In this document: in pieces, positions 1 through 64,000 of the stretch
Layout of the letters: every line of letters starts with the position of its first letter
Numbering within the stretch: the stretch's first letter is position 1
DNA from: Longicatena caecimuris
Lineage (GTDB): Bacteria; Bacillota_I; Bacilli_A; Erysipelotrichales; Erysipelotrichaceae
Direction: 5' to 3'
DNA length: 64,000 nucleotides
NCBI RefSeq assembly: GCF_004341945.1
Contig: NZ_SMBP01000014.1
Location: 1 to 64,000, forward strand
Program-made: the position numbers and the translations under genes
The notes under the pieces: model-generated
The model's database searches: none
Told to the model about the DNA's origin: nothing
Seen by the model: the letters and a program-made list of their open reading frames with translations, nothing else

Positions 1-90
1 ACGATATGAAACTTGCAAGTCGCTCTTGGGTTCGTCGATAACTACGCCCCGAGGGATTTTCACCCTAGATATGTGGCATGCCCGCCACAC
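1..90 (-). mobile_element. Group II intron (class C-like), 5' end only
   Basis: Read on the minus strand from position 90 leftwards, the sequence begins GTGTGGCGGG and at once folds into a stem (TGTGGC / GCCACA around GGGCAT). It is followed by AGGGTGAAAATCCCT. This opening is characteristic of bacterial group IIC introns, which start GUGYG and carry a short domain I stem and an AGGGUGAAA-UCCCU hairpin. The intron starts a few bases past the terminator of the ABC exporter operon on the same strand, which is the known insertion preference of class C introns. Domains II-VI and any reverse transcriptase gene lie beyond the left edge. Confidence 0.82.
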
Positions 91-93
91 ATG

Positions 94-125
94 AAAAAGA
101 GCAGTTATTTATACGTAACTGCCCT
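94..125 (-). terminator. Rho-independent terminator of the ABC exporter operon
   Basis: A 10-bp stem (98-107 pairing with 116-125, one G-U pair) has an 8-base loop and four T residues on the minus strand. It lies 45 bases past the stop codon of the last ABC gene and directly before the group II intron boundary. Confidence 0.85.
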
Positions 126-169
126 TAATACTTCTAAAAAAGGTTACAAAGACATGGGAATCTATCTTA

Positions 170-2026
170 TCAATCTAATTCAAACTGTCCGGTATATAAT
201 TGATAATAACGTCCTTTTTGTTTTAATAGTTCTTCATGACTTCCACGTTCGATAATTTCTCCATGATCTAAGACCATGATGGCATCGGCATTGCGAACCG
301 TAGATAAACGGTGGGCAATCACAAAGACGGTACGATTTTGCATTAATTTATCCATTCCTTGTTCAATCAGTTTTTCCGTACGTGTATCAATAGAGCTAGT
401 TGCTTCATCTAAGATCAGAACTGGAGGATTAGCGATTGCTGCTCTGGCAATCGCAAGCAATTGACGCTGTCCTTGTGATAAGTTTGCTCCATCTCCACTC
501 AGCATCGTATGATATCCATCAGGAAGACGCTTAATAAAAGAATGAGCATTTGCCAGTTTTGCTGCCTCAATAATCTGATCCATGGTAGCATGTAGATTTC
601 CATAGCGAATATTATCCGCAATCGTACCCGTAAACAGATGCGTATCCTGTAATACGATGGACATCGAACGACGTAAATCATCTTTGGCAATGAGCTTTAC
701 ATCTATCCCATCATAGGTGATACTGCCACTTTCGATATCATAGAAGCGGTTGATCAAATTGGTGATGGTTGTCTTGCCGGCTCCGGTACTGCCCACAAAG
801 GCAATTTTCTGTCCGGGTTTGGCATATAGGTTAATGTCTTTTAAGATCGTTACCCCTGGTTCATAGGCAAAAACAACATCATGGAAACGGACATCACCAC
901 GCAGCAATACAAGTTCAATTTCACCATCATGTGGATGTCGCCATGCCCAATGTCCTGTATATTCCTGACATTCCTGCATACTGCCATCGGCTAACAGACG
1001 GACCCGTGTAAGGGTTACTTCTCCATTATCTACCTCTTCACATTCTTCCATCATATCAAAAATACGCTCAGCACCTGCCATTGCGGCTAACATAAAGTTT
1101 AACTGTTGCGTGAATTGGTTGATTGGCAAAGCTGTTTGACGTACATATACCAAATATGCGGATAATGCCCCAAGGCCAAGATTTCCAGCGATTGCGAAGA
1201 AACCTCCAATACATGCGACAATTGCGTAGTTGAAATATGACAATGACACAACCGTTGGTATAGTTCTTCCAGAATAAGTCAGTGCTTCGGTAGCTGCACT
1301 GCGCAATGCTTCATTACGGCGTTCAAATTCTTCAAAGTTTGGTTCTTCATGATTAAATACTTTAACGACCTTAACACCATCAACCATTTCCTCGATAAAC
1401 CCATTTAATTTTCCCATCGCTGCTTGCTGATGCGAAAAATAATACTTAGACTTTTTACTGTAATACTGAATCAGCAAATACATAATAATCATAAAAATCA
1501 TAACAATACATGAAAGCTGCCAGTTTAAAATAAAGATGGCAATTAACGTACCGATTATCATGGTAAAGCTTTGGATAAGATTATCAAAGCAGTTATTCAT
1601 TGCATCCTGTACCGTATCCAAATCGTTTGTAAAATGGCTCATAATATCCCCATGCGTATTTGAATCAAAGAAGCGTAATGGTAATTTCTGCATTTTCGCA
1701 AATAAATCCTGACGTATCTCCATAACGATCTTTTGTGAGGTATGCGTCATCAGCTGTTTGTAAATAGCCGTACATACAGCACCGCTGCCATACATCAAAG
1801 CCATAAACAGAATGGCCATGATTAAACCATCGTGATCATGAGGAACAATATAATTATCTATGATGGGTTGTAACATATAGGTGCCATATAGATTCGCTTC
1901 TGCACTGGCAATTACCAATACCCCAACAAACAACAAAGCAAAGCTATGATTTCCTAAATAATGCAGAAAGGTTTTTAAGGTTTTCCGCATATTTTGGGGT
2001 TTCTTTCCCGTAATCTGTTTAGCCAT
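170..2026 (-). CDS. ABC multidrug/lipid exporter, second half-transporter (canonical NBD)
   Basis: Half-size ABC exporter of about 618 residues: an N-terminal six-helix transmembrane domain, an extended linker, and a C-terminal nucleotide-binding domain with Walker A GSTGAGKTT (about residue 410), signature LSQGQRQ (about 517) and Walker B ending LDEATSS. The catalytic glutamate is present, so this subunit supplies the consensus ATPase site. ATG at 2026 is preferred because AGGAG lies 8-13 bases upstream and a longer reading would be buried in the neighbour. It overlaps the upstream ABC gene by 8 bases, indicating translational coupling. Together the pair resembles LmrCD/YheIH-type heterodimeric exporters. 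The substrate cannot be read from sequence. Confidence 0.93.
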   Translation of the reverse strand: MAKQITGKKPQNMRKTLKTFLHYLGNHSFALLFVGVLVIASAEANLYGTYMLQPIIDNYIVPHDHDGLIMAILFMALMYGSGAVCTAIYKQLMTHTSQKIVMEIRQDLFAKMQKLPLRFFDSNTHGDIMSHFTNDLDTVQDAMNNCFDNLIQSFTMIIGTLIAIFILNWQLSCIVMIFMIIMYLLIQYYSKKSKYYFSHQQAAMGKLNGFIEEMVDGVKVVKVFNHEEPNFEEFERRNEALRSAATEALTYSGRTIPTVVSLSYFNYAIVACIGGFFAIAGNLGLGALSAYLVYVRQTALPINQFTQQLNFMLAAMAGAERIFDMMEECEEVDNGEVTLTRVRLLADGSMQECQEYTGHWAWRHPHDGEIELVLLRGDVRFHDVVFAYEPGVTILKDINLYAKPGQKIAFVGSTGAGKTTITNLINRFYDIESGSITYDGIDVKLIAKDDLRRSMSIVLQDTHLFTGTIADNIRYGNLHATMDQIIEAAKLANAHSFIKRLPDGYHTMLSGDGANLSQGQRQLLAIARAAIANPPVLILDEATSSIDTRTEKLIEQGMDKLMQNRTVFVIAHRLSTVRNADAIMVLDHGEIIERGSHEELLKQKGRYYQLYTGQFELD

Positions 2027-3749
2027 GGAAACCAGCTCCTTCCTGTTGTGAAGTATAAATTTCCTGATAAATGGCATCCTTTGCCAACAACTCTTCATGC
2101 GTGCCGATGGCATGAATGCCTCCATCCTCTAAGATGATGATCTGATCCGCATGCATTACACTGGTGACCCGCTGCGCAATGATAATTTTTGTTGTGTCTT
2201 TTAAAGCTGCTAAGCCTTCTCGAATATGCGCTTCGGTTGCGGTATCCACAGCTGACGTGGAATCATCAAAAATTAAGACTTTAGGATGTTTCAGCAATGC
2301 TCTTGCTATGCAAAGACGCTGCTTTTGTCCACCAGATACATTAACACCGCCTTGCCCTAAATCACTTTCATATCCCTTAGGGAAATTAGGTAAGAACTCA
2401 TTTACACAAGCAACCTCACATGCCCAGTCTAGCTCTTCATCATCCGCCTGCGCATTTCCCCATAACAGATTTTCACGAATCGTTCCGGAAAATAAAGTAT
2501 TCTTTTGCAATACCATACCAATGGCATCACGCAAATGCTGTAAAGGATATGCTTTCACATTGCGTCCATCAATGGATACGATGCCATCTTCCACATCATA
2601 TAAACGTGGTATCAACTGTACCAAGGTTGTTTTTGCCGAACCGGTACCTCCCAGAATACCGATGGTAGAACCGGCTGGAATATGCAGATTGATATCACGC
2701 AGCACATATTCTTCAGCATCTTTCTTATATTTGAAATACACATGAGAAAAATCAATCGTTCCATGTTCAATATAAGCATCAGCTCCTGCTTCATCATGAA
2801 TATCCAATGGTTCATCCAACACTTCAATAATACGTTCACAGCTGGCAAGTGATCGTGTCAACATCAAAAAGACATTGGAAATCATCATCAAAGAATTCAG
2901 TATCTGTAAAACATAACTTAAAAACCCGGTCAATTCCCCGACTTTCATCGTACCAACGAAAATCATATTTCCCCCAAACCAGAGAATACATAAAATGGTC
3001 GTATACATAACCACCTGAAACAATGGCAGATTCCATACAGAAGTCCGGAATGCTTTTTCACTTGCATAGCGTAATTGCTCATTGACCTTTTGGAATTTGG
3101 TCTTCTCATACGTGCCTCGCACATAGGATTTCACCACACGTATGGCAATCAGATCCTCTTGAACGATGGTATTTACCTTGTCGATGGATGCCTGCATCAA
3201 ACGATATAAAGGGCCCACCTTATGAATGATCAGAAATAAACCAAGGCCCAATATCGGGATTGCTATCAAGAATACGATGGCTAGATATTTATTAATCGTA
3301 AAGGTTAAAATTAAAGCTGTCAGCAACATGACCGGTGAGCGAACAAAGGGCCGTATTCCATTGGAAATGGCTGTCTGCAAAATGGTAACATCACTAGTTA
3401 AACGGGTTATCAAAGAACTTGTAGAAAAATGATCGGTATTCGCAAAAGAAAATTCCTGCACTTTCCTAAACTCATCTTTTCGCAATTCTGCTCCGAATCC
3501 TTGCCCTGCCGTTGCCGCAAAGCGTGCATACAGCACCCCCAAAATCAGTGCCAGCAATGCACATGCAATCATCTTAGAGCCTTGTAACAAAATATATGTC
3601 TTATCTTGATTGGCAACCCCAACATCTATGATATCCGCCATTAATAAAGGAATGACCAACTCAAATACGGTTTCCGCAACCACACAGAAACAGCTTAGCC
3701 ATAGATATTTGCGATACTTATGCATATAAGGAAACATACGTTTCAGCAT
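2019..3749 (-). CDS. ABC multidrug/lipid exporter, first half-transporter (degenerate NBD)
   Basis: A 576-residue half-transporter with an N-terminal membrane domain and a C-terminal ATPase domain. Walker A reads GGTGSAKTT (about residue 368), the signature is VSGGQKQR, and Walker B ends FDDSTSA. Aspartate thus replaces the usual catalytic glutamate. Such a degenerate site in one partner and a canonical site in the other is the hallmark of heterodimeric exporters such as LmrCD and TM287/288. The gene follows the MarR regulator by 11 bases and overlaps the second ABC gene, so all three form one operon. The likely role is drug, bile or lipid efflux (inference). Confidence 0.93.
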   Translation of the reverse strand: MLKRMFPYMHKYRKYLWLSCFCVVAETVFELVIPLLMADIIDVGVANQDKTYILLQGSKMIACALLALILGVLYARFAATAGQGFGAELRKDEFRKVQEFSFANTDHFSTSSLITRLTSDVTILQTAISNGIRPFVRSPVMLLTALILTFTINKYLAIVFLIAIPILGLGLFLIIHKVGPLYRLMQASIDKVNTIVQEDLIAIRVVKSYVRGTYEKTKFQKVNEQLRYASEKAFRTSVWNLPLFQVVMYTTILCILWFGGNMIFVGTMKVGELTGFLSYVLQILNSLMMISNVFLMLTRSLASCERIIEVLDEPLDIHDEAGADAYIEHGTIDFSHVYFKYKKDAEEYVLRDINLHIPAGSTIGILGGTGSAKTTLVQLIPRLYDVEDGIVSIDGRNVKAYPLQHLRDAIGMVLQKNTLFSGTIRENLLWGNAQADDEELDWACEVACVNEFLPNFPKGYESDLGQGGVNVSGGQKQRLCIARALLKHPKVLIFDDSTSAVDTATEAHIREGLAALKDTTKIIIAQRVTSVMHADQIIILEDGGIHAIGTHEELLAKDAIYQEIYTSQQEGAGFHG

Positions 3750-3760
3750 AATCTTACCTC

Positions 3761-4189
3761 CTAATCTAACGTTTTATTGCTAAGATTGTGATACATACGG
3801 TTAAGAAACTGTTTAAATTGCTCCTGCTCTTCCTCACTAAAACCTTTCAATGACAATGCTTCCACTTCTTTACAATGGGCATTCCATTCTTGTAAAGCAT
3901 GCTTGCCCTTTTCGGTAATGCATAATTTCAATGCGCGTTTATTTTTCGCATCAATTGTACGTATCAACATTTTTTTCTCTTCTAACGAAGTTAAAATACG
4001 GGAAACTGTAGCACATTCTACATCACACGCTTCAGCAATATCTTTCAGCATGCAATTCTCATTTCCTAAAACATAGCGTAAAACCTTCGGTTGTCCCGGA
4101 GAAAGCTCATAACTTTCCATATCTTTGCGAATTTGGTTGCGCTGTGCATGAAAAGTTTTAAATACCATAAGATAAAATGGCGTTTTCAT
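3761..4189 (-). CDS. MarR-family transcriptional regulator of the ABC operon
   Basis: A 142-residue winged-helix protein with MarR features: the recognition-helix region DIAEACDVECATVSRILTSL and a wing ending RTIDAKNKRALKLCITEKG. It is the first gene of the operon with the two ABC half-transporters. A perfect 12-bp inverted repeat lies just downstream of its -10 box, so autoregulation of the whole exporter operon is likely. The ligand is unknown. Confidence 0.92.
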   Translation of the reverse strand: MKTPFYLMVFKTFHAQRNQIRKDMESYELSPGQPKVLRYVLGNENCMLKDIAEACDVECATVSRILTSLEEKKMLIRTIDAKNKRALKLCITEKGKHALQEWNAHCKEVEALSLKGFSEEEQEQFKQFLNRMYHNLSNKTLD

Positions 4190-4205
4190 TTCTTCACCTC
4201 AATCA

Positions 4206-4260
4206 TTAGCTTGCTAATTGTTAGCAAGCTAAATATAATACCAGGTACTTATCTTGTCAA
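4206..4260 (-). promoter_or_regulatory. Promoter and palindromic operator of the marR-ABC operon
   Basis: On the minus strand TTGACA (4255-4260), a 17-base spacer and TATATT (4232-4237) form a near-consensus sigma-A promoter. Immediately downstream is the perfect inverted repeat TTAGCTTGCTAA / TTAGCAAGCTAA (4206-4217 and 4221-4232, 3-base spacer), which overlaps the last base of the -10 region. The placement fits a MarR repressor operator. Confidence 0.85.
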
Positions 4261-4320
4261 TATGAAATGCTCATTTTAAACAAAAAAAAGTCAGTCTTAT
4301 TGTGATATGAATACTTCTAT

Positions 4321-4353
4321 GTAGACAACGTAAATAAAGAAAACGTTGTTTAC
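4321..4353. repeat. Imperfect 11-bp inverted repeat
   Basis: GTAGACAACGT (4321-4331) and ACGTTGTTTAC (4343-4353) pair with one G-U. The repeat lies past the 3' end of the SUFU-domain gene and has no T-tract. It could be a weak terminator or a protein-binding site. Confidence 0.4.
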
Positions 4354-4394
4354 GAAAGGAGTGATCCTATCATTGTTAACCGACTTTTATAAAC

Positions 4395-5078
4395 TCAAAG
4401 CTTTCCATAATTTTTACGATGAATATCGACGACAAGTGAGAAATCATCATCAAATTTAGCTAACAATGCCTCCATATCCTGACAGTGTAGCTTATACTCC
4501 ATTTCTTCCCCATATAAAGGTAACAATTGATAAAAACGGATGAGTTTTCCGCTGCTTAAGCGCACACACGCCGGTTTCTTTTCGGCTTCTAATGCTTCAA
4601 TCAGCCCAATCCCCTCAAATTGATTATTATCAGATAGCGTTGCACGATCGGATCCAGCTGCAATGGTATGACCATAACCGACCCATGTATGATAATCTAT
4701 CGGCATCCGAGCGATTATTTTCAGCCAACGAAGTGGCCAATAATCATTTTCATCATTACTTTCGATGTTCCAATCTGCTGGAAGATAGATTAGCAATTCG
4801 GCATTGCGTAATTCATACGCAGCAAATTGCGATGGTACCTCCATATCATGCGCACCCATACCCATGGTGACAAGTTTATAATAAGGATCTGTTTCATTAG
4901 GAGCTATTATGGCAATATCCACATGAATATCCGGCGAAAAGATTTCGTGAAAAACATTTTCAAAAGGGCCGAAGGTTTTCTGAATATATGCTTCCAGCTC
5001 TTGGATTTCATTTTCTTCATATACCTCCAAAGGAACAAGCTGTTCCTGCTTTGCTTTATGTTTTTTAAAGAATCCCAT
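4395..5078 (-). CDS. Suppressor of fused (SUFU) domain protein
   Basis: About 227 residues matching the bacterial SUFU family. Recognisable blocks are an N-terminal EIQELEAYI helix, a central hydrophobic YKLVTMGMGAH, and ELLIYLPADWN followed by WPLRWLKIIARMP. Bacterial SUFU proteins often act as immunity or toxin-interaction partners, but none of their usual toxin neighbours is seen here, so the role is open. ATG at 5078 is chosen because GGGAGG lies 7 bases upstream. The in-frame ATG two codons earlier is too close to that site. It appears to be a single-gene unit. Confidence 0.8.
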   Translation of the reverse strand: MGFFKKHKAKQEQLVPLEVYEENEIQELEAYIQKTFGPFENVFHEIFSPDIHVDIAIIAPNETDPYYKLVTMGMGAHDMEVPSQFAAYELRNAELLIYLPADWNIESNDENDYWPLRWLKIIARMPIDYHTWVGYGHTIAAGSDRATLSDNNQFEGIGLIEALEAEKKPACVRLSSGKLIRFYQLLPLYGEEMEYKLHCQDMEALLAKFDDDFSLVVDIHRKNYGKL

Positions 5079-5173
5079 GATCATACCTCCCATATACATA
5101 TTATCAGTATAACACGGCTATGAAAAGTGCACAATTTTCTTTCTTAGGGATACTCCTCTTTATTTTCCATAGT

Positions 5174-5207
5174 AAAAAGATGTACCATGCTCATCTCATG
5201 ATACATC
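5174..5207 (-). terminator. Terminator of the galactitol-type PTS operon
   Basis: An 11-bp stem GATGTATCATG / CATGGTACATC with one G-U pair, a 7-base loop and a TTTTT run on the minus strand, 63 bases beyond the epimerase stop codon. Confidence 0.88.
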
Positions 5208-5269
5208 CAAAGTGAAAGTTGTTATCTGTAAGTTATGTAAGAAGGGTTTACGATTTTAACAATCCGCCT

Positions 5270-6151
5270 TTAAGATATGGTAATACTATATTGATGTACG
5301 CTTGTTTTTTTCGGTGCTAAAGAAGCAATGCCATCTCGTTTACTAAAATCGCCTTCATAGCCATAAAAGTCCGTATGACCGATCCATGGCTCCACACATA
5401 GGAAGGAAAGCTTTTTCTCCTTATGATATGGTGACCAGATTCCCACATGATCAAAGCCGGTAAAATCAACAGTTATCTTTGTTTGCTTTGTCAGTGAGCG
5501 AATATGCAATTTCGTTGATGCAGGATGGATAAATGCCAATGCCTCTTTTTGAAACAGATTTTTGCGTATGAAGAAACGTCGTTCTTCATGAAAGAAGGGT
5601 TGTTGTATCTGTAGCAGCTGCCCACTTTCACATACCTCATAAATATTCATTGTTTCCGGTTTCTCAAATTCTACATAATAATCATCACAGGATTCATTCT
5701 CATCTAAAGGAATGCGGAACCCCGGATGTCCGGCATAATTATAATATAGAGTACGTGTATCATCATTAGAAATCGCTGCTGTTACAATGAGCTTATTATC
5801 GATCACTTCATAACGCAGACGCACGCGGCATTGATACGGATATTGTTTCATTGTTTCTTGTGTATTGGTGAACAAAAACTCCACATACGATTCTCCCTGC
5901 GCAAGAATGGGCAACGTTTCATACCGCAGGATGCCATTAGAACGCATGGAATAGGTTTTTCCATCCAGCTGATAGGATAAATTGTGTAGCTTTCCTATGA
6001 CAGGAAAGACGACAGGAGCACTGCTGCCCCATATCGCCGCATCTCTTTGCCATAAATATTCCATTTGCTGTGGGATGCTATACAAGGAACGCATTTGTGC
6101 ACCCAGTTCATCAATTTCTATCCGTAATTGTTTAGAGGCGATGCACACCAT
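5270..6151 (-). CDS. Aldose 1-epimerase family protein (LacX-like)
   Basis: A 293-residue galactose-mutarotase-like protein. The sequence contains the family's YLWQRDAAIWGSSAPVVFP region near the N-terminus, HPGFRIPL (about residue 150) and the acidic FVxxEP-type segment LCVEPWIGHTDF near the C-terminus. It would interconvert anomers of an aldose or sugar derivative in the cytoplasm. It is the last gene of the PTS operon, 2 bases after the Gfo/Idh/MocA oxidoreductase, so it probably acts on the sugar brought in by the PTS or on its oxidation product. The exact substrate is unknown. Confidence 0.85.
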   Translation of the reverse strand: MVCIASKQLRIEIDELGAQMRSLYSIPQQMEYLWQRDAAIWGSSAPVVFPVIGKLHNLSYQLDGKTYSMRSNGILRYETLPILAQGESYVEFLFTNTQETMKQYPYQCRVRLRYEVIDNKLIVTAAISNDDTRTLYYNYAGHPGFRIPLDENESCDDYYVEFEKPETMNIYEVCESGQLLQIQQPFFHEERRFFIRKNLFQKEALAFIHPASTKLHIRSLTKQTKITVDFTGFDHVGIWSPYHKEKKLSFLCVEPWIGHTDFYGYEGDFSKRDGIASLAPKKTSVHQYSITIS

Positions 6152-6153
6152 GG

Positions 6154-7164
6154 TTATAAATACACGACCTTTCCGCTTTCACAAGAATCATGTACCGCCT
6201 GTGCAATGCGCGTTGCCTGTAAGCCATCATAAATAGAAGTTCTAAATGGACGTTCTGATAAAATATCAGCCACAAATTCCTGCATTGGTTCTAAACCAAA
6301 GCCACTGGCACTGTCTTGGGTAAAATTCATGAAGATATAATTTGGAATCGACTCTTTCTTATCCGTAAAGCTCTTAACACCACGATAGGATTCATTCTTA
6401 AAATATTTCTTTTCGGTTACGACAACAAGCTGTCCATCATTGGATTTAGGAAAAGTCACAGGCAGGATCCAGTTGTTTTCTACCGTCCAGTTGCTGCCAT
6501 CTTTCATCGTCAAGATTGCCTGTATGTTATCATATGTCTGATAACCTTCCTTTTTCAATACTTCCTTATTGCCGACTGCATATACTTTTTCTACTTCACT
6601 GCCTGTTATATAGCGAATTAAATCATAACAATGTACCCCTAGAAACCAGGCAGGAGACGATTTATCTGTCCAAGTAAACCACTTTCTAGGCACATCAATG
6701 ATATCATCCAGCGCCATATAGCCACGGATAAAGGTATCCTCATCTTTTTTGATTTCATCACGGATGGCATTATAGGCAGGATCCCAACGCTTATGAAAAT
6801 CTACCGAAATCTTAACTCCGTGTTTTTCAGCTAAAGCAATCAATTCTTCACATTCTTTTACACTGGTAGCCAGTGGTTTTTCAATAAACAAATACTTGAT
6901 TCCGGCTTCCATGGCATCTTTGGCTGGTTCAAAATGATATGGATCCGGTGTTGCGATACTGATTGCATCTAACTGCTCCTGCGCAATCATTTCTTTTACG
7001 GTTTTATAACCGGTTATCTGATATTTATCAGCCGTGGCTATTCTGCGTTCTTCATTCAAATCACAAAATACCACACGTTCAACATTTTTATCACAGCAAT
7101 AGGTATGGATATGATAATTCCCGTAAATACCGGCACCTACTACACCAATCGTTAATTTTTTCAT
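6154..7164 (-). CDS. Gfo/Idh/MocA family NAD(P)-dependent oxidoreductase
   Basis: A 336-residue dehydrogenase. The N-terminal Rossmann motif GVVGAGIYGNYH is followed by the EKPLATS motif (around residue 95) typical of the family, and the catalytic region contains DFHKRWDP and GVHCYDLIRY. It would oxidise or reduce a sugar or sugar phosphate. It lies between the EIIC gene (14 bases) and the epimerase (2 bases) in the same operon, so it is likely the first catabolic enzyme for the imported substrate. The specific sugar cannot be assigned. Confidence 0.9.
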   Translation of the reverse strand: MKKLTIGVVGAGIYGNYHIHTYCCDKNVERVVFCDLNEERRIATADKYQITGYKTVKEMIAQEQLDAISIATPDPYHFEPAKDAMEAGIKYLFIEKPLATSVKECEELIALAEKHGVKISVDFHKRWDPAYNAIRDEIKKDEDTFIRGYMALDDIIDVPRKWFTWTDKSSPAWFLGVHCYDLIRYITGSEVEKVYAVGNKEVLKKEGYQTYDNIQAILTMKDGSNWTVENNWILPVTFPKSNDGQLVVVTEKKYFKNESYRGVKSFTDKKESIPNYIFMNFTQDSASGFGLEPMQEFVADILSERPFRTSIYDGLQATRIAQAVHDSCESGKVVYL

Positions 7165-7178
7165 TTTTTTAACACTCC

Positions 7179-8582
7179 TTATAAGGATTCTATCCCAATT
7201 GTTTCTTCAAATTTTGCGTCTTCTTTCGCATAATATTTTTCCAAAGCCTTACCACCGAAGATGACTGCTACATCAATGACAATCAAGGCAATAGCGCCAA
7301 CCACCGGTATTTCCGCTAATAAGGTTGGAATTAAAATAAACAGATTTCCTAAAGCCATCGTAGTTGCCTGCTGATTTTGTGCTACCAGTGTCAGATTTGC
7401 ATTGTGTGCCAGCTCTGTAAACATAGGGGCAGCCCAACTGGAAATCCATAACACGATTGGAATAAAGATCAAGCTGGATACAATCGTTCTTCTGCGATTT
7501 GCGCGATGTACAATCGTCGCAAAGCAAACATAGAAAGCCGCAAACGGTACTTCTCCTAGTGGCAATGTCGTATTTCCCGGTAACACCGCCGCTACGATCA
7601 TAAAGACAGGAATCATTAAGAAACCAACAGATATTGTCACCGGATGTCCGATGGTAACAGCAGAATCTAAGCCGATATACAATTCACGGTCCGCAAAATG
7701 CTTGGTGAAGAATTGCTTTGCTTGATTGGAAATCGGTATTAAACCATTTACCAGCATTTTAACCATCGTTGGGAATAATTCCATCAAGGCTGCTGTTTTA
7801 ATCGTTACATCGGCAATTCCCTTAAAATCATAGCCGGCTACGATACCAAAGAACATACCCATGATCAATCCCAAATAAATACGTTCTCCAAAGATAGCTC
7901 CGATATAATGGCCAATTCCTTTTTTGGTTTCTTCTTCATACTCTTCTTCCATCTTGCGATGTGCTAAGAAAGGAATATGATCATAAACTTTATCTAACAG
8001 CAGGAACAAAGGCGCACTGGCTGCCGCAAAGCCATGCGGAATGGCAATTGCTTCAATGCCGATGATTTGCTGGGTACGATGCGCCATGATATCCGCAACC
8101 TTTAAGCCTAAGATGGCATGAGTGACACCGGCTAAAATAGCTAACCAGAAGCTACCTGTTAAAATCTGTACAAAACCTGCTGTTATGGCAAAGTACCAGA
8201 AGTTATATACATCGACATTTACCGTATTGGTAAGCTTTAAAGCAACCATTACGATATTTACGAATATGATAATAACAATCAGTGATGCTCCTAACAACCC
8301 ACCAAAGCCTACGGCTGCTGCCGGTGAACCGCCGACATCGATTGCCGTCAAATTTAGATTTAAGACCTTTACCATCTCATTGATGACAGGGCCTAAAGAT
8401 TGTGATGTTAGTGTAGATACGATACTGACACCGACCAAGCCAACACCAACCGTTGCCCCGGCACGAAGAGCTTTGGGAAACTTCAAACCAAACAATAAAC
8501 CAATCAGACACATGAGCATAGGGACAAAGATATAGCTTCCCAGATCTACAATGTAACTGATGACATCCATTACAACTTGCAT
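7179..8582 (-). CDS. PTS galactitol-type transporter, EIIC component
   Basis: A 467-residue integral membrane protein with many hydrophobic helices, starting MQVVMDVISYIVDLGSYIF and containing LIGLLFGLKFPKALRAG, typical of GatC/SgcC-type EIIC. It forms the sugar channel of the Gat family of phosphotransferase systems. EIIB and two EIIA genes lie directly upstream. The paired dehydrogenase and epimerase suggest a sugar or polyol distinct from galactitol, because no tagatose-phosphate pathway genes are nearby. Confidence 0.92.
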   Translation of the reverse strand: MQVVMDVISYIVDLGSYIFVPMLMCLIGLLFGLKFPKALRAGATVGVGLVGVSIVSTLTSQSLGPVINEMVKVLNLNLTAIDVGGSPAAAVGFGGLLGASLIVIIIFVNIVMVALKLTNTVNVDVYNFWYFAITAGFVQILTGSFWLAILAGVTHAILGLKVADIMAHRTQQIIGIEAIAIPHGFAAASAPLFLLLDKVYDHIPFLAHRKMEEEYEEETKKGIGHYIGAIFGERIYLGLIMGMFFGIVAGYDFKGIADVTIKTAALMELFPTMVKMLVNGLIPISNQAKQFFTKHFADRELYIGLDSAVTIGHPVTISVGFLMIPVFMIVAAVLPGNTTLPLGEVPFAAFYVCFATIVHRANRRRTIVSSLIFIPIVLWISSWAAPMFTELAHNANLTLVAQNQQATTMALGNLFILIPTLLAEIPVVGAIALIVIDVAVIFGGKALEKYYAKEDAKFEETIGIESL

Positions 8583-8595
8583 ACGTAACTCCTTT

Positions 8596-8874
8596 CTATC
8601 CTTGCAAGATTTCCAGCATTTTTGCGGTTATTTCATCTTCATTTACACCTGATAAATAAGCACTGCCGGAAAGTACCGGTGAATGATATTTCTTTCTGAC
8701 ACGCATGGTCGTTATAATCAAATCCACGCTGCCATCGTAATTATCAACTTCTGTTAACGTACATTGCATTGTTTGAAAAGCAATGCCTTTTTGTTTTAAG
8801 ATTGCTTCCACCTTATCTTTTACCATGCTTGAGGTTGCCAAGCCTGCACCACAAGCAATTACGATTTTTTTCAT
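8596..8874 (-). CDS. PTS galactitol-type EIIB component
   Basis: A 92-residue soluble EIIB with the P-loop-like phosphocysteine motif ACGAGLATSSM at residues 8-18. Cys9 would accept phosphate from EIIA and pass it to the sugar bound to EIIC. It lies 13 bases upstream of EIIC. Confidence 0.92.
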   Translation of the reverse strand: MKKIVIACGAGLATSSMVKDKVEAILKQKGIAFQTMQCTLTEVDNYDGSVDLIITTMRVRKKYHSPVLSGSAYLSGVNEDEITAKMLEILQG

Positions 8875-8897
8875 CTCTATATCCTCTTTTCTGCTTC

Positions 8898-9365
8898 TTA
8901 AGCTTGTTGCTGCACATACCCATTCAACATATCACAGATTGCCTGCGAAGAATGTGTTGCCAGCATCTTTTGCAACATCGTTTCTTCTTGAAACAATCCC
9001 ATTAAGATCTTCAGCATTTCCAACTGTTCATGCGCTTGCCCAACAGCTAACAGGAAGATAATATGGACATTTAGACTTTCTTCCATATCTTCCATGTTGT
9101 GAAAACTGACAGCATCTTTCAGAATGCCGATTGCCACATGTGAATCTTTGATACGCTCATCAAACGCATGGGGCATAGCAATCGCCGCACCTTTTGTCTG
9201 TAGACCTGTTGGATACTGCTGTTCCCTTTCCAGCACCAGCCCGGCGTAATCATCCTGCACACAACCTTCTTTCCTCAATAGTGTCACAAGTGATGTGATG
9301 GCTTCTTTTTGATTAACAGCCTCCAAATCCGTTTTAACCAGTTCTGGAACAAATTGAAATTTCAT
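8898..9365 (-). CDS. PTS EIIA component (mannitol/fructose-type), first copy next to EIIB
   Basis: A 155-residue PTS_EIIA type-2 domain. The phosphorylated histidine lies in AIAMPHAFDE (about residue 71). GGGGTGAG precedes the ATG at the normal distance. It shares the operon with a second, diverged EIIA just upstream. Either could be the phosphodonor to the neighbouring EIIB, and one may serve mainly in signalling to the PRD regulator (inference). Confidence 0.9.
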   Translation of the reverse strand: MKFQFVPELVKTDLEAVNQKEAITSLVTLLRKEGCVQDDYAGLVLEREQQYPTGLQTKGAAIAMPHAFDERIKDSHVAIGILKDAVSFHNMEDMEESLNVHIIFLLAVGQAHEQLEMLKILMGLFQEETMLQKMLATHSSQAICDMLNGYVQQQA

Positions 9366-9383
9366 ATATTCTCACCCCATCTT

Positions 9384-9836
9384 CTACACCTTAGCTTCAT
9401 ACTGCAGGAAAATGTCATACAACGCTTCTGGTGTTGTACATTCCATCACCTGCTTGACAGTCTGATTGTCACTCACGATATACGCTAACTTTTGCAGCAT
9501 TTGTAAATGTGAGCGAGAATCTGTCGGTGCTAAGATCAGCAGCAGCTTTACCGGCACCTTTTGTTCATCAAAATAAAATGGTTTTTGTGCCAAGACAATC
9601 GAAACAGCATTTCTTATTACTCCTTGTTCCGGTCTGGCATGTGGTAGGATAACATAAGGTGAAACAATAAAACTCGTACCAAAGTGTTTTACGTTATCGA
9701 TGACTGCCTTAAGATATTGTTCCTTTACATCACCGTGAAGAATTAATCTTTGTATCCCTAAGGTTACTGCCTCTTGCCAATCCTTTACCTGTGATACGAT
9801 TTGTATATTCGCAAGCTGAATACTTTCTTCTTTCAC
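9384..9836 (-). CDS. PTS EIIA component, second copy
   Basis: About 150 residues of type-2 EIIA with the active histidine in VILPHARPEQGV. That segment closely resembles the one in the C-terminal EIIA domain of the adjacent regulator (VAIAHANPEQGA). GTG at 9836 is preferred over the longer reading because AGGAG lies 8 bases upstream. The longer reading would run back through an intercistronic hairpin and promoter. It is the first structural gene after that promoter. Confidence 0.82.
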   Translation of the reverse strand: MKEESIQLANIQIVSQVKDWQEAVTLGIQRLILHGDVKEQYLKAVIDNVKHFGTSFIVSPYVILPHARPEQGVIRNAVSIVLAQKPFYFDEQKVPVKLLLILAPTDSRSHLQMLQKLAYIVSDNQTVKQVMECTTPEALYDIFLQYEAKV

Positions 9837-9881
9837 CTTATCCACTCCTTTTTTGTAAGACATGCATCTCTTTACGTTGCC

Positions 9882-9890
9882 ATTATAACA
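9882..9890 (-). promoter_or_regulatory. Internal extended -10 promoter ahead of the PTS structural genes
   Basis: Minus-strand TGTTATAAT is an extended -10 element about 45 bases upstream of the second EIIA gene and just downstream of the intercistronic hairpin. No good -35 is visible. It could allow PTS expression independently of the regulator genes. Confidence 0.5.
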
Positions 9891-9904
9891 ACCATGTAAG
9901 ATAC

Positions 9905-9950
9905 GAAAAAGTCCAAGCCGACTGAACTTCATTGTGCAATCACTTGGACT
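9905..9950 (-). terminator. Intercistronic hairpin/terminator between the PRD regulator and the EIIA genes
   Basis: AGTCCAAG and CTTGGACT (9910-9917 and 9943-9950) form an 8-bp stem around a 25-base loop, followed by TTTTT on the minus strand. It lies 20 bases after the regulator's stop codon. It may attenuate read-through from the regulator into the PTS genes. The opposite strand also has a T-run, so it could work in both directions. Confidence 0.6.
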
Positions 9951-9970
9951 CCTTTTTTTATTTTAATACC

Positions 9971-12004
9971 TTATTGCATATTGGATAATTTCTTTAATCC
10001 TTCTAGTACAGCTAGCGTATCTTCCATCTTAAGAAGCTGATCTACTAATGCTGTATCATTTGCCAAACGCATGATATCGCGTAAGAGATGCAAATGCTTA
10101 TCCTGATCAGGATTGGATAATACAAAGAGAAAATGCACGTTGGCATCATCTTCAAACGTAATGCTTTGTTTATTGATAAGCAGTGATAATCCTAAAGCAT
10201 TTGCCCCTTGCTCAGGATTGGCATGGGCAATTGCCACACCATTTGCCAATACGATGTAGGGACCATAATCATATAATAAATCAATCATTGCCTGTACATA
10301 ACTCTTCTTGATGATTGCCCTATGCAACAATGGCTCACTGGCCTTATGGATCGCCTGTTGCCACTCCATTGGTTCATCCAAGATCTGGATGGTCTGCTGT
10401 TTTAAAGCATCAAAGATACGCAATTGTTCTTCCTCTTCTACATGTACCAACACATTGCCATTACGCAAATATGCTACGACATCCCGCTGTAATTGAGGCA
10501 TTTGAGCTTCCTCTACATATTTTCGCAATACATCAAATAACCCATTCACTTGTTTGCGATCCATCGTATAAGATTCATAATTCAACATCATCATCGAGGC
10601 GATACACGATTTATCCTCTTGTGTTAAAATCGTATTTACTCGTATCCAAGGTACTTCACTGGTAAGGGTTATGGTGGATACGATAAAATCCACTTCATCC
10701 TCAAACTGCGCTAGATTCGCTGCTGAGGTCGTTGCCACGACATCCACATTGGAATATAAATCTTCAATTTCCCTGCGTAATAGCGTTGAAGTAGAAATAC
10801 CACTTGGACAAACCACCAATACTTTGATACGGCGATAAAACTTACCGCCTCCTTTACGCAGATGTCCGCCAAAATGCATGGTAATATACACCAATTCACT
10901 TTCCATAACGGGGAAAGGAAAAGCTTTTGCCATATCTTGACATATCATGGAAATCATCGCATAAATATCCGCATAATGCTCTTTTACTTCCTGTATCATA
11001 GGATTTACTACCTGAATAGATAAACGGTAATAATACATAGATAATTTGAAGTGCAGATAAAGAGAATTGATCAAGCCGTTCTTATCAACCAACTGCAGAC
11101 ATGCCATGCGTTCAAAGGCATCACTCATCCGTTGTGCCAATTCAAACAAACGAATATCATTTTCATCATCCTCTACCTGTAAGGCTTCCCCGGCCTTAGA
11201 GCCTAACAGATGTACCGCCAAATACAAGCGTTCATGTACATGAAAATCTTGAAAGTATGTATCAATCAGATTCAATTCCTTTGTTTCCGCTAAATTTTTC
11301 AATTCCAATAAAGAGAAATCAAATTCATCATGCGTGTAATGAATGATTCCCAGCAAGCAGGAAATAGATAGTAGATTAGCATTATCAAATTCATTTCCCA
11401 TTTCAGCTGAGATACGCAATAGGCGCTCATAAAAATCTTCTACTTCCCCCACATTCAGGAAGCTCAAGCTGCGATAATGCACACGATGTAACAACATCTT
11501 TAAACTGTATAAAAGAACAGCTCGTTTATGCAATGCCTTACCGGTTATGAAATACCCTTGTTTCAAATCAAATTCTAGCTGTAAATCATAATGGGATAGT
11601 TCATGTTTCAGTCCCTTAAGATCATTAAAAACAGAATTGCGTGATACATCCAAGGTTTGTATGATATCTTCTATGTGAATCGGTTTTGTTGGATACATCA
11701 TCCAACAGATAAGATAAAAAATACGTTCTTTAGGGCGCAGGAAATGATCCTGTTGTTGTTCTAAAAAAGGCTTCAGCTGCAGCTTTTGTGTTTCACTCAT
11801 CACATAGCCTTTCCCACGTATATTCGAAATAGGTTCCATATGCAGTTGGGCAAATAGTTCATTTACTTTATTGACGATATAATATACACTGCGTCTGCTC
11901 ATATTTAATTGCTTTTGTAGCATCATCATAGATATCGGCGCATCAGCGTTTAACAGGATTTCCATAAAATCCTTCTGCTTGGGTTCTAAGGATATGGTTA
12001 ACAT
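9971..12004 (-). CDS. LicR/MtlR-type PTS-regulated transcriptional activator (HTH-PRD-PRD-EIIB-EIIA)
   Basis: About 677 residues. Domain order: N-terminal helix-turn-helix domains (1-160, including MMLQKQLNMSRRSVYYIV), two PRD domains (about 180-400), an EIIB(Gat)-like domain with cysteine in VVCPSGISTSTLL, and a C-terminal EIIA-like domain with histidine in AIAHANPEQGA. Such proteins sense phosphorylation state of the PTS and activate sugar operons. ATG at 12004 starts one base after the stop codon of the DUF3284 gene. A longer reading from 12049 would overlap that gene. It most likely controls the downstream galactitol-type PTS. Confidence 0.88.
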   Translation of the reverse strand: MLTISLEPKQKDFMEILLNADAPISMMMLQKQLNMSRRSVYYIVNKVNELFAQLHMEPISNIRGKGYVMSETQKLQLKPFLEQQQDHFLRPKERIFYLICWMMYPTKPIHIEDIIQTLDVSRNSVFNDLKGLKHELSHYDLQLEFDLKQGYFITGKALHKRAVLLYSLKMLLHRVHYRSLSFLNVGEVEDFYERLLRISAEMGNEFDNANLLSISCLLGIIHYTHDEFDFSLLELKNLAETKELNLIDTYFQDFHVHERLYLAVHLLGSKAGEALQVEDDENDIRLFELAQRMSDAFERMACLQLVDKNGLINSLYLHFKLSMYYYRLSIQVVNPMIQEVKEHYADIYAMISMICQDMAKAFPFPVMESELVYITMHFGGHLRKGGGKFYRRIKVLVVCPSGISTSTLLRREIEDLYSNVDVVATTSAANLAQFEDEVDFIVSTITLTSEVPWIRVNTILTQEDKSCIASMMMLNYESYTMDRKQVNGLFDVLRKYVEEAQMPQLQRDVVAYLRNGNVLVHVEEEEQLRIFDALKQQTIQILDEPMEWQQAIHKASEPLLHRAIIKKSYVQAMIDLLYDYGPYIVLANGVAIAHANPEQGANALGLSLLINKQSITFEDDANVHFLFVLSNPDQDKHLHLLRDIMRLANDTALVDQLLKMEDTLAVLEGLKKLSNMQ

Positions 12005-12005
12005 C

Positions 12006-12461
12006 TCACACAGCACCTGCTTTCTGCTGTTTGATGATACAATGTTCAATATGTTTCAATAATTTAATACCACGTTTTTGGGCATCTTTTGCTAATAACG
12101 TATCTCTGAAAAAGCGATGTTTTAGCTGATAGGCATCTTTCAGCTGATAATTTTCTTCATAGGTTACGGCAATCGTGCCGGCATCCATCACTTCAATGTC
12201 GTAAGATACGATCGTGATATCCATCTGGCTTGTAAAGCTTGCACAGTAACGACGATTGGGAATGCAGTCTAAGATTTTTACAATCACTTCGGCATTCTTC
12301 GTGCTGCGCTTAGGCAAGCGTTTGGTATAGGAATATCCTTTTTCTAATATTGCCATGCGCACTTTTTTCTTTGTTTCTTTTTGAATATCTGCACAAATCG
12401 ATGTCATAATCTCCGCAAAAAAAGCTTCTGCGGACACTTGCAGATGTTGTCTTACTTTCAT
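12006..12461 (-). CDS. DUF3284-family protein, first gene of the PTS operon
   Basis: About 151 residues, cytoplasmic, no signal peptide. The MKVRQHLQVSAEAFF start and the overall pattern match DUF3284, a family usually found beside PTS genes and BglG/LicR-type regulators, with no known function. ATG at 12461 has GAAGGAGG nine bases upstream. It is followed directly by the PRD activator. A role in sugar sensing is plausible but unproven. Confidence 0.75.
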   Translation of the reverse strand: MKVRQHLQVSAEAFFAEIMTSICADIQKETKKKVRMAILEKGYSYTKRLPKRSTKNAEVIVKILDCIPNRRYCASFTSQMDITIVSYDIEVMDAGTIAVTYEENYQLKDAYQLKHRFFRDTLLAKDAQKRGIKLLKHIEHCIIKQQKAGAV

Positions 12462-12512
12462 AATGTATCCTCCTTCAGTATAGAGATGCAAGTTCTATCG
12501 GGAGTGTATCAA

Positions 12513-12541
12513 ATTATATAACAAATGAAAGCGGTTGTAAA
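12513..12541 (-). promoter_or_regulatory. Promoter of the PTS operon with embedded cre-like site
   Basis: Minus strand: TTTACA (12536-12541), a 17-base spacer, TATAAT (12513-12518). On the plus strand TGAAAGCGGTTGTA (12526-12539) sits inside the spacer and closely follows the CcpA catabolite-response consensus TGWAANCGNTNWCA. CcpA bound here would block RNA polymerase, giving glucose repression of the operon. Confidence 0.75.
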
Positions 12542-12603
12542 TAATTCATAACCTGTATATTTAAGATAATATTTTATTATTCTATACATAAAATGCGTAA
12601 AAA

Positions 12604-12631
12604 AAGGGCTGATTATATCAATCTTGCCCTT
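12604..12631 (-). terminator. Terminator of the lysozyme gene
   Basis: AAGGGC / GCCCTT stem with a 16-base loop and a TTTTTT tract on the minus strand. It overlaps the stop codon of the GH25 gene. Confidence 0.75.
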
Positions 12632-15602
12632 ATTTTACAATAACTTTAATTGTTTTCTTTAAACCGTGAATCTTCGCATATACATAAGCCGTCCCTTTTT
12701 TCATCCCGGTGATCTTTCCGCTGCTGGATACGGTTGCGATTGCCTTATTGCTGGAAGACCAACTTACTTTTCCACCAGGTACTGCTGTAGCTTTCACCGT
12801 ATAAGATTTCTTCCTATAGATGCTTACGCTTGCCTTACTTACCTTCAATGTCGGATTTTTCACCGTTAGTACACAATTCACCTTTTTCCCAAAAGCGGTT
12901 GCGGATATGGTTACTTTACCTGCTTTTTTAAGCTTTACCATACCTTTACTATCCACCGTCGCAATTTTTGTATTACTGCTTTTCCAAGATATTTTCGTAC
13001 GATAAGAGGTTGTTGCTTTTAAGGTATAACTTTTTCCAGCATAAGCAGTTGCTTTGCTTTTATTTAATGTAATTGTCGGATTTTTCACCGTTACTTTACA
13101 CTTTACGCTTTTTCCATAAGCATTCGCATAAATATATGCCGTTCCTGCTTTCTTACCAGTGACAACACCAGTGGAACTTACGGTCGCAATTGATGAATTA
13201 CTGCTCTTCCATGTGACCTTGGTACGATAGGAAGTCGTGGCCTTTAAGGTCGTTGTTTTCCCTTTATAAATTGAACTGCTGCTCTTATTTAACTTTAAAG
13301 CCGGCTCTTTTATCGTTAGTTTATATTTCACGCTTTTTCCATAAGCATTCGCATAAATATATACCGTTCCTGCTTTCTTACCAGTGACAACACCAGTGGA
13401 ACTTACGGTCGCAATTGATGAATTACTGCTCTTCCATGTGACCTTGGTACTATACGAAGTCGTGGCCTTTAAGGTGGTTGTCTTACCGCGATAAAGCGAT
13501 GTACTTCCTGTTACTTTTAAGGATGGCTCTACCACCTTAATCGTTTTTGTAACACTCTTGCCAAACGCTTTGGCCGTTATCGTTACCGTTCCTGCTTTCT
13601 TACCGGTGACAACACCATTAGAACTTACGGTCGCAATCGATGGTTTACTGCTTGTCCATGTGACCTTGGTACTATAGGATGTTGTGGCCTTTAAGGTGGT
13701 TGTCTTACCGCGATAAAGTGATGTACTTCCCGTTACTTTTAAGGATGGCTCTACCACTTTAATTGTTTTTGTAACACTCTTGCCAAACGCTTTGGCCGTT
13801 ATCGTTACCGTTCCTGCTTTCTTACCGGTGACTACACCATTAGAACTTACGGTCGCAATCGATGGTTTACTGCTTGTCCATGTGACCTTGGTACTATACG
13901 AAGTTGTGGCCTTTAAGGTGGTTGTCTTACCACGATAAAGTGATGTACTTCCTGTTACTTTTAAGGATGGCTCTACCACTTTGATCGTTTTCGCAACACT
14001 CTTGCCAAACGCTTTGGCTGTTATCGTTACCGTTCCTGCTTTCTTACCGGTGACAACACCATTAGAACTTACGGTCGCAATCAATGGATTACTGCTCATC
14101 CATGTAATTGTCGTACTATATGCCGGTATTGCTTTTAATGTTGTTGTTTTACCACGATAAATAGAAGATGTTGTTGCACTGATCTGAATTGGCTCTTTCA
14201 CCGTGATGGTACATGCAGCTTTACCACCATTAGCACTTGCACTGATTTTCACCGTACCATTTTTTAGTGTCTTAATTGTTCCATTGCTATCTACACTGGC
14301 AATCGTAGGATCACTACTTGTCCAAGATACAGGCTTTTTGTTACTGGATGTCGCTGTTAGCTTAGTTGTTTCCCCACGATACATTGTTTTAGAAATGGCT
14401 GATAATTTCACCGTTGGCGTCTTTACAAGCACATTTACCGAAGCCGTCTTTCCATTAGCTGTCTTTGCCGTGATGATTGCACTTCCCGATGCCATTGCGG
14501 TAATCGTGCCATTGCTGCTTACCTGTGCAACCTTTGGATTGCTGCTTGTCCATGACAATGCATCGTAAGCACCTGTAGGATACACGCTGGCATTGATTTT
14601 TTTGGTCAGTCCTGTTTCAAGTGTTGCAGTAGAAGCTGATAATTGAATGCTTGAAGGAAGTATGACATGCATAGCATCATCGGCAAAACTGCTGATATCT
14701 ACATCATAAGAAATACCATCCACACTGCCTTTCTCCGTATACTGCCATGCCACTTCTCCATCATAATACGTATTTACATAATTCAATTTAGGACCATACT
14801 CGGCAATCCATGAAACATAAGGTAAAATCTTTTCCGAATTAAGTTTCGTTTGTGTATAATAACGACCGGAATAAACTTGAACCTTGCCATGATAACCAGC
14901 CTCATTCATATGCGCAATAAAGGTGGCAATGATTTCTTCATATGCCGCAATCGTTGATGGAGTATGGTAGGTAACACCATCTTCTGACCATGTTCCAAAG
15001 TTTTCAATATCATAAAAAATTGGATAAGCCAGATTGGAAAGATCCTGTCCCTTTAACATTTCAAGCAATCCTTGTGCCTCAGCATATGCAAAATTCGCAT
15101 CATACGCATAACTGTATAAATAGAAACCATAAGGAATCCCCAGACGATTACATTCTTTTAAGTTTCGCAAGAACTGTTTATCCATCATTTGGTTCCCATA
15201 GCCTACACGTAAGATAACACCATCTACATCGGATGCTTTTACCTTCTCCCAATCAATTACTCCTTCCCATTCTGAAACATCTATGATTTTCTTTGCATTT
15301 CCGCCATACAATAAAGTGCCATAGCCATCATAGAATTTCCCTTCTTCCCAATAAGGGTCTGCAACACGGGCAGAACGATACAAATTTCCTTTTTCCATCG
15401 TATCTCCCATAGCTACATTCTTCATTGTATTTTTACCTTCAGAAACCGGTTGATAGGTTTCGCCCGTAACAATTTCTATACCATCAAAAGTGGATGTTTT
15501 TTCCTGTGTCGTATCAGTAGCCGTTTGTGCGGATACGACCGTCATATTACTAATTAACAAGGCTATCGCTAAACATCCCACAAATAATTTTTTCAACTGC
15601 AT
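12630..15602 (-). CDS. Secreted GH25 (Lyc-type) lysozyme with nine BIG2 repeats
   Basis: About 990 residues. An N-terminal signal peptide (KKLFVGCLAIALLISNM, cleavage near VSAQ) is followed by a glycoside hydrolase 25 domain (about 95-315) with DVSEWEGVIDW and YDIENFG carrying the acidic catalytic residues. Nine bacterial Ig-like (BIG2) repeats of about 73 residues then run to the C-terminus. Repeats 4 and 5 are identical in protein sequence. There is no LPXTG, so it is probably secreted or wall-associated through the repeats. The start is uncertain: the ATG at 15602 lies only two bases after AGGAGG, while an in-frame TTG at 15596 is ideally spaced. It likely cleaves peptidoglycan, for remodelling or as a bacteriolysin. 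Confidence 0.9.
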   Translation of the reverse strand: MQLKKLFVGCLAIALLISNMTVVSAQTATDTTQEKTSTFDGIEIVTGETYQPVSEGKNTMKNVAMGDTMEKGNLYRSARVADPYWEEGKFYDGYGTLLYGGNAKKIIDVSEWEGVIDWEKVKASDVDGVILRVGYGNQMMDKQFLRNLKECNRLGIPYGFYLYSYAYDANFAYAEAQGLLEMLKGQDLSNLAYPIFYDIENFGTWSEDGVTYHTPSTIAAYEEIIATFIAHMNEAGYHGKVQVYSGRYYTQTKLNSEKILPYVSWIAEYGPKLNYVNTYYDGEVAWQYTEKGSVDGISYDVDISSFADDAMHVILPSSIQLSASTATLETGLTKKINASVYPTGAYDALSWTSSNPKVAQVSSNGTITAMASGSAIITAKTANGKTASVNVLVKTPTVKLSAISKTMYRGETTKLTATSSNKKPVSWTSSDPTIASVDSNGTIKTLKNGTVKISASANGGKAACTITVKEPIQISATTSSIYRGKTTTLKAIPAYSTTITWMSSNPLIATVSSNGVVTGKKAGTVTITAKAFGKSVAKTIKVVEPSLKVTGSTSLYRGKTTTLKATTSYSTKVTWTSSKPSIATVSSNGVVTGKKAGTVTITAKAFGKSVTKTIKVVEPSLKVTGSTSLYRGKTTTLKATTSYSTKVTWTSSKPSIATVSSNGVVTGKKAGTVTITAKAFGKSVTKTIKVVEPSLKVTGSTSLYRGKTTTLKATTSYSTKVTWKSSNSSIATVSSTGVVTGKKAGTVYIYANAYGKSVKYKLTIKEPALKLNKSSSSIYKGKTTTLKATTSYRTKVTWKSSNSSIATVSSTGVVTGKKAGTAYIYANAYGKSVKCKVTVKNPTITLNKSKATAYAGKSYTLKATTSYRTKISWKSSNTKIATVDSKGMVKLKKAGKVTISATAFGKKVNCVLTVKNPTLKVSKASVSIYRKKSYTVKATAVPGGKVSWSSSNKAIATVSSSGKITGMKKGTAYVYAKIHGLKKTIKVIVK
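12640..14660 (-). repeat. Tandem BIG2-coding repeats of about 222 bp
   Basis: Nine in-frame tandem units inside the lysozyme gene. Units 3-7 (about 13080-14190) are nearly identical at the DNA level, and units 4 and 5 encode identical protein. Such arrays change copy number easily by recombination or slippage. Confidence 0.9.
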
Positions 15603-15723
15603 ACCCTCCTTCATCTTTTATTAGAAGTATAACACAAAAAAAGGCAAAAAAGCGCATTGAAAGGAAACCTTAAGAAGTTTAAATCAAACAGAAAATTAGG
15701 TAATATTGCGCTAGTATATAATT

Positions 15724-15757
15724 AAAAAAGGCATTCGCTTCTTTTGCTAATGCCTTA
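15724..15757 (-). terminator. Terminator of the CobW operon
   Basis: Minus strand: AAGGCATTAGC / GCGAATGCCTT stem (15728-15756) with a 7-base loop and a TTTTTT tract, about 30 bases past the second CobW gene. Confidence 0.85.
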
Positions 15758-15788
15758 TGATCATTTATAAAGTATACCTCATGAAAAA

Positions 15789-16736
15789 TCAGTTGAAATA
15801 AACAAACTCATCCGCTAATGCATCCACCGTTGTTACATCATCTGCATATAAAATAGGCACATTTCCTTGATATTCTTCATCATACTCAAGTTTCACCTTA
15901 GCGCGAACCTTTACCCACTCTTTCGGCAAAAGCTCATTTGAAGATGCATAGTGTACCAATAAGCCGATAAGCGATGTATCATCTGCACAACAAACCATCG
16001 CAAAACGGCCAAATACGAAAGCATTAGGAATATCATCTACATGTGTCGAAATGACTTTTCCTTTCAATTCTACAATTTTGCCATCATATTTTTGCGGATG
16101 TTCCATGGCGTCCATATACCATAAGCCATAATCATCATCGCGGATTTGTAAAATATCTGCATGCAGATCAAATGGCATATCCTCTTCGCCAAGTTCCGCG
16201 ATTTCCCCATTTCTCATTTCATAAATAATCTGCGCGCCTTTATTAATAGCCTTGATATTATTCCGCAAATAGAGTTTCTTGGTATCCTCATCACAACGAT
16301 TAAAAATAATCGTTTCAGAATGCACCAATTGTTCATAAATCATTGAGCGCATATTGTTTAGATACATTTCAAAGGTAGAGGCATCTACGGTAGAAAGAAG
16401 TTGAACCAACAACCAGTCATATGGAAAATCTAACGTATCAAGAAAATTGGTCAGATTCCATGTTCCGTTAAATTCAATCATTACACGTTCCGGTTCTATC
16501 ATGCTATCGCATTTTTTTAAGAATTTATAGGTCAGATCTTCATACTTATCCACAGTGACGATGGCAGTATTGGTCTTTTTCTGAAAATCCTCATCATATT
16601 CTTCCATGCCTTCTTCACATACCAATAATAGCGTTTTTTCTCCCGTATTGAATCCAGGGTCCAGTAAGGTATCTTTGATTAAAGAGGTTTTTCCACTTTC
16701 TAAAAAACCGGTAAATAAATATACAGGTACTGTCAT
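15789..16736 (-). CDS. CobW/COG0523-family GTPase, second copy
   Basis: A 315-residue P-loop GTPase starting PVYLFTGFLESGKTSLI (Walker A), with a C-terminal CobW_C-like domain. It lacks the CXCC metal-binding motif normally found after the first switch and has no histidine-rich loop, so it differs from a standard metallochaperone. It is 9 bases downstream of a canonical family member and in the same operon. The two may work as a pair, one carrying metal and the other sensing or partnering (inference). Confidence 0.85.
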   Translation of the reverse strand: MTVPVYLFTGFLESGKTSLIKDTLLDPGFNTGEKTLLLVCEEGMEEYDEDFQKKTNTAIVTVDKYEDLTYKFLKKCDSMIEPERVMIEFNGTWNLTNFLDTLDFPYDWLLVQLLSTVDASTFEMYLNNMRSMIYEQLVHSETIIFNRCDEDTKKLYLRNNIKAINKGAQIIYEMRNGEIAELGEEDMPFDLHADILQIRDDDYGLWYMDAMEHPQKYDGKIVELKGKVISTHVDDIPNAFVFGRFAMVCCADDTSLIGLLVHYASSNELLPKEWVKVRAKVKLEYDEEYQGNVPILYADDVTTVDALADEFVYFN

Positions 16737-16745
16737 AAAGATCTC

Positions 16746-17813
16746 CTATTCTACATGAAACAGCTGTTTCAGTGCATCTTCATTTAACTTAGAGCCAATG
16801 ACACAGAATCGTCCGGTATAGGTAGGCGCACCAATACGAATTTCATGTTCTTGAGGTACCATATCAAAATATAGCCATTCCCCTTTATCACTTTCTAACA
16901 TGCCTTTTGCCCGTAAGATCATTCCATAGGTTTCTTCATCAGCTAATGCGTTTAAGATAGCTGTTAACTCTTCCTGACTGAATTTCTTCACCGTTTCGCT
17001 GCCAAAGCTGGTAAAGACATCATCTGCGTGATGGTGATGATGATGTTCATGGTCGTGATCGTGGTCGTGTCCACAACTGCAGGTGTGATCATGGTCATGG
17101 TCGTGATCATGGTCGTGGTGATGTTCATGATCGTGATGATGATGCTCACCATGTTCGTGATGATGCCCACATTCTGGACAAATTGCACTTTCTTCTAATA
17201 ATTCTTTCGCCAGATCATCACTTTGTTCCATAGCCTGTAAGATTTCCTTGCCATCAAGTTTTTCCCATGGTGTTGTAATCATACGCGCATGTTCATTCTC
17301 ATGTCTTAACGCATGAATAACGTCGTGTAGCTTTTCTTCATTTAAGTTTTGCGTACGGCTTAATACAATCGTATTAGCATAAGCAATTTGATTATTGAAG
17401 AACTCACCAAAATTTTTCATATACATCTTACACTTCAAAGCATCCGCAACTGTCGTAAAGCTGTTCATCTGCACCTGCATTTCTTCCACAACGCCGCGCA
17501 CTGCCTGAATGACATCGGATAGTTTTCCAACGCCACTTGGTTCAATAATAATGCGATCTGGTGTATAGTCTTTAATCACTTTCTTTAATGCTTCGCTGAA
17601 GTCACCGACTAATGAACAACAAATGCAGCCGGAATTCATCTCCCGAATTTCCACACCGGCATCCTTTAAAAAGCCGCCATCAATACCGATTTCACCAAAC
17701 TCATTTTCAATTAAGACGATCTTTTCTTTTCCAAATGCTTCTTGTAACAGTTTCTTTATCAGAGTTGTCTTTCCTGCTCCTAAAAAGCCGGAAATAATAT
17801 CAATTTTTGTCAT
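16746..17813 (-). CDS. CobW/COG0523-family metallochaperone GTPase with His-rich loop
   Basis: About 355 residues. Walker A is GFLGAGKTTLIKKLL. SGCICCSLVGDF holds the CXCC metal-site motif characteristic of COG0523 (ZNG1/ZagA/YciC) proteins. A linker of about 45 residues rich in His and Asp (around 230-275, with one CSC) precedes the C-terminal domain. Zinc, cobalt or nickel handling is likely. ATG at 17813 has AAAGGAAGG upstream, and a longer reading would extend through its own promoter region. No Zur box could be confidently read. Confidence 0.92.
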   Translation of the reverse strand: MTKIDIISGFLGAGKTTLIKKLLQEAFGKEKIVLIENEFGEIGIDGGFLKDAGVEIREMNSGCICCSLVGDFSEALKKVIKDYTPDRIIIEPSGVGKLSDVIQAVRGVVEEMQVQMNSFTTVADALKCKMYMKNFGEFFNNQIAYANTIVLSRTQNLNEEKLHDVIHALRHENEHARMITTPWEKLDGKEILQAMEQSDDLAKELLEESAICPECGHHHEHGEHHHHDHEHHHDHDHDHDHDHTCSCGHDHDHDHEHHHHHHADDVFTSFGSETVKKFSQEELTAILNALADEETYGMILRAKGMLESDKGEWLYFDMVPQEHEIRIGAPTYTGRFCVIGSKLNEDALKQLFHVE

Positions 17814-17860
17814 AGCTACCTTCCTTTCTATCTTATATACTAGGATTCCCAACATTGGTA

Positions 17861-17889
17861 AGTATAACACCAGAAAGCCTTTCTGTGAA
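17861..17889 (-). promoter_or_regulatory. Promoter of the CobW operon
   Basis: Minus strand TTCACA (17884-17889), a 17-base spacer and TATACT (17861-17866), about 50 bases upstream of the metallochaperone start. Confidence 0.65.
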
Positions 17890-17966
17890 CTACCATTATT
17901 GTGATAGATTCATTTGTATCCATTGCACATTTGCTCTTGCAGAAAGGATGTTCATACAATCGTAAT

Positions 17967-17998
17967 AAAAAACCAATGCGATTGCATAGGTTCATTGG
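17967..17998 (-). terminator. Terminator of the phosphatase pair
   Basis: CCAATG / CATTGG stem with a 14-base loop and TTTTTT on the minus strand, about 20 bases past the histidine phosphatase stop codon. Confidence 0.7.
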
Positions 17999-18020
17999 CA
18001 ATTAAAACATCCTTACAATA

Positions 18021-18569
18021 TTAAACAAGAATACTGAGTGATGCATCAAATTTAGTTAGGGTGCAATTCTTAGGCACGATCTTCATCAGATCTTGTTCAC
18101 GTTGTAATCCTTTAAAATATTCATGTACCGGCAGATATACGCCTCCATGAGCTACGATCAAATAATCATGTGTCCTAAGATCTGTGGTAATTTCTTTTAG
18201 AAACTCCTGTACACGTTGAAAGAAAGCAAGCATTGCTTCTGCATGCGGGCAAGGTAATGCTTGGAAATCCCAAAGGTATGTTGTGATGGTATTCATCTTC
18301 TTACCTTCCAAATCACCGAAGCAGCGCTCTTTTAAACGGTCGTCATATACGATATCGCATTTTGTGACTTCCTGCAAAATGGCCGCTGTCTGCATGGCCC
18401 GCGTTAACGGACTACAAAAAATCTTTTCAATAGATACATCTTTTAATAACCTGCTCGTATCTTTTGCCTGTTGAATACCGATAGCATTTAAAGGAATATC
18501 GCTTCTTCCCTGCAATTTCCCTTGCTGATTCCAATCGGTTTGACCATGTCTTACAAAATATAAACTCAT
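18021..18569 (-). CDS. Histidine phosphatase (phosphoglycerate mutase-like) family protein
   Basis: About 182 residues. The N-terminal YFVRHGQTDWN carries the phospho-accepting histidine, and later motifs include CSPLTRAMQTA and VAHGGVYLP with the second catalytic histidine. Members dephosphorylate small metabolites such as sugar phosphates or alpha-ribazole phosphate. The substrate is not evident. ATG at 18569 has AAAGGATG just upstream. It follows the PHP phosphatase gene at short distance and probably shares its transcript. Confidence 0.88.
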   Translation of the reverse strand: MSLYFVRHGQTDWNQQGKLQGRSDIPLNAIGIQQAKDTSRLLKDVSIEKIFCSPLTRAMQTAAILQEVTKCDIVYDDRLKERCFGDLEGKKMNTITTYLWDFQALPCPHAEAMLAFFQRVQEFLKEITTDLRTHDYLIVAHGGVYLPVHEYFKGLQREQDLMKIVPKNCTLTKFDASLSILV

Positions 18570-18607
18570 ATACATCCTTTCCAGAGAAAAGAGCCTTATG
18601 GAAAGGC

Positions 18608-19381
18608 TCATTCACTTATTTCTTTTATATACATCCCCACATGTTCACTACGATGTGCATCACTGGCAGTTATGATGTCCACACCATGTTGCTTCAAAAT
18701 GTTAAGGAAAGCAGCATTCGTCCCCATATCCTCATGATGATAGCGATAATAAATACCTGTATTATTTTCCATCTGAACATGGTAGCGTTTTGCTAAAGCA
18801 GCAATCCGCTCATATATCGGTGTCATATCCATCGTAGGTGTATAATGGAATAACTTTAACTGGTCGGGATGTCCGATTTGCGTAAATAAACCACTGCATA
18901 TCATATCTTCCATAATTTCATAATATCGCTGATAAATCGCGTTTGTATCGTATTTATCCCATAATATTTCCCGGGAAAATGCTTCCATATCATACAATAA
19001 ACCATCAATGGAATGAATGCTTCCAATCAGAAAATCGTAGGGATATTGTTGTAACAAATCTTTTAAAAATGCTTTATCCTTGGGAGCATAACAAACCTCT
19101 AAGCCAAATTTTACTTCAATAGGAAGCTGTTTTGACTTCATTTCAGCGATCAAATCAAAGTAGGTTTGTAAAGGCTCTAACTGCTTTTTTTCAAACCATG
19201 CTTTTTGTCTGGGATCGGCCTTCTTTAAGGGTTCATACATCGGCGCAAATTCAATAAAGCGATGTGTATGATCCAGTATATGCAAAGTATCTATCCCTTT
19301 TGCCACTGCTGCCTCGATAAATTCCATACAGTAATCAGGTGTCAATGGCCCATTTTCTAAATGTGTATGTCCATCAATCAT
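18608..19381 (-). CDS. PHP-domain phosphoesterase (histidinol-phosphatase-like)
   Basis: About 257 residues. The start MIDGHTHLENG supplies the metal-binding HxH motif, with further metal ligands in LDHTHRF, LIGSIHSID, TQIGHPD and ITASDAHRSEHVG. The pattern matches PHP hydrolases of the HisK type. No his operon is adjacent, so the substrate may be another phosphate ester. ATG at 19381 has AAGGGG eight bases upstream. Confidence 0.85.
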   Translation of the reverse strand: MIDGHTHLENGPLTPDYCMEFIEAAVAKGIDTLHILDHTHRFIEFAPMYEPLKKADPRQKAWFEKKQLEPLQTYFDLIAEMKSKQLPIEVKFGLEVCYAPKDKAFLKDLLQQYPYDFLIGSIHSIDGLLYDMEAFSREILWDKYDTNAIYQRYYEIMEDMICSGLFTQIGHPDQLKLFHYTPTMDMTPIYERIAALAKRYHVQMENNTGIYYRYHHEDMGTNAAFLNILKQHGVDIITASDAHRSEHVGMYIKEISE

Positions 19382-19445
19382 AATGCTCACCCCTTTTTAT
19401 TTCCATCATTATACTGTTAATAAAAAGAGATTGCAAACCCTTTGT

Positions 19446-19814
19446 TTAGATCATAAACCCTTCTGGTTTCTTAGGAAATGCAATTAATGGATTCTCATGC
19501 ATATCATAAACAGTGGCATGATCTTCTTCATGATGATGCAAGACATAGCTTTCTTCCAAAAGCATACCGGCTTGTGCCAATGCCCCTATTAAATCCGTGT
19601 AAGCATGCAAATCATGATAAGAGGTACGGATATGTCCTTCCTTATCTTCTAGCATAGAAAGACGAATCTTATTTTCAAATTGACCATTCGCAACCGTAAT
19701 TAAAAGATCGCCAATACGTCTGGAATAGCGCAGAAAACCATCCGCTGTCTTCTCCTCACAGCGGAAACCAAAATGACACAATTGTGCCAACATATGATCG
19801 TGTTTTAATTTCAT
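19446..19814 (-). CDS. Hypothetical protein, 122 aa
   Basis: A cytoplasmic protein with no signal peptide or membrane segment that I do not recognise. It has a mixed alpha/beta look (FLRYSRRIGDLLITVANG, then a helix DLIGALAQAGMLL) and a His/Glu-rich stretch VLHHHEEDHATVYD. It has good codon structure and a ribosome binding site (GGAGG region before the ATG), so it is probably real. It lies alone between the PHP gene and the siroheme operon. Confidence 0.6.
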   Translation of the reverse strand: MKLKHDHMLAQLCHFGFRCEEKTADGFLRYSRRIGDLLITVANGQFENKIRLSMLEDKEGHIRTSYHDLHAYTDLIGALAQAGMLLEESYVLHHHEEDHATVYDMHENPLIAFPKKPEGFMI

Positions 19815-20028
19815 GAAAAAACTCCTCCAATATTCTTATGATTTACTATATACTATGCAGCCTTTTGCATAGGTTATTCACATCTTATAAAAAATCTTTT
19901 GCTATGTTTACTATACAATAGAAATAGTATTCCGACAAGAGGAGTTTCTTGAATTTTAAATGAATTGATGCGTTTTTATTCCATTATCATCAAAAGAATA
20001 TGAAATTCTCATGACAAACCATAAATGG

Positions 20029-21261
20029 TTAAGTTGTAGCTTTTTCTTGCAACATGCTCATGATATGATCAAACAACTGTTTACGTAAAATTTTATCACT
20101 CATACAGGATATCCGTTTCGTGCTGGTAGCCGAAGCATGCTTACCATATAACATGTACAATGGATAGCTTTGAGTCGTTTCTTCTAATTGTTTGCTTTGC
20201 TTCTCATCGCAACAAGTCATATCCTTCATTTCTGCACAAATGGCGTGACAGCGTTTTTCGAAGTGTGAATCCTCACTGGCATGAAAAGTGATAAGCAATT
20301 TTGTACCTTCTTTATGATAAGTGTCATACAAATGCTGAAGTAATGCATGTAGCTTATCTTTTGTTGCATAAGGTAAGGGTAAGATGGAAGCATGGTATTC
20401 ATATGCAAGTTGTTTTGCTTCTTCATAAAAGTGCCCTTCCTGCAAAAACATAGGAACCACCTGTACCGGTATTGATACATCCTGCAAGAAAGCAAGTAAC
20501 TTTCTACAAGAAAATACTGCTGTTCGCTCATCGTTTACCTGCGATAAAATTCGCTTTGAAAGATAAGCATAACCAAAAGCCATGGCTGGCTGATGTAAAG
20601 ATAGTTCTTGTAGCAGCAACGCGATTTCTTCTTGAGCTTTTTCCCCTGTCACACCATGATACACCAAGACACATGCCCTTTGTTGCAGATAAGCCTTTGC
20701 TAAAAATTGTAGCAAAGGTAGCTCCATCGTCATCAACACCTCTAATAATGCATGCTTTTTCACACCATCTTTGACATGTCGCAAAATGGCTGCGCGCAGC
20801 GTCTTTAAAGCTTTAAGATATGGTACATGATGTTGTTTAAGTTGTGCATTAAACGATTCTAAGACCTGTTTTGCATAGCAAGGGGAATTCCCTTTGGTAG
20901 TGAAGGCAAGAGCATAATAAGCATCCTCTATATAAGACATGGCATGTACATCACTTTGCGAATCAGCTTCCACATTCATAAATAAGACATTTGCCTGTTG
21001 GGCAGCCTGACGCACTTCTCCATTCACCTCAGCATCATTGCTTGCTGCCACCACCAGAAAAGCATCAAGAACATCATCTTGAGTAAATGCACGCTTATGA
21101 CATTGTGCCAAAGCATACAGTTCCTTTAAGATATCTGGTGCAACGATGGTTACCTTAGCACCTTCGCGCAAAAATAATTTTGTTTTTCTTAATGCCACAT
21201 GGCCGCCTCCGACAATCAATACCTTACGATTTTTCAACTCTAGTTGTACACAAAGGCTCAT
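20029..21261 (-). CDS. Precorrin-2 dehydrogenase fused to a sirohydrochlorin chelatase-like domain
   Basis: A 410-residue fusion. Residues 1-200 are the Met8/CysG N-terminal type, with NAD-binding KVLIVGGGHVALRKTKLFL and the TKGNSPCYAKQV signature. Residues 205-410 resemble class II chelatases (CbiK/CbiX/SirB): GYAYLSKRIL is followed by a segment matching the SirB-type PLFLxxGxH histidine site (VVPMFLQEGHFYEEA) and later LITFHASEDSHFEK. Together these would oxidise precorrin-2 to sirohydrochlorin and insert iron (siroheme) or cobalt. It overlaps hemL by 4 bases as the last gene of the operon. The metal is inferred, not read. Confidence 0.85.
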   Translation of the reverse strand: MSLCVQLELKNRKVLIVGGGHVALRKTKLFLREGAKVTIVAPDILKELYALAQCHKRAFTQDDVLDAFLVVAASNDAEVNGEVRQAAQQANVLFMNVEADSQSDVHAMSYIEDAYYALAFTTKGNSPCYAKQVLESFNAQLKQHHVPYLKALKTLRAAILRHVKDGVKKHALLEVLMTMELPLLQFLAKAYLQQRACVLVYHGVTGEKAQEEIALLLQELSLHQPAMAFGYAYLSKRILSQVNDERTAVFSCRKLLAFLQDVSIPVQVVPMFLQEGHFYEEAKQLAYEYHASILPLPYATKDKLHALLQHLYDTYHKEGTKLLITFHASEDSHFEKRCHAICAEMKDMTCCDEKQSKQLEETTQSYPLYMLYGKHASATSTKRISCMSDKILRKQLFDHIMSMLQEKATT

Positions 21262-22553
21262 AGACGTTTGACCTTATCTAACGCAAGTGCTATCTTATCT
21301 AGTACATAATCTAATTGTTCTTTGGTATGTGCATCGGATAAGAACATGGCCTCATAAGGAGAAGGCGCAAGTAAGATGCCTTCTTCATACAAGGTATGAA
21401 AATATGTGGTAAACATATCCTGCGAGCATGTTTTCACTTCATCATAAGAAGATATTGCTGTATCTGTAAAAAACAGCGTTAGTAAAGAACCGCATTGGTG
21501 CACTTGGAAAGGTAATCCTTTTTCCTGTAACAATTTTTCTATACCTGTTTTCAGATAATGTCCCTTATCTGCTAACTCTGTGTATAGGTGTGGATGTGTT
21601 TTTAAATAGTCTAATAATAGCGTGCCCAGATGCATTGCCAAAGGATTCCCCGATAATGTACCTGCCTGATAGATAGGACCACATGGAGATACACAAGACA
21701 TAATTTCCTTTTTCCCTCCATAGGCTCCTACCGGAAGACCGGCACCTATGATCTTACCGAAGCATGCCATATCCGGAGTAATCCCATAATACTGGGCAGC
21801 TCCTCCATATGCCAAACGAAAACCGGTAATGACTTCATCAAAGATCAAAACACTGTGATATTCATCACATAGTGCCCGTAAGCCTTTTAAAAATGAAGCG
21901 TTCGCGCCAACGACTCCCATATTACCGGCAACCGGTTCAATGATGACAGCCGCAATATCATCAGGATATTGTTCCATCACTTCTTTAACGGAAGCCAGAT
22001 CATTATAACGGCACACCAGTGTATGTTTTACCATATCCTCAGGAACACCGGGACTCGTCGGCGTGCCAAAGGTTAAAGCACCGGAGCCGGATTTCACTAA
22101 CAGACAATCACTGTGCCCGTGATAACACCCTTCAAACTTAATAATCTTATTGCGCTTGGTATAGCCTCTGGCTATGCGAATGGCAGACATGGTTGCTTCT
22201 GTACCCGAATTCACCATACGTACCATATCCATACCACGATACGCATCACAGATAAGTTTTGCCAGATGTTCCTCATCCGGTGTACATAAGCCATAGCTGA
22301 TTCCCTTACGCATGACCTCTTCCATACCATTTACCAATAAGGGATGATTATGTCCTAAAATCATCGGCCCCCAGGAGCAGATAAAATCTAAATAGGCATT
22401 TCCATCAACATCATATAGATACGCACCATCTGCATGATCTACAAACAAGGGTATTTCTTTTACATTCGCAAAAGCTCTCACCGGGGAATTCACACCACCC
22501 GGTATATAGCGGCAAGCTTTGGCAAACAAGGCCTCACTCTTTTGATGGTTCAT
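21258..22553 (-). CDS. hemL: Glutamate-1-semialdehyde 2,1-aminomutase
   Basis: About 431 residues, PLP-dependent class III aminotransferase fold. IPGGVNSPVRAF near the N-terminus is diagnostic, MVNSGTEATMSAIRIARGYT lies near the cofactor, and the Schiff-base lysine is in CFGKIIGAGLPVGAYGG. It converts glutamate-1-semialdehyde to 5-aminolevulinate, the second step of the C5 route started by HemA in the same operon. ATG at 22553 sits two bases after the hemB stop codon, with AAGGAGA upstream. Confidence 0.97.
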   Translation of the reverse strand: MNHQKSEALFAKACRYIPGGVNSPVRAFANVKEIPLFVDHADGAYLYDVDGNAYLDFICSWGPMILGHNHPLLVNGMEEVMRKGISYGLCTPDEEHLAKLICDAYRGMDMVRMVNSGTEATMSAIRIARGYTKRNKIIKFEGCYHGHSDCLLVKSGSGALTFGTPTSPGVPEDMVKHTLVCRYNDLASVKEVMEQYPDDIAAVIIEPVAGNMGVVGANASFLKGLRALCDEYHSVLIFDEVITGFRLAYGGAAQYYGITPDMACFGKIIGAGLPVGAYGGKKEIMSCVSPCGPIYQAGTLSGNPLAMHLGTLLLDYLKTHPHLYTELADKGHYLKTGIEKLLQEKGLPFQVHQCGSLLTLFFTDTAISSYDEVKTCSQDMFTTYFHTLYEEGILLAPSPYEAMFLSDAHTKEQLDYVLDKIALALDKVKRL

Positions 22554-22555
22554 GC

Positions 22556-23527
22556 TCAGCACTCTCCTTTACGAAGTTGCTTTGCAATATCCAAAGCAAA
22601 ATAGGTGATGATAATATCTGCACCTGCCCGCTTAAAGGCTAGCATGGTTTCATAAATAACTTCTTCCTTTACTAAGCCTTGCGCTACAGCCAACTTCAAC
22701 ATGCTATATTCTCCACTGACATTATATACACATAAAGGTGTTGCAAACTGGTGCTTGGCCATCTTTACGATATCCAAATAGGCCAAAGCCGGTTTCACCA
22801 TGATGACATCTGCGCCCTCTTCAATATCTGCTGCTATCTCACGCATTGCCTCTTCTTGATTGGCATAATCCATCTGATAGCTGCGGCGATCACCAAAGCT
22901 TGGGGCAGAATGTGCAGCTTCGCGAAATGGTCCATAATACGAAGAAGCATACTTGGCACTATACCCCATAATCGCAACTTCTTGATAGCCATGTGCATCC
23001 AAACATTCTCGAATAGATGCAATGTGACCATCCATCATATCACTTGGCGCAACCATATCAACACCAGCAGCTGCATAACTTAAGGCAATCTTATTTAAGT
23101 AGGTTAAGGTTACATCATTATCTACATGACCATCTTCACATAAGATGCCACAGTGTCCATGATCTGTATACTCACACATGCAGACATCCGCAATGACATA
23201 AAGCATTGGATATTCTTGTTTAATATAAGCAATCGCTTTCTGGATGATGCCATCTTGTGCATATGCACTGCTGCCACAGGCATCCTTATGTAAAGGAATA
23301 CCAAACAAGATACAGGATAAAACACCCGTTTCTACCATCTCATCTAAAATCTCATGCAAATGATCCAATGAATAATGATACACACCCGGCATTGCTGGAA
23401 TTTCCTGTTTGACATCTGGCTGTTCCGTCACAAATAGTGGATAAACAAGCTCCTTTGCTGACAATCTGGTTTCTTTCATCATATCACGGATGACACTGTT
23501 TTTTCTTAATCTTCGACCTCGATACAT
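22556..23527 (-). CDS. hemB: Delta-aminolevulinic acid dehydratase (porphobilinogen synthase)
   Basis: A 323-residue ALAD. Its two active-site lysines are in GYSAKYASSYYGPFR and DVIMVKPALAYLD. The cysteine cluster VCMCEYTDHGHCGIL indicates a zinc-dependent enzyme. It condenses two 5-aminolevulinate molecules to porphobilinogen. It sits between cobA-hemD (3-base gap) and hemL (2-base gap) and is full length. Confidence 0.97.
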   Translation of the reverse strand: MYRGRRLRKNSVIRDMMKETRLSAKELVYPLFVTEQPDVKQEIPAMPGVYHYSLDHLHEILDEMVETGVLSCILFGIPLHKDACGSSAYAQDGIIQKAIAYIKQEYPMLYVIADVCMCEYTDHGHCGILCEDGHVDNDVTLTYLNKIALSYAAAGVDMVAPSDMMDGHIASIRECLDAHGYQEVAIMGYSAKYASSYYGPFREAAHSAPSFGDRRSYQMDYANQEEAMREIAADIEEGADVIMVKPALAYLDIVKMAKHQFATPLCVYNVSGEYSMLKLAVAQGLVKEEVIYETMLAFKRAGADIIITYFALDIAKQLRKGEC

Positions 23528-23530
23528 GCT

Positions 23531-24991
23531 CTAGTCCCTTCCTTTCTTTTCATGGTGTAAAATGGCTTTCACAAATTCTTCCATTTCCGCATGTTTCAAT
23601 GTCGTAATGGAGGTGAATCCTTCTTTTATCAATGCCTGTTTTGTTCTTTCTCCCATTGCATACACCATTTGCTTACGTTGCTTTGTCTGCTTTGCATATT
23701 GCTGAACACTAAAAGGACACGTCATTAAAACGCCATCATAATCCTCATCTTGTATTGAATGGGGCAGCTCTTCTATCGTATATAAAGGCACATAACTTAC
23801 CTTACATTGTGTTTCTAATGTCTTTTGCAAATACGTATTTCCATTTACAGCTTTTGGCAGTAGGATATGATCCTGTTTTTGAACAGATGCTGTTAAAAGC
23901 TCTGCCATATGTTTACTGTCATGAATGTTTGGCATCAGATCAGCGCATAAGCCATATTGTGCCAAAGCCTTTTTGGTTCCTTTTCCCATGACACAAAGTT
24001 TACACTGATAAAGAATACGACTGTCAAAACCTGCTTCCTGCAGCTGTTTCATGAGGATATGCACCACCTGCGCACTAGTAAACACGACATGGGTAAAAGA
24101 TTGGAATGCTTCTTTTGTCCATGTATGTGCTATCGCTTTACAATACCCACATTGTACTTCCTCGCACCATGCTCCTTGCTCGCGTAATAGCTTTGCTGCT
24201 TGATGTTCTTCTTTCTGTACCTTGACTAGCAGATAGCGCTTTTGAAATAATGGTTTTTGTTCATAGAAACAAAGCTTTTCTCTTAGTTTAACTACCTCAC
24301 CAATCACAATGATGGCAGGAGAAGATAAGGTATCAATGTCTTTTTGATGCAGTTCTGCCAATGTGGTCGTTAACACCTTTTGGCTAGGCATACTGACATG
24401 CGAACATATGGCCATTGGCGTAGCCTTCTCCATACCACATGCCAATAATTTTTCCACAAGCTGCATGGCTGAGCGCAAGCCCATCAAAAAAATCAGCGTA
24501 TCCTTTGTTTTGGCTAACTCCGCAAAGTTTAAATCAGCAAGGACATCTTTTTGTGAATGTGCGGTATATACGCGAAACCCATTGGTATATCCTCGATGAG
24601 TAACCGGAATCCCGGCATATGCCAAACCACCGATAGCAGAAGAAATACCGCAAACAACCTCAAAAGCAATACCTGCCTGTGCTAATGCCAGACCTTCTTC
24701 TGCCCCTCTGCCAAATACATAAGGATCTCCGCCTTTTAGACGTACCGTAACAGGATAGGTTCTCCCAGCATCTACAAGCAGTTTTTGAATCATCGCTTGC
24801 GGCATCGTATGCTTATGGTTCTCTTTCCCCACATAAATTAGCTTACAATCTGCTTTGGCATAGGATAATAAGGAAGGATCAATTAAGCGATCATATAGAA
24901 TACAATCTGCCTCTTCTATACAAGCCTTTCCTTTTAAACTTAATAATGCAGGATCACCACATCCTGCCCCAACCAGATATACTTTATTCAT
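23531..24991 (-). CDS. cobA-hemD: Uroporphyrinogen-III C-methyltransferase/uroporphyrinogen-III synthase fusion
   Basis: A 486-residue bifunctional protein. The N-terminal half (1-240) is a SAM-dependent SUMT with VYLVGAGCGDPALLSLKG and RLKGGDPYVFGRGAEE, which makes precorrin-2. The C-terminal half (about 250-486) is a HemD-type synthase (FTHVVFTSAQVV, YDGVLMTCPFSVQQY), which closes uroporphyrinogen III from hydroxymethylbilane. The fusion commits flux from HemC straight to precorrin-2, away from protoheme. It overlaps hemC by 8 bases. Confidence 0.95.
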   Translation of the reverse strand: MNKVYLVGAGCGDPALLSLKGKACIEEADCILYDRLIDPSLLSYAKADCKLIYVGKENHKHTMPQAMIQKLLVDAGRTYPVTVRLKGGDPYVFGRGAEEGLALAQAGIAFEVVCGISSAIGGLAYAGIPVTHRGYTNGFRVYTAHSQKDVLADLNFAELAKTKDTLIFLMGLRSAMQLVEKLLACGMEKATPMAICSHVSMPSQKVLTTTLAELHQKDIDTLSSPAIIVIGEVVKLREKLCFYEQKPLFQKRYLLVKVQKEEHQAAKLLREQGAWCEEVQCGYCKAIAHTWTKEAFQSFTHVVFTSAQVVHILMKQLQEAGFDSRILYQCKLCVMGKGTKKALAQYGLCADLMPNIHDSKHMAELLTASVQKQDHILLPKAVNGNTYLQKTLETQCKVSYVPLYTIEELPHSIQDEDYDGVLMTCPFSVQQYAKQTKQRKQMVYAMGERTKQALIKEGFTSITTLKHAEMEEFVKAILHHEKKGRD

Positions 24992-25883
24992 GAGATTGCA
25001 CCGCCTTTATCAAATACTTCGCTGCTTCAAAGGGAAGCTGCTGTGCGTCTGTTAAAGGACGCCTCCAATGTAGATCACACATCTTACTACAATCCTCATT
25101 TCCATAAAGAGCATCAAACACGATTTCCTTTTCCGTGATCTTGCAATGCGCACCAACCGGCGTATGACATCCCCCATCGATTGCCTGTAAAAAGGTGCGT
25201 TCTATTTGAATTTCTTGATCAATATGTGTATTCGCCAAAGCATTGATCATGGTTAAAAGCGTGGCATCTTGTTCTTTGACCTCAATGGCCAAAGCCCCTT
25301 GTCCACAAGCCGGTATCATAGATGTGTAGGGAAAATATTCATAAGAAATTCCTTGTACTTGCAAACGTTTTAAGCCTGCGGCTGCTAAGACGATGCCATC
25401 AAGCTGCTGTTCTTCCATTTTTCTCAATCTGGTATCCACATTCCCCCGTATCCCCACAACGGATATATCCGGACGCAGTTTCATTAGTTGTACCTTACGG
25501 CGTTTACTGCCGGTGCCAATTTTCGCCTGAGGTCCTAATTCATGAAACGTTGTCTTGGTACGGGATATAAAAACATCTCGTGCATCTTCGCGAAGAAGCG
25601 TTTTAGTAAAACATAATCCTTTGGGTAATTGGGTTGGCATGTCCTTTAAACTATGTACTGCCATATGAATCTTTCCTGCTAACAAAGCTTCTTCTATTTC
25701 CTTCACAAAAATGCCCTTGGCATCCATTTGATCTAATGCCACATGCTGTTGAAGATCCCCCTTTGTGGCAATGATCTGTAACGTGAAACTATGCTGGGGA
25801 TAGGTGTTTTGTAATAAAGTGCGAACTTGTTCACTTTGGGCAAGGGCTAAGGCACTGCCTCTGGTTCCTATGATATATCGCAT
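24984..25883 (-). CDS. hemC: Hydroxymethylbilane synthase (porphobilinogen deaminase)
   Basis: A 299-residue protein starting MRYIIGTRGSALALAQ. The dipyrromethane cofactor cysteine is in DGGCHTPVGAHC (about residue 241), and IRGNVDTRLRKM and HSLKDMP are also present. It polymerises four porphobilinogen units. It overlaps hemA by 16 bases and cobA-hemD by 8 bases, showing tight translational coupling. Confidence 0.97.
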   Translation of the reverse strand: MRYIIGTRGSALALAQSEQVRTLLQNTYPQHSFTLQIIATKGDLQQHVALDQMDAKGIFVKEIEEALLAGKIHMAVHSLKDMPTQLPKGLCFTKTLLREDARDVFISRTKTTFHELGPQAKIGTGSKRRKVQLMKLRPDISVVGIRGNVDTRLRKMEEQQLDGIVLAAAGLKRLQVQGISYEYFPYTSMIPACGQGALAIEVKEQDATLLTMINALANTHIDQEIQIERTFLQAIDGGCHTPVGAHCKITEKEIVFDALYGNEDCSKMCDLHWRRPLTDAQQLPFEAAKYLIKAVQSHE

Positions 25884-27109
25884 ATGTCATCCTCCTTTAA
25901 GAATAGCTGCTCTACCATTGCCGCATATTGTTCCTGATCTTCTTCCTGCAGCTGTTTTAAGGAAAGAATCGGTTCTTTTACCATACGCAAAAAAGAAGTT
26001 TCCAGCACTTTCTTCATCATGCGTTCCTCATGTGGCTGTAAAGATAATTTCTGTTTTAATAATTCATACGTATGTTGTGCCTGTTGTTTGCTGTATGTTT
26101 GTAAAGAAGCTATCGCTTTGTCAACCTGTACATGGCACAGCCATTCCATTAAAGAATCCACACGCTGTACCATATCCCCATAGGCCAGGCGCATTCTTTT
26201 TTGCCGTTCTTTGCTATGCTCATCAGCGATGATTTGCAAATCATCTAGATTACAGAGATGATGATTTTCATCTTTTATGGTCTCATCAATATCCCTAGGT
26301 GAAGCCAGATCCATGAGATATTGTTCTTTCTCTGTGAGAGGATACGCTTCTTTTTTAATGATAACATGCGGACTGGCCGTTGCTGAAATGATCATATCAC
26401 AATCCTTTATATAAGAATATCGTTCTTCAAAAGGTACAATCGGCAGCTTTTCCTTTCCTTCCTGTAATTTTGATGCATGAGCTAAGGTACGACTACATAG
26501 CCAAAGATCCGCTTTTACATCCTTAAGATACATAAGCATCAGCTGTGCCATTTCCCCACTTCCGATCAAAAGAATTTTCTTCCCTTGCAACGTTGTTTGC
26601 TGTGTTAAATATGTATAGGCAAGATAAGCAATCGATGTGGATATTTCGCTGATGCGATATGTCTGTTTTATTTGTTTGATGCAGGAAAAGCAAGTTTGTA
26701 AGATGCGATGCAGCTCTTTGCGACATGCTCCTGCCTGATTGGCAAATGCATATGCTGTTTTCATTTGCCCAAGAATCTGATCTTCTCCAAGGATCATAGA
26801 ATGATAGCCCCCACATACTTCAAACAAATATAGTAGGGCTTCTTTTCCCGTTTTAACAAAGACATCTTCACGAGCAATGGTTTTCGCCATCTTCACAAAT
26901 AAGGTGATCGCCTGATGCAGCTGTTGCTTTTCTTCATAGACAATATACAACTCACTGCGGTTGCATGTTGTCACACTCATTGCTTGTAGGATTTTGCTAT
27001 CTAGTAGTTCATCATAAAGCTGTAATTTTTGCGTATCGCTAAAGGATGCCCCTTCACGTTTTTGAATGGAGGTTTTTTGATAACTGATACCGATTACACC
27101 AAACTTCAT
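25868..27109 (-). CDS. hemA: Glutamyl-tRNA reductase
   Basis: A 413-residue C5-pathway enzyme. The catalytic cysteine is in VTTCNRSELYIVY (about residue 50). MILGEDQILGQMKTAY and the NADPH-binding KILLIGSGEMAQLM follow, with a C-terminal dimerisation helix. It converts Glu-tRNA to glutamate-1-semialdehyde. It is the first gene of the six-gene operon and is preceded by a clear promoter with a palindrome over the -35. Confidence 0.97.
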   Translation of the reverse strand: MKFGVIGISYQKTSIQKREGASFSDTQKLQLYDELLDSKILQAMSVTTCNRSELYIVYEEKQQLHQAITLFVKMAKTIAREDVFVKTGKEALLYLFEVCGGYHSMILGEDQILGQMKTAYAFANQAGACRKELHRILQTCFSCIKQIKQTYRISEISTSIAYLAYTYLTQQTTLQGKKILLIGSGEMAQLMLMYLKDVKADLWLCSRTLAHASKLQEGKEKLPIVPFEERYSYIKDCDMIISATASPHVIIKKEAYPLTEKEQYLMDLASPRDIDETIKDENHHLCNLDDLQIIADEHSKERQKRMRLAYGDMVQRVDSLMEWLCHVQVDKAIASLQTYSKQQAQHTYELLKQKLSLQPHEERMMKKVLETSFLRMVKEPILSLKQLQEEDQEQYAAMVEQLFLKEDDICDIS

Positions 27110-27131
27110 ATGTTTACACCTCGCTTTCTAC

Positions 27132-27161
27132 ATTATAATAAAATTGAATGTGATATTCAAT
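27132..27161 (-). promoter_or_regulatory. Promoter of the hem/siroheme operon with palindromic operator
   Basis: Minus strand TTGAAT (27155-27160), a 17-base spacer and TATAAT (27132-27137). A perfect palindrome with 7-base arms, ATTGAATgtgatATTCAAT (27143-27161, plus strand), covers the -35 and half the spacer, so a repressor bound there would block the promoter. I cannot name the regulator. Confidence 0.72.
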
Positions 27162-27169
27162 GAAAGAGG

Positions 27170-27201
27170 GCATCCATAAATTCTTATGAAGCATCCATAA
27201 A
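27170..27201. repeat. Direct repeat GCATCCATAAA upstream of the hem promoter
   Basis: GCATCCATAAA occurs at 27170-27180 and 27191-27201. The spacing of 21 bases (two helical turns) upstream of the -35 suits an activator site. Confidence 0.5.
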
Positions 27202-27337
27202 AATATCTTATGCTACAGGTGCAGCTTTTTATGTTCTCTGCGAAAAAACAAAGACCTGAAAGATAGCCCAAATTAAACACCCTGATTCGCCGATATGATC
27301 AAAGATAAAGGAATAATGCAGGAACAAAGGAAACGGG

Positions 27338-27373
27338 TAAAAAAAGCACTCTTTCTTTATCTAAAAAAGAGTG
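27338..27373 (-). terminator. Terminator of the SDR gene
   Basis: GCACTCTTT / AAAGAGTGC stem with a TTTTTTT tract on the minus strand, about 25 bases beyond the SDR stop codon. Confidence 0.88.
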
Positions 27374-27396
27374 CCTGCGTATAAAATCCGTAATCC

Positions 27397-28155
27397 TTAT
27401 CCGACAAATCCACCATCAACGGATAATACAGCACCTGTGATATAGGATGCCATATCACTGGCCAAAAACAATATCGCATCGGCAATATCTTGCGGTTCGC
27501 CTAAACGTTGTAATGGGACATTGGCAGCCATCGCCTGAATGATTGTCTGATCTAACGCCTTTACCATATCGGTACTTGTAATGCCGGGAGCAACGGCATT
27601 CACACGTATGCCATCTTTGCCTAACTCTCTGGCTAAGGATTTCGTCATTCCATTCACGGCAAACTTACTCGTTGGATAAGCACTGCCCGAACGCTGTCCA
27701 TAAAGCGATACCATGGAGCTGACATTGATAATCACACCTTTTCCTTTTTCCTTCATAACCGGTGCAACTAAACGTGATAAACGAAATACTGCATCAACAT
27801 TAATTTTTAAGACATCCAGAAAATGATCATCATCATAGGCATAAATAGAGGTAGCATCGGATACACCTGCATTATTCACCAAGATATCCACACTGCCAAA
27901 CTTTTCTGTAACATCCTTTAACATGGCCTGTACTGCCTCAACATCATGCAGATCAGGATGATAGCCTTTAACAGGATACGTATGATCCTCTTCCATCAGC
28001 AATGCCATCGCATGATCTACCGTTTCCTGACGTGATCCCAGCATTGCGACCTTTGCGCCATTTTGTAAAAAACTACGCACCGTTTCAAAACCGATACCAC
28101 GTGTACCTCCGGTTACGATAACTACTTTTTCTCTTAATGATGTAAATTGATCCAT
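27397..28155 (-). CDS. Short-chain dehydrogenase/reductase, BaiA-like
   Basis: A 252-residue SDR. The cofactor motif TGGTRGIG is at 14-21, with NNAG around 92 and the catalytic Ser-Tyr-Lys in NVSSMVSLYG and YPTSK. The C-terminus SVDGGFVG is typical. The N-terminal stretch VIVTGGTRGIGFETVRSFL and the QETVDHAMALL segment resemble, by memory of the family, BaiA-type 3-alpha-hydroxysteroid dehydrogenases as well as FabG. A hydroxysteroid or other alcohol substrate is possible but not shown. It is monocistronic. Confidence 0.88.
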   Translation of the reverse strand: MDQFTSLREKVVIVTGGTRGIGFETVRSFLQNGAKVAMLGSRQETVDHAMALLMEEDHTYPVKGYHPDLHDVEAVQAMLKDVTEKFGSVDILVNNAGVSDATSIYAYDDDHFLDVLKINVDAVFRLSRLVAPVMKEKGKGVIINVSSMVSLYGQRSGSAYPTSKFAVNGMTKSLARELGKDGIRVNAVAPGITSTDMVKALDQTIIQAMAANVPLQRLGEPQDIADAILFLASDMASYITGAVLSVDGGFVG

Positions 28156-28405
28156 AGGTATAAAACCTCCCTTATTTTATAACCAAACTATAGCATATAA
28201 CCTTTTCTATCACAAACAAAACACAACTCCTATGCAAAAATAAAGACAAAAGATAACCATTGTATAGCTATGGCATAACGATGATCCTATTCATAGGATA
28301 TGTATCAGATATTGCCCTTATACCGTTTTTCAAACAATCCAAACAAAGAATCCTATTAACCATGTAACCCGTCTGCTTCCTGTAGGTTCCATTCTCACTG
28401 ATTTA

Positions 28406-28414
28406 TGTTATAAT
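28406..28414 (+). promoter_or_regulatory. Extended -10 promoter suggesting a leaderless transcript
   Basis: TGTTATAAT ends at 28414, only 6 bases before the ATG at 28421, and no Shine-Dalgarno sequence lies between. Transcription starting about 7 bases downstream would begin at or next to the A of ATG. The -35 is weak, which fits an extended -10 promoter. Confidence 0.6.
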
Positions 28415-28420
28415 ATCACC

Positions 28421-29056
28421 ATGCCAAATTTTAAACAAAAGCTTTTACTTTACTTCGCTACGATATCCGTGAGTACCTTGCTGATATCTAATCTAGCCGC
28501 TATAAAGCTATGGAATTTTTTTGGTATTGCTGTTGATGGAGGTGTCGTTGTCTTTCCACTCACTTATATCATAGGTGATTTGATTGTGGAATTCTATGGA
28601 AAAAAGATTGCCAAAAATATTATTGTAGCTGGTTTTCTTATCAATATTCTAGCCATCATCGTATTTTATATCGTCATTGCTTTACCGGCATATGATGGTT
28701 GGAACATGCAGAATGCATATGCCAGTGTATTCGGCTTTACACCACGAATCATTCTTGGTTCGCTGCTCGCATATGTTTGCAGCAATCTATTGAATAACGT
28801 TATCTTCATGAAGTTAAAGAATCACGATGGCATATTTGCCAAAAGTTTTATTGCCAGAGCGTTAGGCTCTTCTGCATTTGCTCATATCCTGGATGCCTTC
28901 ATCTTTGAAACAATCGCGTTTCTGGGTGTCCTGCCGTTCCATGAATTTCTGGCACAAGCGATATTTGCTTATGTACTCGGCATCAGCTTTGAAGTTATCT
29001 TCTCCCCAGCTGAGGCCATCATCGCAAAAAGTTTAAAAGGAAGAATGATAGAATGA
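28421..29056 (+). CDS. Queuosine precursor transporter (QPTR/VUT, YhhQ family)
   Basis: A 211-residue membrane protein with about six hydrophobic helices. It contains the QPTR features SNLAAIKLW near the N-terminus, FPLTYIIGDLIVEFYGKK and a C-terminal segment ending SPAEAIIAKSL. It imports queuine or preQ1/preQ0 across the membrane. It overlaps tgt by 4 bases (ATGA), which supports the assignment: the imported base is the substrate of Tgt. Confidence 0.93.
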   Translation: MPNFKQKLLLYFATISVSTLLISNLAAIKLWNFFGIAVDGGVVVFPLTYIIGDLIVEFYGKKIAKNIIVAGFLINILAIIVFYIVIALPAYDGWNMQNAYASVFGFTPRIILGSLLAYVCSNLLNNVIFMKLKNHDGIFAKSFIARALGSSAFAHILDAFIFETIAFLGVLPFHEFLAQAIFAYVLGISFEVIFSPAEAIIAKSLKGRMIE

Positions 29057-30264
29057 CAGAATACAAAAACAACAATACATTTAGCTTTGAAATCGTCAAA
29101 AAGATACCTGGAAAACTAGGAAGAGCAGGTATCATTCACACACCGCATGGAGATATTAAGACACCTGCTTTCATGTGCGTCGGCACAAAGGGTGAAGTCC
29201 GGTTTTTATCCATGCAGGATTTGCATGCTATTCAGGCACAGGCAATGCTGAGCAATGGATATCATCTGCGCAATGTTTCAGAAGAAATCCAAGCACAGAA
29301 AGGATTGGCCGCATGGTCTGGATGGAATGGACCTACTTTGACCGATTCTGGAGGATTTCAGGTTATGTCCTTAGGCTCCGGTTTAGGAAAAGTCGTCAGT
29401 ATGGATCGAGAAAAAGAGGTTATCAATACTGATCCTAAGGATCGTTTAGCTATCGTAAGTGAAGATGGGGTACAGTTTCATGATCCTTTCACTGATCAGG
29501 ATGATTTTATCGGTCCAGAGGAATCCATGCAAATTCAATGTCGCATCGGTGCTGATATTCATATGGCTTATGATGAATTAACTTCACTGGCAGATAGTTA
29601 TGAATATAACGTCGAAGCTTTAGCACGAACGGAACGCTGGGCACTGCGCAGTTTAGCAGAACATAAAAAACACCGAGATGATTTAGGCTATCGTCAATCG
29701 CTTTATGGTGTTTTACAAGGTGGACGTTGGGAAGATTTACGACGTTCTACCGCACAAAAGTTTGCCAAGATGGATTTTGACGGTTATGGTCTGGGCGGTG
29801 CTTTTCTAAAAGAAAGTTTAGGTGAAATCCTGACCTGGTGCTGTGAAGAATTACCAGAAAATAAGCCTCGTCATTTGCTTGGCTTATCTCATCCGGACGA
29901 TATTCTCATTGGCGTAGAAATGGGGGCCGATACTTTTGATTGTGTTGCCCCAACACGTGAAGCAAGACATGGCAGGATCTATACGACCCATGGATATTAT
30001 AGCTTATCAAAATTTGCGGATAGTGAAGAACTATTGGAACAAGGCTGTGATTGTCCGGTATGTAAAGCAGGTTGGACACGCGGACAGTTAAGAGCCCTCA
30101 TGAAATCAGAAAAACAAGAAGACAAGCATACATATTATAATCTGGCATCGATGCATAACCTGCGTTTCATCATTCGCTTAACAGAGCAAGCACGCCAAGC
30201 GATTCTAGATGGAACATATGCCGAATTTAAAGAAAACTTTTTAAAGAACTACTACCACAGATAA
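29053..30264 (+). CDS. tgt: tRNA-guanine transglycosylase
   Basis: A 403-residue Tgt. The sequence shows TPAFMCVGTKGEVRFL, LTDSGGFQVMSLG with the conserved catalytic-site aspartate, ADTFDCVAPTREARHGRIYT with the nucleophilic aspartate, and the zinc ligands CDCPVCKAG followed by a histidine (MHNL). It exchanges guanine-34 of GUN-anticodon tRNAs for queuine or a precursor. No queuosine synthesis genes are adjacent, so with the coupled transporter it likely works by salvage. Confidence 0.97.
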   Translation: MTEYKNNNTFSFEIVKKIPGKLGRAGIIHTPHGDIKTPAFMCVGTKGEVRFLSMQDLHAIQAQAMLSNGYHLRNVSEEIQAQKGLAAWSGWNGPTLTDSGGFQVMSLGSGLGKVVSMDREKEVINTDPKDRLAIVSEDGVQFHDPFTDQDDFIGPEESMQIQCRIGADIHMAYDELTSLADSYEYNVEALARTERWALRSLAEHKKHRDDLGYRQSLYGVLQGGRWEDLRRSTAQKFAKMDFDGYGLGGAFLKESLGEILTWCCEELPENKPRHLLGLSHPDDILIGVEMGADTFDCVAPTREARHGRIYTTHGYYSLSKFADSEELLEQGCDCPVCKAGWTRGQLRALMKSEKQEDKHTYYNLASMHNLRFIIRLTEQARQAILDGTYAEFKENFLKNYYHR

Positions 30265-30266
30265 AC

Positions 30267-30300
30267 AGACAGTTGTATCCTAAGATACGATTGTCTTTTT
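30267..30300 (+). terminator. Terminator of the transporter-tgt operon
   Basis: A 13-bp stem (30267-30279 with 30283-30295) containing G-U pairs, followed by TTTTT, directly after the tgt stop codon. It marks the last feature I can assign to the chromosome. Confidence 0.75.
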
Positions 30301-30302
30301 TA

Positions 30303-30661
30303 CTGCCTAAAAATCATGTGCAAGGTTATTCGATAGGTGTATAAAAATTAGGCACCTTAACTAGAAAAGCAAAAACAAGATAAAAGAAAGCTATTTTATG
30401 AAAAACCGAAACAATTTCCTTTTTTATATCATCATATTATTAAAGAATACTTACTATTGTTATAATTTCTTCCTAATTTTCACCATAAAAACTTACTAAA
30501 TTTCTGATTATCTTTTCATAAGTTGGTAAATGCCGATATATCCCGTATTTTAGGGCTTTATCGGTATTTTCTTTTTGGAAGATACCTTGCATAAGCTGGC
30601 ATTTACCAGCATGAAAATGCAACCAAAAGTAGTAAATGAGTAGTAAATATACGTTCCGATA
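30303..30661. other. int-side terminal region of the ICE, no gene
   Basis: About 360 AT-rich bases without a credible reading frame. An inverted pair GGTAAATGCC / GGCATTTACC flanks an inner CCGATA / TATCGG pair around 30525-30615. The junction with the chromosome is expected here. The DR2 integrase arm sites lie at the right end of the stretch. Confidence 0.6.
30627..30648. promoter_or_regulatory. DR2 integrase arm-binding repeats
   Basis: Two adjacent 11-bp direct repeats, AAGTAGTAAAT (30627-30637) and GAGTAGTAAAT (30638-30648), 14 bases past the int stop codon. They match the Tn916 DR2 arm site bound by the N-terminal domain of its integrase. Confidence 0.85.
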
Positions 30662-31852
30662 TTAACAAGCCAATCGTTCCAGTTCCGCTTTTGCGGATTG
30701 AAATGTACCGTGTGCATAATAGCCAAGTGTCATGGTTATGTTAGCGTGTCCCATGATATATTGCAGGGTGTTCGGGTTCATTCCCTTATTTGCCATGTTC
30801 GTGCAATAAGTGTGTCTTAATGAATGAGGTGTGATGTTTGGCAACTTGTCTTTGTGTGTCTTGTTGTATTTCTTAATCAGTCCTCTTAACATACCTACAT
30901 AGTTTCCAGCAACTTTAGGCAAGCCCTCACGGTTCAAGAATAAGAAATTGCTGTAACCACCGACAATCAGCGGTTGAGCTTTCCCTCTGTTCTTTAATAT
31001 TCGTTGGAGTGCTTGATAAGCTCTTTCGGATAATGGAAGTTCACGTTTTCCGTTTTTTGTCTTTGGAGTTTCAACATAGTAGCCGATTTCACTATCTTTC
31101 AATAGCTGGTGGTCTATATTGAGTGTTCTGTTCTGCATATCAATATGCGTTGTCAGTCCACAAAATTCAGAAATACGAAGTCCCGTTTCCAGAAGAAGCA
31201 CAACCTCATCATAATACTTGCTGTAAATCTTATCCGTTTCCATAAAGGCAAGCAGGCGTTCTTCCTGCTCTGGCGTAAGAATAACTTTCGGCTCGGTATC
31301 ATCTTCCAGAACATCACTTAGCTTAAATTCAAACGGGTTCTTTCTGATACAGTCGTCTTGTATCGCCATATAAAATGACGCTTTCAAGGAACGCTTATAG
31401 TTGTCAATCGTTTTGTAGGCATATCCTTTTTCACTCATTCTGATAGCCCATTCCTTAGCGTCCGACTGCTTGACGGTATCAATCGACCTCATACCCAAAG
31501 GGTCATTTTTCAGAGCGTTCATGAGATACTGTCGTCCTTTTTCGGTATTTCGTTTGATATTCTTTCTCTGGTTGTTTTTCTTGTCGTAGAGCTGGCAGAC
31601 AGTCATTTTACCGCCGATTGTGTCGATACCGTCGTCAAGGTCTTTTTTAATCTTTGCTTCTTTTTCCCTCAACGATATATCATCACGCTTTCCAGCAGGT
31701 GTCTTGTCTGTCGGTACAAGTTTCCAAGAATAAATAAACTGTGGTTTCCCGTATATATCGGTATATTTGTAAACGTATCTTCCGTCTTTTCGCTGGCTCT
31801 CTCCATTTCGTAAATTGCGATTTTTACTGTCTTTTCGTTTTACATTAGACAT
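30662..31852 (-). CDS. int: Tn916-family tyrosine integrase
   Basis: A 396-residue tyrosine recombinase clearly of the Tn916 Int type. The N-terminal arm-binding domain contains GESQRKDGRYVYKYTD and IYSWKLVPTDKTPAGKR, the core-binding domain contains DAKEWAIRMSEKGYAYKTI, and the catalytic domain contains GLRISE (Arg), HSLRHTYC (His-x-x-Arg), GHANI (His) and LGYYAH (nucleophilic Tyr). It excises and integrates the element. AAGGAGC precedes the ATG. It is intact. Confidence 0.97.
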   Translation of the reverse strand: MSNVKRKDSKNRNLRNGESQRKDGRYVYKYTDIYGKPQFIYSWKLVPTDKTPAGKRDDISLREKEAKIKKDLDDGIDTIGGKMTVCQLYDKKNNQRKNIKRNTEKGRQYLMNALKNDPLGMRSIDTVKQSDAKEWAIRMSEKGYAYKTIDNYKRSLKASFYMAIQDDCIRKNPFEFKLSDVLEDDTEPKVILTPEQEERLLAFMETDKIYSKYYDEVVLLLETGLRISEFCGLTTHIDMQNRTLNIDHQLLKDSEIGYYVETPKTKNGKRELPLSERAYQALQRILKNRGKAQPLIVGGYSNFLFLNREGLPKVAGNYVGMLRGLIKKYNKTHKDKLPNITPHSLRHTYCTNMANKGMNPNTLQYIMGHANITMTLGYYAHGTFQSAKAELERLAC

Positions 31853-31930
31853 AGTGTAAAGCTCCTTTCCGTCATGGAATGAGCCGTGATACGCTATGCT
31901 TTATTATACCATACTCACGGCTCTATGACA

Positions 31931-32137
31931 TTAGATTTCGTCCAATGTATCTATGATTTTTTCAAATTGTTTTCGCTTTATCTGAATACGGTTGCCGTTC
32001 ACAATAACCCAGCCAGCGTCAATATTTTCTTCGGCTAATTTACGCAATTTCTTTTCGCCAATGCGGAAGTATTTAGACGCTTCTTCAATCGTCAGCGTAT
32101 ATTTTTCCCAGATAGGCACATCAGTATTGTTCATCAT
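31931..32137 (-). CDS. xis: Excisionase, Tn916 Xis type
   Basis: A 68-residue winged-helix protein. [17 protein letters not shown] and [19 protein letters not shown] match Tn916 Xis almost residue for residue. It directs Int to excision and lies 78 bases upstream of int, as in Tn916. Two consecutive ATGs are possible starts, and AAGGGGG lies upstream. Confidence 0.96.
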
Positions 32138-32508
32138 CTATGCACCCCCTTTACTGTGTGCTGTTTTTTACAAGCAGGCAGACGGCTTTGGAAAGCTCCA
32201 TTAGTATCTCAACTATTCCCATTCTTGTGGGCAGAACCGCACCATGCGGACGTATCATTATTCTGTGAGGATAGGTCGTGGCAAAACGACTTTTCCAACA
32301 GTCGCTCTCGGATCACTGCGTGGGTCGCTCGCTTTATTTTGAAAAGGTCGTGGCGTACAGTCCCCGTGGCTCGCTATCTCACAAACGTATCTGTCTGCTT
32401 TATTCAGTTGTCAAAGAGCTGTGGCGAAAGCGTGTTGCTTTCATGTAAAAGTAGGTGCAGAGCAGGAAAGAGGGGATTGAGCAAATCATGCTCTGCGGTT
32501 ACTGCTTA
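32138..32508. other. Non-coding spacer between orf8 and xis
   Basis: About 370 bases with no convincing gene. Two related segments containing GGTCGTGGC (about 32274-32300 and 32346-32356) and their partial complements could fold into hairpins. The corresponding interval of Tn916 also separates the regulatory genes from xis-int. I see no clean sigma-A promoter. Confidence 0.5.
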
Positions 32509-32757
32509 TTATTCTTCTTCGATTTCTAAAGCAATATCAAACCCTAAAATCATTTTGATAAGTGCTTCTCTGATAAGTCCTTTCAATTCCATATCTACAA
32601 CGATATAGACATTTCCATATTCATCATAGAGTGGACACAAACAGCATTTTGATATGTACGGGTCATAAAATGCCAGTATCTTTTCAATCGCTTTTTCGTC
32701 CCCGTCCATAGCTTGCGAAAGCAAGTAGTAGGACGGCTTCTTAAATGTGTGTAGCAT
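32509..32757 (-). CDS. Tn916 Orf8-like helix-turn-helix protein
   Basis: An 82-residue protein. The N-terminal YYLLSQAMDGDEKAIEKIL and the middle LYDEYGNVYIVVDMELK followed by LIKMILGF match Tn916 Orf8, a small protein of the orf7-orf8 regulatory pair. In Tn916, transcription through orf7-orf8 runs on into xis, int and, in the circular form, the transfer genes. It is 6 bases downstream of orf7. Confidence 0.9.
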   Translation of the reverse strand: MLHTFKKPSYYLLSQAMDGDEKAIEKILAFYDPYISKCCLCPLYDEYGNVYIVVDMELKGLIREALIKMILGFDIALEIEEE

Positions 32758-32763
32758 TTGCTA

Positions 32764-33180
32764 TCATTTCTCCTTTAGTAATTTTTTCATGAGTGCCAAT
32801 GAGTTATGCCGATTTTGAAATACTCCACTTCTGGAAATATTCTGCTTTTTTGCAATTTCTTCATTGTTCATTTCCAAAAAATAATACATTAGCAAAGTTT
32901 CACGGTTACGCTCGGACAACTGTTTTAAGGCTTCTGCCAATTCATCATCATAGACACGAATATCATTACCGCATACATTGAAAATTGTATAATCTGTTTC
33001 GTAGTCGTCCCAGACAGCCAGCTTTTCAACAACGATTTCTGGAAGATCACAAAATGAAATTTCCTTTTCTTTTCGTCGTTTCAATCCTTGCTGGTAGTCT
33101 TTAACAACATGACGGACAACTTTCTTCAAACAACTTTCAAAACGGCATTGAACTGTTTTCTGGAAGTCAGACGGTTTCAT
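32764..33180 (-). CDS. Tn916 Orf7-like sigma-70-family regulator
   Basis: About 138 residues beginning MKPSDFQKTVQ. A sigma region 4-like helix-turn-helix is seen in ALKQLSERNRETLLMYYFLEM and NEEIAKKQNISRSGVFQNR. It matches Tn916 Orf7. ATG at 33180 has GGAAAGGGGG upstream, and a longer reading frame upstream is spurious. A 154-bp piece of this gene (32863-33016) is duplicated at 38192-38345. Confidence 0.92.
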   Translation of the reverse strand: MKPSDFQKTVQCRFESCLKKVVRHVVKDYQQGLKRRKEKEISFCDLPEIVVEKLAVWDDYETDYTIFNVCGNDIRVYDDELAEALKQLSERNRETLLMYYFLEMNNEEIAKKQNISRSGVFQNRHNSLALMKKLLKEK

Positions 33181-33303
33181 AATCTCACCCCCTTTCCTGC
33201 TATGACTTGAAAAGTGGTTATCCCTCTTTCCGCACCATATAGGGAATGGCAGATGTGATTTGTTAAGTTGAAATCCAAAAAAATTGAAAAAAATTTTTGC
33301 ATT

Positions 33304-33340
33304 AAAAAAGCCCGCACAAAACATATAGTTTGTACGAGCC
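33304..33340 (-). terminator. Leader terminator upstream of orf7
   Basis: A 13-bp stem (33310-33322 with 33328-33340) closes a 5-base loop and is followed by TTTTTT on the minus strand, 124 bases before the orf7 start. It can end transcription from the cargo bay or act as an attenuator for orf7-orf8-xis-int. Confidence 0.8.
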
Positions 33341-33379
33341 TTTAAAGCTGTATTGCATTCAATTTTTAATAAAGTTTTA

Positions 33380-33409
33380 TTAGATTGTGTTTGATTGTGC
33401 TTGATTGCA
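33380..33409. repeat. Three tandem 10-bp repeats near the orf9 remnant
   Basis: TTAGATTGTG, TTTGATTGTG and CTTGATTGCA are contiguous. They lie between the leader terminator and the orf9 remnant. They could be a regulator-binding array. Confidence 0.55.
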
Positions 33410-33483
33410 CTTAAAGCCTTCCATAACGTTAGCCCCCTTAAAGCACTTTCTTAAGTATCTAAAAACATTATTTTACAGCATAA

Positions 33484-33651
33484 CAAATTTTAATAAACCT
33501 TGATGAATATTTCTATCCGGCGGAGAAAGTTTCAAAAAGTACAGCTCGCCGACAGATAGAAATATCACTTGATTTATTGAGTGATAACGAATTAAAAATC
33601 ATTCAAGGTACGATTGACGGTATCGTAAACAACAGAGAGAGCAAGAAGTAA
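33484..33651 (+). pseudogene. Remnant of the Tn916 Orf9-type XRE repressor (C-terminal half only)
   Basis: The plus-strand frame encodes INLDEYFYPAEKVSKSTARR and continues to a TAA at 33649. It matches the C-terminal half of Tn916 Orf9 (VSVDEFFLPASDLVKSTRRR), which is also transcribed opposite to its neighbours. An in-frame stop sits at 33481-33483, and the N-terminal helix-turn-helix half is absent from the window. With no DNA-binding domain this cannot repress. Confidence 0.85.
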
Positions 33652-33672
33652 TCAGCTTCTTGTTCTCTTTTT
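33637..33672 (+). terminator. Terminator of the orf9 remnant
   Basis: GAGAGCAAGAAG / CTTCTTGTTCTC, 12-bp stem with one G-U pair, 7-base loop and TTTTT on the plus strand. It overlaps the last codons of the remnant. Confidence 0.85.
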
Positions 33673-33704
33673 GTATAGCTTTACCGCTTACCAGATAACA
33701 AATA

Positions 33705-33751
33705 AGAGCCGACAATCTATAAGTTATAATAACCTATAAATTATCGGCTCT
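33705..33751 (-). repeat. Long hairpin at the 3' end of the KTR gene, copy 1
   Basis: AGAGCCGA and TCGGCTCT are the outer arms of a long near-perfect inverted repeat that includes the KTR stop codon. A near-identical copy occupies 41821-41867, again at the end of a KTR gene. Confidence 0.8.
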
Positions 33752-33926
33752 GCGTCTTTGCGTCTGGCTCTTTGATAATAGTTACTTTTCCATGCTTTAT
33801 ATTGATTAAAGTTTCTGTTTTGCATTTTGGACAGAACAAAGGAAAATTTATCAGTTCCGTATCTTCTCGTATCTTTGTGCGTGTCTTGTTATTGCAAATG
33901 GGGCATAAAACCCATGATTGTTTCAT
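33741..33926 (-). CDS. Cysteine-rich KTR-domain protein
   Basis: A 61-residue zinc-ribbon-like protein with CPICNNKTRTKIREDTEL and FCPKCKTETLINIKHG: two CPxC knuckles and the KTR motif that names the Cys_rich_KTR family. The family is common in Tn916-like elements and its function is unknown. It is the last cargo gene before orf9. A second copy at 41857-42048 has a nonsense codon. Confidence 0.88.
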   Translation of the reverse strand: MKQSWVLCPICNNKTRTKIREDTELINFPLFCPKCKTETLINIKHGKVTIIKEPDAKTQSR

Positions 33927-33942
33927 TACAGAAATACCACCT

Positions 33943-34557
33943 TCATTTTAAGAGTTCATCATAGTATTTTACGTTTCCAGTCGAGTAATAATTATAAAAA
34001 GCAGTAACTTTCTTGTCAGAATATACATTAAGGCTCTTTAGGATATTTTTCGTCCATTCTAATGAACCTGCCGAACTTGCTGTTACTAAGTTTCTGTCTA
34101 AAACGGAATTAGAACAAACATACAAGCTCTGTCCTGCATAGTTTCTTGAAAAGAATCTTAGATATTCCAGAGAATTACTCGTGTGTTTAAATTTATCTAA
34201 TATACCATAATCAGCAAGTGCGAGTGTTGCTCCACAAATAGCACCTACTAAAATGTTTTTGTTCAAACATTCTTGTGCTTTTTCCAATATTTCTTGATTT
34301 TCTTTATTTCCCCAAGTAGAAGAACCCGGTAAAAGCAGAGCTGTACTAGCGTTGAAATCAACTTCTGATATAGTATAATCTGGAATAATTGTTAATCCAC
34401 CTATAGTTAAGACGGGTTCTTTATCAAAACCGACTGTCTTTACTTCAAATTCCTTAGTTCCATTTTTTAATAATTTTTCCATACTGAACGCTTGTAAAAT
34501 ATAACCAATTTCGCATTCCGCCATGTCGTCTAACAAATATACATATACTTTTTTCAT
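33943..34557 (-). CDS. DJ-1/PfpI family protein
   Basis: About 204 residues, class I glutamine amidotransferase-like fold. KKVYVYLLDDMAECEIGYIL begins the first beta-alpha unit, and the nucleophile elbow GAICGATLALA carries the conserved cysteine (about residue 106). Family members act as glyoxalase-like or hydrolase enzymes or stress proteins. ATG at 34557 is preferred to the GTG two codons earlier, as AGGAG is 8 bases upstream. It follows the WYL regulator by 70 bases and is probably its target. Confidence 0.88.
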   Translation of the reverse strand: MKKVYVYLLDDMAECEIGYILQAFSMEKLLKNGTKEFEVKTVGFDKEPVLTIGGLTIIPDYTISEVDFNASTALLLPGSSTWGNKENQEILEKAQECLNKNILVGAICGATLALADYGILDKFKHTSNSLEYLRFFSRNYAGQSLYVCSNSVLDRNLVTASSAGSLEWTKNILKSLNVYSDKKVTAFYNYYSTGNVKYYDELLK

Positions 34558-34627
34558 TTTCACATCTCCTCATATTTTCGATATGAGAAAATTATATAAT
34601 AGAAATAGTGACAAATGTATGTCACTA

Positions 34628-35542
34628 TTAAGTGAGATTTTTCTTTATTTTGCTGATATGAGCTAACACCTTTTCTTTGTATTTTTGAGGGGATAATATT
34701 TTTACTTTATCGCAAAGTCCCAAAAGGATTGAGAATGTTATAAAATCATTTTCTTTAATCTCAATTTCTCTTATAAAACATTCATTAACAGTTTCAACAA
34801 TTTCCCCTTTAAAATATTCATTAACTAAAGCATCTATTTCTTGTTTATAAGATAGAGTAACAGTAATATTTGTCTGATTGCGTCTTTTTTCAAAATCAGA
34901 TAAAAGGTTAGCTATATTATCTTTGGTTTCAAAAAGTTCTTTTGTTAAAGAAATATTTTTCATTCTGACCACTTTGAACATATGATAGTCATTTTTAGAG
35001 GTGTCATATCCAAAAACATACCATGAGTACCACCTATAATATGTGTGTAATGGGTTTAGAAAAACTTTTTTTGTATGTCCTGCTGAATTAGTATATATAA
35101 ATTTTATAGTTCTTTGTTCTTTTGTTGCTTTATTGATTAAGTCTACGCACTTCATAATTTGCGGACTTTCCGTTACAACAGAGAAATCAACATCTGGAAG
35201 TGCATTGATATTTACATCATTATAGAGATGTTTCATTTTTTCGTAAGTTTCAATAACCTTTTTATTTCCGTAAACAGTTCTTAGACTATTTAAGGCAAGC
35301 AAAATATATTCTTTATTGTTGCTGTCAATAATTTTTTCATCAACCTTAAAATCTTTATTTATTATATAGCCACCATTTACACCTAATTCAGAATAAATCG
35401 GAATACCGGCAAGAGTTAGTGTGTCAATATCTCGTAAAATCGTTCTGCGAGATACTTCAAACTTTTGTGCTAATTCATTTGTTGTTACACACTCTCTATT
35501 TATTAAATAAAAGATTATTCCTATCAGACGTTCTATTTTCAT
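34628..35542 (-). CDS. YafY-type transcriptional regulator (HTH plus WYL domain)
   Basis: A 304-residue regulator. The DeoR-like N-terminal helix-turn-helix is [20 protein letters not shown]. The central WYL domain reads [22 protein letters not shown] domains bind ligands, often nucleic-acid-derived. The start overlaps the upstream Spo0A_C-like gene by 4 bases (ATGA), so it is translationally coupled to the MATE operon. Confidence 0.9.
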
Positions 35543-35775
35543 ACTTTCAGCCCTTTAACTGCTTTCTTTGTAATTGTGTAAATATATTCCTCTGGCGTAG
35601 GGCGTTTATTTCCAAAATATTTTTTGAAATTTGCCTGCACCTCTGGATCGGTGCTGTTCATAGCTTCATCAATCGTTGCCTCAATATCAGCCCGTACATC
35701 AGCCAATGAAACACTGCCAGCTTTTGCACCTGCTTTCAATGCTTTTTTTATATCTCGTTTTTTTAATCCTATCAT
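35539..35775 (-). CDS. Small protein with Spo0A C-terminal-like domain, copy 1
   Basis: A 78-residue protein, [20 protein letters not shown] followed by [19 protein letters not shown] and [15 protein letters not shown]. The last two segments resemble the end of the Spo0A effector domain (RVERAIRHAI... KPTNSEFIAMVADKL), so it may be a stand-alone DNA-binding relative. That relation is my reading and needs a profile search. It overlaps MATE and the WYL gene by 4 bases each. Related copies are at 42084-42308 and 39624-39755. Confidence 0.75.
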
Positions 35776-37139
35776 AATAACCTTTCTGTACTTTTTTCAT
35801 AACTATTATTCTGATTATTCCACGAACGCAAAAGACGAAAATTCAAATATACTGAAACACATAGTGTTAATATTTCTGCAATGGGAACAGCCAACCATAC
35901 ACCTGTTATCCCAATGAACTGTGGCATTATCAACAAGCCTATCATTATAAAGCCGAATGTCCTTAGAAAAGAAATTAAAGCAGATAGCTTACCATTAGAT
36001 AATGCAGTAAAAATTGCTGATGAAAATATATTGAAACCCAAAAAAAGAAAACTAAATGCAAATATCATAAAACCGTTTATTGCAATTTTATATACCGCTT
36101 CATTCGTCCCAGTAAATAAATGCACCAAACTATTTCCATTTATAAAGGACAACGCAAAAATAAATATTGAACCTACAAAAATGAAAGAAATACAGATTTT
36201 ATATATTTTCTTTAATCTATAATAATTGTTTGCCCCAAAATTATAGCTAATTATAGGGGCAATGCCCATTGAAAAACCAATAAATAATGTTGTAAGTAAA
36301 AATTGTGTATATATAATTATAGTAATAGAAGCCACACCATTTACACCCAATAAATTCATCATTGTACGATTGAAAAAGAATGTAGTAATTGCTGTTGAAA
36401 GCTGGCTAACCATTTCTGATGAACCATTTATACAACTTTCTCCAAGTACTTTAAAATCTATAAGAGGTTTTACAAAAGACAATGTCCCCGATTTTTTACT
36501 AAAGACAATTAACCCCGTAATAGCTGGTATCAAATAACCAATTCCAGTTCCAAATCCTGCACCAGCAATCCCCATGTCAAATATAACCATAAAGAGATAA
36601 TCAAATACGATATTCATTACACCAGCACATACAGAAAGAACCAGTCCCAAAGTTGGTTTTCCTGCTGTTACAAATAAATTTTGAAATAGTACCTGCAACA
36701 TACTTGCAGGTGTAAATAGTAAAATAATAGTTAAATAATCTTTACAATATGGAAATAAAACATTATCAGCTCCAAGAGCATATATAATTTCATCAATAAA
36801 GATAATTCCCAGAATGGAAAATACTGCTCCCAAAATAAACCCAAATAAAATAAGGAGTGTAAAATCCTGTTTTGCTCGTTTGGGTTCTCCTGCCCCCATT
36901 TTTCTTGCAACTATGGCACTACCACCCGTAGCTATCATTGTTCCTAAGCCTACGATTAAATTAATAATAGGACAAACAATGTTGATTGCTGATAAAGCAT
37001 CTGTATTGACAAAGCGTGATATAAATATGGTATCTACAATAGTGTAAAGCCCCATAAATAACATCATGGATATTGTCGGGAAAGCAAATTTTAATAAAGA
37101 ACCAGTACTAAAATCTTTTGCAAGAGGATTACTATTCAT
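35772..37139 (-). CDS. MATE-family multidrug efflux transporter
   Basis: About 455 residues with around 12 hydrophobic helices. The N-terminal [28 protein letters not shown] and [19 protein letters not shown] are typical of MATE antiporters. It would export cationic drugs or metabolites using Na+ or H+. ATG at 37139 has GGGGGAAG upstream and overlaps the preceding AraC-GNAT gene by 8 bases, so that regulator probably controls it. Confidence 0.93.
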
Positions 37140-37989
37140 TTGTGCTTCCCCCATTTTTTGAAAATAATACTAATTTTTGTGTAGGATAACCAAATTCAAA
37201 TAATAATTCTGCTTCTGCAAAGCCTAATTCTTTGTAAGCCTTACGATACCCTGTATCAGCTTTGTCGCCCTCACGGAATGTTGTTACAGAAATGTCTTTA
37301 TCTATTAAAAGTTCATTCATAACCTTATCTAAAAACAATTTTGTAATACCACATTTACGATATAAAGGGTGTACTCCAAAGAAATCAATACTTCCCGTAT
37401 GATAGTTAATAGACATCAAAGCAATGGCAATATCATTATCACTTAAAATCAATACTCTTTGCTCTAAAATACCTCTTTCTAATTCTGATAAATATTCATT
37501 ATCATTCAAATTTGGAAAGCCGTCTATTACTAAATAAGCTAGTTCTAGGCAGGCAGGTATATCAGTTGTTGTGGCAAACCTAATATTTTCTTTTATTTCT
37601 TTTTGTGATAATTTTTGTTTAATTGTTTGTATCAAATCAAATCTAAGCTGTAACGGATAAAACTCTTCGTTCACTCGATATTCATTAGGCGTTTTCTTAT
37701 ACATCTGCTTAAAAATATTTGTAAATGCTTGCTGACTTTCATACCCAGCAATAAGTGAGATTTCAAGAATAGATTTATCAGAAAACACTAAAAGTTTTGC
37801 AGATTCTGTTAATTGTCTGCGTTGTACATAGTCATGTATAGACAACCCCACAGTTTCGACAAACATTCTATGCAAATGATACTTTGAATACCCAACGCCC
37901 ATCGCAATAGAAGATAAGTTTAGTTTTTCTGTGAGATTGTCTTCTATGTAATTGATAACAGTTATAATGTTTTCAACCTTATTGACCAT
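37132..37989 (-). CDS. AraC-type regulator fused to a GNAT acetyltransferase domain
   Basis: A 285-residue fusion. Residues 1-105 are an AraC double helix-turn-helix (LSSIAMGVGYSKYHLHRMF and ISLIAGYESQQAFTNIFKQM). Residues about 125-285 are a GNAT domain (IRFATTTDIPACLELAY and HPLYRKCGITKLFLDKVM). The N-terminal position of the DNA-binding domain is opposite to classic AraC. It is the first gene of a four-gene overlapping set with MATE, the Spo0A_C-like protein and the WYL regulator. Confidence 0.88.
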   Translation of the reverse strand: MVNKVENIITVINYIEDNLTEKLNLSSIAMGVGYSKYHLHRMFVETVGLSIHDYVQRRQLTESAKLLVFSDKSILEISLIAGYESQQAFTNIFKQMYKKTPNEYRVNEEFYPLQLRFDLIQTIKQKLSQKEIKENIRFATTTDIPACLELAYLVIDGFPNLNDNEYLSELERGILEQRVLILSDNDIAIALMSINYHTGSIDFFGVHPLYRKCGITKLFLDKVMNELLIDKDISVTTFREGDKADTGYRKAYKELGFAEAELLFEFGYPTQKLVLFSKNGGSTNE

Positions 37990-38117
37990 TACAGCACCCT
38001 CCTTTCAGCTTAGATTATAATACTTTGTTTTCTTCAAGTTTTAATATATATTGCGGTTTTTACATGAATTATTATTTTAACTTATTCAGAACTATTTGTG
38101 AATATAATTCAATGAAA

Positions 38118-38155
38118 ATGTAGTTTGCAAATCATATTTCTATGAAATACAAACT
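38118..38155 (-). repeat. Hairpin beside the orf7/tcpC scar
   Basis: GTAGTTTG / CAAACTAC with a long loop and a T-rich right flank. Its position left of a tcpC-like tail resembles that of the TetR terminator at 43793-43828. Confidence 0.45.
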
Positions 38156-38167
38156 ACTTCTTTTGAT

Positions 38168-38485
38168 TTATCCAATTATCTTCAAGTTACTATTGTTCAT
38201 TTCCAAAAAATAATACATTAGCAAAGTTTCACGGTTACGCTCGGACAACTGTTTTAAGGCTTCTGCCAATTCATCATCATAGACACGAATATCATTACCG
38301 CATACATTGAAAATTGTATAGTCTGTTTCATAGTCGTCCCAGACATCTTTACTGTATTCGATTTTACAAACTGCTTTATATTCATTGTTCATATGCTGAT
38401 ACAACTCATCAAATGCAGAGTTTTCAATATAACCGCTTATTTCACTAATACTAGGTACATAATTTATATCTTTTATGTCTATCAC
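38168..38485 (-). pseudogene. Chimeric scar: DUF3788 start + 154 bp of orf7 + tcpC tail
   Basis: A 105-codon frame built from three sources. Codons 1-47 (MIDIKDINYVPSISEISGYI) look like the start of a DUF3788 protein. Codons for WDDYETDYTIFNVCGNDIRV onward are a copy of orf7: 38192-38345 matches 32863-33016 with two mismatches. The last codons read SNLKIIG*, like the tcpC end SNWKIVG*. No domain is complete, so I call it a recombination scar, although it is still open. Confidence 0.85.
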
Positions 38486-38563
38486 AACGGTCTATGCCCT
38501 CCTTTATAGACTTTTTATTTCATTTTCATTCGTGTCGGATAATTCCTATTTAGCATTTACTGT

Positions 38564-39475
38564 TTACACAGGAATTACCCATATTTCCATATAATTAATC
38601 TCTGCATTTCCTTTGTAATATTTTTCTGCCATGAATGGCTTTGTAACCAAATTATGATTTGGAAGCCAAGTTTCAAACAGATACTTATTTGCTTGATTTA
38701 AAGCAGTAGTAACAAGTTCTTCAAAAGATTCTGCCTCAATTTTGCATACAATATACTCACCTGCTGGTAATGTATGTTGTACCATATTTTTAGGACATAC
38801 ATCTGTTGATGAAACCATACCTCCTGCAAAGTAAAGGAATGTTCCTTTATCTGGACTTGCTAAGTGAGATACACCAAGTTCAATATCATTGTTAAAAATG
38901 GCATTTTCGGTTTGCAGTTTCTTTGCATGGAATTCGCGCCATAGCTGACCTGGAACATCAATTCCTGTACTTTCTCCAGCAGGAATTTGTTCAGCAATAT
39001 TTACTGTTTTTTCAAAACCAAAATATGTTTCCTTTGTTCTTAATGTTTTTCTTTGAATTTCCAAAACAATATTCCCTATAATCAATGGAACATTCTCATC
39101 AATCATAACATAATGAGAAGAAAGTTCTGGCTTGTCAAATGTATTTAACATAGGAACACTCTTTCTGTATTCATCGGGAGTAATATGATAAACTTCTTTA
39201 AATGCTCTGGTGAAATTCGCATGGTCTGAAAATCCATATTTTAAAGCTATATCTAATATCCTTTCCTCTGAATTATTCAATTCTGTTATCACCATTGCTA
39301 AACGGCGAAGTTTGATATACTCTTGAACTGATTTCTTAACTAACTTTTTAAACAAGCGTTGGTAATAAAATGTAGAAAGACAGGCAATTTCCGCCAGTTT
39401 CTCTGTTTCGATTTTCTCACTTAAATGTTGTTCAATATAGTTTAATGACATTTCAATATTTTCATATGCGTACAT
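38564..39475 (-). CDS. AraC-family regulator with GyrI-like effector-binding domain
   Basis: A 303-residue regulator. An N-terminal AraC helix-turn-helix pair (LAEIACLSTFYYQRLF and IALKYGFSDHANFTRAF) is followed by a GyrI/Rob-like effector-binding domain (about 145-303, with YVMIDENVPLIIG and ending YMEIWVIPV). Such proteins bind hydrophobic or cationic drugs and switch on efflux or detoxification genes. Its target is not obvious: the next gene in the same direction is the orf7 scar. Confidence 0.9.
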   Translation of the reverse strand: MYAYENIEMSLNYIEQHLSEKIETEKLAEIACLSTFYYQRLFKKLVKKSVQEYIKLRRLAMVITELNNSEERILDIALKYGFSDHANFTRAFKEVYHITPDEYRKSVPMLNTFDKPELSSHYVMIDENVPLIIGNIVLEIQRKTLRTKETYFGFEKTVNIAEQIPAGESTGIDVPGQLWREFHAKKLQTENAIFNNDIELGVSHLASPDKGTFLYFAGGMVSSTDVCPKNMVQHTLPAGEYIVCKIEAESFEELVTTALNQANKYLFETWLPNHNLVTKPFMAEKYYKGNAEINYMEIWVIPV

Positions 39476-39623
39476 ATCAGTACCTCCTTGTATAATTTAT
39501 AATCAAAGTATACATGAAAATTTTTTGTATAGCTTGTCGCACAATGCCATTATCTTATAAGAAATCAAAAGATATAAAAAACCAATTTTGTCTATATGGT
39601 AACTTTTATTTCTTTGGTACTTT

Positions 39624-39755
39624 TTAATGAGCCATATCTAATAAATTCATCAAATATCTTTTAATGCTTTTCGTATCATAGACCTTTGGAACTGTATTGT
39701 TCATTGCTTCGTCAATAGTCGCTTCAATATTAGCCATAACATCAGCTAGTGACAT
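39624..39755 (-). pseudogene. Fragment of a third Spo0A_C-like gene
   Basis: An ATG at 39755 opens [20 protein letters not shown], closely matching the middle of the intact copies ([20 protein letters not shown]). The reading then diverges and stops after 43 codons. The [13 protein letters not shown] start and the [13 protein letters not shown] end are missing. It overlaps the end of the GNAT gene by 14 bases. Confidence 0.8.
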
Positions 39756-40293
39756 AATCAGATTTCAAAATCCCATATAGGTAGTAGTCGCAATAGGTAT
39801 TTACCATTTTTCCCCCTCGAATATGTCCTTCCCTTTGAAAACCGACTTTCTCCAATGTCTTGTAAGAAGCATGATTTAAAATATGCACATCTGTCCATAT
39901 TTTTTGTAATTCTGTTTTTGAAAAACAAAATTCAATTACGCTTTTCAACGCTTCACTCATTAGCCCATTACCTTGATATTGCTTAGAAAGTCTGAAAGCC
40001 ACTTTTGCCATTCTATTATTTTCAATAAGGTATATCCATATTTCACCAATCACTTTGCTATCTTGTTTATGGACAATTCCCCAATGAAAACTTTTAGTAG
40101 CTTTTTCTGGCTTATTAAAGAGTAATTCTGGATTTTTTTCGCTTTTTGAAGGACGTTTCCCCCAATACTCGTATAAAGAAATATCACTAATCCATTCTTT
40201 CAAATCATCTATGTCATTTTTATTCATTGTTCTTAAAATAAGATGTTCTGTTTCAATTACTGGTTTTTCAAAAATGTAATCCTGCAAACTCAT
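39742..40293 (-). CDS. GNAT N-acetyltransferase (RimJ/RimL-like)
   Basis: A 183-residue acetyltransferase. IETEHLILRTMNKNDIDDL starts the fold, the acetyl-CoA loop is around RLSKQYQGNGLMSEALKSVI, and KIWTDVHILNHASYKTLEKVGF is typical of the RimJ/RimL branch. The substrate could be a protein N-terminus, antibiotic or amine. It is 13 bases downstream of trmO. Its last codons run into a fragment of the Spo0A_C-like gene, so the C-terminus may have been altered. Confidence 0.88.
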   Translation of the reverse strand: MSLQDYIFEKPVIETEHLILRTMNKNDIDDLKEWISDISLYEYWGKRPSKSEKNPELLFNKPEKATKSFHWGIVHKQDSKVIGEIWIYLIENNRMAKVAFRLSKQYQGNGLMSEALKSVIEFCFSKTELQKIWTDVHILNHASYKTLEKVGFQREGHIRGGKMVNTYCDYYLYGILKSDYVTS

Positions 40294-40306
40294 GGTTCAT
40301 CACTCC

Positions 40307-40783
40307 TTAAAAATTGAATTCATTTTCCCATGCAAAAGAAGCAGATTCTTCTAAGCTGTGAGGCCAATGACTACACCAATCTGGAACTTGCGGATTTTCC
40401 ACTCTATCCAAACTCGGCGTGTATGGTTTAATATCCAAGATAGGCGTTTTGTCATTAGCGTCAATATAAGCAATTTGTATCAGCCCACTCATATAATCAA
40501 TATTGATAATTTCTACTGCTGATAAAGCAATCGGATTTGGGCGTACTGGCGACCTTGTTGCAAAAATCCCCATTTTCTCTGGAGCTTTTTTATAAGGTTG
40601 GTCTGTTTCCAATACGCTTCTAAAATCCGCATTGTCAAAATCGCTGAACCACCATAAAACATTGATATGGCTGAATCCGTCTAATTCCTTTAATGCTAGA
40701 ATATATGGTGCTTCTAGTTGAATGAAAGCACCTTTTTCATTGTTGTAGATAGTACCTATTGAATTTACTTTATAAGTTGTCAT
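40307..40783 (-). CDS. trmO: tRNA (N6-threonylcarbamoyladenosine-37) methyltransferase TrmO-like
   Basis: A 158-residue TsaA/TrmO-type protein. VNSIGTIYNNEKGAFIQLEA, LDGFSHINVLWWF and the SAM-site segment GIFATRSPVRPNPIALSAVEI are diagnostic. TrmO methylates t6A37 of threonine tRNAs. Its presence in ICE cargo, between a MerR regulator and an acetyltransferase, is unusual. Confidence 0.9.
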   Translation of the reverse strand: MTTYKVNSIGTIYNNEKGAFIQLEAPYILALKELDGFSHINVLWWFSDFDNADFRSVLETDQPYKKAPEKMGIFATRSPVRPNPIALSAVEIINIDYMSGLIQIAYIDANDKTPILDIKPYTPSLDRVENPQVPDWCSHWPHSLEESASFAWENEFNF

Positions 40784-40863
40784 TATATTTTCCTCCGTTT
40801 TCTTCTTGATAAATAAACGATAAACCTTAACACCATGTTAAAGTCAAGGCAGATTATCATTTT

Positions 40864-41679
40864 TTACAAGAGATTTTCTAAAGGAATTTGGATTTCTGTT
40901 AGATAGTTCTCTGGATTTTTATCGTTCCACGGTCCACGATGAACTATTTGACGGCTTGAACCTTTCATCTTATATTGACTGTTTTCTTGAAGCCATTTAG
41001 CAAATGAACGATAAGCATAAGAAATATTAGAAAAATCTCCATATACCATAGTACAAGCCATCATAGAAACTGGTTCGGTAAAACGAAACTTAAAATCACC
41101 TGTAGCTTTTCCTATTTTATTTACAATGGCACATAATTCTACATCAACATCTTTTTCTTTATATTCTTTATTGTGATATATTGAGAATGTCTCATCAGAA
41201 ATATTTATTTTATTTTCTTTAGCAAAAGCAGAGAGTTCTTTCCAGAGTTCGCCCTCATAATAATAATTGGGTATTTCTTTTCTTAAAGATAAAACGCAAT
41301 AACTCGGTATCTCTTTTATGGTTATGTTAAAATACAATTCACTTTTACCATATAACAATTCTTTTTTAGCAATCTCAATTTTCTTTAATTTTTCTTGTTC
41401 TTTTTGTATATTATCCATAATTTCAACAGACTTTTTATCAAGCTGTTCTATAATGGCATTATTACTGTAATTGAGAGATAATGCAATTTCAGCAACATTA
41501 AACCCACTATCACGTAAATATATAATTCTATTTAAAGTTGAGATTTGTTCTGCTGAATACATACGATAGCCAGTCAATGAATCAATTTTCGCAGGTTTTA
41601 ACAAACCCATTTCATCATAATAACGCAACATACGAGTAGAAACTTGTGTCAGTTTTGAAAACTCACCAATTTTGAACAT
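40864..41679 (-). CDS. MerR-family regulator with GyrI-like effector domain
   Basis: A 271-residue BmrR-like regulator. The N-terminal winged helix is FKIGEFSKLTQVSTRMLRYY followed by GLLKPAKIDSLTGYRMY. A dimerisation coiled coil lies around 80-115, and the C-terminal GyrI-like domain ends YLTEIQIPLENLL. It likely responds to a drug or metabolite and activates the downstream trmO-GNAT genes, 80 bases away. Confidence 0.9.
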   Translation of the reverse strand: MFKIGEFSKLTQVSTRMLRYYDEMGLLKPAKIDSLTGYRMYSAEQISTLNRIIYLRDSGFNVAEIALSLNYSNNAIIEQLDKKSVEIMDNIQKEQEKLKKIEIAKKELLYGKSELYFNITIKEIPSYCVLSLRKEIPNYYYEGELWKELSAFAKENKINISDETFSIYHNKEYKEKDVDVELCAIVNKIGKATGDFKFRFTEPVSMMACTMVYGDFSNISYAYRSFAKWLQENSQYKMKGSSRQIVHRGPWNDKNPENYLTEIQIPLENLL

Positions 41680-41820
41680 TTTATCCCTCCATTCATGTAC
41701 CTAATTATAATTATTGATTATTTATACTTCAATATAAAAAGGGATACAAATACATTGTCAGTCACAAAATAGACAAGCTCTTTACTCTTATTTGCTGATC
41801 TGCTTCGCAGGTAACAAATA

Positions 41821-41867
41821 AGAGCCGACAATCTATAAGTTAAAATAACCTACAAATTATCGGCTCT
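41821..41867 (-). repeat. Long hairpin at the 3' end of the KTR pseudogene, copy 2
   Basis: Near-identical to 33705-33751, with the same outer arms AGAGCCGA / TCGGCTCT. It again sits on the stop codon of a KTR gene. The two copies mark equivalent points of two joined cargo regions. Confidence 0.8.
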
Positions 41868-42048
41868 GCGTCTTTGCGTCTGGCTCTTTGATAATTGTTA
41901 TAATTCCATTTTTTATGTTGATTAAACTTTCATGTTTACACTTCGGACAAAACAATGGAAAATTTATCAACTCAGTATCTTTGCGAATTTTTATTCATGT
42001 CTTACTGCCACATATAGGACACAAAACCCATAATTGATTTTCAACCAA
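41857..42048 (-). pseudogene. Cys-rich KTR-domain gene with a nonsense codon
   Basis: The minus-strand frame from a TTG at 42048 reads LVENQLWVLCPICGSKT, then TGA, then IKIRKDTELINFPLFCPKCK and on to IKEPDAKTQSR. The intact paralogue at 33741-33926 has arginine where the stop lies, so one CGA-to-TGA change has broken this copy. The rest is well conserved. Confidence 0.88.
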
Positions 42049-42083
42049 TAAAACCACCAGCCTCGTAAGTATAATTTGCTATC

Positions 42084-42308
42084 TCAAAACTTTATTTTTT
42101 TAGTGATTGTGTAAATATATTCTTCTGGCGTAGGGCGTTTATTTCCAAAATACCTTTTATAATTCGCCTGCACCTCTGGGTCGGTGCTGTTCATAGCTTT
42201 ATCAATCATTGATTCAATATCAGCTCGAACATCAGCATACGACGAACCGCCAGCCTTTGCACCTGTTTTCAAGGCTTTTTTTATATCTCGTTTTTTTAGA
42301 CCTATCAT
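42084..42308 (-). CDS. Small protein with Spo0A C-terminal-like domain, copy 2
   Basis: A 74-residue paralogue of the 35539-35775 protein, starting [20 protein letters not shown] and ending [21 protein letters not shown] at 42308 is chosen by analogy with copy 1, which has the same AAAGGTTATT ribosome binding sequence. It lies between an Ntn-hydrolase gene and the KTR pseudogene. As in copy 1, it closes an effector gene cluster. Confidence 0.75.
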   Translation of the reverse strand: MIGLKKRDIKKALKTGAKAGGSSYADVRADIESMIDKAMNSTDPEVQANYKRYFGNKRPTPEEYIYTITKKIKF

Positions 42309-42353
42309 AATAACCTTTCTTATCATAATTGCAAATTTATAAATTCATTAGTA

Positions 42354-43049
42354 TTAAAACTGAAATTCAAATACATTACTAAAATCATTGTTCAAGACAT
42401 AATAGACTTTATTTTTTTCTGTAGAATATACAAATGAAACCCTAGTTGCCCACAAGTCTTTTTGAGAAACAGATTTTAATACTTTAAATGCGTCATTTAC
42501 TGAAAAATCTTTATCGTATCCTGCCAATAACTTTTTAGCCACTTCGTATCTTGTATCCCCAGAAACAATGTACGGCTTTGTTATATCTGGTTTTAGAATA
42601 GAATAATTTGTAATAAGTGAAAAATTCTCTTGTTCATATCTATACCCAATTCCGGGCTCAATAATTAAAACTCGTCCTTTTTTATCAGAAAGCATAACTT
42701 GCATAGTGGCATCTGGTGCATAAATAATTCTTTTCTTTTTAACAATGTCTAAGGCTTCATCAAAAGAAATCTCTGCTTTAATGAATTTTTCTGTTAATTC
42801 AGATATTGTAATACAATCCTCGCTATCTATATACTTTGCATTTTCATTACCATGGACATAAAGAAGTGTTCCTACATTACCATTTTTATTTACTCCATGA
42901 AATGAATGATACAGACCGTCAGGCATTTTAATACCAATATAAAATCTATTTTCTTCGGTAATTACAGTATGATCCCATACAGAAAGGTCAATATCAAAAT
43001 TAAAACCAACAATTTTATCTATACCATTGTAAACAAATCTTGTACACAT
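42354..43049 (-). CDS. Linear amide C-N hydrolase (choloylglycine hydrolase/penicillin acylase-like Ntn hydrolase)
   Basis: A 231-residue Ntn-hydrolase candidate. Met1 is followed by Cys2 (MCTRF), the expected autocatalytic nucleophile. GFNFDID supplies the conserved Asp, LITNYSIL the Asn region and WATRVSFVY a late Arg. It is shorter than typical bile salt hydrolases (about 320 residues), and the Arg of the BSH GRNMD motif is Phe here, so bile salt hydrolysis is doubtful. Amide or acyl-homoserine-type substrates are possible. It is divergent from a TetR gene with shared palindromic operators. Confidence 0.78.
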   Translation of the reverse strand: MCTRFVYNGIDKIVGFNFDIDLSVWDHTVITEENRFYIGIKMPDGLYHSFHGVNKNGNVGTLLYVHGNENAKYIDSEDCITISELTEKFIKAEISFDEALDIVKKKRIIYAPDATMQVMLSDKKGRVLIIEPGIGYRYEQENFSLITNYSILKPDITKPYIVSGDTRYEVAKKLLAGYDKDFSVNDAFKVLKSVSQKDLWATRVSFVYSTEKNKVYYVLNNDFSNVFEFQF

Positions 43050-43089
43050 ATAATCGCTCCTTAAAACGCTATTTTGAATAGCTATTTAA

Positions 43090-43189
43090 CTAATCTAATT
43101 AGCATTTTAAAATGTTTTTGTAGGAAAGTCAATAAATAATCATATTTTCTAATTGTATTATTGACTACACTAATTCAATTAGCTAGAAT
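43090..43189. promoter_or_regulatory. Divergent promoters with paired CTAATnnnATTAG operators
   Basis: The minus-strand promoter for the hydrolase is TTGACT (43127-43132), 17 bases, TAAAAT (43104-43109), with CTAATCTAATTAG (43090-43102) right after the -10. The plus-strand promoter for the TetR gene is TTGACT (43161-43166), 17 bases, TAGAAT (43184-43189), with CTAATTCAATTAG (43170-43182) inside the spacer. The shared palindrome fits TetR repression of both genes. Confidence 0.85.
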
Positions 43190-43225
43190 TGTGTTTATAT
43201 GATATTTTGAATGAGGTGTATAACT

Positions 43226-43783
43226 ATGAAAACCACTAAAGAAGCAGTGATAAAAGCAACATCAGACTTAGCAGATGAAAAAGGATTAAATAATGTTTCG
43301 TTAAAAGCTGTTGCTCAAAAATTAAACATTCGTACCCCATCTTTATATAATCACATAGAAAGTTTAGATAATCTTCTTTTAGAAGTTGCTCATAACGGTA
43401 TGCGTGACATGAATGAAAGAATGATGAAAGTTGCCGTTGGAAAAACAGGGAAAGAAGCAATTAAATTAGTTTCTATCGAATACCTAAACTATATGATTGA
43501 ACACCCTGGAGTTTATGAAGCAATCCAATGGGCTGTGTGGCACGGAACAGAGGAAACAGCAACCATTTTTAACAACTATCTTTCATTATTAACTACTCTA
43601 ATCCAATCGTGCAGTCTTAATAAAGACAAAACACTTGAAATATTAAATATGCTTACTGGAACAATTCACGGTTATACAACTTTACAATTAGGGAACGCCT
43701 TTTCTGCCCCAGACAAAGTTAGATTTGAATTAGCTGAAGCGATAGATACTTTATTAGTCGGGATTTTCCAGAAGTATAAATAA
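43226..43783 (+). CDS. TetR-family repressor
   Basis: About 185 residues. The N-terminal TetR helix-turn-helix reads ATSDLADEKGLNNVSLKAVA followed by LNIRTPSLYNHI, and the rest is a helical ligand-binding domain with a TetR_C-like WAVWHGTEETATIF. ATG at 43226 has GAGGTG upstream. It is one of the few plus-strand genes in the ICE and is divergent from the Ntn hydrolase, which it likely represses together with itself. Confidence 0.9.
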   Translation: MKTTKEAVIKATSDLADEKGLNNVSLKAVAQKLNIRTPSLYNHIESLDNLLLEVAHNGMRDMNERMMKVAVGKTGKEAIKLVSIEYLNYMIEHPGVYEAIQWAVWHGTEETATIFNNYLSLLTTLIQSCSLNKDKTLEILNMLTGTIHGYTTLQLGNAFSAPDKVRFELAEAIDTLLVGIFQKYK

Positions 43784-43792
43784 TATATTTAG

Positions 43793-43828
43793 GCTTGCAA
43801 ATCAAAACAGAAATGCAAGCCTTTTTCT
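43793..43828 (+). terminator. Terminator of the tetR gene
   Basis: GGCTTGCA / TGCAAGCC stem with a 14-base loop and TTTTT on the plus strand, ending just before the stop codon of the truncated tcpC copy. Confidence 0.88.
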
Positions 43829-43829
43829 T

Positions 43830-44561
43830 TTATCCTACTATCTTCCAGTTACTATCCTTATGTAGCACAAGCTCATACTGCGACACCTGTGTTGCCTTTG
43901 TCTGATTATCAAGGAACTTCACAGCCACTTTGACTTTCACATTGTCCCCGTCCTTTGTAAAGATAGGGGTTACCAATTCAGAATACAGATAGTCCCTGCC
44001 GATAGGTTCAAGCACATTTCCCGATACATAGTAGGTAAGTTCTTTTTCTGTGGCTGTCGGGTACAGCTTAAAGAATGTTTCCAGAAATGCGGTAGCGTCA
44101 TTGACGGTATCAGCGTCCACGCTTGCGTCTGTTTCTGGTATCTTTGGTTCAAAATCTGATTTTTCGATTGCTGGTGCAAGGGTAGGGTTCTGAACGATTA
44201 CCATATCCCCGTCAGCGTCTACATGGACTTTGACCGTATAAGTTGCTTTGACATTTGTTGTCTGTTCGCCCTCTTTTATCTGCTGATCTACTTCGTAGGT
44301 AGCGATAAATTCGTCCGTACCAGACTGTGCCACGTCCCAGATTAACACATCAAGAACGGTGGAGCTGGTTGGAATATCTGTTCTTATGGTATCAACATTT
44401 AGTGCCTGCAACTCCTTTGTCAGATACCCATTGATAGAAGCGGTACGGGCTTCAATCGCTTCTTTGCTGTTATTCCATGTGTAATAGGACTTCGCAAAGT
44501 TCTTTACGAAGTCTTCGATACCGTTGGTATCATCAAGGCGTAGCTGTATAGTTTGTCAGCC
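43830..44561 (-). pseudogene. Truncated second copy of tcpC (orf13)
   Basis: The minus-strand frame matches the full-length TcpC at 46237-47139 from about IQLRxDDTNGIE to the C-terminal SNWKIVG. Identity to that gene ends at about 44561. The N-terminal cytoplasmic region and transmembrane helix are missing, so a normal membrane-anchored TcpC cannot be made. A 193-residue internal frame from 44411 is open but unlikely to function. Confidence 0.88.
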
Positions 44562-44698
44562 TTGTGTATTCATGCCTTTTAGAAGTAATGTTTAAATTTA
44601 ATCCCAACCTATCACATAGCTTTTTAGTAGATATAGCCCCATAGCCAGTTGCATTTGTTTTTTTGCATATTTAAGTATTCAATATTTCAAAACATATT

Positions 44699-45223
44699 TT
44701 ATTGTGACAAATGCAAAATTGAATAAATTTTTCCAATAGTTTTTTTAATAGGTCTATCTTTATAGAAATAGTATTCTACATATTTCCATTTGTCTGGATT
44801 GTATATTAACACTTTACTTGTACAGTCATCTTTCTCCAATGAAAAATTTATAGCTTTCATTTGTTTCATTGGTGTAATTTCATGTTCAATTTCAAGAGCA
44901 AACTTTGACAGATTAAAGTCTTTTCCCAAACAACATGTTATTGGAATACCTATATTTATTTTTTGCCAACCGAATGAACTTAAAATATTATCATAGTAAC
45001 CATCAAAAATGAATTTGTTCATGCCATCATTATTCTGCCATACATATAGTGGAGAATACTCATTACAACTCTTTGAAGAATCTCTTTTTTCAGATATGAG
45101 ATATGCTTTAAATATTAAATCTTGAAAGCCATCCGTTCTATGTCCATTATCAGCTACTCGCTGTCTAATCACGTTCATGTCGTAGTTATCTGGTAGTGAA
45201 ATCTTATATTGCATAGCAATCAT
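44699..45223 (-). CDS. DUF4865-family protein
   Basis: A 174-residue cytoplasmic protein. The opening MIAMQYKISLPDNYDMNVIR and the pattern AYLISEKRD... YSPLYVWQNNDGMNKFIFDG fit DUF4865, a family often divergent from a LysR regulator, as here. No function is known. GGAGG lies 8 bases before the first ATG. Confidence 0.78.
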   Translation of the reverse strand: MIAMQYKISLPDNYDMNVIRQRVADNGHRTDGFQDLIFKAYLISEKRDSSKSCNEYSPLYVWQNNDGMNKFIFDGYYDNILSSFGWQKINIGIPITCCLGKDFNLSKFALEIEHEITPMKQMKAINFSLEKDDCTSKVLIYNPDKWKYVEYYFYKDRPIKKTIGKIYSILHLSQ

Positions 45224-45345
45224 TATTTTTTCCTCCTATCTATCCTGCTTCAAATTTCAATTTAATTATACATATTAGTTCGTTATGTGTATAATAGTTG
45301 TAAATGATGATAGATATCATTTTAAATAATACTGGAGGTGCTATT

Positions 45346-46185
45346 ATGGAAAGTCTGGAACTTAGAATATTTAGGGAAGTTGCTTATACAAAATCAATAT
45401 CGAAAACTGCGGAAAATATGGGGTATGTTCAATCTAATATAACTGCACATATCAAAAAACTGGAAGGTGAATTAAACACGACACTATTCATTCGCCATAG
45501 CAAGGGCGTAACCCTCACAAAAGATGGAGAAAAATTACTGTATCAAGCAGAAAAGATAATCTCTTTACTCGATAAGACCTTACAATCTTTTCAGAACAAT
45601 CCTAAAACTTTAAAAATTGGCACAACGCAGACAATAGCTGGTTATTTATTGCCCAAATGTATCATTGAATATCAAAAACAGTTTCCAAATGTGTCATTGT
45701 CAGTTTCCACACTAAATCAAGACGACTTAGACCAGAGCCTATCTAATGGACTATTAGATTGTATAATCACTAACAGTACCTACAATATTACACAAGGTAA
45801 GCAGGTTTTGGAATTTCAAGAAAATTTAATGCTGGCAACTCCATGCTCCTGCAATTCCATAAATGATATCTTTGCATATCCAATTATCATAAATAATATC
45901 AAGTCCTGCCCCTACAGAGAAGCCCTTTTGGATTGGTGGAACTTACACCAATCCAAATCACCAATGATAATTGAATTAGATACTGTAGAAGCAATTCTTA
46001 ATACCGTTGCTATGGGCGGTGGAATATCATTATTACCAAAATATATTTTAGCAGATAAACAAAATATCAATAGCTTCTATATTGAAGATTTGCAATATAC
46101 ATCAATTCATATGTGGATTGCTATGAATAAGCTTCCATCAGAATATTTTGCTTTAAAGGACATTCTAAAAAACAATTTAAAATAG
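45346..46185 (+). CDS. LysR-family transcriptional regulator
   Basis: About 279 residues. The N-terminal winged helix is ESLELRIFREVAYTKSISKT followed by NMGYVQSNITAHIKKLE, and the C-terminal part is a periplasmic-binding-protein-like effector domain (LKIGTTQTIAGYLLPK). ATG at 45346 has CTGGAGG upstream. It is divergent from the DUF4865 gene and is its likely regulator. Confidence 0.92.
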   Translation: MESLELRIFREVAYTKSISKTAENMGYVQSNITAHIKKLEGELNTTLFIRHSKGVTLTKDGEKLLYQAEKIISLLDKTLQSFQNNPKTLKIGTTQTIAGYLLPKCIIEYQKQFPNVSLSVSTLNQDDLDQSLSNGLLDCIITNSTYNITQGKQVLEFQENLMLATPCSCNSINDIFAYPIIINNIKSCPYREALLDWWNLHQSKSPMIIELDTVEAILNTVAMGGGISLLPKYILADKQNINSFYIEDLQYTSIHMWIAMNKLPSEYFALKDILKNNLK

Positions 46186-46194
46186 GTAACAACT

Positions 46195-46228
46195 AAGGCA
46201 GATAACCACGGCATGGTGTACCTGCCTT
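46195..46228 (+). terminator. Terminator of the lysR gene
   Basis: AAGGCAG / CTGCCTT stem with a T-run on the plus strand, immediately before the 3' end of tcpC. Confidence 0.75.
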
Positions 46229-46236
46229 TTACTATG

Positions 46237-47139
46237 TTATCCTACAATCTTCCAGTTATTATCTTTATGTAGCACAAGCTCATACTGCGATACCTGCGTT
46301 GCCTTTGTCTGATTATCAAGGAATTTCACAGCAACCTTGACTTTCACATTATCCCCGTCCTTTGTAAAGACTGGGTTTACCAATTCTGAATAAAGGTAGT
46401 CCCTGCCGATAGGTTCAAGCATATTCCCCGTTACATAGTAGGCAAGTTCCTTTTCTGTGGCTGTCGGGTACAGCTTAAAAAATGTTTCCAGAAAAGCGGT
46501 AGCGTCATTCACAGTATCAGCGTCCACACTTGCGTCTGCTTCTTGTGCCTTTGGCTCATAGTCTGATGTTTTTACATCTGGTGCAAGAGTAGGGTTCTGC
46601 ACGATTACCATATCCCCGTCAGCGTCTACATGGACTTTGACCGTATAAGTTGCTTTGACATTTGTTGTCTGTTCGCCCTCTTTTATCTGCTGATCTACTT
46701 CGTAGGTAGCGATAAATTCGTCCGTTCCAGACTGTGCAACGCCCCAGATTAATACATCAAGGGCGGCAGAGCTGGTCGGAATATCTGTTCTTATGGTATC
46801 AACATTTAGTGCCTGCAATTCCTTTGTCAGATACCCATTGATAGAAGCAGTACGTGCTTCGATTGCTTCCTTGCTGTTGTTCCAAGTATAATAAGACTTT
46901 GCAAAATTCTTTACAAAATTTTCTATCCCGTTGGTATCATCAATGCGTAGCTGTATGGTTTCTTTCTCATGTACCGTGTGCATATCAATCGCTGTAAAAT
47001 TCTTATACACTCCAAAGCTCACACTTGCGATAAGCACGACCCAAAGGGCGATTACTGTTTTCTTATGTATACCTACTTTCATAGTACGCACTCTTTTTTC
47101 TTTCACGGGTTTTGTCTGTTTCTCTTTCTTCTTAAACAT
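46237..47139 (-). CDS. tcpC: Conjugation protein TcpC (Tn916 Orf13)
   Basis: About 300 residues. A short basic cytoplasmic N-terminus (MFKKKEKQTKPVKEKR) and one transmembrane helix (TVIALWVVLIASVSFGVY, about 30-47) are followed by two NTF2-like extracellular domains. TcpC/ConG-type proteins are VirB8-like parts of Gram-positive transfer machines. ATG at 47139 has GTGAGG upstream. A truncated copy is at 43830-44561, and a third fragment of the tail is in the scar at 38168. Confidence 0.93.
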   Translation of the reverse strand: MFKKKEKQTKPVKEKRVRTMKVGIHKKTVIALWVVLIASVSFGVYKNFTAIDMHTVHEKETIQLRIDDTNGIENFVKNFAKSYYTWNNSKEAIEARTASINGYLTKELQALNVDTIRTDIPTSSAALDVLIWGVAQSGTDEFIATYEVDQQIKEGEQTTNVKATYTVKVHVDADGDMVIVQNPTLAPDVKTSDYEPKAQEADASVDADTVNDATAFLETFFKLYPTATEKELAYYVTGNMLEPIGRDYLYSELVNPVFTKDGDNVKVKVAVKFLDNQTKATQVSQYELVLHKDNNWKIVG

Positions 47140-47159
47140 AAATTGTAAGTCCTCACTTT

Positions 47160-48167
47160 CTATTGTTTTATTCTGCCTGCACCGATTAAGTGTGCCTGCC
47201 AATAACTGCTGGTTAAGTCAGCATATCCGATAGGGTCGCCAGCATGATACATCTGATTGTTTCCTACATAGATACCGACGTGTGTTACATAACTTCCTGC
47301 ATTGTAAGTGGAATGGAAAAATACCAAATCGCCAGCCTTTGCCTGCGAGAGTGGGATATGCTGTGTTGCGTCATATTGTGTTTGTGCGGTTCTCGGTAAC
47401 GAGATACCAGCCTTACCAAAGCACCATTGCGTCAGTCCACTACAATCAAAGGAAGTATTAGGGTTACTTCCACCATATACATACTTCCAGCCTTGATATT
47501 TTAGGGCTTCATTCATAATCGCCTGCACCGTTGCGTCGTCAAAGTGTGCGACAGTCAAGTATTGATTGACAAGCTCCACATAAAACATATTTCCATAGGA
47601 ATATCGCCAGCCCCCGTTTTTCGCAACGGCTATCGGGTTGGTATAAGTTACTTTAGTACCGCCTGATTTTTCTCTGGCGAAATTCTCGGCAAGGGTAAAG
47701 GTATGTTTCTTTCCTTTTACTGCCACATATCCCACATAACCACCGCCGTAGTTATAGGACTGTATCGCTACATTCAAATCTTTTATCCCTTGTACTTCAC
47801 ATGAAGAAAGCAGGGACGCAAAATATTTACACCCCTGCTTAATGGAACTTTCTGTATCTAATGAGTTGGGCGGTAGTCCCAGACTTTCCGAACTCTGCAT
47901 AACGTCCTCGGCTGTACCGCCACTTTCTACTTGAATGATTGCAAGCAACACATTCACATACTCGGAAATACCGTTTTCCTTTGCGTATTTGTCCACCGTT
48001 AGCTGATGTTTCAAGACTTCTGCGGATAGGTTCATACCACCAATAGAAGATGAATAATTCCCATCACCGTCGTCGTCCTCTGCACTAATCAGCACCCCAA
48101 AGAATAAGACGATTGAAAAGAAGATAGGAAACAGACAGCCAATGATAGCCATGTGTTTCAATCTCAT
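47160..48167 (-). CDS. Conjugal cell-wall hydrolase (Tn916 Orf14; lysozyme-like plus NlpC/P60)
   Basis: A 335-residue two-domain peptidoglycan hydrolase. An N-terminal signal/anchor (IIGCLFPIFFSIVLFFG) precedes a lysozyme-like transglycosylase domain with glutamate in LLAIIQVESGG (about 85). The C-terminal NlpC/P60 domain has cysteine in FDCSGLTQWCF and histidine in VTHVGIYVG. It opens the wall for the transfer channel. It overlaps orf15 by 4 bases. Confidence 0.95.
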   Translation of the reverse strand: MRLKHMAIIGCLFPIFFSIVLFFGVLISAEDDDGDGNYSSSIGGMNLSAEVLKHQLTVDKYAKENGISEYVNVLLAIIQVESGGTAEDVMQSSESLGLPPNSLDTESSIKQGCKYFASLLSSCEVQGIKDLNVAIQSYNYGGGYVGYVAVKGKKHTFTLAENFAREKSGGTKVTYTNPIAVAKNGGWRYSYGNMFYVELVNQYLTVAHFDDATVQAIMNEALKYQGWKYVYGGSNPNTSFDCSGLTQWCFGKAGISLPRTAQTQYDATQHIPLSQAKAGDLVFFHSTYNAGSYVTHVGIYVGNNQMYHAGDPIGYADLTSSYWQAHLIGAGRIKQ

Positions 48168-50287
48168 TTTTTCTTCTGTCCTTTCTTCGTAACAAGTTTA
48201 CGGTTTTTCTCTGTGGTCTGCTGGTTCTTTTGAACCGTCGTCTTCTGTGTCTTTGTGATACGTTCCGTATGTAAATTCTGGCGGTTTACCTTTGTGGTAG
48301 GTTCAACGGATTTCCCAGAAGCTAACGGACGCTCTTTTACAGCTTTCACATCATCACTTTTCACGGAAGTAGCAGGGCGTTTGACTTCCTGCGGTTTCTC
48401 AACATTCTGTTTCTTAACTTCTGAAGAAGTAGCAGTAACGGGTCTTTCATGTGGACGGGTAGCTCCCATTGTCGCCGATCCGTCCGTTTTTCTTCCAGAC
48501 CTTGCTTCTTGAGCTTTCTGCAATTCCATACGCTTATCAGCGATATTCTGTCTATGCTGTTGCTGTTTTTCCAATCGTCCAGCTTGTCGTTCTGTCTGTT
48601 CCTGCACCACGCCACGCTTAAAATCAGATACGCTTGACTTCGCTTTTTCCTTTGCAGAATGAACCGCATAAGCAGTCTGTGTCGGTACGTCCTTGATATT
48701 TTCACGGACAGCATTTGCCTTATCTTTGATTTTATTTTTCGTATCTAAGACAGCACCAACGGCAGAACCAGCTTTCTTTCCCATGCTGGAAGTTGTATTA
48801 CTGCGAGATTGTGTATGTGATTTCTGTTTACTACCCGATACGGCGTTACCAGCTACCGCACCAGCGATACCCCCAGCCGTAACCGCACCAGCGACACGAC
48901 GCTCAAATCTTCTGGCTCTATGTCGCATATATAGATACGGTCTGCGGAATATCCTGCGTCCCATGCTTTGACTGTCGCCAGCATTTAAACTAAACATACT
49001 CATTAAGTCGCCCAGCTTCATGTAGATACCAGCGAAACACACTATCTGCAAGAACGCCACCATAAAGAACGGGTAGTCCGTTGAGATGTTATAAAACATA
49101 CTTGAAATACTAAATGCCACCGTTACAATGAGCGTAATTCCTGCCCTTGTCATAATGGTATTGAACACTCGGACGATTGCCTGCTTCGCCATGCTTTCAT
49201 AGCTCGGTATCATAGAGAGCAGGAAGCTGATAGGCAGGAACATGGCAAAGATGATAAAGAGTATCTGCGAAAATATCATCATGCCCGTAAGCAAGAATAC
49301 AAATATCGTAATACCAAGATTGAAGAACAGCAGGAAGAACACCATACCTAAACGGTTCACGACCTGCGGTATTGTCAGATTGTTGTTGTCGTTATCCTCA
49401 ATCTCTGCCTTTACTACATCTTCCCTTGTTTCGCCGTCCTCATCATCTGGACTTGCCGATACCAGAGCTTCCACACGGTCAGCCCCGATTTCTTCTACAT
49501 TTGAATTACCGAATTGCAGGAGTAGCCACGGCTGTTTTACTTGAATAGAGAATAGGCTGTCCCTTATCAAGTCCACGCTGTCCTTGCCTTGACTATCGCT
49601 GTCGGGAAGCATGATTTTTGTTCCCAAGTCCAAAGAAGCGGTACTAATATCTGATGAAAAGTCATTCACTTTCTTGATATAGTCGGGAGCATAAGCGATA
49701 AAGGAAGCCGACAAGATGAACACCACAATAAAATTGATAACGGCGTGTAATGCCTTGCTGGTTTCTCTTTTTATCAGTCCCACATAAGCTACATACATAC
49801 CAACAATTAGAATTATCATCAATAAGAAACCTACATAAAATCCCGAAGTGGAAAAGCCGTTCTGGGTAACGCCAGCTAATGTCTGTATGCTTTTTCCGAT
49901 ACTGTCTGCCATATCATTGATGAAGTTTAGCTTGTATGCTTCCTGCACTACATAGCCCGTTGCATTGGAAAGGTATAAGCTGATAGTCCAGACAAAGTTA
50001 GTAATACAGTAAAGCCCGTATTGCACCGATTTTCCGATACCGTCCAGCCAATTCCACGGAAGCCACGACCAGCTATTATCTACATAGAAGTCTAGCTGAT
50101 AGTTTGACAGCGGATATTTTGAGTAAAGGTTTTCTGCATTTATTGTGTCGTCCACAAGTCCCGTCGCATGAGCTACCGTCCCCAAGAGTGAAAGCAGGAT
50201 AAGGGTAAGTCCCATGACGAACAGAGCTATTTTGAGAAAGTGAAATATCTTTTTTCTTGTGAACGCACCTTTTATCCTTTCTTTCAT
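48164..50287 (-). CDS. Conjugal membrane protein (Tn916 Orf15, VirB6/TcpH-like)
   Basis: A 707-residue polytopic membrane protein. The N-terminal half has several transmembrane helices, and the C-terminal third is basic and low in complexity (AVHSAKEKAKSSVSDF, repeated Lys/Gln/Arg) and cytoplasmic. It is the channel component of the transfer apparatus. It starts where orf16 ends and overlaps orf14 by 4 bases. Confidence 0.93.
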   Translation of the reverse strand: MKERIKGAFTRKKIFHFLKIALFVMGLTLILLSLLGTVAHATGLVDDTINAENLYSKYPLSNYQLDFYVDNSWSWLPWNWLDGIGKSVQYGLYCITNFVWTISLYLSNATGYVVQEAYKLNFINDMADSIGKSIQTLAGVTQNGFSTSGFYVGFLLMIILIVGMYVAYVGLIKRETSKALHAVINFIVVFILSASFIAYAPDYIKKVNDFSSDISTASLDLGTKIMLPDSDSQGKDSVDLIRDSLFSIQVKQPWLLLQFGNSNVEEIGADRVEALVSASPDDEDGETREDVVKAEIEDNDNNNLTIPQVVNRLGMVFFLLFFNLGITIFVFLLTGMMIFSQILFIIFAMFLPISFLLSMIPSYESMAKQAIVRVFNTIMTRAGITLIVTVAFSISSMFYNISTDYPFFMVAFLQIVCFAGIYMKLGDLMSMFSLNAGDSQSMGRRIFRRPYLYMRHRARRFERRVAGAVTAGGIAGAVAGNAVSGSKQKSHTQSRSNTTSSMGKKAGSAVGAVLDTKNKIKDKANAVRENIKDVPTQTAYAVHSAKEKAKSSVSDFKRGVVQEQTERQAGRLEKQQQHRQNIADKRMELQKAQEARSGRKTDGSATMGATRPHERPVTATSSEVKKQNVEKPQEVKRPATSVKSDDVKAVKERPLASGKSVEPTTKVNRQNLHTERITKTQKTTVQKNQQTTEKNRKLVTKKGQKKK

Positions 50288-52737
50288 TACTCCACCTCAT
50301 TTCTGCTGATTGGCGGTCTGGTATCAAAGGCGGTCAGTAATTCTTCAAAGACGGGGTGTACTTGAATGACACCAACACTCCCACGCAAATCTTGAAATAG
50401 GCATTGTCCGTTTTCTAAATCACGAAGTCGCTTCTGGTTGTTCTCGTCCTCTTTATCCAGTCCGAAAAATTCCAATGTCTGCTTAATTTCTTCAATAGCG
50501 GTACTGCGAAATGCGAATTTTAAACCGATATTGTTTTTCAGACTTTCCTTTGATACGTCCGTTGCACTCTGGGTAACAAAGTAAACGCCTGCGTTCATAG
50601 CACGACCAGCACGCACCAGCTTATTAGAGAGCGTTTCGCCTTGTGCTACATTGAGGAACGCCCATGCTTCATCTAAATCCACAATCTTAAAAATGCTTCT
50701 GTCCGAGTGGATAAATTCTAAGGCAAAGGTAGAAATAACAATCAGCATTGATACAGATAACAATTCAATCGTTGTGTATTCCTCAAAGGTCGTGTCCTTG
50801 TCGGGTAATACCAAATCCGCTACTTGAATGATGTTGAGCTGGTTTTCCAGACTGATAGCATTTTCCACCGTACCGTCAGAGAACAGAAGATGTGCAAAAT
50901 CGTAATCTGTGAAGCTGTCGATATGGTCGGCAATGTTACGGGCGATTGGTGTATCTTCTTTTCTCAATTCCTTAATAACGTGCAATAGCCCTCTCTGGTC
51001 GCTCTGAACGACGGAGCGAACCGCTTTACGAAGTACGGGAAATTTTTCACCGTCCCTTGACGAAATACCCGTAAGGAATGTGAGTATGTCGATTGCCAGA
51101 CTTTCAGCGTCCTTGACATCACGCATAATCACAAACGGGTCAAGAAGTCCTGCATTTTCCTTTTCACTGGTAAGGTTTACGATATTGATTTCATGTGCAA
51201 TTTCTGGCAGGGTATTCTTCCAATTTCCACGCTCGCTCTTAGGGTCTAAGATGACTGCTTGACCGCCAAAGAGAACAGAATAGTACACAAGTAAGTTGTT
51301 ACAGAATGACTTGCCACCGCCAAGACTTCCAACAAAGGCAGAAGCTAAAGCATTGGTAACAGTCCCTTTAATTCCTTGACTTGCAATCGACGGCTGTAAG
51401 TACACGTTTCTTCCCGTATCAACGGAATAGCCGATATAGATACCCGTGTTTTCGCCTAACTGCTGTGTCGCTCCAAATCCAAGACTAGCCAAGAAGTCGG
51501 ACTTTACATACTGCACATAGTCATTGATGTATCGCTTGCTGGCAGGGAGAAATTCAGAGTGAAGTCCAAGCATATCGCCAGCAGGACGCACTAGTTTTAC
51601 GTTCAAATCGTCGTAGAAGTCCTTGACTTCATCACAACGGCGTTTCAGCTCGTCCAAGTCGGGAGCAGATACACGGATAACATAAGAGAGCTTGTACATA
51701 CTTTCTTTACTTTGGTCTAAATCTGTTTCCAGCTCATCCACGCTGTCTAATGCGTCCACCACATTGGAGCTTGTTTCACTTCCAGACTGAAAAGCGTGAT
51801 TGTCTAAATCTTTCAGCTCCTTTTTCTTGTTACGGACAACGGAAAGTGCCTTGCGGTTTTCTACAATTTCTACATTCATGGACGTATCGACGGGAAAGAT
51901 AAACTGCTGTTGCTGGAAATAGAAGATTTCACTTGACGGAAAATCCAGCTCACCGACAATCGCATTGACGGTAAAATACGATACATAACTTTCGCTGTCC
52001 TCATGTTCCAGACGTAAGTATCGCTGGCTTTCTTCAATCAGACAACGGGTAGGTCGGATAAGGTCGTAATACTTGATAAGGGTTTCCTTTTTCAATTTCT
52101 TCTTTGGTAAGGAATACTCATAATCTTCATAAGCCACGCCGTCCCTGCCGTAAAGGTGTTCCATGAGATACCCGAAGTCGTTTTTATCCAAGCGTCGAAC
52201 CTTGAAACGCCTAGAGATTTTATTCTCTAACAGCTTTTCCATTTTCATATAGCGGTTGATTTCATCATTTGTCATGGAAACAAAGTCATTCATCAGCGTG
52301 TGATTGACTTCATTTAGAAACTCTTTGACCGTCATAAACAGCGATTTCTTCATGTTCTTTAAATTGACTTCCTGCTCCGTAACCATGAGCTTAAAGCCCA
52401 AGAAGAAACGATAGTCCACTTGATTATCGCCAATCATAGATACAAGGGCTTCTGTCTGTTCATCAATCTTTTGTATCGCCACATCACGAAGCCTGCCAGA
52501 CACCAGCTTTTTGGACTGTTCTTGAATACTCCTTACGGAGCTTTCCGTCGCAATCTGTAACGCATGGATTTTACCCTCACGGGACTGTGCGATTAACTGT
52601 CGGAAGCTGTCATGCACGATATATTTTTGTTCTGCCGACAAGAAGCTGTAATTGTAGGGTATCAGCTCATAGTAAGCGAAAACTTCATTGTCCTTGTTCC
52701 AGACAAGGTTATTGTCGATATATTTAATTGGGAACAT
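50287..52737 (-). CDS. tcpF: VirB4-like conjugation ATPase (Tn916 Orf16)
   Basis: An 816-residue cytoplasmic ATPase of the VirB4/ConE/TcpF group. Walker A is SLGGGKSFCNNLLVYYS (about 478), and Walker B lies near FKIVDLDEAWAFLNVAQ. It powers the type IV-like secretion channel. It overlaps orf17 by 14 bases. It is full length, so the transfer motor appears intact. Confidence 0.95.
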   Translation of the reverse strand: MFPIKYIDNNLVWNKDNEVFAYYELIPYNYSFLSAEQKYIVHDSFRQLIAQSREGKIHALQIATESSVRSIQEQSKKLVSGRLRDVAIQKIDEQTEALVSMIGDNQVDYRFFLGFKLMVTEQEVNLKNMKKSLFMTVKEFLNEVNHTLMNDFVSMTNDEINRYMKMEKLLENKISRRFKVRRLDKNDFGYLMEHLYGRDGVAYEDYEYSLPKKKLKKETLIKYYDLIRPTRCLIEESQRYLRLEHEDSESYVSYFTVNAIVGELDFPSSEIFYFQQQQFIFPVDTSMNVEIVENRKALSVVRNKKKELKDLDNHAFQSGSETSSNVVDALDSVDELETDLDQSKESMYKLSYVIRVSAPDLDELKRRCDEVKDFYDDLNVKLVRPAGDMLGLHSEFLPASKRYINDYVQYVKSDFLASLGFGATQQLGENTGIYIGYSVDTGRNVYLQPSIASQGIKGTVTNALASAFVGSLGGGKSFCNNLLVYYSVLFGGQAVILDPKSERGNWKNTLPEIAHEINIVNLTSEKENAGLLDPFVIMRDVKDAESLAIDILTFLTGISSRDGEKFPVLRKAVRSVVQSDQRGLLHVIKELRKEDTPIARNIADHIDSFTDYDFAHLLFSDGTVENAISLENQLNIIQVADLVLPDKDTTFEEYTTIELLSVSMLIVISTFALEFIHSDRSIFKIVDLDEAWAFLNVAQGETLSNKLVRAGRAMNAGVYFVTQSATDVSKESLKNNIGLKFAFRSTAIEEIKQTLEFFGLDKEDENNQKRLRDLENGQCLFQDLRGSVGVIQVHPVFEELLTAFDTRPPISRNEVE

Positions 52738-53113
52738 AATTCACACTCCTAACTGCCGTGATTGTTTCATTGAATTTCTGCTCATGCAGTTTCACGGCTT
52801 TTCCTGCATAAGTGATTTTAGGTCGGACGGCATAAGTCATCGCGGACTTTAGGAAGCTGTAAGGCTTCTTGCCGTCAAAGGTTTTCTGGCTCATAAACCA
52901 TGTGAAAGCAACGGGAATACCGAAGTATTTTAAAAATGCTCCCTCAATCATGGAAAGCGGTGGCAGGTCGCCAAGCAGAATGATGATAAATTCTGTCATG
53001 ACAAACCATGTAATCTGGGTAAAAGTAACGGGAAAGGGCAGGCTAAAGTCATTGATTGCATATAAGACTTTTTCCACGTTCCAGATACCCGTATAGCTTT
53101 TTATTTTCTTCAT
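52724..53113 (-). CDS. tcpE: Conjugation protein TcpE (Tn916 Orf17)
   Basis: A 129-residue membrane protein. The start KSYTGIWNVEKVLYAINDF and two membrane segments (ITWFVMTEFIIILLGDLPPL and YFGIPVAFTWFM) match TcpE/ConD. It is essential in related transfer systems. Confidence 0.92.
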   Translation of the reverse strand: MKKIKSYTGIWNVEKVLYAINDFSLPFPVTFTQITWFVMTEFIIILLGDLPPLSMIEGAFLKYFGIPVAFTWFMSQKTFDGKKPYSFLKSAMTYAVRPKITYAGKAVKLHEQKFNETITAVRSVNYVPN

Positions 53114-53142
53114 ACGTTCAGAAAAACTCCTTTCTTTGAATT

Positions 53143-53174
53143 GGAAAAGGACAGCCGTGTTTCAGACTGTCCTT
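53143..53174 (-). terminator. Hairpin between ardA and orf17
   Basis: AAGGACAG / CTGTCCTT with a 12-base loop followed by a short TT run on the minus strand. It is a weak terminator or processing site ahead of orf17-orf13. Confidence 0.55.
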
Positions 53175-53226
53175 AAATGTAAATGAGCTGTCAGAAGCAA
53201 CAATGCTCGTTGCTGATCTTCCAGCT

Positions 53227-53730
53227 CTAATATGGTATTTCACACATACCGCTACTTGTTTCAATAAATGTTCCCTCAATGGATAAATCACGTCCGTAGG
53301 CTTCATAGTCAATATAATTTTGTAACTGCGGTGGAATTTCCCCCAACATCTGCAATTCATCAATATAGTAGCAAGCTACGTCCGTCATGGTTTCACAATC
53401 GGGATAATGATAAATTTCGTCGATATGTTCTGCTAATTCTTCCAGACTTCCATAATGAGAGATAAACTCGTCCAGACAATCTACGATATAGTCGGGAAAA
53501 TCCTCTATCATGTCATAGATGTTGTTAAGTTCCTCAATGGAAATGTATTCTGATACTTCCATAGGGAAGTTGTCGGTATCATGGACGGCGTATTCTTCAT
53601 ACTCGGCATTTAAGCCGATACGCTCTGCGATTTCTTCCTCATTCAAGGGGAAACGAAACCAATCGCCTACCAGATAACCCTCATTGTATTTTCCAAGATT
53701 AGCGATATACACCGCCATATCTTCAATCAT
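53227..53730 (-). CDS. ardA: Antirestriction protein ArdA, copy 1
   Basis: A 167-residue acidic DNA-mimic protein. AVYIANLGKYNEGYLVGDWF and FPLNEEEIAERIGLNAEYEE match ArdA (Tn916 Orf18). The many Asp and Glu residues imitate DNA to block type I restriction enzymes in the recipient. It is the downstream member of a tandem pair, 17 bases after the other ardA. Confidence 0.93.
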   Translation of the reverse strand: MIEDMAVYIANLGKYNEGYLVGDWFRFPLNEEEIAERIGLNAEYEEYAVHDTDNFPMEVSEYISIEELNNIYDMIEDFPDYIVDCLDEFISHYGSLEELAEHIDEIYHYPDCETMTDVACYYIDELQMLGEIPPQLQNYIDYEAYGRDLSIEGTFIETSSGMCEIPY

Positions 53731-53747
53731 AAAACACCACCTCGCTT

Positions 53748-54245
53748 TTACGGTATTTCATAAATACCGTGTTCCGTTTCCAGAAAGCGTCCGTTATCGT
53801 CAAGATACTGTCCGTAGGCTTCAAAATCAAAGTAACGGGTAGTGCGTTCTTCAACGGAAGCAAAGGCAGGGTCATTATCCAGCAAATGACGGGCAACGTC
53901 GGTCATGTTCTTACACCATGAATAATGAATAATATCGTTTCTATGCTGGTGCAATTCGTCCAGATTAGTAAAATAACACATCAGCTCGTCGTAATCTTCC
54001 TTTAAATCCGCTGGCAGACTTTCATAAGTGCGGTACATATCATTCAATCGTTCAATGGTCGTATCTTCGCCCACATCATCAGCAAAGGGCAGTTCTTTTT
54101 CCAGAATACGATAGTCCTCGCTTTCTGCGTCCACGCCTAATCGTTCCTGCAATTCTTCTTCATCAATCGGCAAGAGAAACCAAGCAGAACGGATTTCATC
54201 ATTTATCGGTTGTTTCGTTTCCAGCAATACTCGTAATTCCTGCAT
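53748..54245 (-). CDS. ardA: Antirestriction protein ArdA, copy 2
   Basis: A 165-residue ArdA relative. WFLLPIDEEELQERLGVDAE and MQELRVLLETKQPINDEIRS are recognisable, and it is again very acidic. It is well diverged from copy 1, so the pair may target different restriction systems. It starts the ardA-orf13 block after a non-backbone insertion upstream. Confidence 0.88.
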   Translation of the reverse strand: MQELRVLLETKQPINDEIRSAWFLLPIDEEELQERLGVDAESEDYRILEKELPFADDVGEDTTIERLNDMYRTYESLPADLKEDYDELMCYFTNLDELHQHRNDIIHYSWCKNMTDVARHLLDNDPAFASVEERTTRYFDFEAYGQYLDDNGRFLETEHGIYEIP

Positions 54246-54329
54246 AGGTTATCACGTCCTTTCATTTTTTATTTGCATATCCTAAAAAAAATCTTTCAAT
54301 CTATCATTCCAATCTTAAACTTAGATATG

Positions 54330-54362
54330 AAAAAAGCGATAACCTTTTTCAGATTACCGCTT
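54330..54362 (-). terminator. Terminator ahead of the ardA pair
   Basis: AAGCGGTAATC / GGTTATCGCTT stem with a 7-base loop and TTTTTT on the minus strand. It lies at the downstream edge of the single-gene insert 54441-54926. Confidence 0.85.
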
Positions 54363-54440
54363 GTATGTGGGTATGAAGTTGTAAAATTGAAAATTGACAG
54401 TCTAACAAACCGGAATTTATCGAACTTAACTATTCTGTCG

Positions 54441-54926
54441 CTATGAAGCCGACTTACGCACAGTAACCTCTGCACAGACCAACCTAGCTATATGCTCCGC
54501 TGTTTCGTTTGTCAGTAGGAAGAACATTCCGTCATTACGGCATTTTTTATGTGTATCGCCATTTAATGTATAAACAAAACCTTTAACACAGGTATCGCTA
54601 CAAGCAGTAGGGTCAATAAGTCTCTTACAGTCACGAGAAGTAGTCATTTTCTTTTGCATTTCAGCAGGCAAAGAAGCGATTATATCCTCATACTTGCCAG
54701 CATTGTCTCCGTAAATACGTGCCAAAACCCCCGACTTCCGAAACACCCAATTCATTACAGTTTTCTTCTCTAGTTGGTATGAAGCAGCATAACCGCTCTT
54801 TGCTTCCTTGATTACAAGGTCACAGCCTTGTTCAATAAGTTTGTTATTAAGTTTCTCGACAAATGCTTGATATTCTGGTGCAACTGCCGATAGAAACTCT
54901 TTGAACGAACCCTTTTCTTTTGCCAT
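54441..54926 (-). CDS. Hypothetical cargo protein, 161 aa
   Basis: Unrecognised. The start MAKEKGSFKEFLSAVAPEYQ, a middle CKRLIDPTACSDTCVKGFVY with three cysteines plus a later CRND, and FFLLTNETAEHIARLVCAEV suggest a small globular, possibly metal-binding protein. ATG at 54926 has GGAGGG upstream. It interrupts the ardA-orf19 backbone junction with its own promoter and terminator, as a self-contained insert. Confidence 0.7.
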   Translation of the reverse strand: MAKEKGSFKEFLSAVAPEYQAFVEKLNNKLIEQGCDLVIKEAKSGYAASYQLEKKTVMNWVFRKSGVLARIYGDNAGKYEDIIASLPAEMQKKMTTSRDCKRLIDPTACSDTCVKGFVYTLNGDTHKKCRNDGMFFLLTNETAEHIARLVCAEVTVRKSAS

Positions 54927-54975
54927 TACCTTTTCCCTCCATAAAATTCTAATTTCTCTGTTTCTTCGTACCCAC

Positions 54976-55004
54976 ATTATATCATTTCTAAATTGTCATA
55001 ACAA
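54976..55004 (-). promoter_or_regulatory. Promoter of the 54441-54926 insert
   Basis: Minus strand TTGTTA (54999-55004), a 17-base spacer, TATAAT (54976-54981). The motif AATGATATAATGTGG at its -10 is close to one at 60113-60127 in the other insert. Confidence 0.7.
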
Positions 55005-55013
55005 TGAAATTCG

Positions 55014-55235
55014 CTACGCTCCAATAATCTTATTGAACAGCTCTAACAATACGTCTTTGACACCGCCAGCATTAAATACCAATCCAACAGCGACAAGGGC
55101 AACCACCAAGAAGCCGATGAGCTTTGAAAACTCACGCTTAAACCCTAAGTAGATACCAATTACCACGATAGCCATAAGCACAAGTGATTGTGCGTTGCTT
55201 AAAAACCATGTGTATAAATTTTGTCCGAAATTCAT
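55014..55235 (-). CDS. Conjugal transfer protein (Tn916 Orf19)
   Basis: A 73-residue membrane protein with two helices (SLVLMAIVVIGIYLGF and LIGFLVVALVAVGLVF). It matches the small Orf19-type membrane protein that follows the relaxase in Tn916. The start directly follows the stop codon of the DUF3789 gene. Confidence 0.9.
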   Translation of the reverse strand: MNFGQNLYTWFLSNAQSLVLMAIVVIGIYLGFKREFSKLIGFLVVALVAVGLVFNAGGVKDVLLELFNKIIGA

Positions 55236-55370
55236 TTATTTGTCCTCACTTTCTTTTAATCGTTCCATTTCTTTGTCTGCTTCTTTTCCTGCCTGCATTA
55301 AACACATCAGTATTACGCCCAGCCCCATGCCAAGCGTAAGGAAAAGAAAATCAAATAGTATTCGTTCCAT
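55236..55370 (-). CDS. DUF3789-like small membrane protein, 44 aa
   Basis: Minus-strand ATG at 55370 encodes MERILFDFLFLTLGMGLGVI and ends MERLKESEDK. It has one N-terminal membrane helix and a charged tail, with AGGAG 8 bases upstream. Small proteins of this kind (DUF3789) are frequent between orf19 and orf20 in Tn916-like elements. The stop codon abuts the orf19 start. Confidence 0.82.
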   Translation of the reverse strand: MERILFDFLFLTLGMGLGVILMCLMQAGKEADKEMERLKESEDK

Positions 55371-55384
55371 GTTTCCATGCTCCT

Positions 55385-56548
55385 TTACTTTACTATAACT
55401 TCCTCTGGGGAAGCGGTCTGTTGTGCAATTATCTGTTCGTGTTTCTCTGTCAGCTTTGTATGCTTTCTTATTTCTTTGAGATAATCGACACCCGTTTTCT
55501 TTGCGATTTCTTCCAGCATTTTAAGCGTCGGGTCTACCTGTCTTTCCACCCACCTTAATGTACGCTCCAGCGTATAAGGTTCTGGCTGTGAAGTTAATTT
55601 CAAAGGTGGTCGTCCCTCGCCAATGAACCAAGCCCAGCGTGCATTGGTTTTCCATTCGCTTTTTCGTTTATCTGGTTCTTTATCAGCAAAACGGATATAA
55701 CGGTTGATAATCGAAAATGCCGTCCTTTCTGCGTCGTAATAAGTCAGCAAATCTCGGACGGCATAATAAGCACGTTCATCTTTCAAGCGGATTTCAAATC
55801 GGTTCTTTATCGGGACTTCCTCAATCGGTATTCCCAGCTTTGCGTACTGCTCATAATTCTTTTCATACACACAGAAGTAAACCTCTGATTTCAAAGAACC
55901 GATATACAGCGTATGTCCCATGCCTGCCTTGTCAGCTTCGTTGTGCTTTACCAGCTCGCCAGAAGCGTAAGACTTAAAGGAACGGAACACAGAAACACAT
56001 TCCTCACTTGTGCATCTAGCGGTCAGATCTGGAATATCCAGTATGCCCGCTTTGTCATTGATTGCCAAATCAAGACGTTTCATCACACCGCCCTCAATGA
56101 GTACGTCCATGAAGAAGTCATACCAGCTTCGCTCTTGTGCCAGCAGGTAGCTTTCAAATTGGCGACAGCCTTTGCCTTTGAGTTCTAAAAGTACGCCTTT
56201 TTCTTCATCTTGTGAAGTGTAAACAAACACGTCCCCGATATAGTAATGCTCGGTGTATTTGTAGTGCCCGTAATCTTCATGGAGCATATAGTCGATATTC
56301 AGTTTCAGAATATTCTTGATAACGTGCTTAATATCCATTGTGGGAAAACGGATACGCACATAATCGAACAGCAGGAACAGCGGTTCGTCGGGATTGAATT
56401 TTTCAACAGCTTCCAACAGCTTTGTTTTCATATCCTCGGTAAGTGCCACCGTTCCAGCTTCGATACGGTTTAAATGTTCACGGCTGATACCAGCCATGAG
56501 TGCAAGTCTTGTCTGCGATACGCCGTAATCGCTACGTTTCGCTTTCAA
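55385..56548 (-). CDS. Relaxase/replication initiation factor (Tn916 Orf20, MobT family)
   Basis: At least 387 residues. An N-terminal XRE-like helix-turn-helix (GVSQTRLALMAGISREHLNR) precedes a Rep_trans-type catalytic domain (MKRLDLAINDKAG and KNRFEIRLKDERAYYAVRDL). It nicks oriT and drives rolling-circle transfer. The reading opens with TTG at 56548. An in-frame CTG at 56575 (LKDNDFLTVLK), 8 bases after GGGGG, would give the fuller N-terminus expected of the family. Confidence 0.92.
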   Translation of the reverse strand: MKAKRSDYGVSQTRLALMAGISREHLNRIEAGTVALTEDMKTKLLEAVEKFNPDEPLFLLFDYVRIRFPTMDIKHVIKNILKLNIDYMLHEDYGHYKYTEHYYIGDVFVYTSQDEEKGVLLELKGKGCRQFESYLLAQERSWYDFFMDVLIEGGVMKRLDLAINDKAGILDIPDLTARCTSEECVSVFRSFKSYASGELVKHNEADKAGMGHTLYIGSLKSEVYFCVYEKNYEQYAKLGIPIEEVPIKNRFEIRLKDERAYYAVRDLLTYYDAERTAFSIINRYIRFADKEPDKRKSEWKTNARWAWFIGEGRPPLKLTSQPEPYTLERTLRWVERQVDPTLKMLEEIAKKTGVDYLKEIRKHTKLTEKHEQIIAQQTASPEEVIVK

Positions 56549-56702
56549 GACGGTTAAAAAATCATTATCTTTCAGTTACGATACCCCCAATCTATGAAAT
56601 TGTGATATTTTAAGGCTCATATCACAAAAGACTGAAACTTGTAAAAAGCCTTATGCCATGCGGACTTCCAAGACTTTTTATACCAGTTTCCAATGTATTT
56701 GT

Positions 56703-56727
56703 GCCCCTCTGTTAGATACTGAGGGGC
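56703..56727 (-). other. oriT core (nic region) of the ICE
   Basis: GCCCCTC / GAGGGGC arms flank AGTATCTAACA on the minus strand, in the orf20-orf21 gap. As I recall them, ICEBs1 and Tn916 oriT both carry C-rich arms around a similar CTAACA-containing centre. A second hairpin (GCTGGCGTGGC / GCCACACCAGC, 56736-56761) lies beside it and could be part of oriT or a single-strand origin. Confidence 0.82.
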
Positions 56728-56766
56728 TTGTATCTGCTGGCGTGGCTGACGCCACACCAGCAACGG

Positions 56767-58161
56767 CTAGTCCGTTCCATCGCCTTTCGCTTCGCACGTC
56801 GCCGTCCCGTCCTGCCTTGCGTATGCAAGAGAAGCTATGGTCTGTAAAAAGTCATGTCCTTTTGGTACAAGGGGAGTGTAAAATTCACTTATGACGCTTG
56901 TTCCTACATCACAATAACCACGTCCTTTGATACGCTTCTGGAAAAACTGTTTCTTCACATCAGAACCGAACAGCATACCATACCCAAGCTCGCTGATACG
57001 TCCCAAACCGACACGGAAGTTGAAATTATCCCTTATCCCGTCGCTGAAATACTTAGCGTCTGGTCGCTGGCAGGCAACGATAAGAAAATATCCTGCTTGT
57101 CGTCCCAGCATGACGATTTTCTTTAGCTGGCTTAACAGTCCGATACTTTCCTTTGTCCCCAGCATTTCAAAGAACGCCACATATTCATCAAAGATAAGGA
57201 AGTGAGGAGCAAGTCCCAAGTAAGCGTAGTTTTCGCCCGTCTTATAGTTAGTGTGCTGTTTCATATCTTCACTACGCTGTACCATGCCGTTATAAAAGGC
57301 ATTGACGCAATCAATCATATCTTCTTTGGTATGATACACATTTCCCATGACTGTCCCCAAATCTGCCAAGTCTGCATTTTTAGGGTCTAAGATGTAAAGC
57401 TCTGCGTTGGTCTGCAAGAGTGCTTCAATGAGCGTCAGCAGAAAATAGGTTTTACCGCCACCCGTTCCACCAGCAATCAAAGCATGAGGAAGTGCGTCAT
57501 ATTCCCAGATAAGATTTTTCATCAGTCTAAGACAGCCGTTTTCTGCTTTCACTTCATCAATGGAGATACGGTTTGCGACCATATCATAAAGCAGGGTGTA
57601 CTCAATATAGCCGTCATGGAGCGTCTTGTCGGTCAGCTCACAATATAAACCGCTTTCCAGCTTATCCTCTAACCGTAAGAGCTGGTCTTGATACTTTCCT
57701 AATGTGATTTCACAGCGGATATGAAGCAGTCCTTTTTCCATTTGATAATAGATTTTAGGAAACCAGACGATTTTTTCCCTTGATCTGCTTTGCAGGTCAG
57801 TAAAAAAACCGCTGTCTTGTACGGTATCTGCTTCATACCACTTATTTTCCAGTATCATTCTTGCCAGCTTTTGACGGTGCAGGAGCTTCTTGAAACTGTC
57901 ATAACAGAAGCGGTAATACAGAAAAGCGACCAATGCACAAACACCAGTCGCTATCAGTATGGTTATGAAGTTGTAAGGGGAAATCGTCAAGTCATTGTCT
58001 AATAAGCTGAAATATTCCCAATCGATACACATAAGTTGTTTTATATTCAGTAGCAGGAGAACCGCAACAAATACAAACAGAAGCGTTCCTATGGAAAAGT
58101 GATAGACAAGATTCTTGTCGCTGGCTCTGATACGGTGTCCTTTGTTTAATATCTTTCTCAT
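56767..58161 (-). CDS. tcpA: FtsK/SpoIIIE-type coupling protein (Tn916 Orf21)
   Basis: A 464-residue T4CP-like ATPase. Two N-terminal membrane helices (LLFVFVAVLLLLNIKQL and NFITILIATGVCALVAFLYY) precede the FtsK domain with Walker A IAGGTGGGKTYFLL (about 230) and Walker B HFLIFDEYVAFFEML. It brings the relaxase-bound strand to the channel. Full length. Confidence 0.95.
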   Translation of the reverse strand: MRKILNKGHRIRASDKNLVYHFSIGTLLFVFVAVLLLLNIKQLMCIDWEYFSLLDNDLTISPYNFITILIATGVCALVAFLYYRFCYDSFKKLLHRQKLARMILENKWYEADTVQDSGFFTDLQSRSREKIVWFPKIYYQMEKGLLHIRCEITLGKYQDQLLRLEDKLESGLYCELTDKTLHDGYIEYTLLYDMVANRISIDEVKAENGCLRLMKNLIWEYDALPHALIAGGTGGGKTYFLLTLIEALLQTNAELYILDPKNADLADLGTVMGNVYHTKEDMIDCVNAFYNGMVQRSEDMKQHTNYKTGENYAYLGLAPHFLIFDEYVAFFEMLGTKESIGLLSQLKKIVMLGRQAGYFLIVACQRPDAKYFSDGIRDNFNFRVGLGRISELGYGMLFGSDVKKQFFQKRIKGRGYCDVGTSVISEFYTPLVPKGHDFLQTIASLAYARQDGTATCEAKGDGTD

Positions 58162-58187
58162 AAATCAATCACTCCTTTCTAGGTATG

Positions 58188-58220
58188 AAAAAAGCAGTCA
58201 ATCCTAAGACTAACTGCTTT
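58188..58220 (-). terminator. Terminator downstream of the orf22-side insert
   Basis: AAAGCAGT / ACTGCTTT stem with TTTTTT on the minus strand, upstream of orf21. Like 54330-54362, it sits at the downstream edge of an insert and is followed (plus strand) by a TGTATGG/TGTATGTGGG-type sequence. Confidence 0.8.
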
Positions 58221-58260
58221 GTGTGTATGGATATAAAATTGACAAACTGAAATTTTAAAA

Positions 58261-58803
58261 TCACTTTTTCTTGATAAGTTTCAGTTTTATATTTCTTCTG
58301 TTGGCAATCTTCTGAAACACCTCTACCACATACAAGCATTGTGCCTGAAATGATAGTAAGGTCAATTCGTCATTGGATTGTATTTGTTTCATTGCTTCTT
58401 GCAATTCTGAAAGTTCTAGTAAATTGACTGTCACACAAAAGAAAGTTTTCCTACGCCCATCATTATAGTTAGAAAGTAAGTAAGAAAGAATTTGTGTTTT
58501 TTCCTGCTGTTCAAGATTATATTGCTCAATGCCTATGTTTTTCGCTCTTTCTAAATCTGCTTTTTGTCGTCTGCTCGTAATAAAAATATCATAATCATCA
58601 ATGTGTTGGTATTTTTCACATGGATATTGCTTACACTCATAGCAATATTCAATCTTTCCATGTTCAAGACTACATTTCGCAATTCTGCATGATTGATTAC
58701 CATTGCCACAACCGCCACAGTAATTTCCCAAAAGCATAGGGCATAGTCCACAATTCAATCCGCAAAGAGAAAATAATTGGTTTTTGCGTTCAAATCCTTT
58801 CAT
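58261..58803 (-). CDS. DUF3795-family cysteine-rich protein
   Basis: A 180-residue protein with an N-terminal cysteine cluster (SLCGLNCGLCPMLLGNYCGG, then CRIAKC and CYECKQYPCEKY), typical of DUF3795. Probably metal-binding, function unknown. AT-rich. It is one of four single-gene inserts between orf21 and orf22. Confidence 0.82.
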   Translation of the reverse strand: MKGFERKNQLFSLCGLNCGLCPMLLGNYCGGCGNGNQSCRIAKCSLEHGKIEYCYECKQYPCEKYQHIDDYDIFITSRRQKADLERAKNIGIEQYNLEQQEKTQILSYLLSNYNDGRRKTFFCVTVNLLELSELQEAMKQIQSNDELTLLSFQAQCLYVVEVFQKIANRRNIKLKLIKKK

Positions 58804-58822
58804 AGTATTAGTCTCCTAACTT

Positions 58823-58868
58823 CAAATTTATCTTTGGATTTATTGACTTTTACAAACTGGAATTTATC
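58823..58868. repeat. Intergenic repeat, copy A
   Basis: About 47 bases matching 59591-59636 at roughly 40 of 47 positions, including ATTGACTT and GAATTTATC. It covers the stop codon of the transglutaminase-like gene. Shorter relatives lie at 54393-54422 and 58236-58264. Confidence 0.7.
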
Positions 58869-59568
58869 AATCAGCATTTCTTATCTCTCTTATATTGCGA
58901 TTCATTAAATGTCTGCCTAAATTTCTATATAGAAAGGCTTTAAATACGGACATTTCTTGGTGATGTTCTTTAAGTAAATCGTCTGGGCAATCATATATTC
59001 CGAAGTCTTGACTGATTCCTTCGCTTTGAATATAAGTATTGTTTCGCTCAAAATCAATTACAGGATTGCGGAAATCTTTTACAGCAACACCATATCCGCA
59101 AAAAGCACCTATACAAGTAGCATTTATGCTCTGTAATCTTGAGAGGTATTCTTTATCTAAAATAAATGCCTCAAGTTCATACCATACTCCGTCCAAATAA
59201 ACTTCTACCCAACTATGAAAAATATTTTTAGGGGCATTTTTATATACAATGCCAGTCATTGCACCTTTTTGTAATTTTTTATCAATCGTAAATCCATGTA
59301 TTCGGCATGGGACATTTACTCCACGAAGTAATGCCATGAAAAGCGTTCCTTTTGTATTACATTGTCCATATCCATCAGATAAAACTTCTGATGCCGAAAT
59401 ACTATCATCCACATTATATCCGAATAAAATTTCATCACGAACAAAATTGTATATCTGCTTGATACGATTGTATATATCAACATCTTTCCATTCTCTATCA
59501 CTTATTAAATGTTGTATATTGACATCTGAAAAGTTTAACATAGGTGTTTCTCTCAAATACTTCTCCAT
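58867..59568 (-). CDS. Transglutaminase-like cysteine protease family protein
   Basis: A 233-residue protein. The catalytic Cys is in DGYGQCNTKGTLFMALLRG (about 96), His in FHSWVEVYLDG (about 138), and a following Asp or Glu in WYELEAFILD completes the triad seen in bacterial transglutaminase-like domains. No signal peptide, so it is cytoplasmic. The target is unknown. Confidence 0.85.
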   Translation of the reverse strand: MEKYLRETPMLNFSDVNIQHLISDREWKDVDIYNRIKQIYNFVRDEILFGYNVDDSISASEVLSDGYGQCNTKGTLFMALLRGVNVPCRIHGFTIDKKLQKGAMTGIVYKNAPKNIFHSWVEVYLDGVWYELEAFILDKEYLSRLQSINATCIGAFCGYGVAVKDFRNPVIDFERNNTYIQSEGISQDFGIYDCPDDLLKEHHQEMSVFKAFLYRNLGRHLMNRNIREIRNAD

Positions 59569-59590
59569 ATAATTTACCCTCTCAAAAATT

Positions 59591-59636
59591 CTAATTTATC
59601 TTTGTATTTATTGACTTCCACAAACAAGAATTTATC
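59591..59636. repeat. Intergenic repeat, copy B
   Basis: The partner of 58823-58868. It covers the stop codon of the VOC-family gene. The two copies bracket the transglutaminase-like gene. Confidence 0.7.
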
Positions 59637-60072
59637 GCATACAAGCATTTATAAATTTCATAGGTACATCCATACGTTCTGCAACTTGTTCTGGTGTCAT
59701 TCCACTATTTAAGAAACGCTTGCACACTATCTTCATGTTTTCTCCAACTTCGATAATATGTTTATCTGGGTTATAAAAGCGGACTACACGCTGTCCCCAT
59801 GAATGCTCTATAATAGGGTGGACATATTCAATATCATATTCTTTCAGCCTATCAGCAAATTTATCAAAATCATCTTCTTCAAAATAGACTTTAAAATTGT
59901 TACCACCAAAAGAAATATCACTTGTACCGATAAACTCTTTGTATGTTTCACTTGTCTGTAAGGCTAAGCCACCTGTTAAAGTTTTATTTGCTCCAAAATC
60001 CATAATGACATGAAGTCCAAAAACCTTTTTATAAAACTCAACTGATTTATCTATATCAGTTACTACCAACAT
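59632..60072 (-). CDS. VOC (glyoxalase/bleomycin-resistance-like) family protein
   Basis: A 146-residue vicinal-oxygen-chelate fold protein. VTDIDKSVEFYKKVFGLHVI and RVVRFYNPDKHIIEVGENM are typical, and a C-terminal helical extension (PEQVAERMDVPMKFINACM) follows. Only some of the usual metal ligands can be assigned (His in EHSWGQ, Glu in IIEVGE). Detoxification or drug binding is possible. It has a TATAAT just upstream at 60114-60119. Confidence 0.85.
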   Translation of the reverse strand: MLVVTDIDKSVEFYKKVFGLHVIMDFGANKTLTGGLALQTSETYKEFIGTSDISFGGNNFKVYFEEDDFDKFADRLKEYDIEYVHPIIEHSWGQRVVRFYNPDKHIIEVGENMKIVCKRFLNSGMTPEQVAERMDVPMKFINACMR

Positions 60073-60144
60073 AGGGTTTTTAAATATCGTCGGCTCTTTG
60101 AATATCCGAATATATCCACATTATATCATTGCAAATTCTAATAC

Positions 60145-60594
60145 TTATATCTTCCTTTTCTTAAATTTTTCCTTTGCATATTCATAGGCTTCTTGAATAA
60201 GTGGTTTCAATTCTTCAAATTTTTGCTCTGTAGGGTTTAAAATACAGACCCAGCCCATCCATGCGTATATAGGGTGTGGCATTAGTTGATTGCTGGAAGT
60301 AAAATCATATTCCATTTCTACGATACCGCCTTTTATTGGTCGCTTAGGGATACCGCCAAACATATTTACAAATGTATTTTTTCTCAACCCCATATTTACA
60401 CGGTATATGTTTTCTCTATCAAGATTAGAGCTTTTATCATTCTCGCCGTCTTTTTCTTTAACAGTAAGAATATACACCCCACGTTTAAGCGTATTATTAG
60501 GATTGTAAAATATACCTTTTTCTCCCCAGCTATTTACTAAAACAGTACCTTCCAAGTTATTAAGACAATATTGTAATATCTTATCTGGTGTCAT
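60145..60594 (-). CDS. DUF6194-like protein, 149 aa
   Basis: Starts MTPDKILQYCLNNLEGTVLV and has SWGEKGIFYNPN and PHPIYAWMGWVCILNP near the end. The pattern resembles DUF6194, distantly MmcQ/YjbR-like. I do not know its function. It is the last of four single-gene inserts before orf22. Confidence 0.68.
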   Translation of the reverse strand: MTPDKILQYCLNNLEGTVLVNSWGEKGIFYNPNNTLKRGVYILTVKEKDGENDKSSNLDRENIYRVNMGLRKNTFVNMFGGIPKRPIKGGIVEMEYDFTSSNQLMPHPIYAWMGWVCILNPTEQKFEELKPLIQEAYEYAKEKFKKRKI

Positions 60595-60671
60595 AGATTG
60601 TACCTCTCTTTCAATTTACATATATGGTATAAATTATAACTGTGCCATTTATTTTTTTCAATGATATTGCT

Positions 60672-61055
60672 TTATTTTTTCGGCTGTCCCTGCGGAGCAT
60701 GGTTCTGTGTATTTCCAGCCTGACCGCCTTTGTTCTTCAATACAATATCATCAGCCTTGATATACCAATCAACCGTAGTCCCTCTAAAGTTGGCATTTGC
60801 CACCGTATCAGCTACGGGATTGATTAACTTCACTTCCTCATTGTAAGGAAAGTCCTTTACGGGAACGTCGGCAGGAATTGACACTTGTATCATGCGTTCC
60901 TGCACACTACATTTCAAATCATAGGTACGACGCTTGATTTCCTCGCTTGTCGTCCCGTCCTCATTTTCTACACGCACCTCATGTCGAAGTGCAGAGAATT
61001 TCAATACTCCAAAAGTTTTCTCGTTATCTAATACAATTCCATTTGCTAATCTCAT
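60672..61055 (-). CDS. Tn916 Orf22-like DUF961 protein
   Basis: About 127 residues. MRLANGIVLDNEKTFGVLKF and LINPVADTVANANFRGTTVD match the DUF961 family of ICE accessory proteins (Orf22/Orf23, YdcP). ATG at 61055 has AAGGGGG upstream. It lies 14 bases after orf23. The early position in the transfer operon suggests a regulatory or DNA-binding role. Confidence 0.9.
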   Translation of the reverse strand: MRLANGIVLDNEKTFGVLKFSALRHEVRVENEDGTTSEEIKRRTYDLKCSVQERMIQVSIPADVPVKDFPYNEEVKLINPVADTVANANFRGTTVDWYIKADDIVLKNKGGQAGNTQNHAPQGQPKK

Positions 61056-61069
61056 AATCAAATACCCCC

Positions 61070-61393
61070 TTATTTGCTTTCTGCTGGTAACATATCATCA
61101 GCCATTAAAATGTAGTTTGTAAATCCACGTCCTTTGACGTTGTAACCCTCTGCGGTAATGCGTGGGTTAATCAGTTTTACTTTCTGCTCTTGCTTAAAAT
61201 GCTTCTCGCCAGCTTTTGCAGGCAATATAACGATAATGTCGTCGGCTCTCTGAATATCCGAATACAAGTTGTAACTTCTTGATACGGGAGTGTAACGCCC
61301 ATTGATACGTTGCTGGTCTACTTTGTTTTCCCCTGCAAATTCCAAGTTTCCAAAAGTCTGTGCCACATTCGGCACGATATATTTTAATTCCAT
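61070..61393 (-). CDS. Tn916 Orf23-like DUF961 protein
   Basis: A 107-residue DUF961 paralogue of orf22: YIVPNVAQTFGNLEFAG and LINPRITAEGYNVKGRGFTN. It is the first small backbone gene downstream of the surface protein. Confidence 0.9.
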   Translation of the reverse strand: MELKYIVPNVAQTFGNLEFAGENKVDQQRINGRYTPVSRSYNLYSDIQRADDIIVILPAKAGEKHFKQEQKVKLINPRITAEGYNVKGRGFTNYILMADDMLPAESK

Positions 61394-61617
61394 ATTGTTT
61401 TACCTCGTTTCTTTCTTTAAGTTTGATTGATGTGTGTATTCTGGCATTTAGGAAAGTACCAGCAAGCCCCCAGATAGTAAAGGGTAAATAAATGCTAACG
61501 CACCCTTGACTATCCGTGTTCTTGCAGGTAATCGGCAGACAAGCCAGAATAGGTATAGTCTGCCTATCTAAGCTACGGCGGAGAGCGTGATTTTTCTTTT
61601 CTCATACAGCTACCGCC
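61394..61617. other. Non-coding spacer upstream of orf23
   Basis: About 220 bases with no gene. Short imperfect hairpins are present (AGATAGGCAG region around 61555-61575). In Tn916 the orf23 promoter lies in the matching gap. I could not pick a clean -35/-10 pair. Confidence 0.5.
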
Positions 61618-64000
61618 TTATGATTTCTTCATCTTACGGCGTTTGAAAAAGTATGTACCAGCCAGACCACCAGCAGAAACAAACATCATAATTGCAAAGG
61701 CAAGGATATTTGTATTGTCGCCCGTTTTGGGGCTGTCTGTTTTCGTAGGTGTATCTGGTGTGGTTGGCTTCTCTGGTTCTTCTGGGGTAGGTGTTTCTGG
61801 TACTTCCTTGATAGTAACTGTCTGTCCGTCGTCCTCAATGTCATGATGCTCCGTAACTTTGATAGGTTTGTCTGGATTGCTTAAATCGTATAATTCCTCA
61901 AAAGTTACAAGCTGTTTACCGCCAAGAGTGGAAGCGTCAAAGGTAAACCCAATTTTAACTTCCATAGTTTCGCTGTCAGCCGTAAAGATGTAGTCATTCT
62001 CAATACGCTTGTCATTGATGATAAGCTCTGCATTTTCTTCTTTTAACATCTGCCAGCCCACAAGCTGATACTTCGTACCGACTTCTAAGCCCTCTAACTT
62101 GACTGTGTCAACGATAGTTACGTCTTTTCCAGCTTCAATCTCTTTCTTGCCGTCTTTATCCGTAGCTATCGTATGAATTTTGATGATACGCTCTGTGATA
62201 AGCACTGTCTGTCCGTCGTCCTCAATGTCCTTGTGTTCCGCAACTTTTACGGGTTCTTCTGAATTGCTTAAATCGTATAATTCCTCAAAGGTTACAAGGT
62301 TCTTACCGCCAAGAGCAGACGCATTGAAAGTATAGACGATTTCCACTTTCATAGCTTCATCATCAGCAACAAAAGTATAGTCATTTTCCACACGCTTGTT
62401 ATTGATGATTAGCTCTGCATTTTCTTCTTTTAACATCTGCCAGCCTTTCAACTGATACTTTGTCCCTTTGATAAGACCGTCTAATTCGACTGTATCAATG
62501 ATAGTTACGTCTTTCCCAGCAAGAATAGTCTTTTCGCCGTCCTTGCTGGTAGCGGTAGTATGGATAGTGATTTCTTTTTCGTATTCATCAGTCAGCGTAC
62601 CTAAATCAACCACAACCTTATTTCTGGAAATGACAATCTCAAACGGTGGAATAAGTTTGAAGCCTTTGTTGCTTTCACAACGTAATTCTTCAATGATGTA
62701 GGTATCATAAAGCAAAGCACCTTTGCTGTCGTCTGGTTCAGAAGTACCAAACCACACACCGTCCTCGCTTGTTTTTCCTGCATTGGTATTGTGCTTGTGG
62801 GAAGCCCAAGCAGAAGCAGTAGAGAATTGTCCGTTATCATCAGTTACAACAACATGACTTTCGCCCGTCGTCTTGCTTGTGATCCTAAACGGAACATCTG
62901 CAAGACGCTTGTGCGAACCTGCACCAATTTTTACGCCCTCAATATCGCCACGTTTAATCTGGTTATAGATAGAGTGGGCTTCGTCAGTCAAATCAACGAT
63001 TTTTCCATTCTCTGTGATTTCAAAATCAATCGGCTTTGCACCGCTAATTAAGTAACCCTCTGGCGGTTTTTGTTCAGACAATCTGTATTTTCCGTAAGGT
63101 AATAGGTCAGGAGAAGTAGAAGCGATACCCTCAATGTCGGTATGGATTGTCATTAACACTTCATTTTTCTTGTATAACTTGCCCTCAACTAAGACGGCAT
63201 TCTCATTTAAGGAAATGATTTCAAAGGCGGTATCTTTCAAAGTCGCACCGCCTTGAGCTTTCGTGTCTTTGGTTTCTAAATCTCGTTTCTGGATTTTCAC
63301 ACCGCCACGAATGACTTTATCAGAAACATGGTATTGATTGCTTCCAGATAATACGGCAAGGTCACCGTCCTCTGTAATCTGTGTCAGATACATTCCTTTT
63401 ATCTGTTCCTCGCTACCGTCAGCCTGCATATATGCACCCTCTAACAAGTAACCCGACGGACTTTTTGTTTCCTCAACAGTTAGTGTTCCTAATGGAAGTA
63501 CGTTTTTACCGTCCTGCGTATAGAAGCTGTCCCCAGATACTTTATATTTGTCAGCTAAACGAGTAATGTAATGGATAGCACCGTCTCTGTCTTTTTCAGC
63601 GATAGTCTTTGTTATCCATGTACGAGTTGCTTTGGCAGGAAGATTATCCTTGTTGTAGTAGCCAGCGTAGAAGTTCCATGTAAACTCTGCTCCCTCTAAA
63701 GAAGCGTTTCCTTGTGGATTGGATTTCTGTGTTTCCATGTCAATCTTGAAAAGCTCAATCAAGGTATCTGTTACCTTTGGAGTATCAGATACTTTCAAGG
63801 TTGCCGTCTTTCCAGCCTCCACACTCAAACTGTAAATAGTTTTATCAATTTTAAATCCTGCTGGTGCAGAAAGTTCCTTGATATATACTGTACTGGCTCT
63901 TACTTCAACGGCTTCTGTATTTCCGCTGGTATCTGTCGTAAGAGTGGCAAGCTGTTTCGTGCAGTCTTTATCAGAATACACACCATACGTTGCACCAGCG
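61618..64000 (-). CDS. SpaA/Cna-B and VaFE-repeat surface protein, C-terminal part
   Basis: At least 794 residues visible, with the N-terminus beyond 64000. SpaA/prealbumin-like domains come first (ASTVYIKELSAPAGFKIDKT, SPSGYLLEGAY, EQKPPEGYLISG), then two VaFE-type repeats (NLVTFEELYDLSN and QLVTFEELYDLSN), a Pro/Thr/Glu spacer and a sorting signal SPKTG with hydrophobic helix and KRRKMKKS tail. It is a wall-anchored adhesin with probable isopeptide bonds. It is transcribed ahead of orf23, so it heads the transfer operon or precedes it closely. Confidence 0.9.
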   Translation of the reverse strand, partial: AGATYGVYSDKDCTKQLATLTTDTSGNTEAVEVRASTVYIKELSAPAGFKIDKTIYSLSVEAGKTATLKVSDTPKVTDTLIELFKIDMETQKSNPQGNASLEGAEFTWNFYAGYYNKDNLPAKATRTWITKTIAEKDRDGAIHYITRLADKYKVSGDSFYTQDGKNVLPLGTLTVEETKSPSGYLLEGAYMQADGSEEQIKGMYLTQITEDGDLAVLSGSNQYHVSDKVIRGGVKIQKRDLETKDTKAQGGATLKDTAFEIISLNENAVLVEGKLYKKNEVLMTIHTDIEGIASTSPDLLPYGKYRLSEQKPPEGYLISGAKPIDFEITENGKIVDLTDEAHSIYNQIKRGDIEGVKIGAGSHKRLADVPFRITSKTTGESHVVVTDDNGQFSTASAWASHKHNTNAGKTSEDGVWFGTSEPDDSKGALLYDTYIIEELRCESNKGFKLIPPFEIVISRNKVVVDLGTLTDEYEKEITIHTTATSKDGEKTILAGKDVTIIDTVELDGLIKGTKYQLKGWQMLKEENAELIINNKRVENDYTFVADDEAMKVEIVYTFNASALGGKNLVTFEELYDLSNSEEPVKVAEHKDIEDDGQTVLITERIIKIHTIATDKDGKKEIEAGKDVTIVDTVKLEGLEVGTKYQLVGWQMLKEENAELIINDKRIENDYIFTADSETMEVKIGFTFDASTLGGKQLVTFEELYDLSNPDKPIKVTEHHDIEDDGQTVTIKEVPETPTPEEPEKPTTPDTPTKTDSPKTGDNTNILAFAIMMFVSAGGLAGTYFFKRRKMKKS

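Follow-up and report, generated by a model that had tools for sequence, protein, structure and literature searches.

A multicopy group IIC intron immediately following an ABC-exporter operon terminator in Longicatena caecimuris

The window, i.e., the whole 64,000-nucleotide stretch of Longicatena caecimuris DNA analyzed here, opens with an ABC-exporter operon read from the minus strand, directly behind whose terminator another element begins, only to stop at base 1. What is this element, why is it cut off, and why does it lie exactly there? An original prediction, made from the letters of the window, was that it is a class C group II intron inserted by terminator-directed insertion. Our analysis makes it nearly certain that the window starts with the beginning of a mobile intron of class C (group IIC), which occurs at least ten times in the genome and sits here behind the terminator of the ABC-exporter operon.

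The junction and the broken copies

On the minus strand, a strong intrinsic terminator (126 to 97), whose stem has 11 pairs and an 8-nt loop, gives way to TTTCAT (96 to 91) and then to GTGTG from base 90. The intron thus starts as GTGTGGCGGGCATGCC at base 90, six bases past the terminator and in sense orientation directly behind the operon. The switch from terminator to GTGTG, predicted to occur within 8 bases, is hence real, with a gap of six bases. The features at this end of the window are:

1–90, minus strand: group IIC intron, initial 90 nt up to the contig end (identical sequence in other copies; 13 of 15 positions of the class C 5′ consensus)
91–96, minus strand: 5′ exon end TTTCAT between the terminator stem and the intron, a probable IBS1 (the sequence is observed; its role as IBS1 is inferred)
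97–126, minus strand: intrinsic terminator hairpin of the ABC operon (fold energy, terminator scan)
170–2125, minus strand: ABC exporter half-transporter, 651-aa ORF (Pfam ABC_membrane and ABC_tran)
2019–3749, minus strand: second ABC exporter half-transporter, 576-aa ORF (Pfam)

Folding of the 40 nt upstream of the intron gives −13.2 kcal/mol (z = −5.9), a value equaled by 0 of 200 shuffles. A simple terminator scan taken alone does not exceed chance (3 found vs. 3.9 expected in shuffles); the terminator call rests mainly on the hairpin energy and its ten-fold recurrence. An L20_leader-like match over the terminator was rejected (20.6 bits vs. a gathering threshold of 58.7). In window positions 1–3000, Rfam recognized no intron, since the models begin deeper in the element than the 90 nt present here.

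The intron is indeed truncated at base 1, as originally stated, but the limit is the end of a contig and not the edge of the window: the genome is a 2.95-Mb draft in 45 contigs, the window comprises bases 1–64000 of contig C14, and base 1 of the one is base 1 of the other. The intron stops there because the draft assembly is interrupted within a repeat. An identical 84–93 nt of the intron 5′ end lie at seven other contig edges (C3, C17, C2, C28, C26, C41 and C34); the end of C18 holds a 923-nt stretch of the same intron, opening with the same 5′ sequence; and the interior of C12 carries a 5′ end about 95% identical to that of the window. The genome therefore has ten 5′ ends of this family, in the window and nine other places, along with nine 3′ ends (on C25, C29, the right end of C14, C12, C6, C16, C21, C22 and C32). 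The family numbers at least ten copies, nine of which contain a break in the assembly; this multicopy intron explains where the assembly breaks. Flanks of up to 10 kb at the contig edges that bear the intron, including a 15-kb stretch around the C12 copy, were set against the DNA that follows the ABC operon in three relatives (G006, G051 and G089); no edge could be connected to the window in this way.

Contig C14 is itself bounded at both ends (window 1–90 and locus L024) by same-orientation copies of the same intron, and could be either a stretch of chromosome flanked by direct repeats or a circle carrying a single copy. The middle of the reverse transcriptase (RT), approximately residues 128–309 of the protein of the relative L087, is absent from the whole assembly. 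Adding 923 nt from C18, 425 nt from the right end of C14 and about 0.54 kb missing by L087 homology, we estimate a complete copy at about 1.9 kb.

One might ask whether the window copy is a dead relic, internally deleted or truncated, rather than a full retroelement. The genome does hold such remnants: the C12 copy (L022, minus strand) is 260 nt long, deleted between two GCAATA repeats such that the RT and most of domains I–IV are gone while both ends are kept, and an internally deleted copy of a second intron family lies on C1 (L212, approximately 885–1184), 300 nt long and again with both ends kept. Yet the 90 nt of the window match the multicopy sequence exactly, and the contig ends as far into the intron (84–93 nt) as the seven other 5′ edges do, as befits an unresolved repeat, whereas the C12 relic, at only about 95% identity, did not interrupt its contig. 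We accordingly hold this alternative to be improbable and, judging from these sequence comparisons, the window copy is probably full length, even though C12 shows that relics occur in this genome.

Insertion behind terminators

All ten 5′ ends of the window family lie 2–7 nt behind a terminator hairpin with at least seven Ts in the last 12 nt. The four nucleotides before the intron are TCAT in seven of these copies and TTAT, TATT or TGTT in the others. With thresholds set, after looking, at the weakest values among these ten sites (hairpin ≤ −5.7 kcal/mol and ≥7 T in the last 12 nt), 26 of 1500 random positions drawn from the window and not confined to intergenic DNA pass. Class C introns characteristically insert behind a terminator or an attC site, and the proposed terminator-directed insertion is thus borne out by ten of ten sites of the same element, which furnish a clean multicopy example of the phenomenon.

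The relatives show the same preference. An RT scan of genome contigs yielded 79 named loci, 41 of them usable for the terminator test (32 lacked the boundary pattern and 6 were too short, leaving out 38). Every one of the 41 relatives with a recognizable class C start has a hairpin of ≤ −5.7 kcal/mol upstream, vs. 211 of 615 control positions, and a hairpin combined with a T tail (≥5 T) is present in 28 of 41 vs. 43 of 615. GC-rich hairpins precede some of the 13 relatives that lack the T tail, e.g., those in Oligosphaera. In all 17 flanks measured, GC skew is positive on the intron sense strand, making it the G-rich one, as would be expected if the intron enters the lagging-strand template; this fit is confounded in that most genes and terminators share the same strand bias.

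By analogy with the family, the excised intron RNA together with its RT/maturase would recognize the single-stranded terminator hairpin and a short TCAT-like IBS1. The RNA would then reverse-splice behind the hairpin, and the RT would copy the inserted intron using the replication fork as a source of primer.

It could alternatively be argued that the terminator neighborhood is a by-product of selection, with insertion occurring anywhere and survival only behind terminators. Genome data alone cannot tell survivorship from targeting; against this, the ten copies lie 2–7 nt behind a hairpin and are not merely intergenic, with even the C12 relic in such a position, and published work on class C introns (PMC4424553 and PMC8919778) describes insertion at terminator motifs. 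Hence, we consider the selective explanation highly improbable and retain terminator-directed insertion.

The orthologous operon in the three relatives named above continues without an intron, into sequence and downstream genes that are not homologous to those here; a terminator-like hairpin follows the operon by eye in G006 and G051 and not clearly in G089. A loose comparison of these three operons found no empty site of this insertion, and there is no within-genus empty site because the genus holds only this genome.

Class C identity

The other copies of the same element bear out the group IIC identity through domain V/VI, the domain I core and both ends of the RT. A CGC triad in domain V is a difference that marks class C. 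All nine 3′ ends of the family possess a domain V/VI with this triad, ending in CCTACTCGAT, and the Intron_gpII model (RF00029), proposed at the outset as a check, scores 45.7 bits on these 3′ ends, i.e., not on the window copy itself. The suggested search for domain V and an RT likewise succeeded on the other copies, with nine instances of domain V/VI, the RT N-terminus (128 aa) on C18 and the RT C-terminus at the right end of C14, opposite the window start. The C18 copy matches the domain I core model RF02001 (group-II-D1D4-3) at 76.4 bits and RF01998 (D1D4-1) at 48.7 bits; we take RF02001 as a probable IIC marker in view of its occurrence together with class C RTs.

At the boundaries, measured against the class C consensus given in PMC4028801 (5′ GUNYGCCNRGCAUGG and 3′ CCUACYCGAU), the window intron agrees at 13 of 15 positions at its 5′ end, the two departures forming one compensated stem pair, and the 3′ ends of the family agree at ten of ten. 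Structural conservation points the same way: in domain V/VI of eight introns, one being the window family, both sides have changed in 10 of 26 pairs, and in the first helix among relatives 14 cells have changed on both sides, as many as in 0 of 500 shuffles, even if this helix is imperfect, with 72.9% of cells pairing.

In a search of the PDB, the best matches of the RT N-terminus are IIC RTs (5hhj, 6e-40; GsI-IIC, 1e-34), with LtrA at 1e-15. Its nearest named relative found, at 70% identity, is L087, a complete relative that encodes 416 aa with RVT_1 and GIIM and no other Pfam domains at the threshold used. The two pair in a tree of 117 RT rows (support 97/71), inside a clade (97/87) holding both PDB IIC enzymes included, 5hhj and GsI-IIC. 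Thus, the window family shares with class C introns (solved RTs 5hhj, 7uim and 6ar1) its boundaries, the domain V/VI CGC triad, the D1D4-3 core, the RT clade and insertion behind terminators, and differs, as far as found, by ordinary sequence divergence only: it is an ordinary class C intron at the expected kind of site, with nothing beyond the family norm. That another repeat, such as an insertion sequence or a REP-like element, shares a short IIC-like motif by chance has a negligible probability even with only 90 nt of the element in the window, given that the same 90 nt on C18 run into the domain I core and the RT start and that the family terminates in domain V/VI.

A second intron family behind terminators

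The 5′ end of a second family (GTGCGACAGGC or GTGCGTCAGGC) occurs on six contigs: C4, C27, C38, C39, C33 and C1 (loci L023, L213, L209, L210, L211 and L212, respectively). At all six sites, a hairpin that ends in CTTTTT comes immediately before the intron. The family carries AGC in domain V and closes with CCTACTTTCT at the 3′ end in five of the six copies and with CCTACTTGCT on C1. A relative in genome G057, with an RT 74% identical, also lies behind a hairpin; just 4 of the last 12 nt there are T. In the RT tree, the second family and this relative are joined with 100/100 support and fall outside the class C clade, the placement of the family among the non-C lineages having a support of 13/80.

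On C27 (L213, minus strand), tandem copies of approximately 118 bp, each with a terminator, lie downstream of two tRNA genes; two of them are empty and the third is occupied by the second family. The 3′ flank on C41 matches the sequence after the empty C27 copies. The RT of the C4 copy (L023) has an in-frame TAG, a codon absent from the visible stretch of the C27 copy; in L244, a relative of the second family on contig C16 of G057, the RT is interrupted by other DNA.

Rfam, PDB, plasmid and phage records and the tree yielded no class assignment for this family: its D1D4-4 scores of 33.6–37.4 bits in Rfam are below the gathering threshold of 49, and a scan of viral contigs with its RT gave no match. 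While the review PMC4424553 ascribes terminator insertion to class C alone, PMC8919778 reports introns right behind terminators of class C and of other IEP types, e.g., g6, U1 and U2; terminator use by a non-C family was accordingly dropped as a novelty. Because of that report, the second family, which resembles those introns in sitting behind terminators, is probably one of the known terminator-associated IEP types such as g6, U1 and U2, from which the window intron differs in being class C. It is doubtful that we are instead seeing two unrelated group II lineages that converged on the base behind terminators, with the second an undescribed terminator-targeting lineage outside class C. Having both families in one genome makes possible a natural comparison, on a small scale, of the way distinct intron lineages read terminators.

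Follow-up and report, generated by a model that had tools for sequence, protein, structure and literature searches.

The open reading frame (ORF) at positions 38485-38168 (minus strand) of the window, i.e. of the 64,000 nucleotides of Longicatena caecimuris DNA that were analysed, combines sequence from three genes. It is probably the scar of a seam, created when two cargo modules (A and B) of a Tn916-like ICE had become neighbours and illegitimate joins eliminated the DNA between them. The ORF comprises 105 codons, begins with a GTG and is located in the cargo of the ICE between tcpC and orf7. Its parts and the hairpin that follows them are:

38338-38485, minus strand: 5' part of a DUF3788 gene (residues 1-49), continuous with the intact DUF3788 gene of loci L024 and L025 (97% identity over 38334-41743) and of L028
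38192-38345, minus strand: internal piece (154 bp) of the sigma-like gene orf7, identical to 32863-33016 in 152 of 154 positions
38168-38193, minus strand: tcpC'', the last 26 bp of tcpC, encoding SNLKIIG-stop, continuous with a longer tcpC in L060
38104-38167, minus strand: terminator-like hairpin after the tcpC'' stop (folding z = -5.0), also found after tcpC'' in L060

Composition of the ORF and its host element

All three pieces are read in their native frames, and an AGGAGG-like site, which is a plausible ribosome site, lies 12 nt upstream of the GTG. The initial annotation had described a frame that is still open, that consists of the start of a DUF3788 gene, 154 bp of orf7 and a tcpC tail, and that records at least two illegitimate joins. 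This description is borne out by the alignment of the orf7 piece, the Pfam and tail matches, the breakpoints and the intact donors of both ends. The alignment of the orf7 piece to 32863-33016 is ungapped (BLASTN E about 5e-74), and only these two copies exist in the genome. The 26-bp tail resembles the tcpC 3' ends at 43830 and 46237, with at most three mismatches to the query word; this word has three matches in the window, compared to none expected from 100 shuffles. The DUF3788 start lies in its native position next to and downstream of the AraC-GyrI gene at 38564-39475 and was truncated in place; it is not an imported fragment.

The domains are incomplete. The DUF3788 profile (Pfam PF12663) matches residues 9-46 of the ORF with positions 2-41 of its 128 positions and scores 18.7 bits, which is below the cut-off of 25. 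Sigma region 4 is matched in profile positions 2-27 of 54; the score of 18.7 bits falls short of 25.7, and a complete helix-turn-helix is not present. For the TcpC domain (PF12642), of which the ORF contains only the last eight codons and the stop, no Pfam match was obtained.

The portion of the window from approximately 30.5 kb to its end, read on the minus strand, is assigned by gene content and gene order to a Tn916-like ICE. The source genome has a size of 2.9 Mb and was placed in the same order as Thomasclavelia cocleata. On the minus strand, the genes are arranged as integrase, xis, orf8, orf7, about 13 kb of cargo, tcpC, orf14 and conjugation genes. As in other elements of this type, a Tn916-type tyrosine integrase is accompanied by xis, and the regulatory genes orf7 and orf8 as well as the conjugation genes up to tcpC follow the canonical order. 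In Pfam searches, orf8 matched HTH_16 and orf7 sigma region 4. The ORFs corresponding to orf14-orf24 are in order, and several of their names are based on this order and on related loci. The following features are relevant for the analysis:

30662-31852, minus strand: Tn916-type integrase, a marker of Tn916-like ICEs (PF02920, 109.1 bits; PF00589, 125.4 bits)
31931-32137: xis, 96-99% identical to the int-adjacent xis genes of related elements
32764-33204, minus strand: intact resident orf7 (Sigma70_r4_2, 38.7 bits)
35784-38167, minus strand: module B with an AraC-GNAT gene (37132-37989) and a MATE gene (35772-37154), located after the tcpC'' tail (93% identity over 2.4 kb to L060; 99.7% to L031)
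38486-41743, minus strand: rest of module A with MerR, TrmO, GNAT and AraC-GyrI genes, up to the truncated DUF3788 gene (97% identity to L024 and L025)
43819-44554, minus strand: tcpC', a second and longer tcpC 3' copy and another seam of this kind (90% identity to 46224-46961; TcpC domain, 146 bits)
46237-47202, minus strand: full-length resident tcpC (PF12642, 185.7 bits)

Several repeats were observed in the element. A region with a cysteine-rich KTR gene exists in two copies (33686-33923 and 41802-42040; 83% identity), which hints at repetition of module ends in the cargo. An ORF of 78-80 codons recurs at module ends (35539-35775, 42084-42326 and 39682-39746) and also in L028, L059, L060 and L075; it matched no family above the cut-off, and only a weak match to Spo0A_C was obtained. 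A second cargo site at 58261-60594, between FtsK-like and orf23-like genes, contains, as judged by reading the sequence, DUF3795-like, transglutaminase-like and VOC-like genes as well as a 71-bp repeat (58812/59580). T. cocleata has a counterpart of positions 59589-60088 of this site with 95% identity. A direct repeat of approximately 320 bp (80% identity) is found at 61817-62520, towards the far end of the element, within an ORF of 787 codons that resembles a surface protein.

A separate observation concerns the region between orf8 and xis, where an Rfam pemK RNA (RF02913) is located at 32198-32261 (minus strand) and also in related elements. In the Tn916-type element of pCF10 (L120:1987-2087), pemK starts at ATAATGATAC, nt 283 counted from the orf8 stop. 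For the antiterminator canT, an inactivating ATA-to-TGC change at nt 283, designated canT(S3), and an inactivating deletion of nt 229-390 have been reported (PMC11658703); the main text of that paper does not mention pemK or Rfam. Because the start of pemK coincides with the canT(S3) site, this orphan motif probably represents the core of the processive antiterminator canT. This coincidence may matter more than the seam scar itself.

Related modules and searches for the chimera

Donors of module A were found by scanning genome contigs with the upstream AraC protein. The 3.4 kb at 41743-38334 are present with 97% identity in T. cocleata (L024) and in Clostridium methylpentosum (L025), in both cases directly behind a tcpC end, and parts of the module occur with 89-96% identity in Anaerostipes hominis (L028). 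In all three loci the DUF3788 gene is intact and comprises 144 codons; the L025 protein reaches 111.5 bits with PF12663. These genes are the intact donors that the initial annotation had proposed to look for. The alignment of module A to L024 and L025 breaks at TGTCTGGG. In these two loci, the tcpC end is followed by module A with the intact DUF3788 gene, an orf7 leader (corresponding to 33473-33301), an orf14'-tcpC copy and other cargo. This arrangement is a seam of the same kind, with an orf7 side against a tcpC side and with other breakpoints.

Module B is located in another genome of the family (L060) directly behind a tcpC 3' part of 456 bp, without an orf7 piece. The 26-bp tail in the window and the following hairpin are the end of a tcpC of the L060 type. 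Compared to L060:13923-13982, the hairpin at 38104-38167 shows a better match when its orientation is reversed, as would be the case after an inversion of the loop between the arms.

A junction between orf7 and tcpC, which the initial annotation had likewise suggested as a check, was found in L031, a 4.9-kb contig of a metagenome-assembled genome. This contig contains module B with 99.7% identity and the same orf7'|tcpC'' join; 181 bp (38308-38488) are absent. The deletion takes the DUF3788 part with the start codon as well as 38 bp of the orf7 piece, and the remaining ATG opens 17 codons in another frame. Either the form seen in the window was cut further, or two left-hand deletions met one right-hand join. 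Under both accounts the start and the frame are gone in L031, so the frame is not being kept. Near identity of the orf7 copies had been taken as a sign of a recent event; this claim is weakened, as the orf7'|tcpC'' seam is already common to L031 and has been cut further there.

Conservation of the full-length frame across many genomes, which had been named as the observation that would contradict the reading as a scar, was looked for. The exact DUF3788|orf7 join had no match in a collection of 84,980 species (approximately 85,000 genomes), in a scan with an exact, degenerate pattern that misses diverged copies. Among 315 genomes of the order, the full-length chimera was present in its own genome only. 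No match resulted when plasmid and phage records were searched at near identity with 37990-38563 or when plasmids were searched by tblastn with the DUF3788 part. When the DNA of 295 genomes from the phylum was searched, only weak matches or matches to orf7 were obtained outside the genome of the ORF. Viral contigs contained one relative of orf7, two relatives of DUF3788 (66-69% identity) and none of the AraC-GNAT gene. Given the absence of the join elsewhere and the loss of the frame in L031, the ORF is regarded as a seam scar and not as a conserved gene.

The two joins and their possible origin

At the DUF3788|orf7 join, both genes have in common an 8-bp microhomology, TGTCTGGG, at 38345-38338. 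The orf7|tcpC'' join has an overlap of only 2 bp (AT, 38193-38192). A microhomology of at least 8 bp is expected in approximately 0.04% of random breakpoint pairs between DUF3788 and orf7, whereas one of at least 2 bp at the second join is expected in 17%. The 8-bp overlap is therefore rare by chance and the 2-bp overlap is not. Both joins keep the frame, which has a chance probability of about 1 in 9. Furthermore, a 12-bp word, ATGAACAATGAA, is common to DUF3788 and orf7, and the second join (38192-38200) lies inside the copy in orf7; this may be a coincidence or the trace of an intermediate.

The two mismatches of the orf7 piece are at its positions 16 and 25 of 154. Both sites are variable among other orf7 alleles, in which the base of the fragment is present. 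It is therefore conceivable that the source was another allele of orf7 and not a copy of the local gene, even though the resident orf7 is the closest relative (152/154) and the next allele found reaches 96.7%.

The seam probably arose in the following way. Module A (MerR to AraC-DUF3788) and module B (AraC-GNAT, MATE and further genes) would have come to adjoin in one element, with the cargo regions of related elements, or two such elements, in tandem, so that orf7 sequence was placed between the modules. The backbone between the tandem cargo regions would then have been lost through illegitimate joins. One of these, at TGTCTGGG, would have fused codon 49 of DUF3788 to the middle of orf7, and the other, with the 2-bp overlap, would have attached the last 26 bp of the tcpC of module B to orf7. 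The order of events is deduced, and so is the tandem ancestor, since no element was found in which an intact orf7 lies between module A and a tcpC''-headed module B. This account is the simplest one. In other genomes, modules A and B are each located directly behind a tcpC 3' end.

It is rather unlikely that the structure results from a single event with filler DNA. In that case, the repair of a break located between DUF3788 and tcpC'' would have involved template switching guided by microhomology, with 154 bp of orf7 being copied before the ends were rejoined at the tcpC end. A template in the same orientation and with 152/154 identity would have been available either in the local orf7 at a distance of 5.3 kb or on a sister copy. 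The entry microhomology of 8 bp as well as the position of the second join within ATGAACAATGAA would fit such a copying step. In L024 and L025, moreover, a stretch of only some 2 kb that contains no orf7 separates DUF3788 from the next tcpC. However, the bases at the two mismatches, which are those of other alleles, suggest an orf7 copy other than the local one, and the second join overlaps tcpC by merely 2 bp. A direct intermediate, in which the DUF3788 sequence ATGAACAAT is joined to the tcpC tail, was absent from the 147 genomes searched.

The seam scar that is favoured here leaves little room for a role of the chimeric protein that, according to the initial annotation, could be made. That the DUF3788-orf7-TcpC fusion is expressed and active, for example by interfering with Orf7, is highly improbable. 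The 105 open codons, the AGGAGG-like site and the native frames are what a gene would require, and fusion genes occur in Tn916, where orf9 has been described as one (PMC7288454). Yet approximately one third of DUF3788, the first half of sigma region 4 and eight residues of TcpC are all that remains of the domains, no conserved family was found, and L031 has kept the seam while losing the start, the DUF3788 part and the frame. The loss of the frame in L031 makes a function of the protein unlikely, and the open frame in the window is presumably incidental. Least credible of all is an assembly artefact due to collapsed orf7 copies: a near-identical repeat of 154 bp is shorter than a read pair and might be mis-joined, but the order orf7'|tcpC''|module B recurs in the independent assembly L031, on both sides the sequence continues as that of the correct module, and two bases distinguish the repeat from the other copy.

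tcpC remnants and mosaicism of Tn916-like elements

In the 315 genomes of the order, the exact tcpC tail occurs in 18 copies in 11 genomes. Eight of these coincide with full-length TcpC matches; the rest are remnants with lengths between 21 and about 740 bp, among which one is possibly cut by a contig edge and those of G242 and G297 represent the same junction. Remnants of tcpC at the heads of modules are thus common, and such seams recur. A limited search of the literature gave no description of them. In L060 (genome G491), the MATE gene of module B itself ends in frame in a 21-bp tcpC-like tail (...NSYEKIQNWKIVG-stop; NWKIVG-stop), which is followed by a hairpin (L060:11577-11640, minus strand).

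In viral contigs, three of the five matches to the 21-bp word belong to unrelated proteins ending in TNWKIIG. A tail of 21 bp is therefore no proof of a tcpC origin, and its context is needed; the tcpC origin of the tail in the window rests on its continuity with L060. A strict hotspot at the tcpC tail is not claimed: the distance of the breakpoints from the downstream stop varies between 21 and about 740 bp, and a search with the tail selects for the tail. It is doubtful, too, whether the tcpC 3' end with its stop and terminator is a favoured join point for the stacking of ICE cargo. According to this idea, each module would be headed by a tcpC tail, and recombination, or selection for stop and terminator, would keep the last 20-30 bp, so that upstream genes (orf7' in the window, MATE in L060) share an NWKIVG-like tail.

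Comparable mosaics are known. In Tn916, orf9 has been described as a gene fusion (TT31/orf9t; PMC7288454); as in the present ORF, a gene of the element was joined in frame to foreign sequence, and a remnant of the old gene is located nearby. In contrast to the present ORF, which consists of three truncated pieces, is known from one genome and has decayed in another, orf9 is of full length, widespread and regulatory. The hybrid gene tet(S/M) and composite elements are also known from the Tn916-like family (PMC4202715). Like the ORF, tet(S/M) is a mosaic that was generated by recombination between ICE cargo genes; however, it joins two homologous genes, whereas the genes combined here are unrelated and no function is expected. 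The Tn916/Tn1545 composites (PMC4202715) are similar in that additional DNA has entered a Tn916 backbone. Those described result mostly from insertion of other transposons, IS or ICEs, whereas in the window tcpC 3' remnants precede the modules and the seam showed no insertion sequence. The ORF is a further example of the known mosaicism of the Tn916 family, made from unrelated genes and already decaying.

The seam is a readable record of how an ICE of gut Firmicutes acquired efflux and regulator modules. For annotation it is useful to note that an open frame in such a cargo region does not have to represent a gene. Should tcpC tails be a general feature at the head of cargo modules, they could serve as markers for parsing the cargo of ICEs into units of acquisition.
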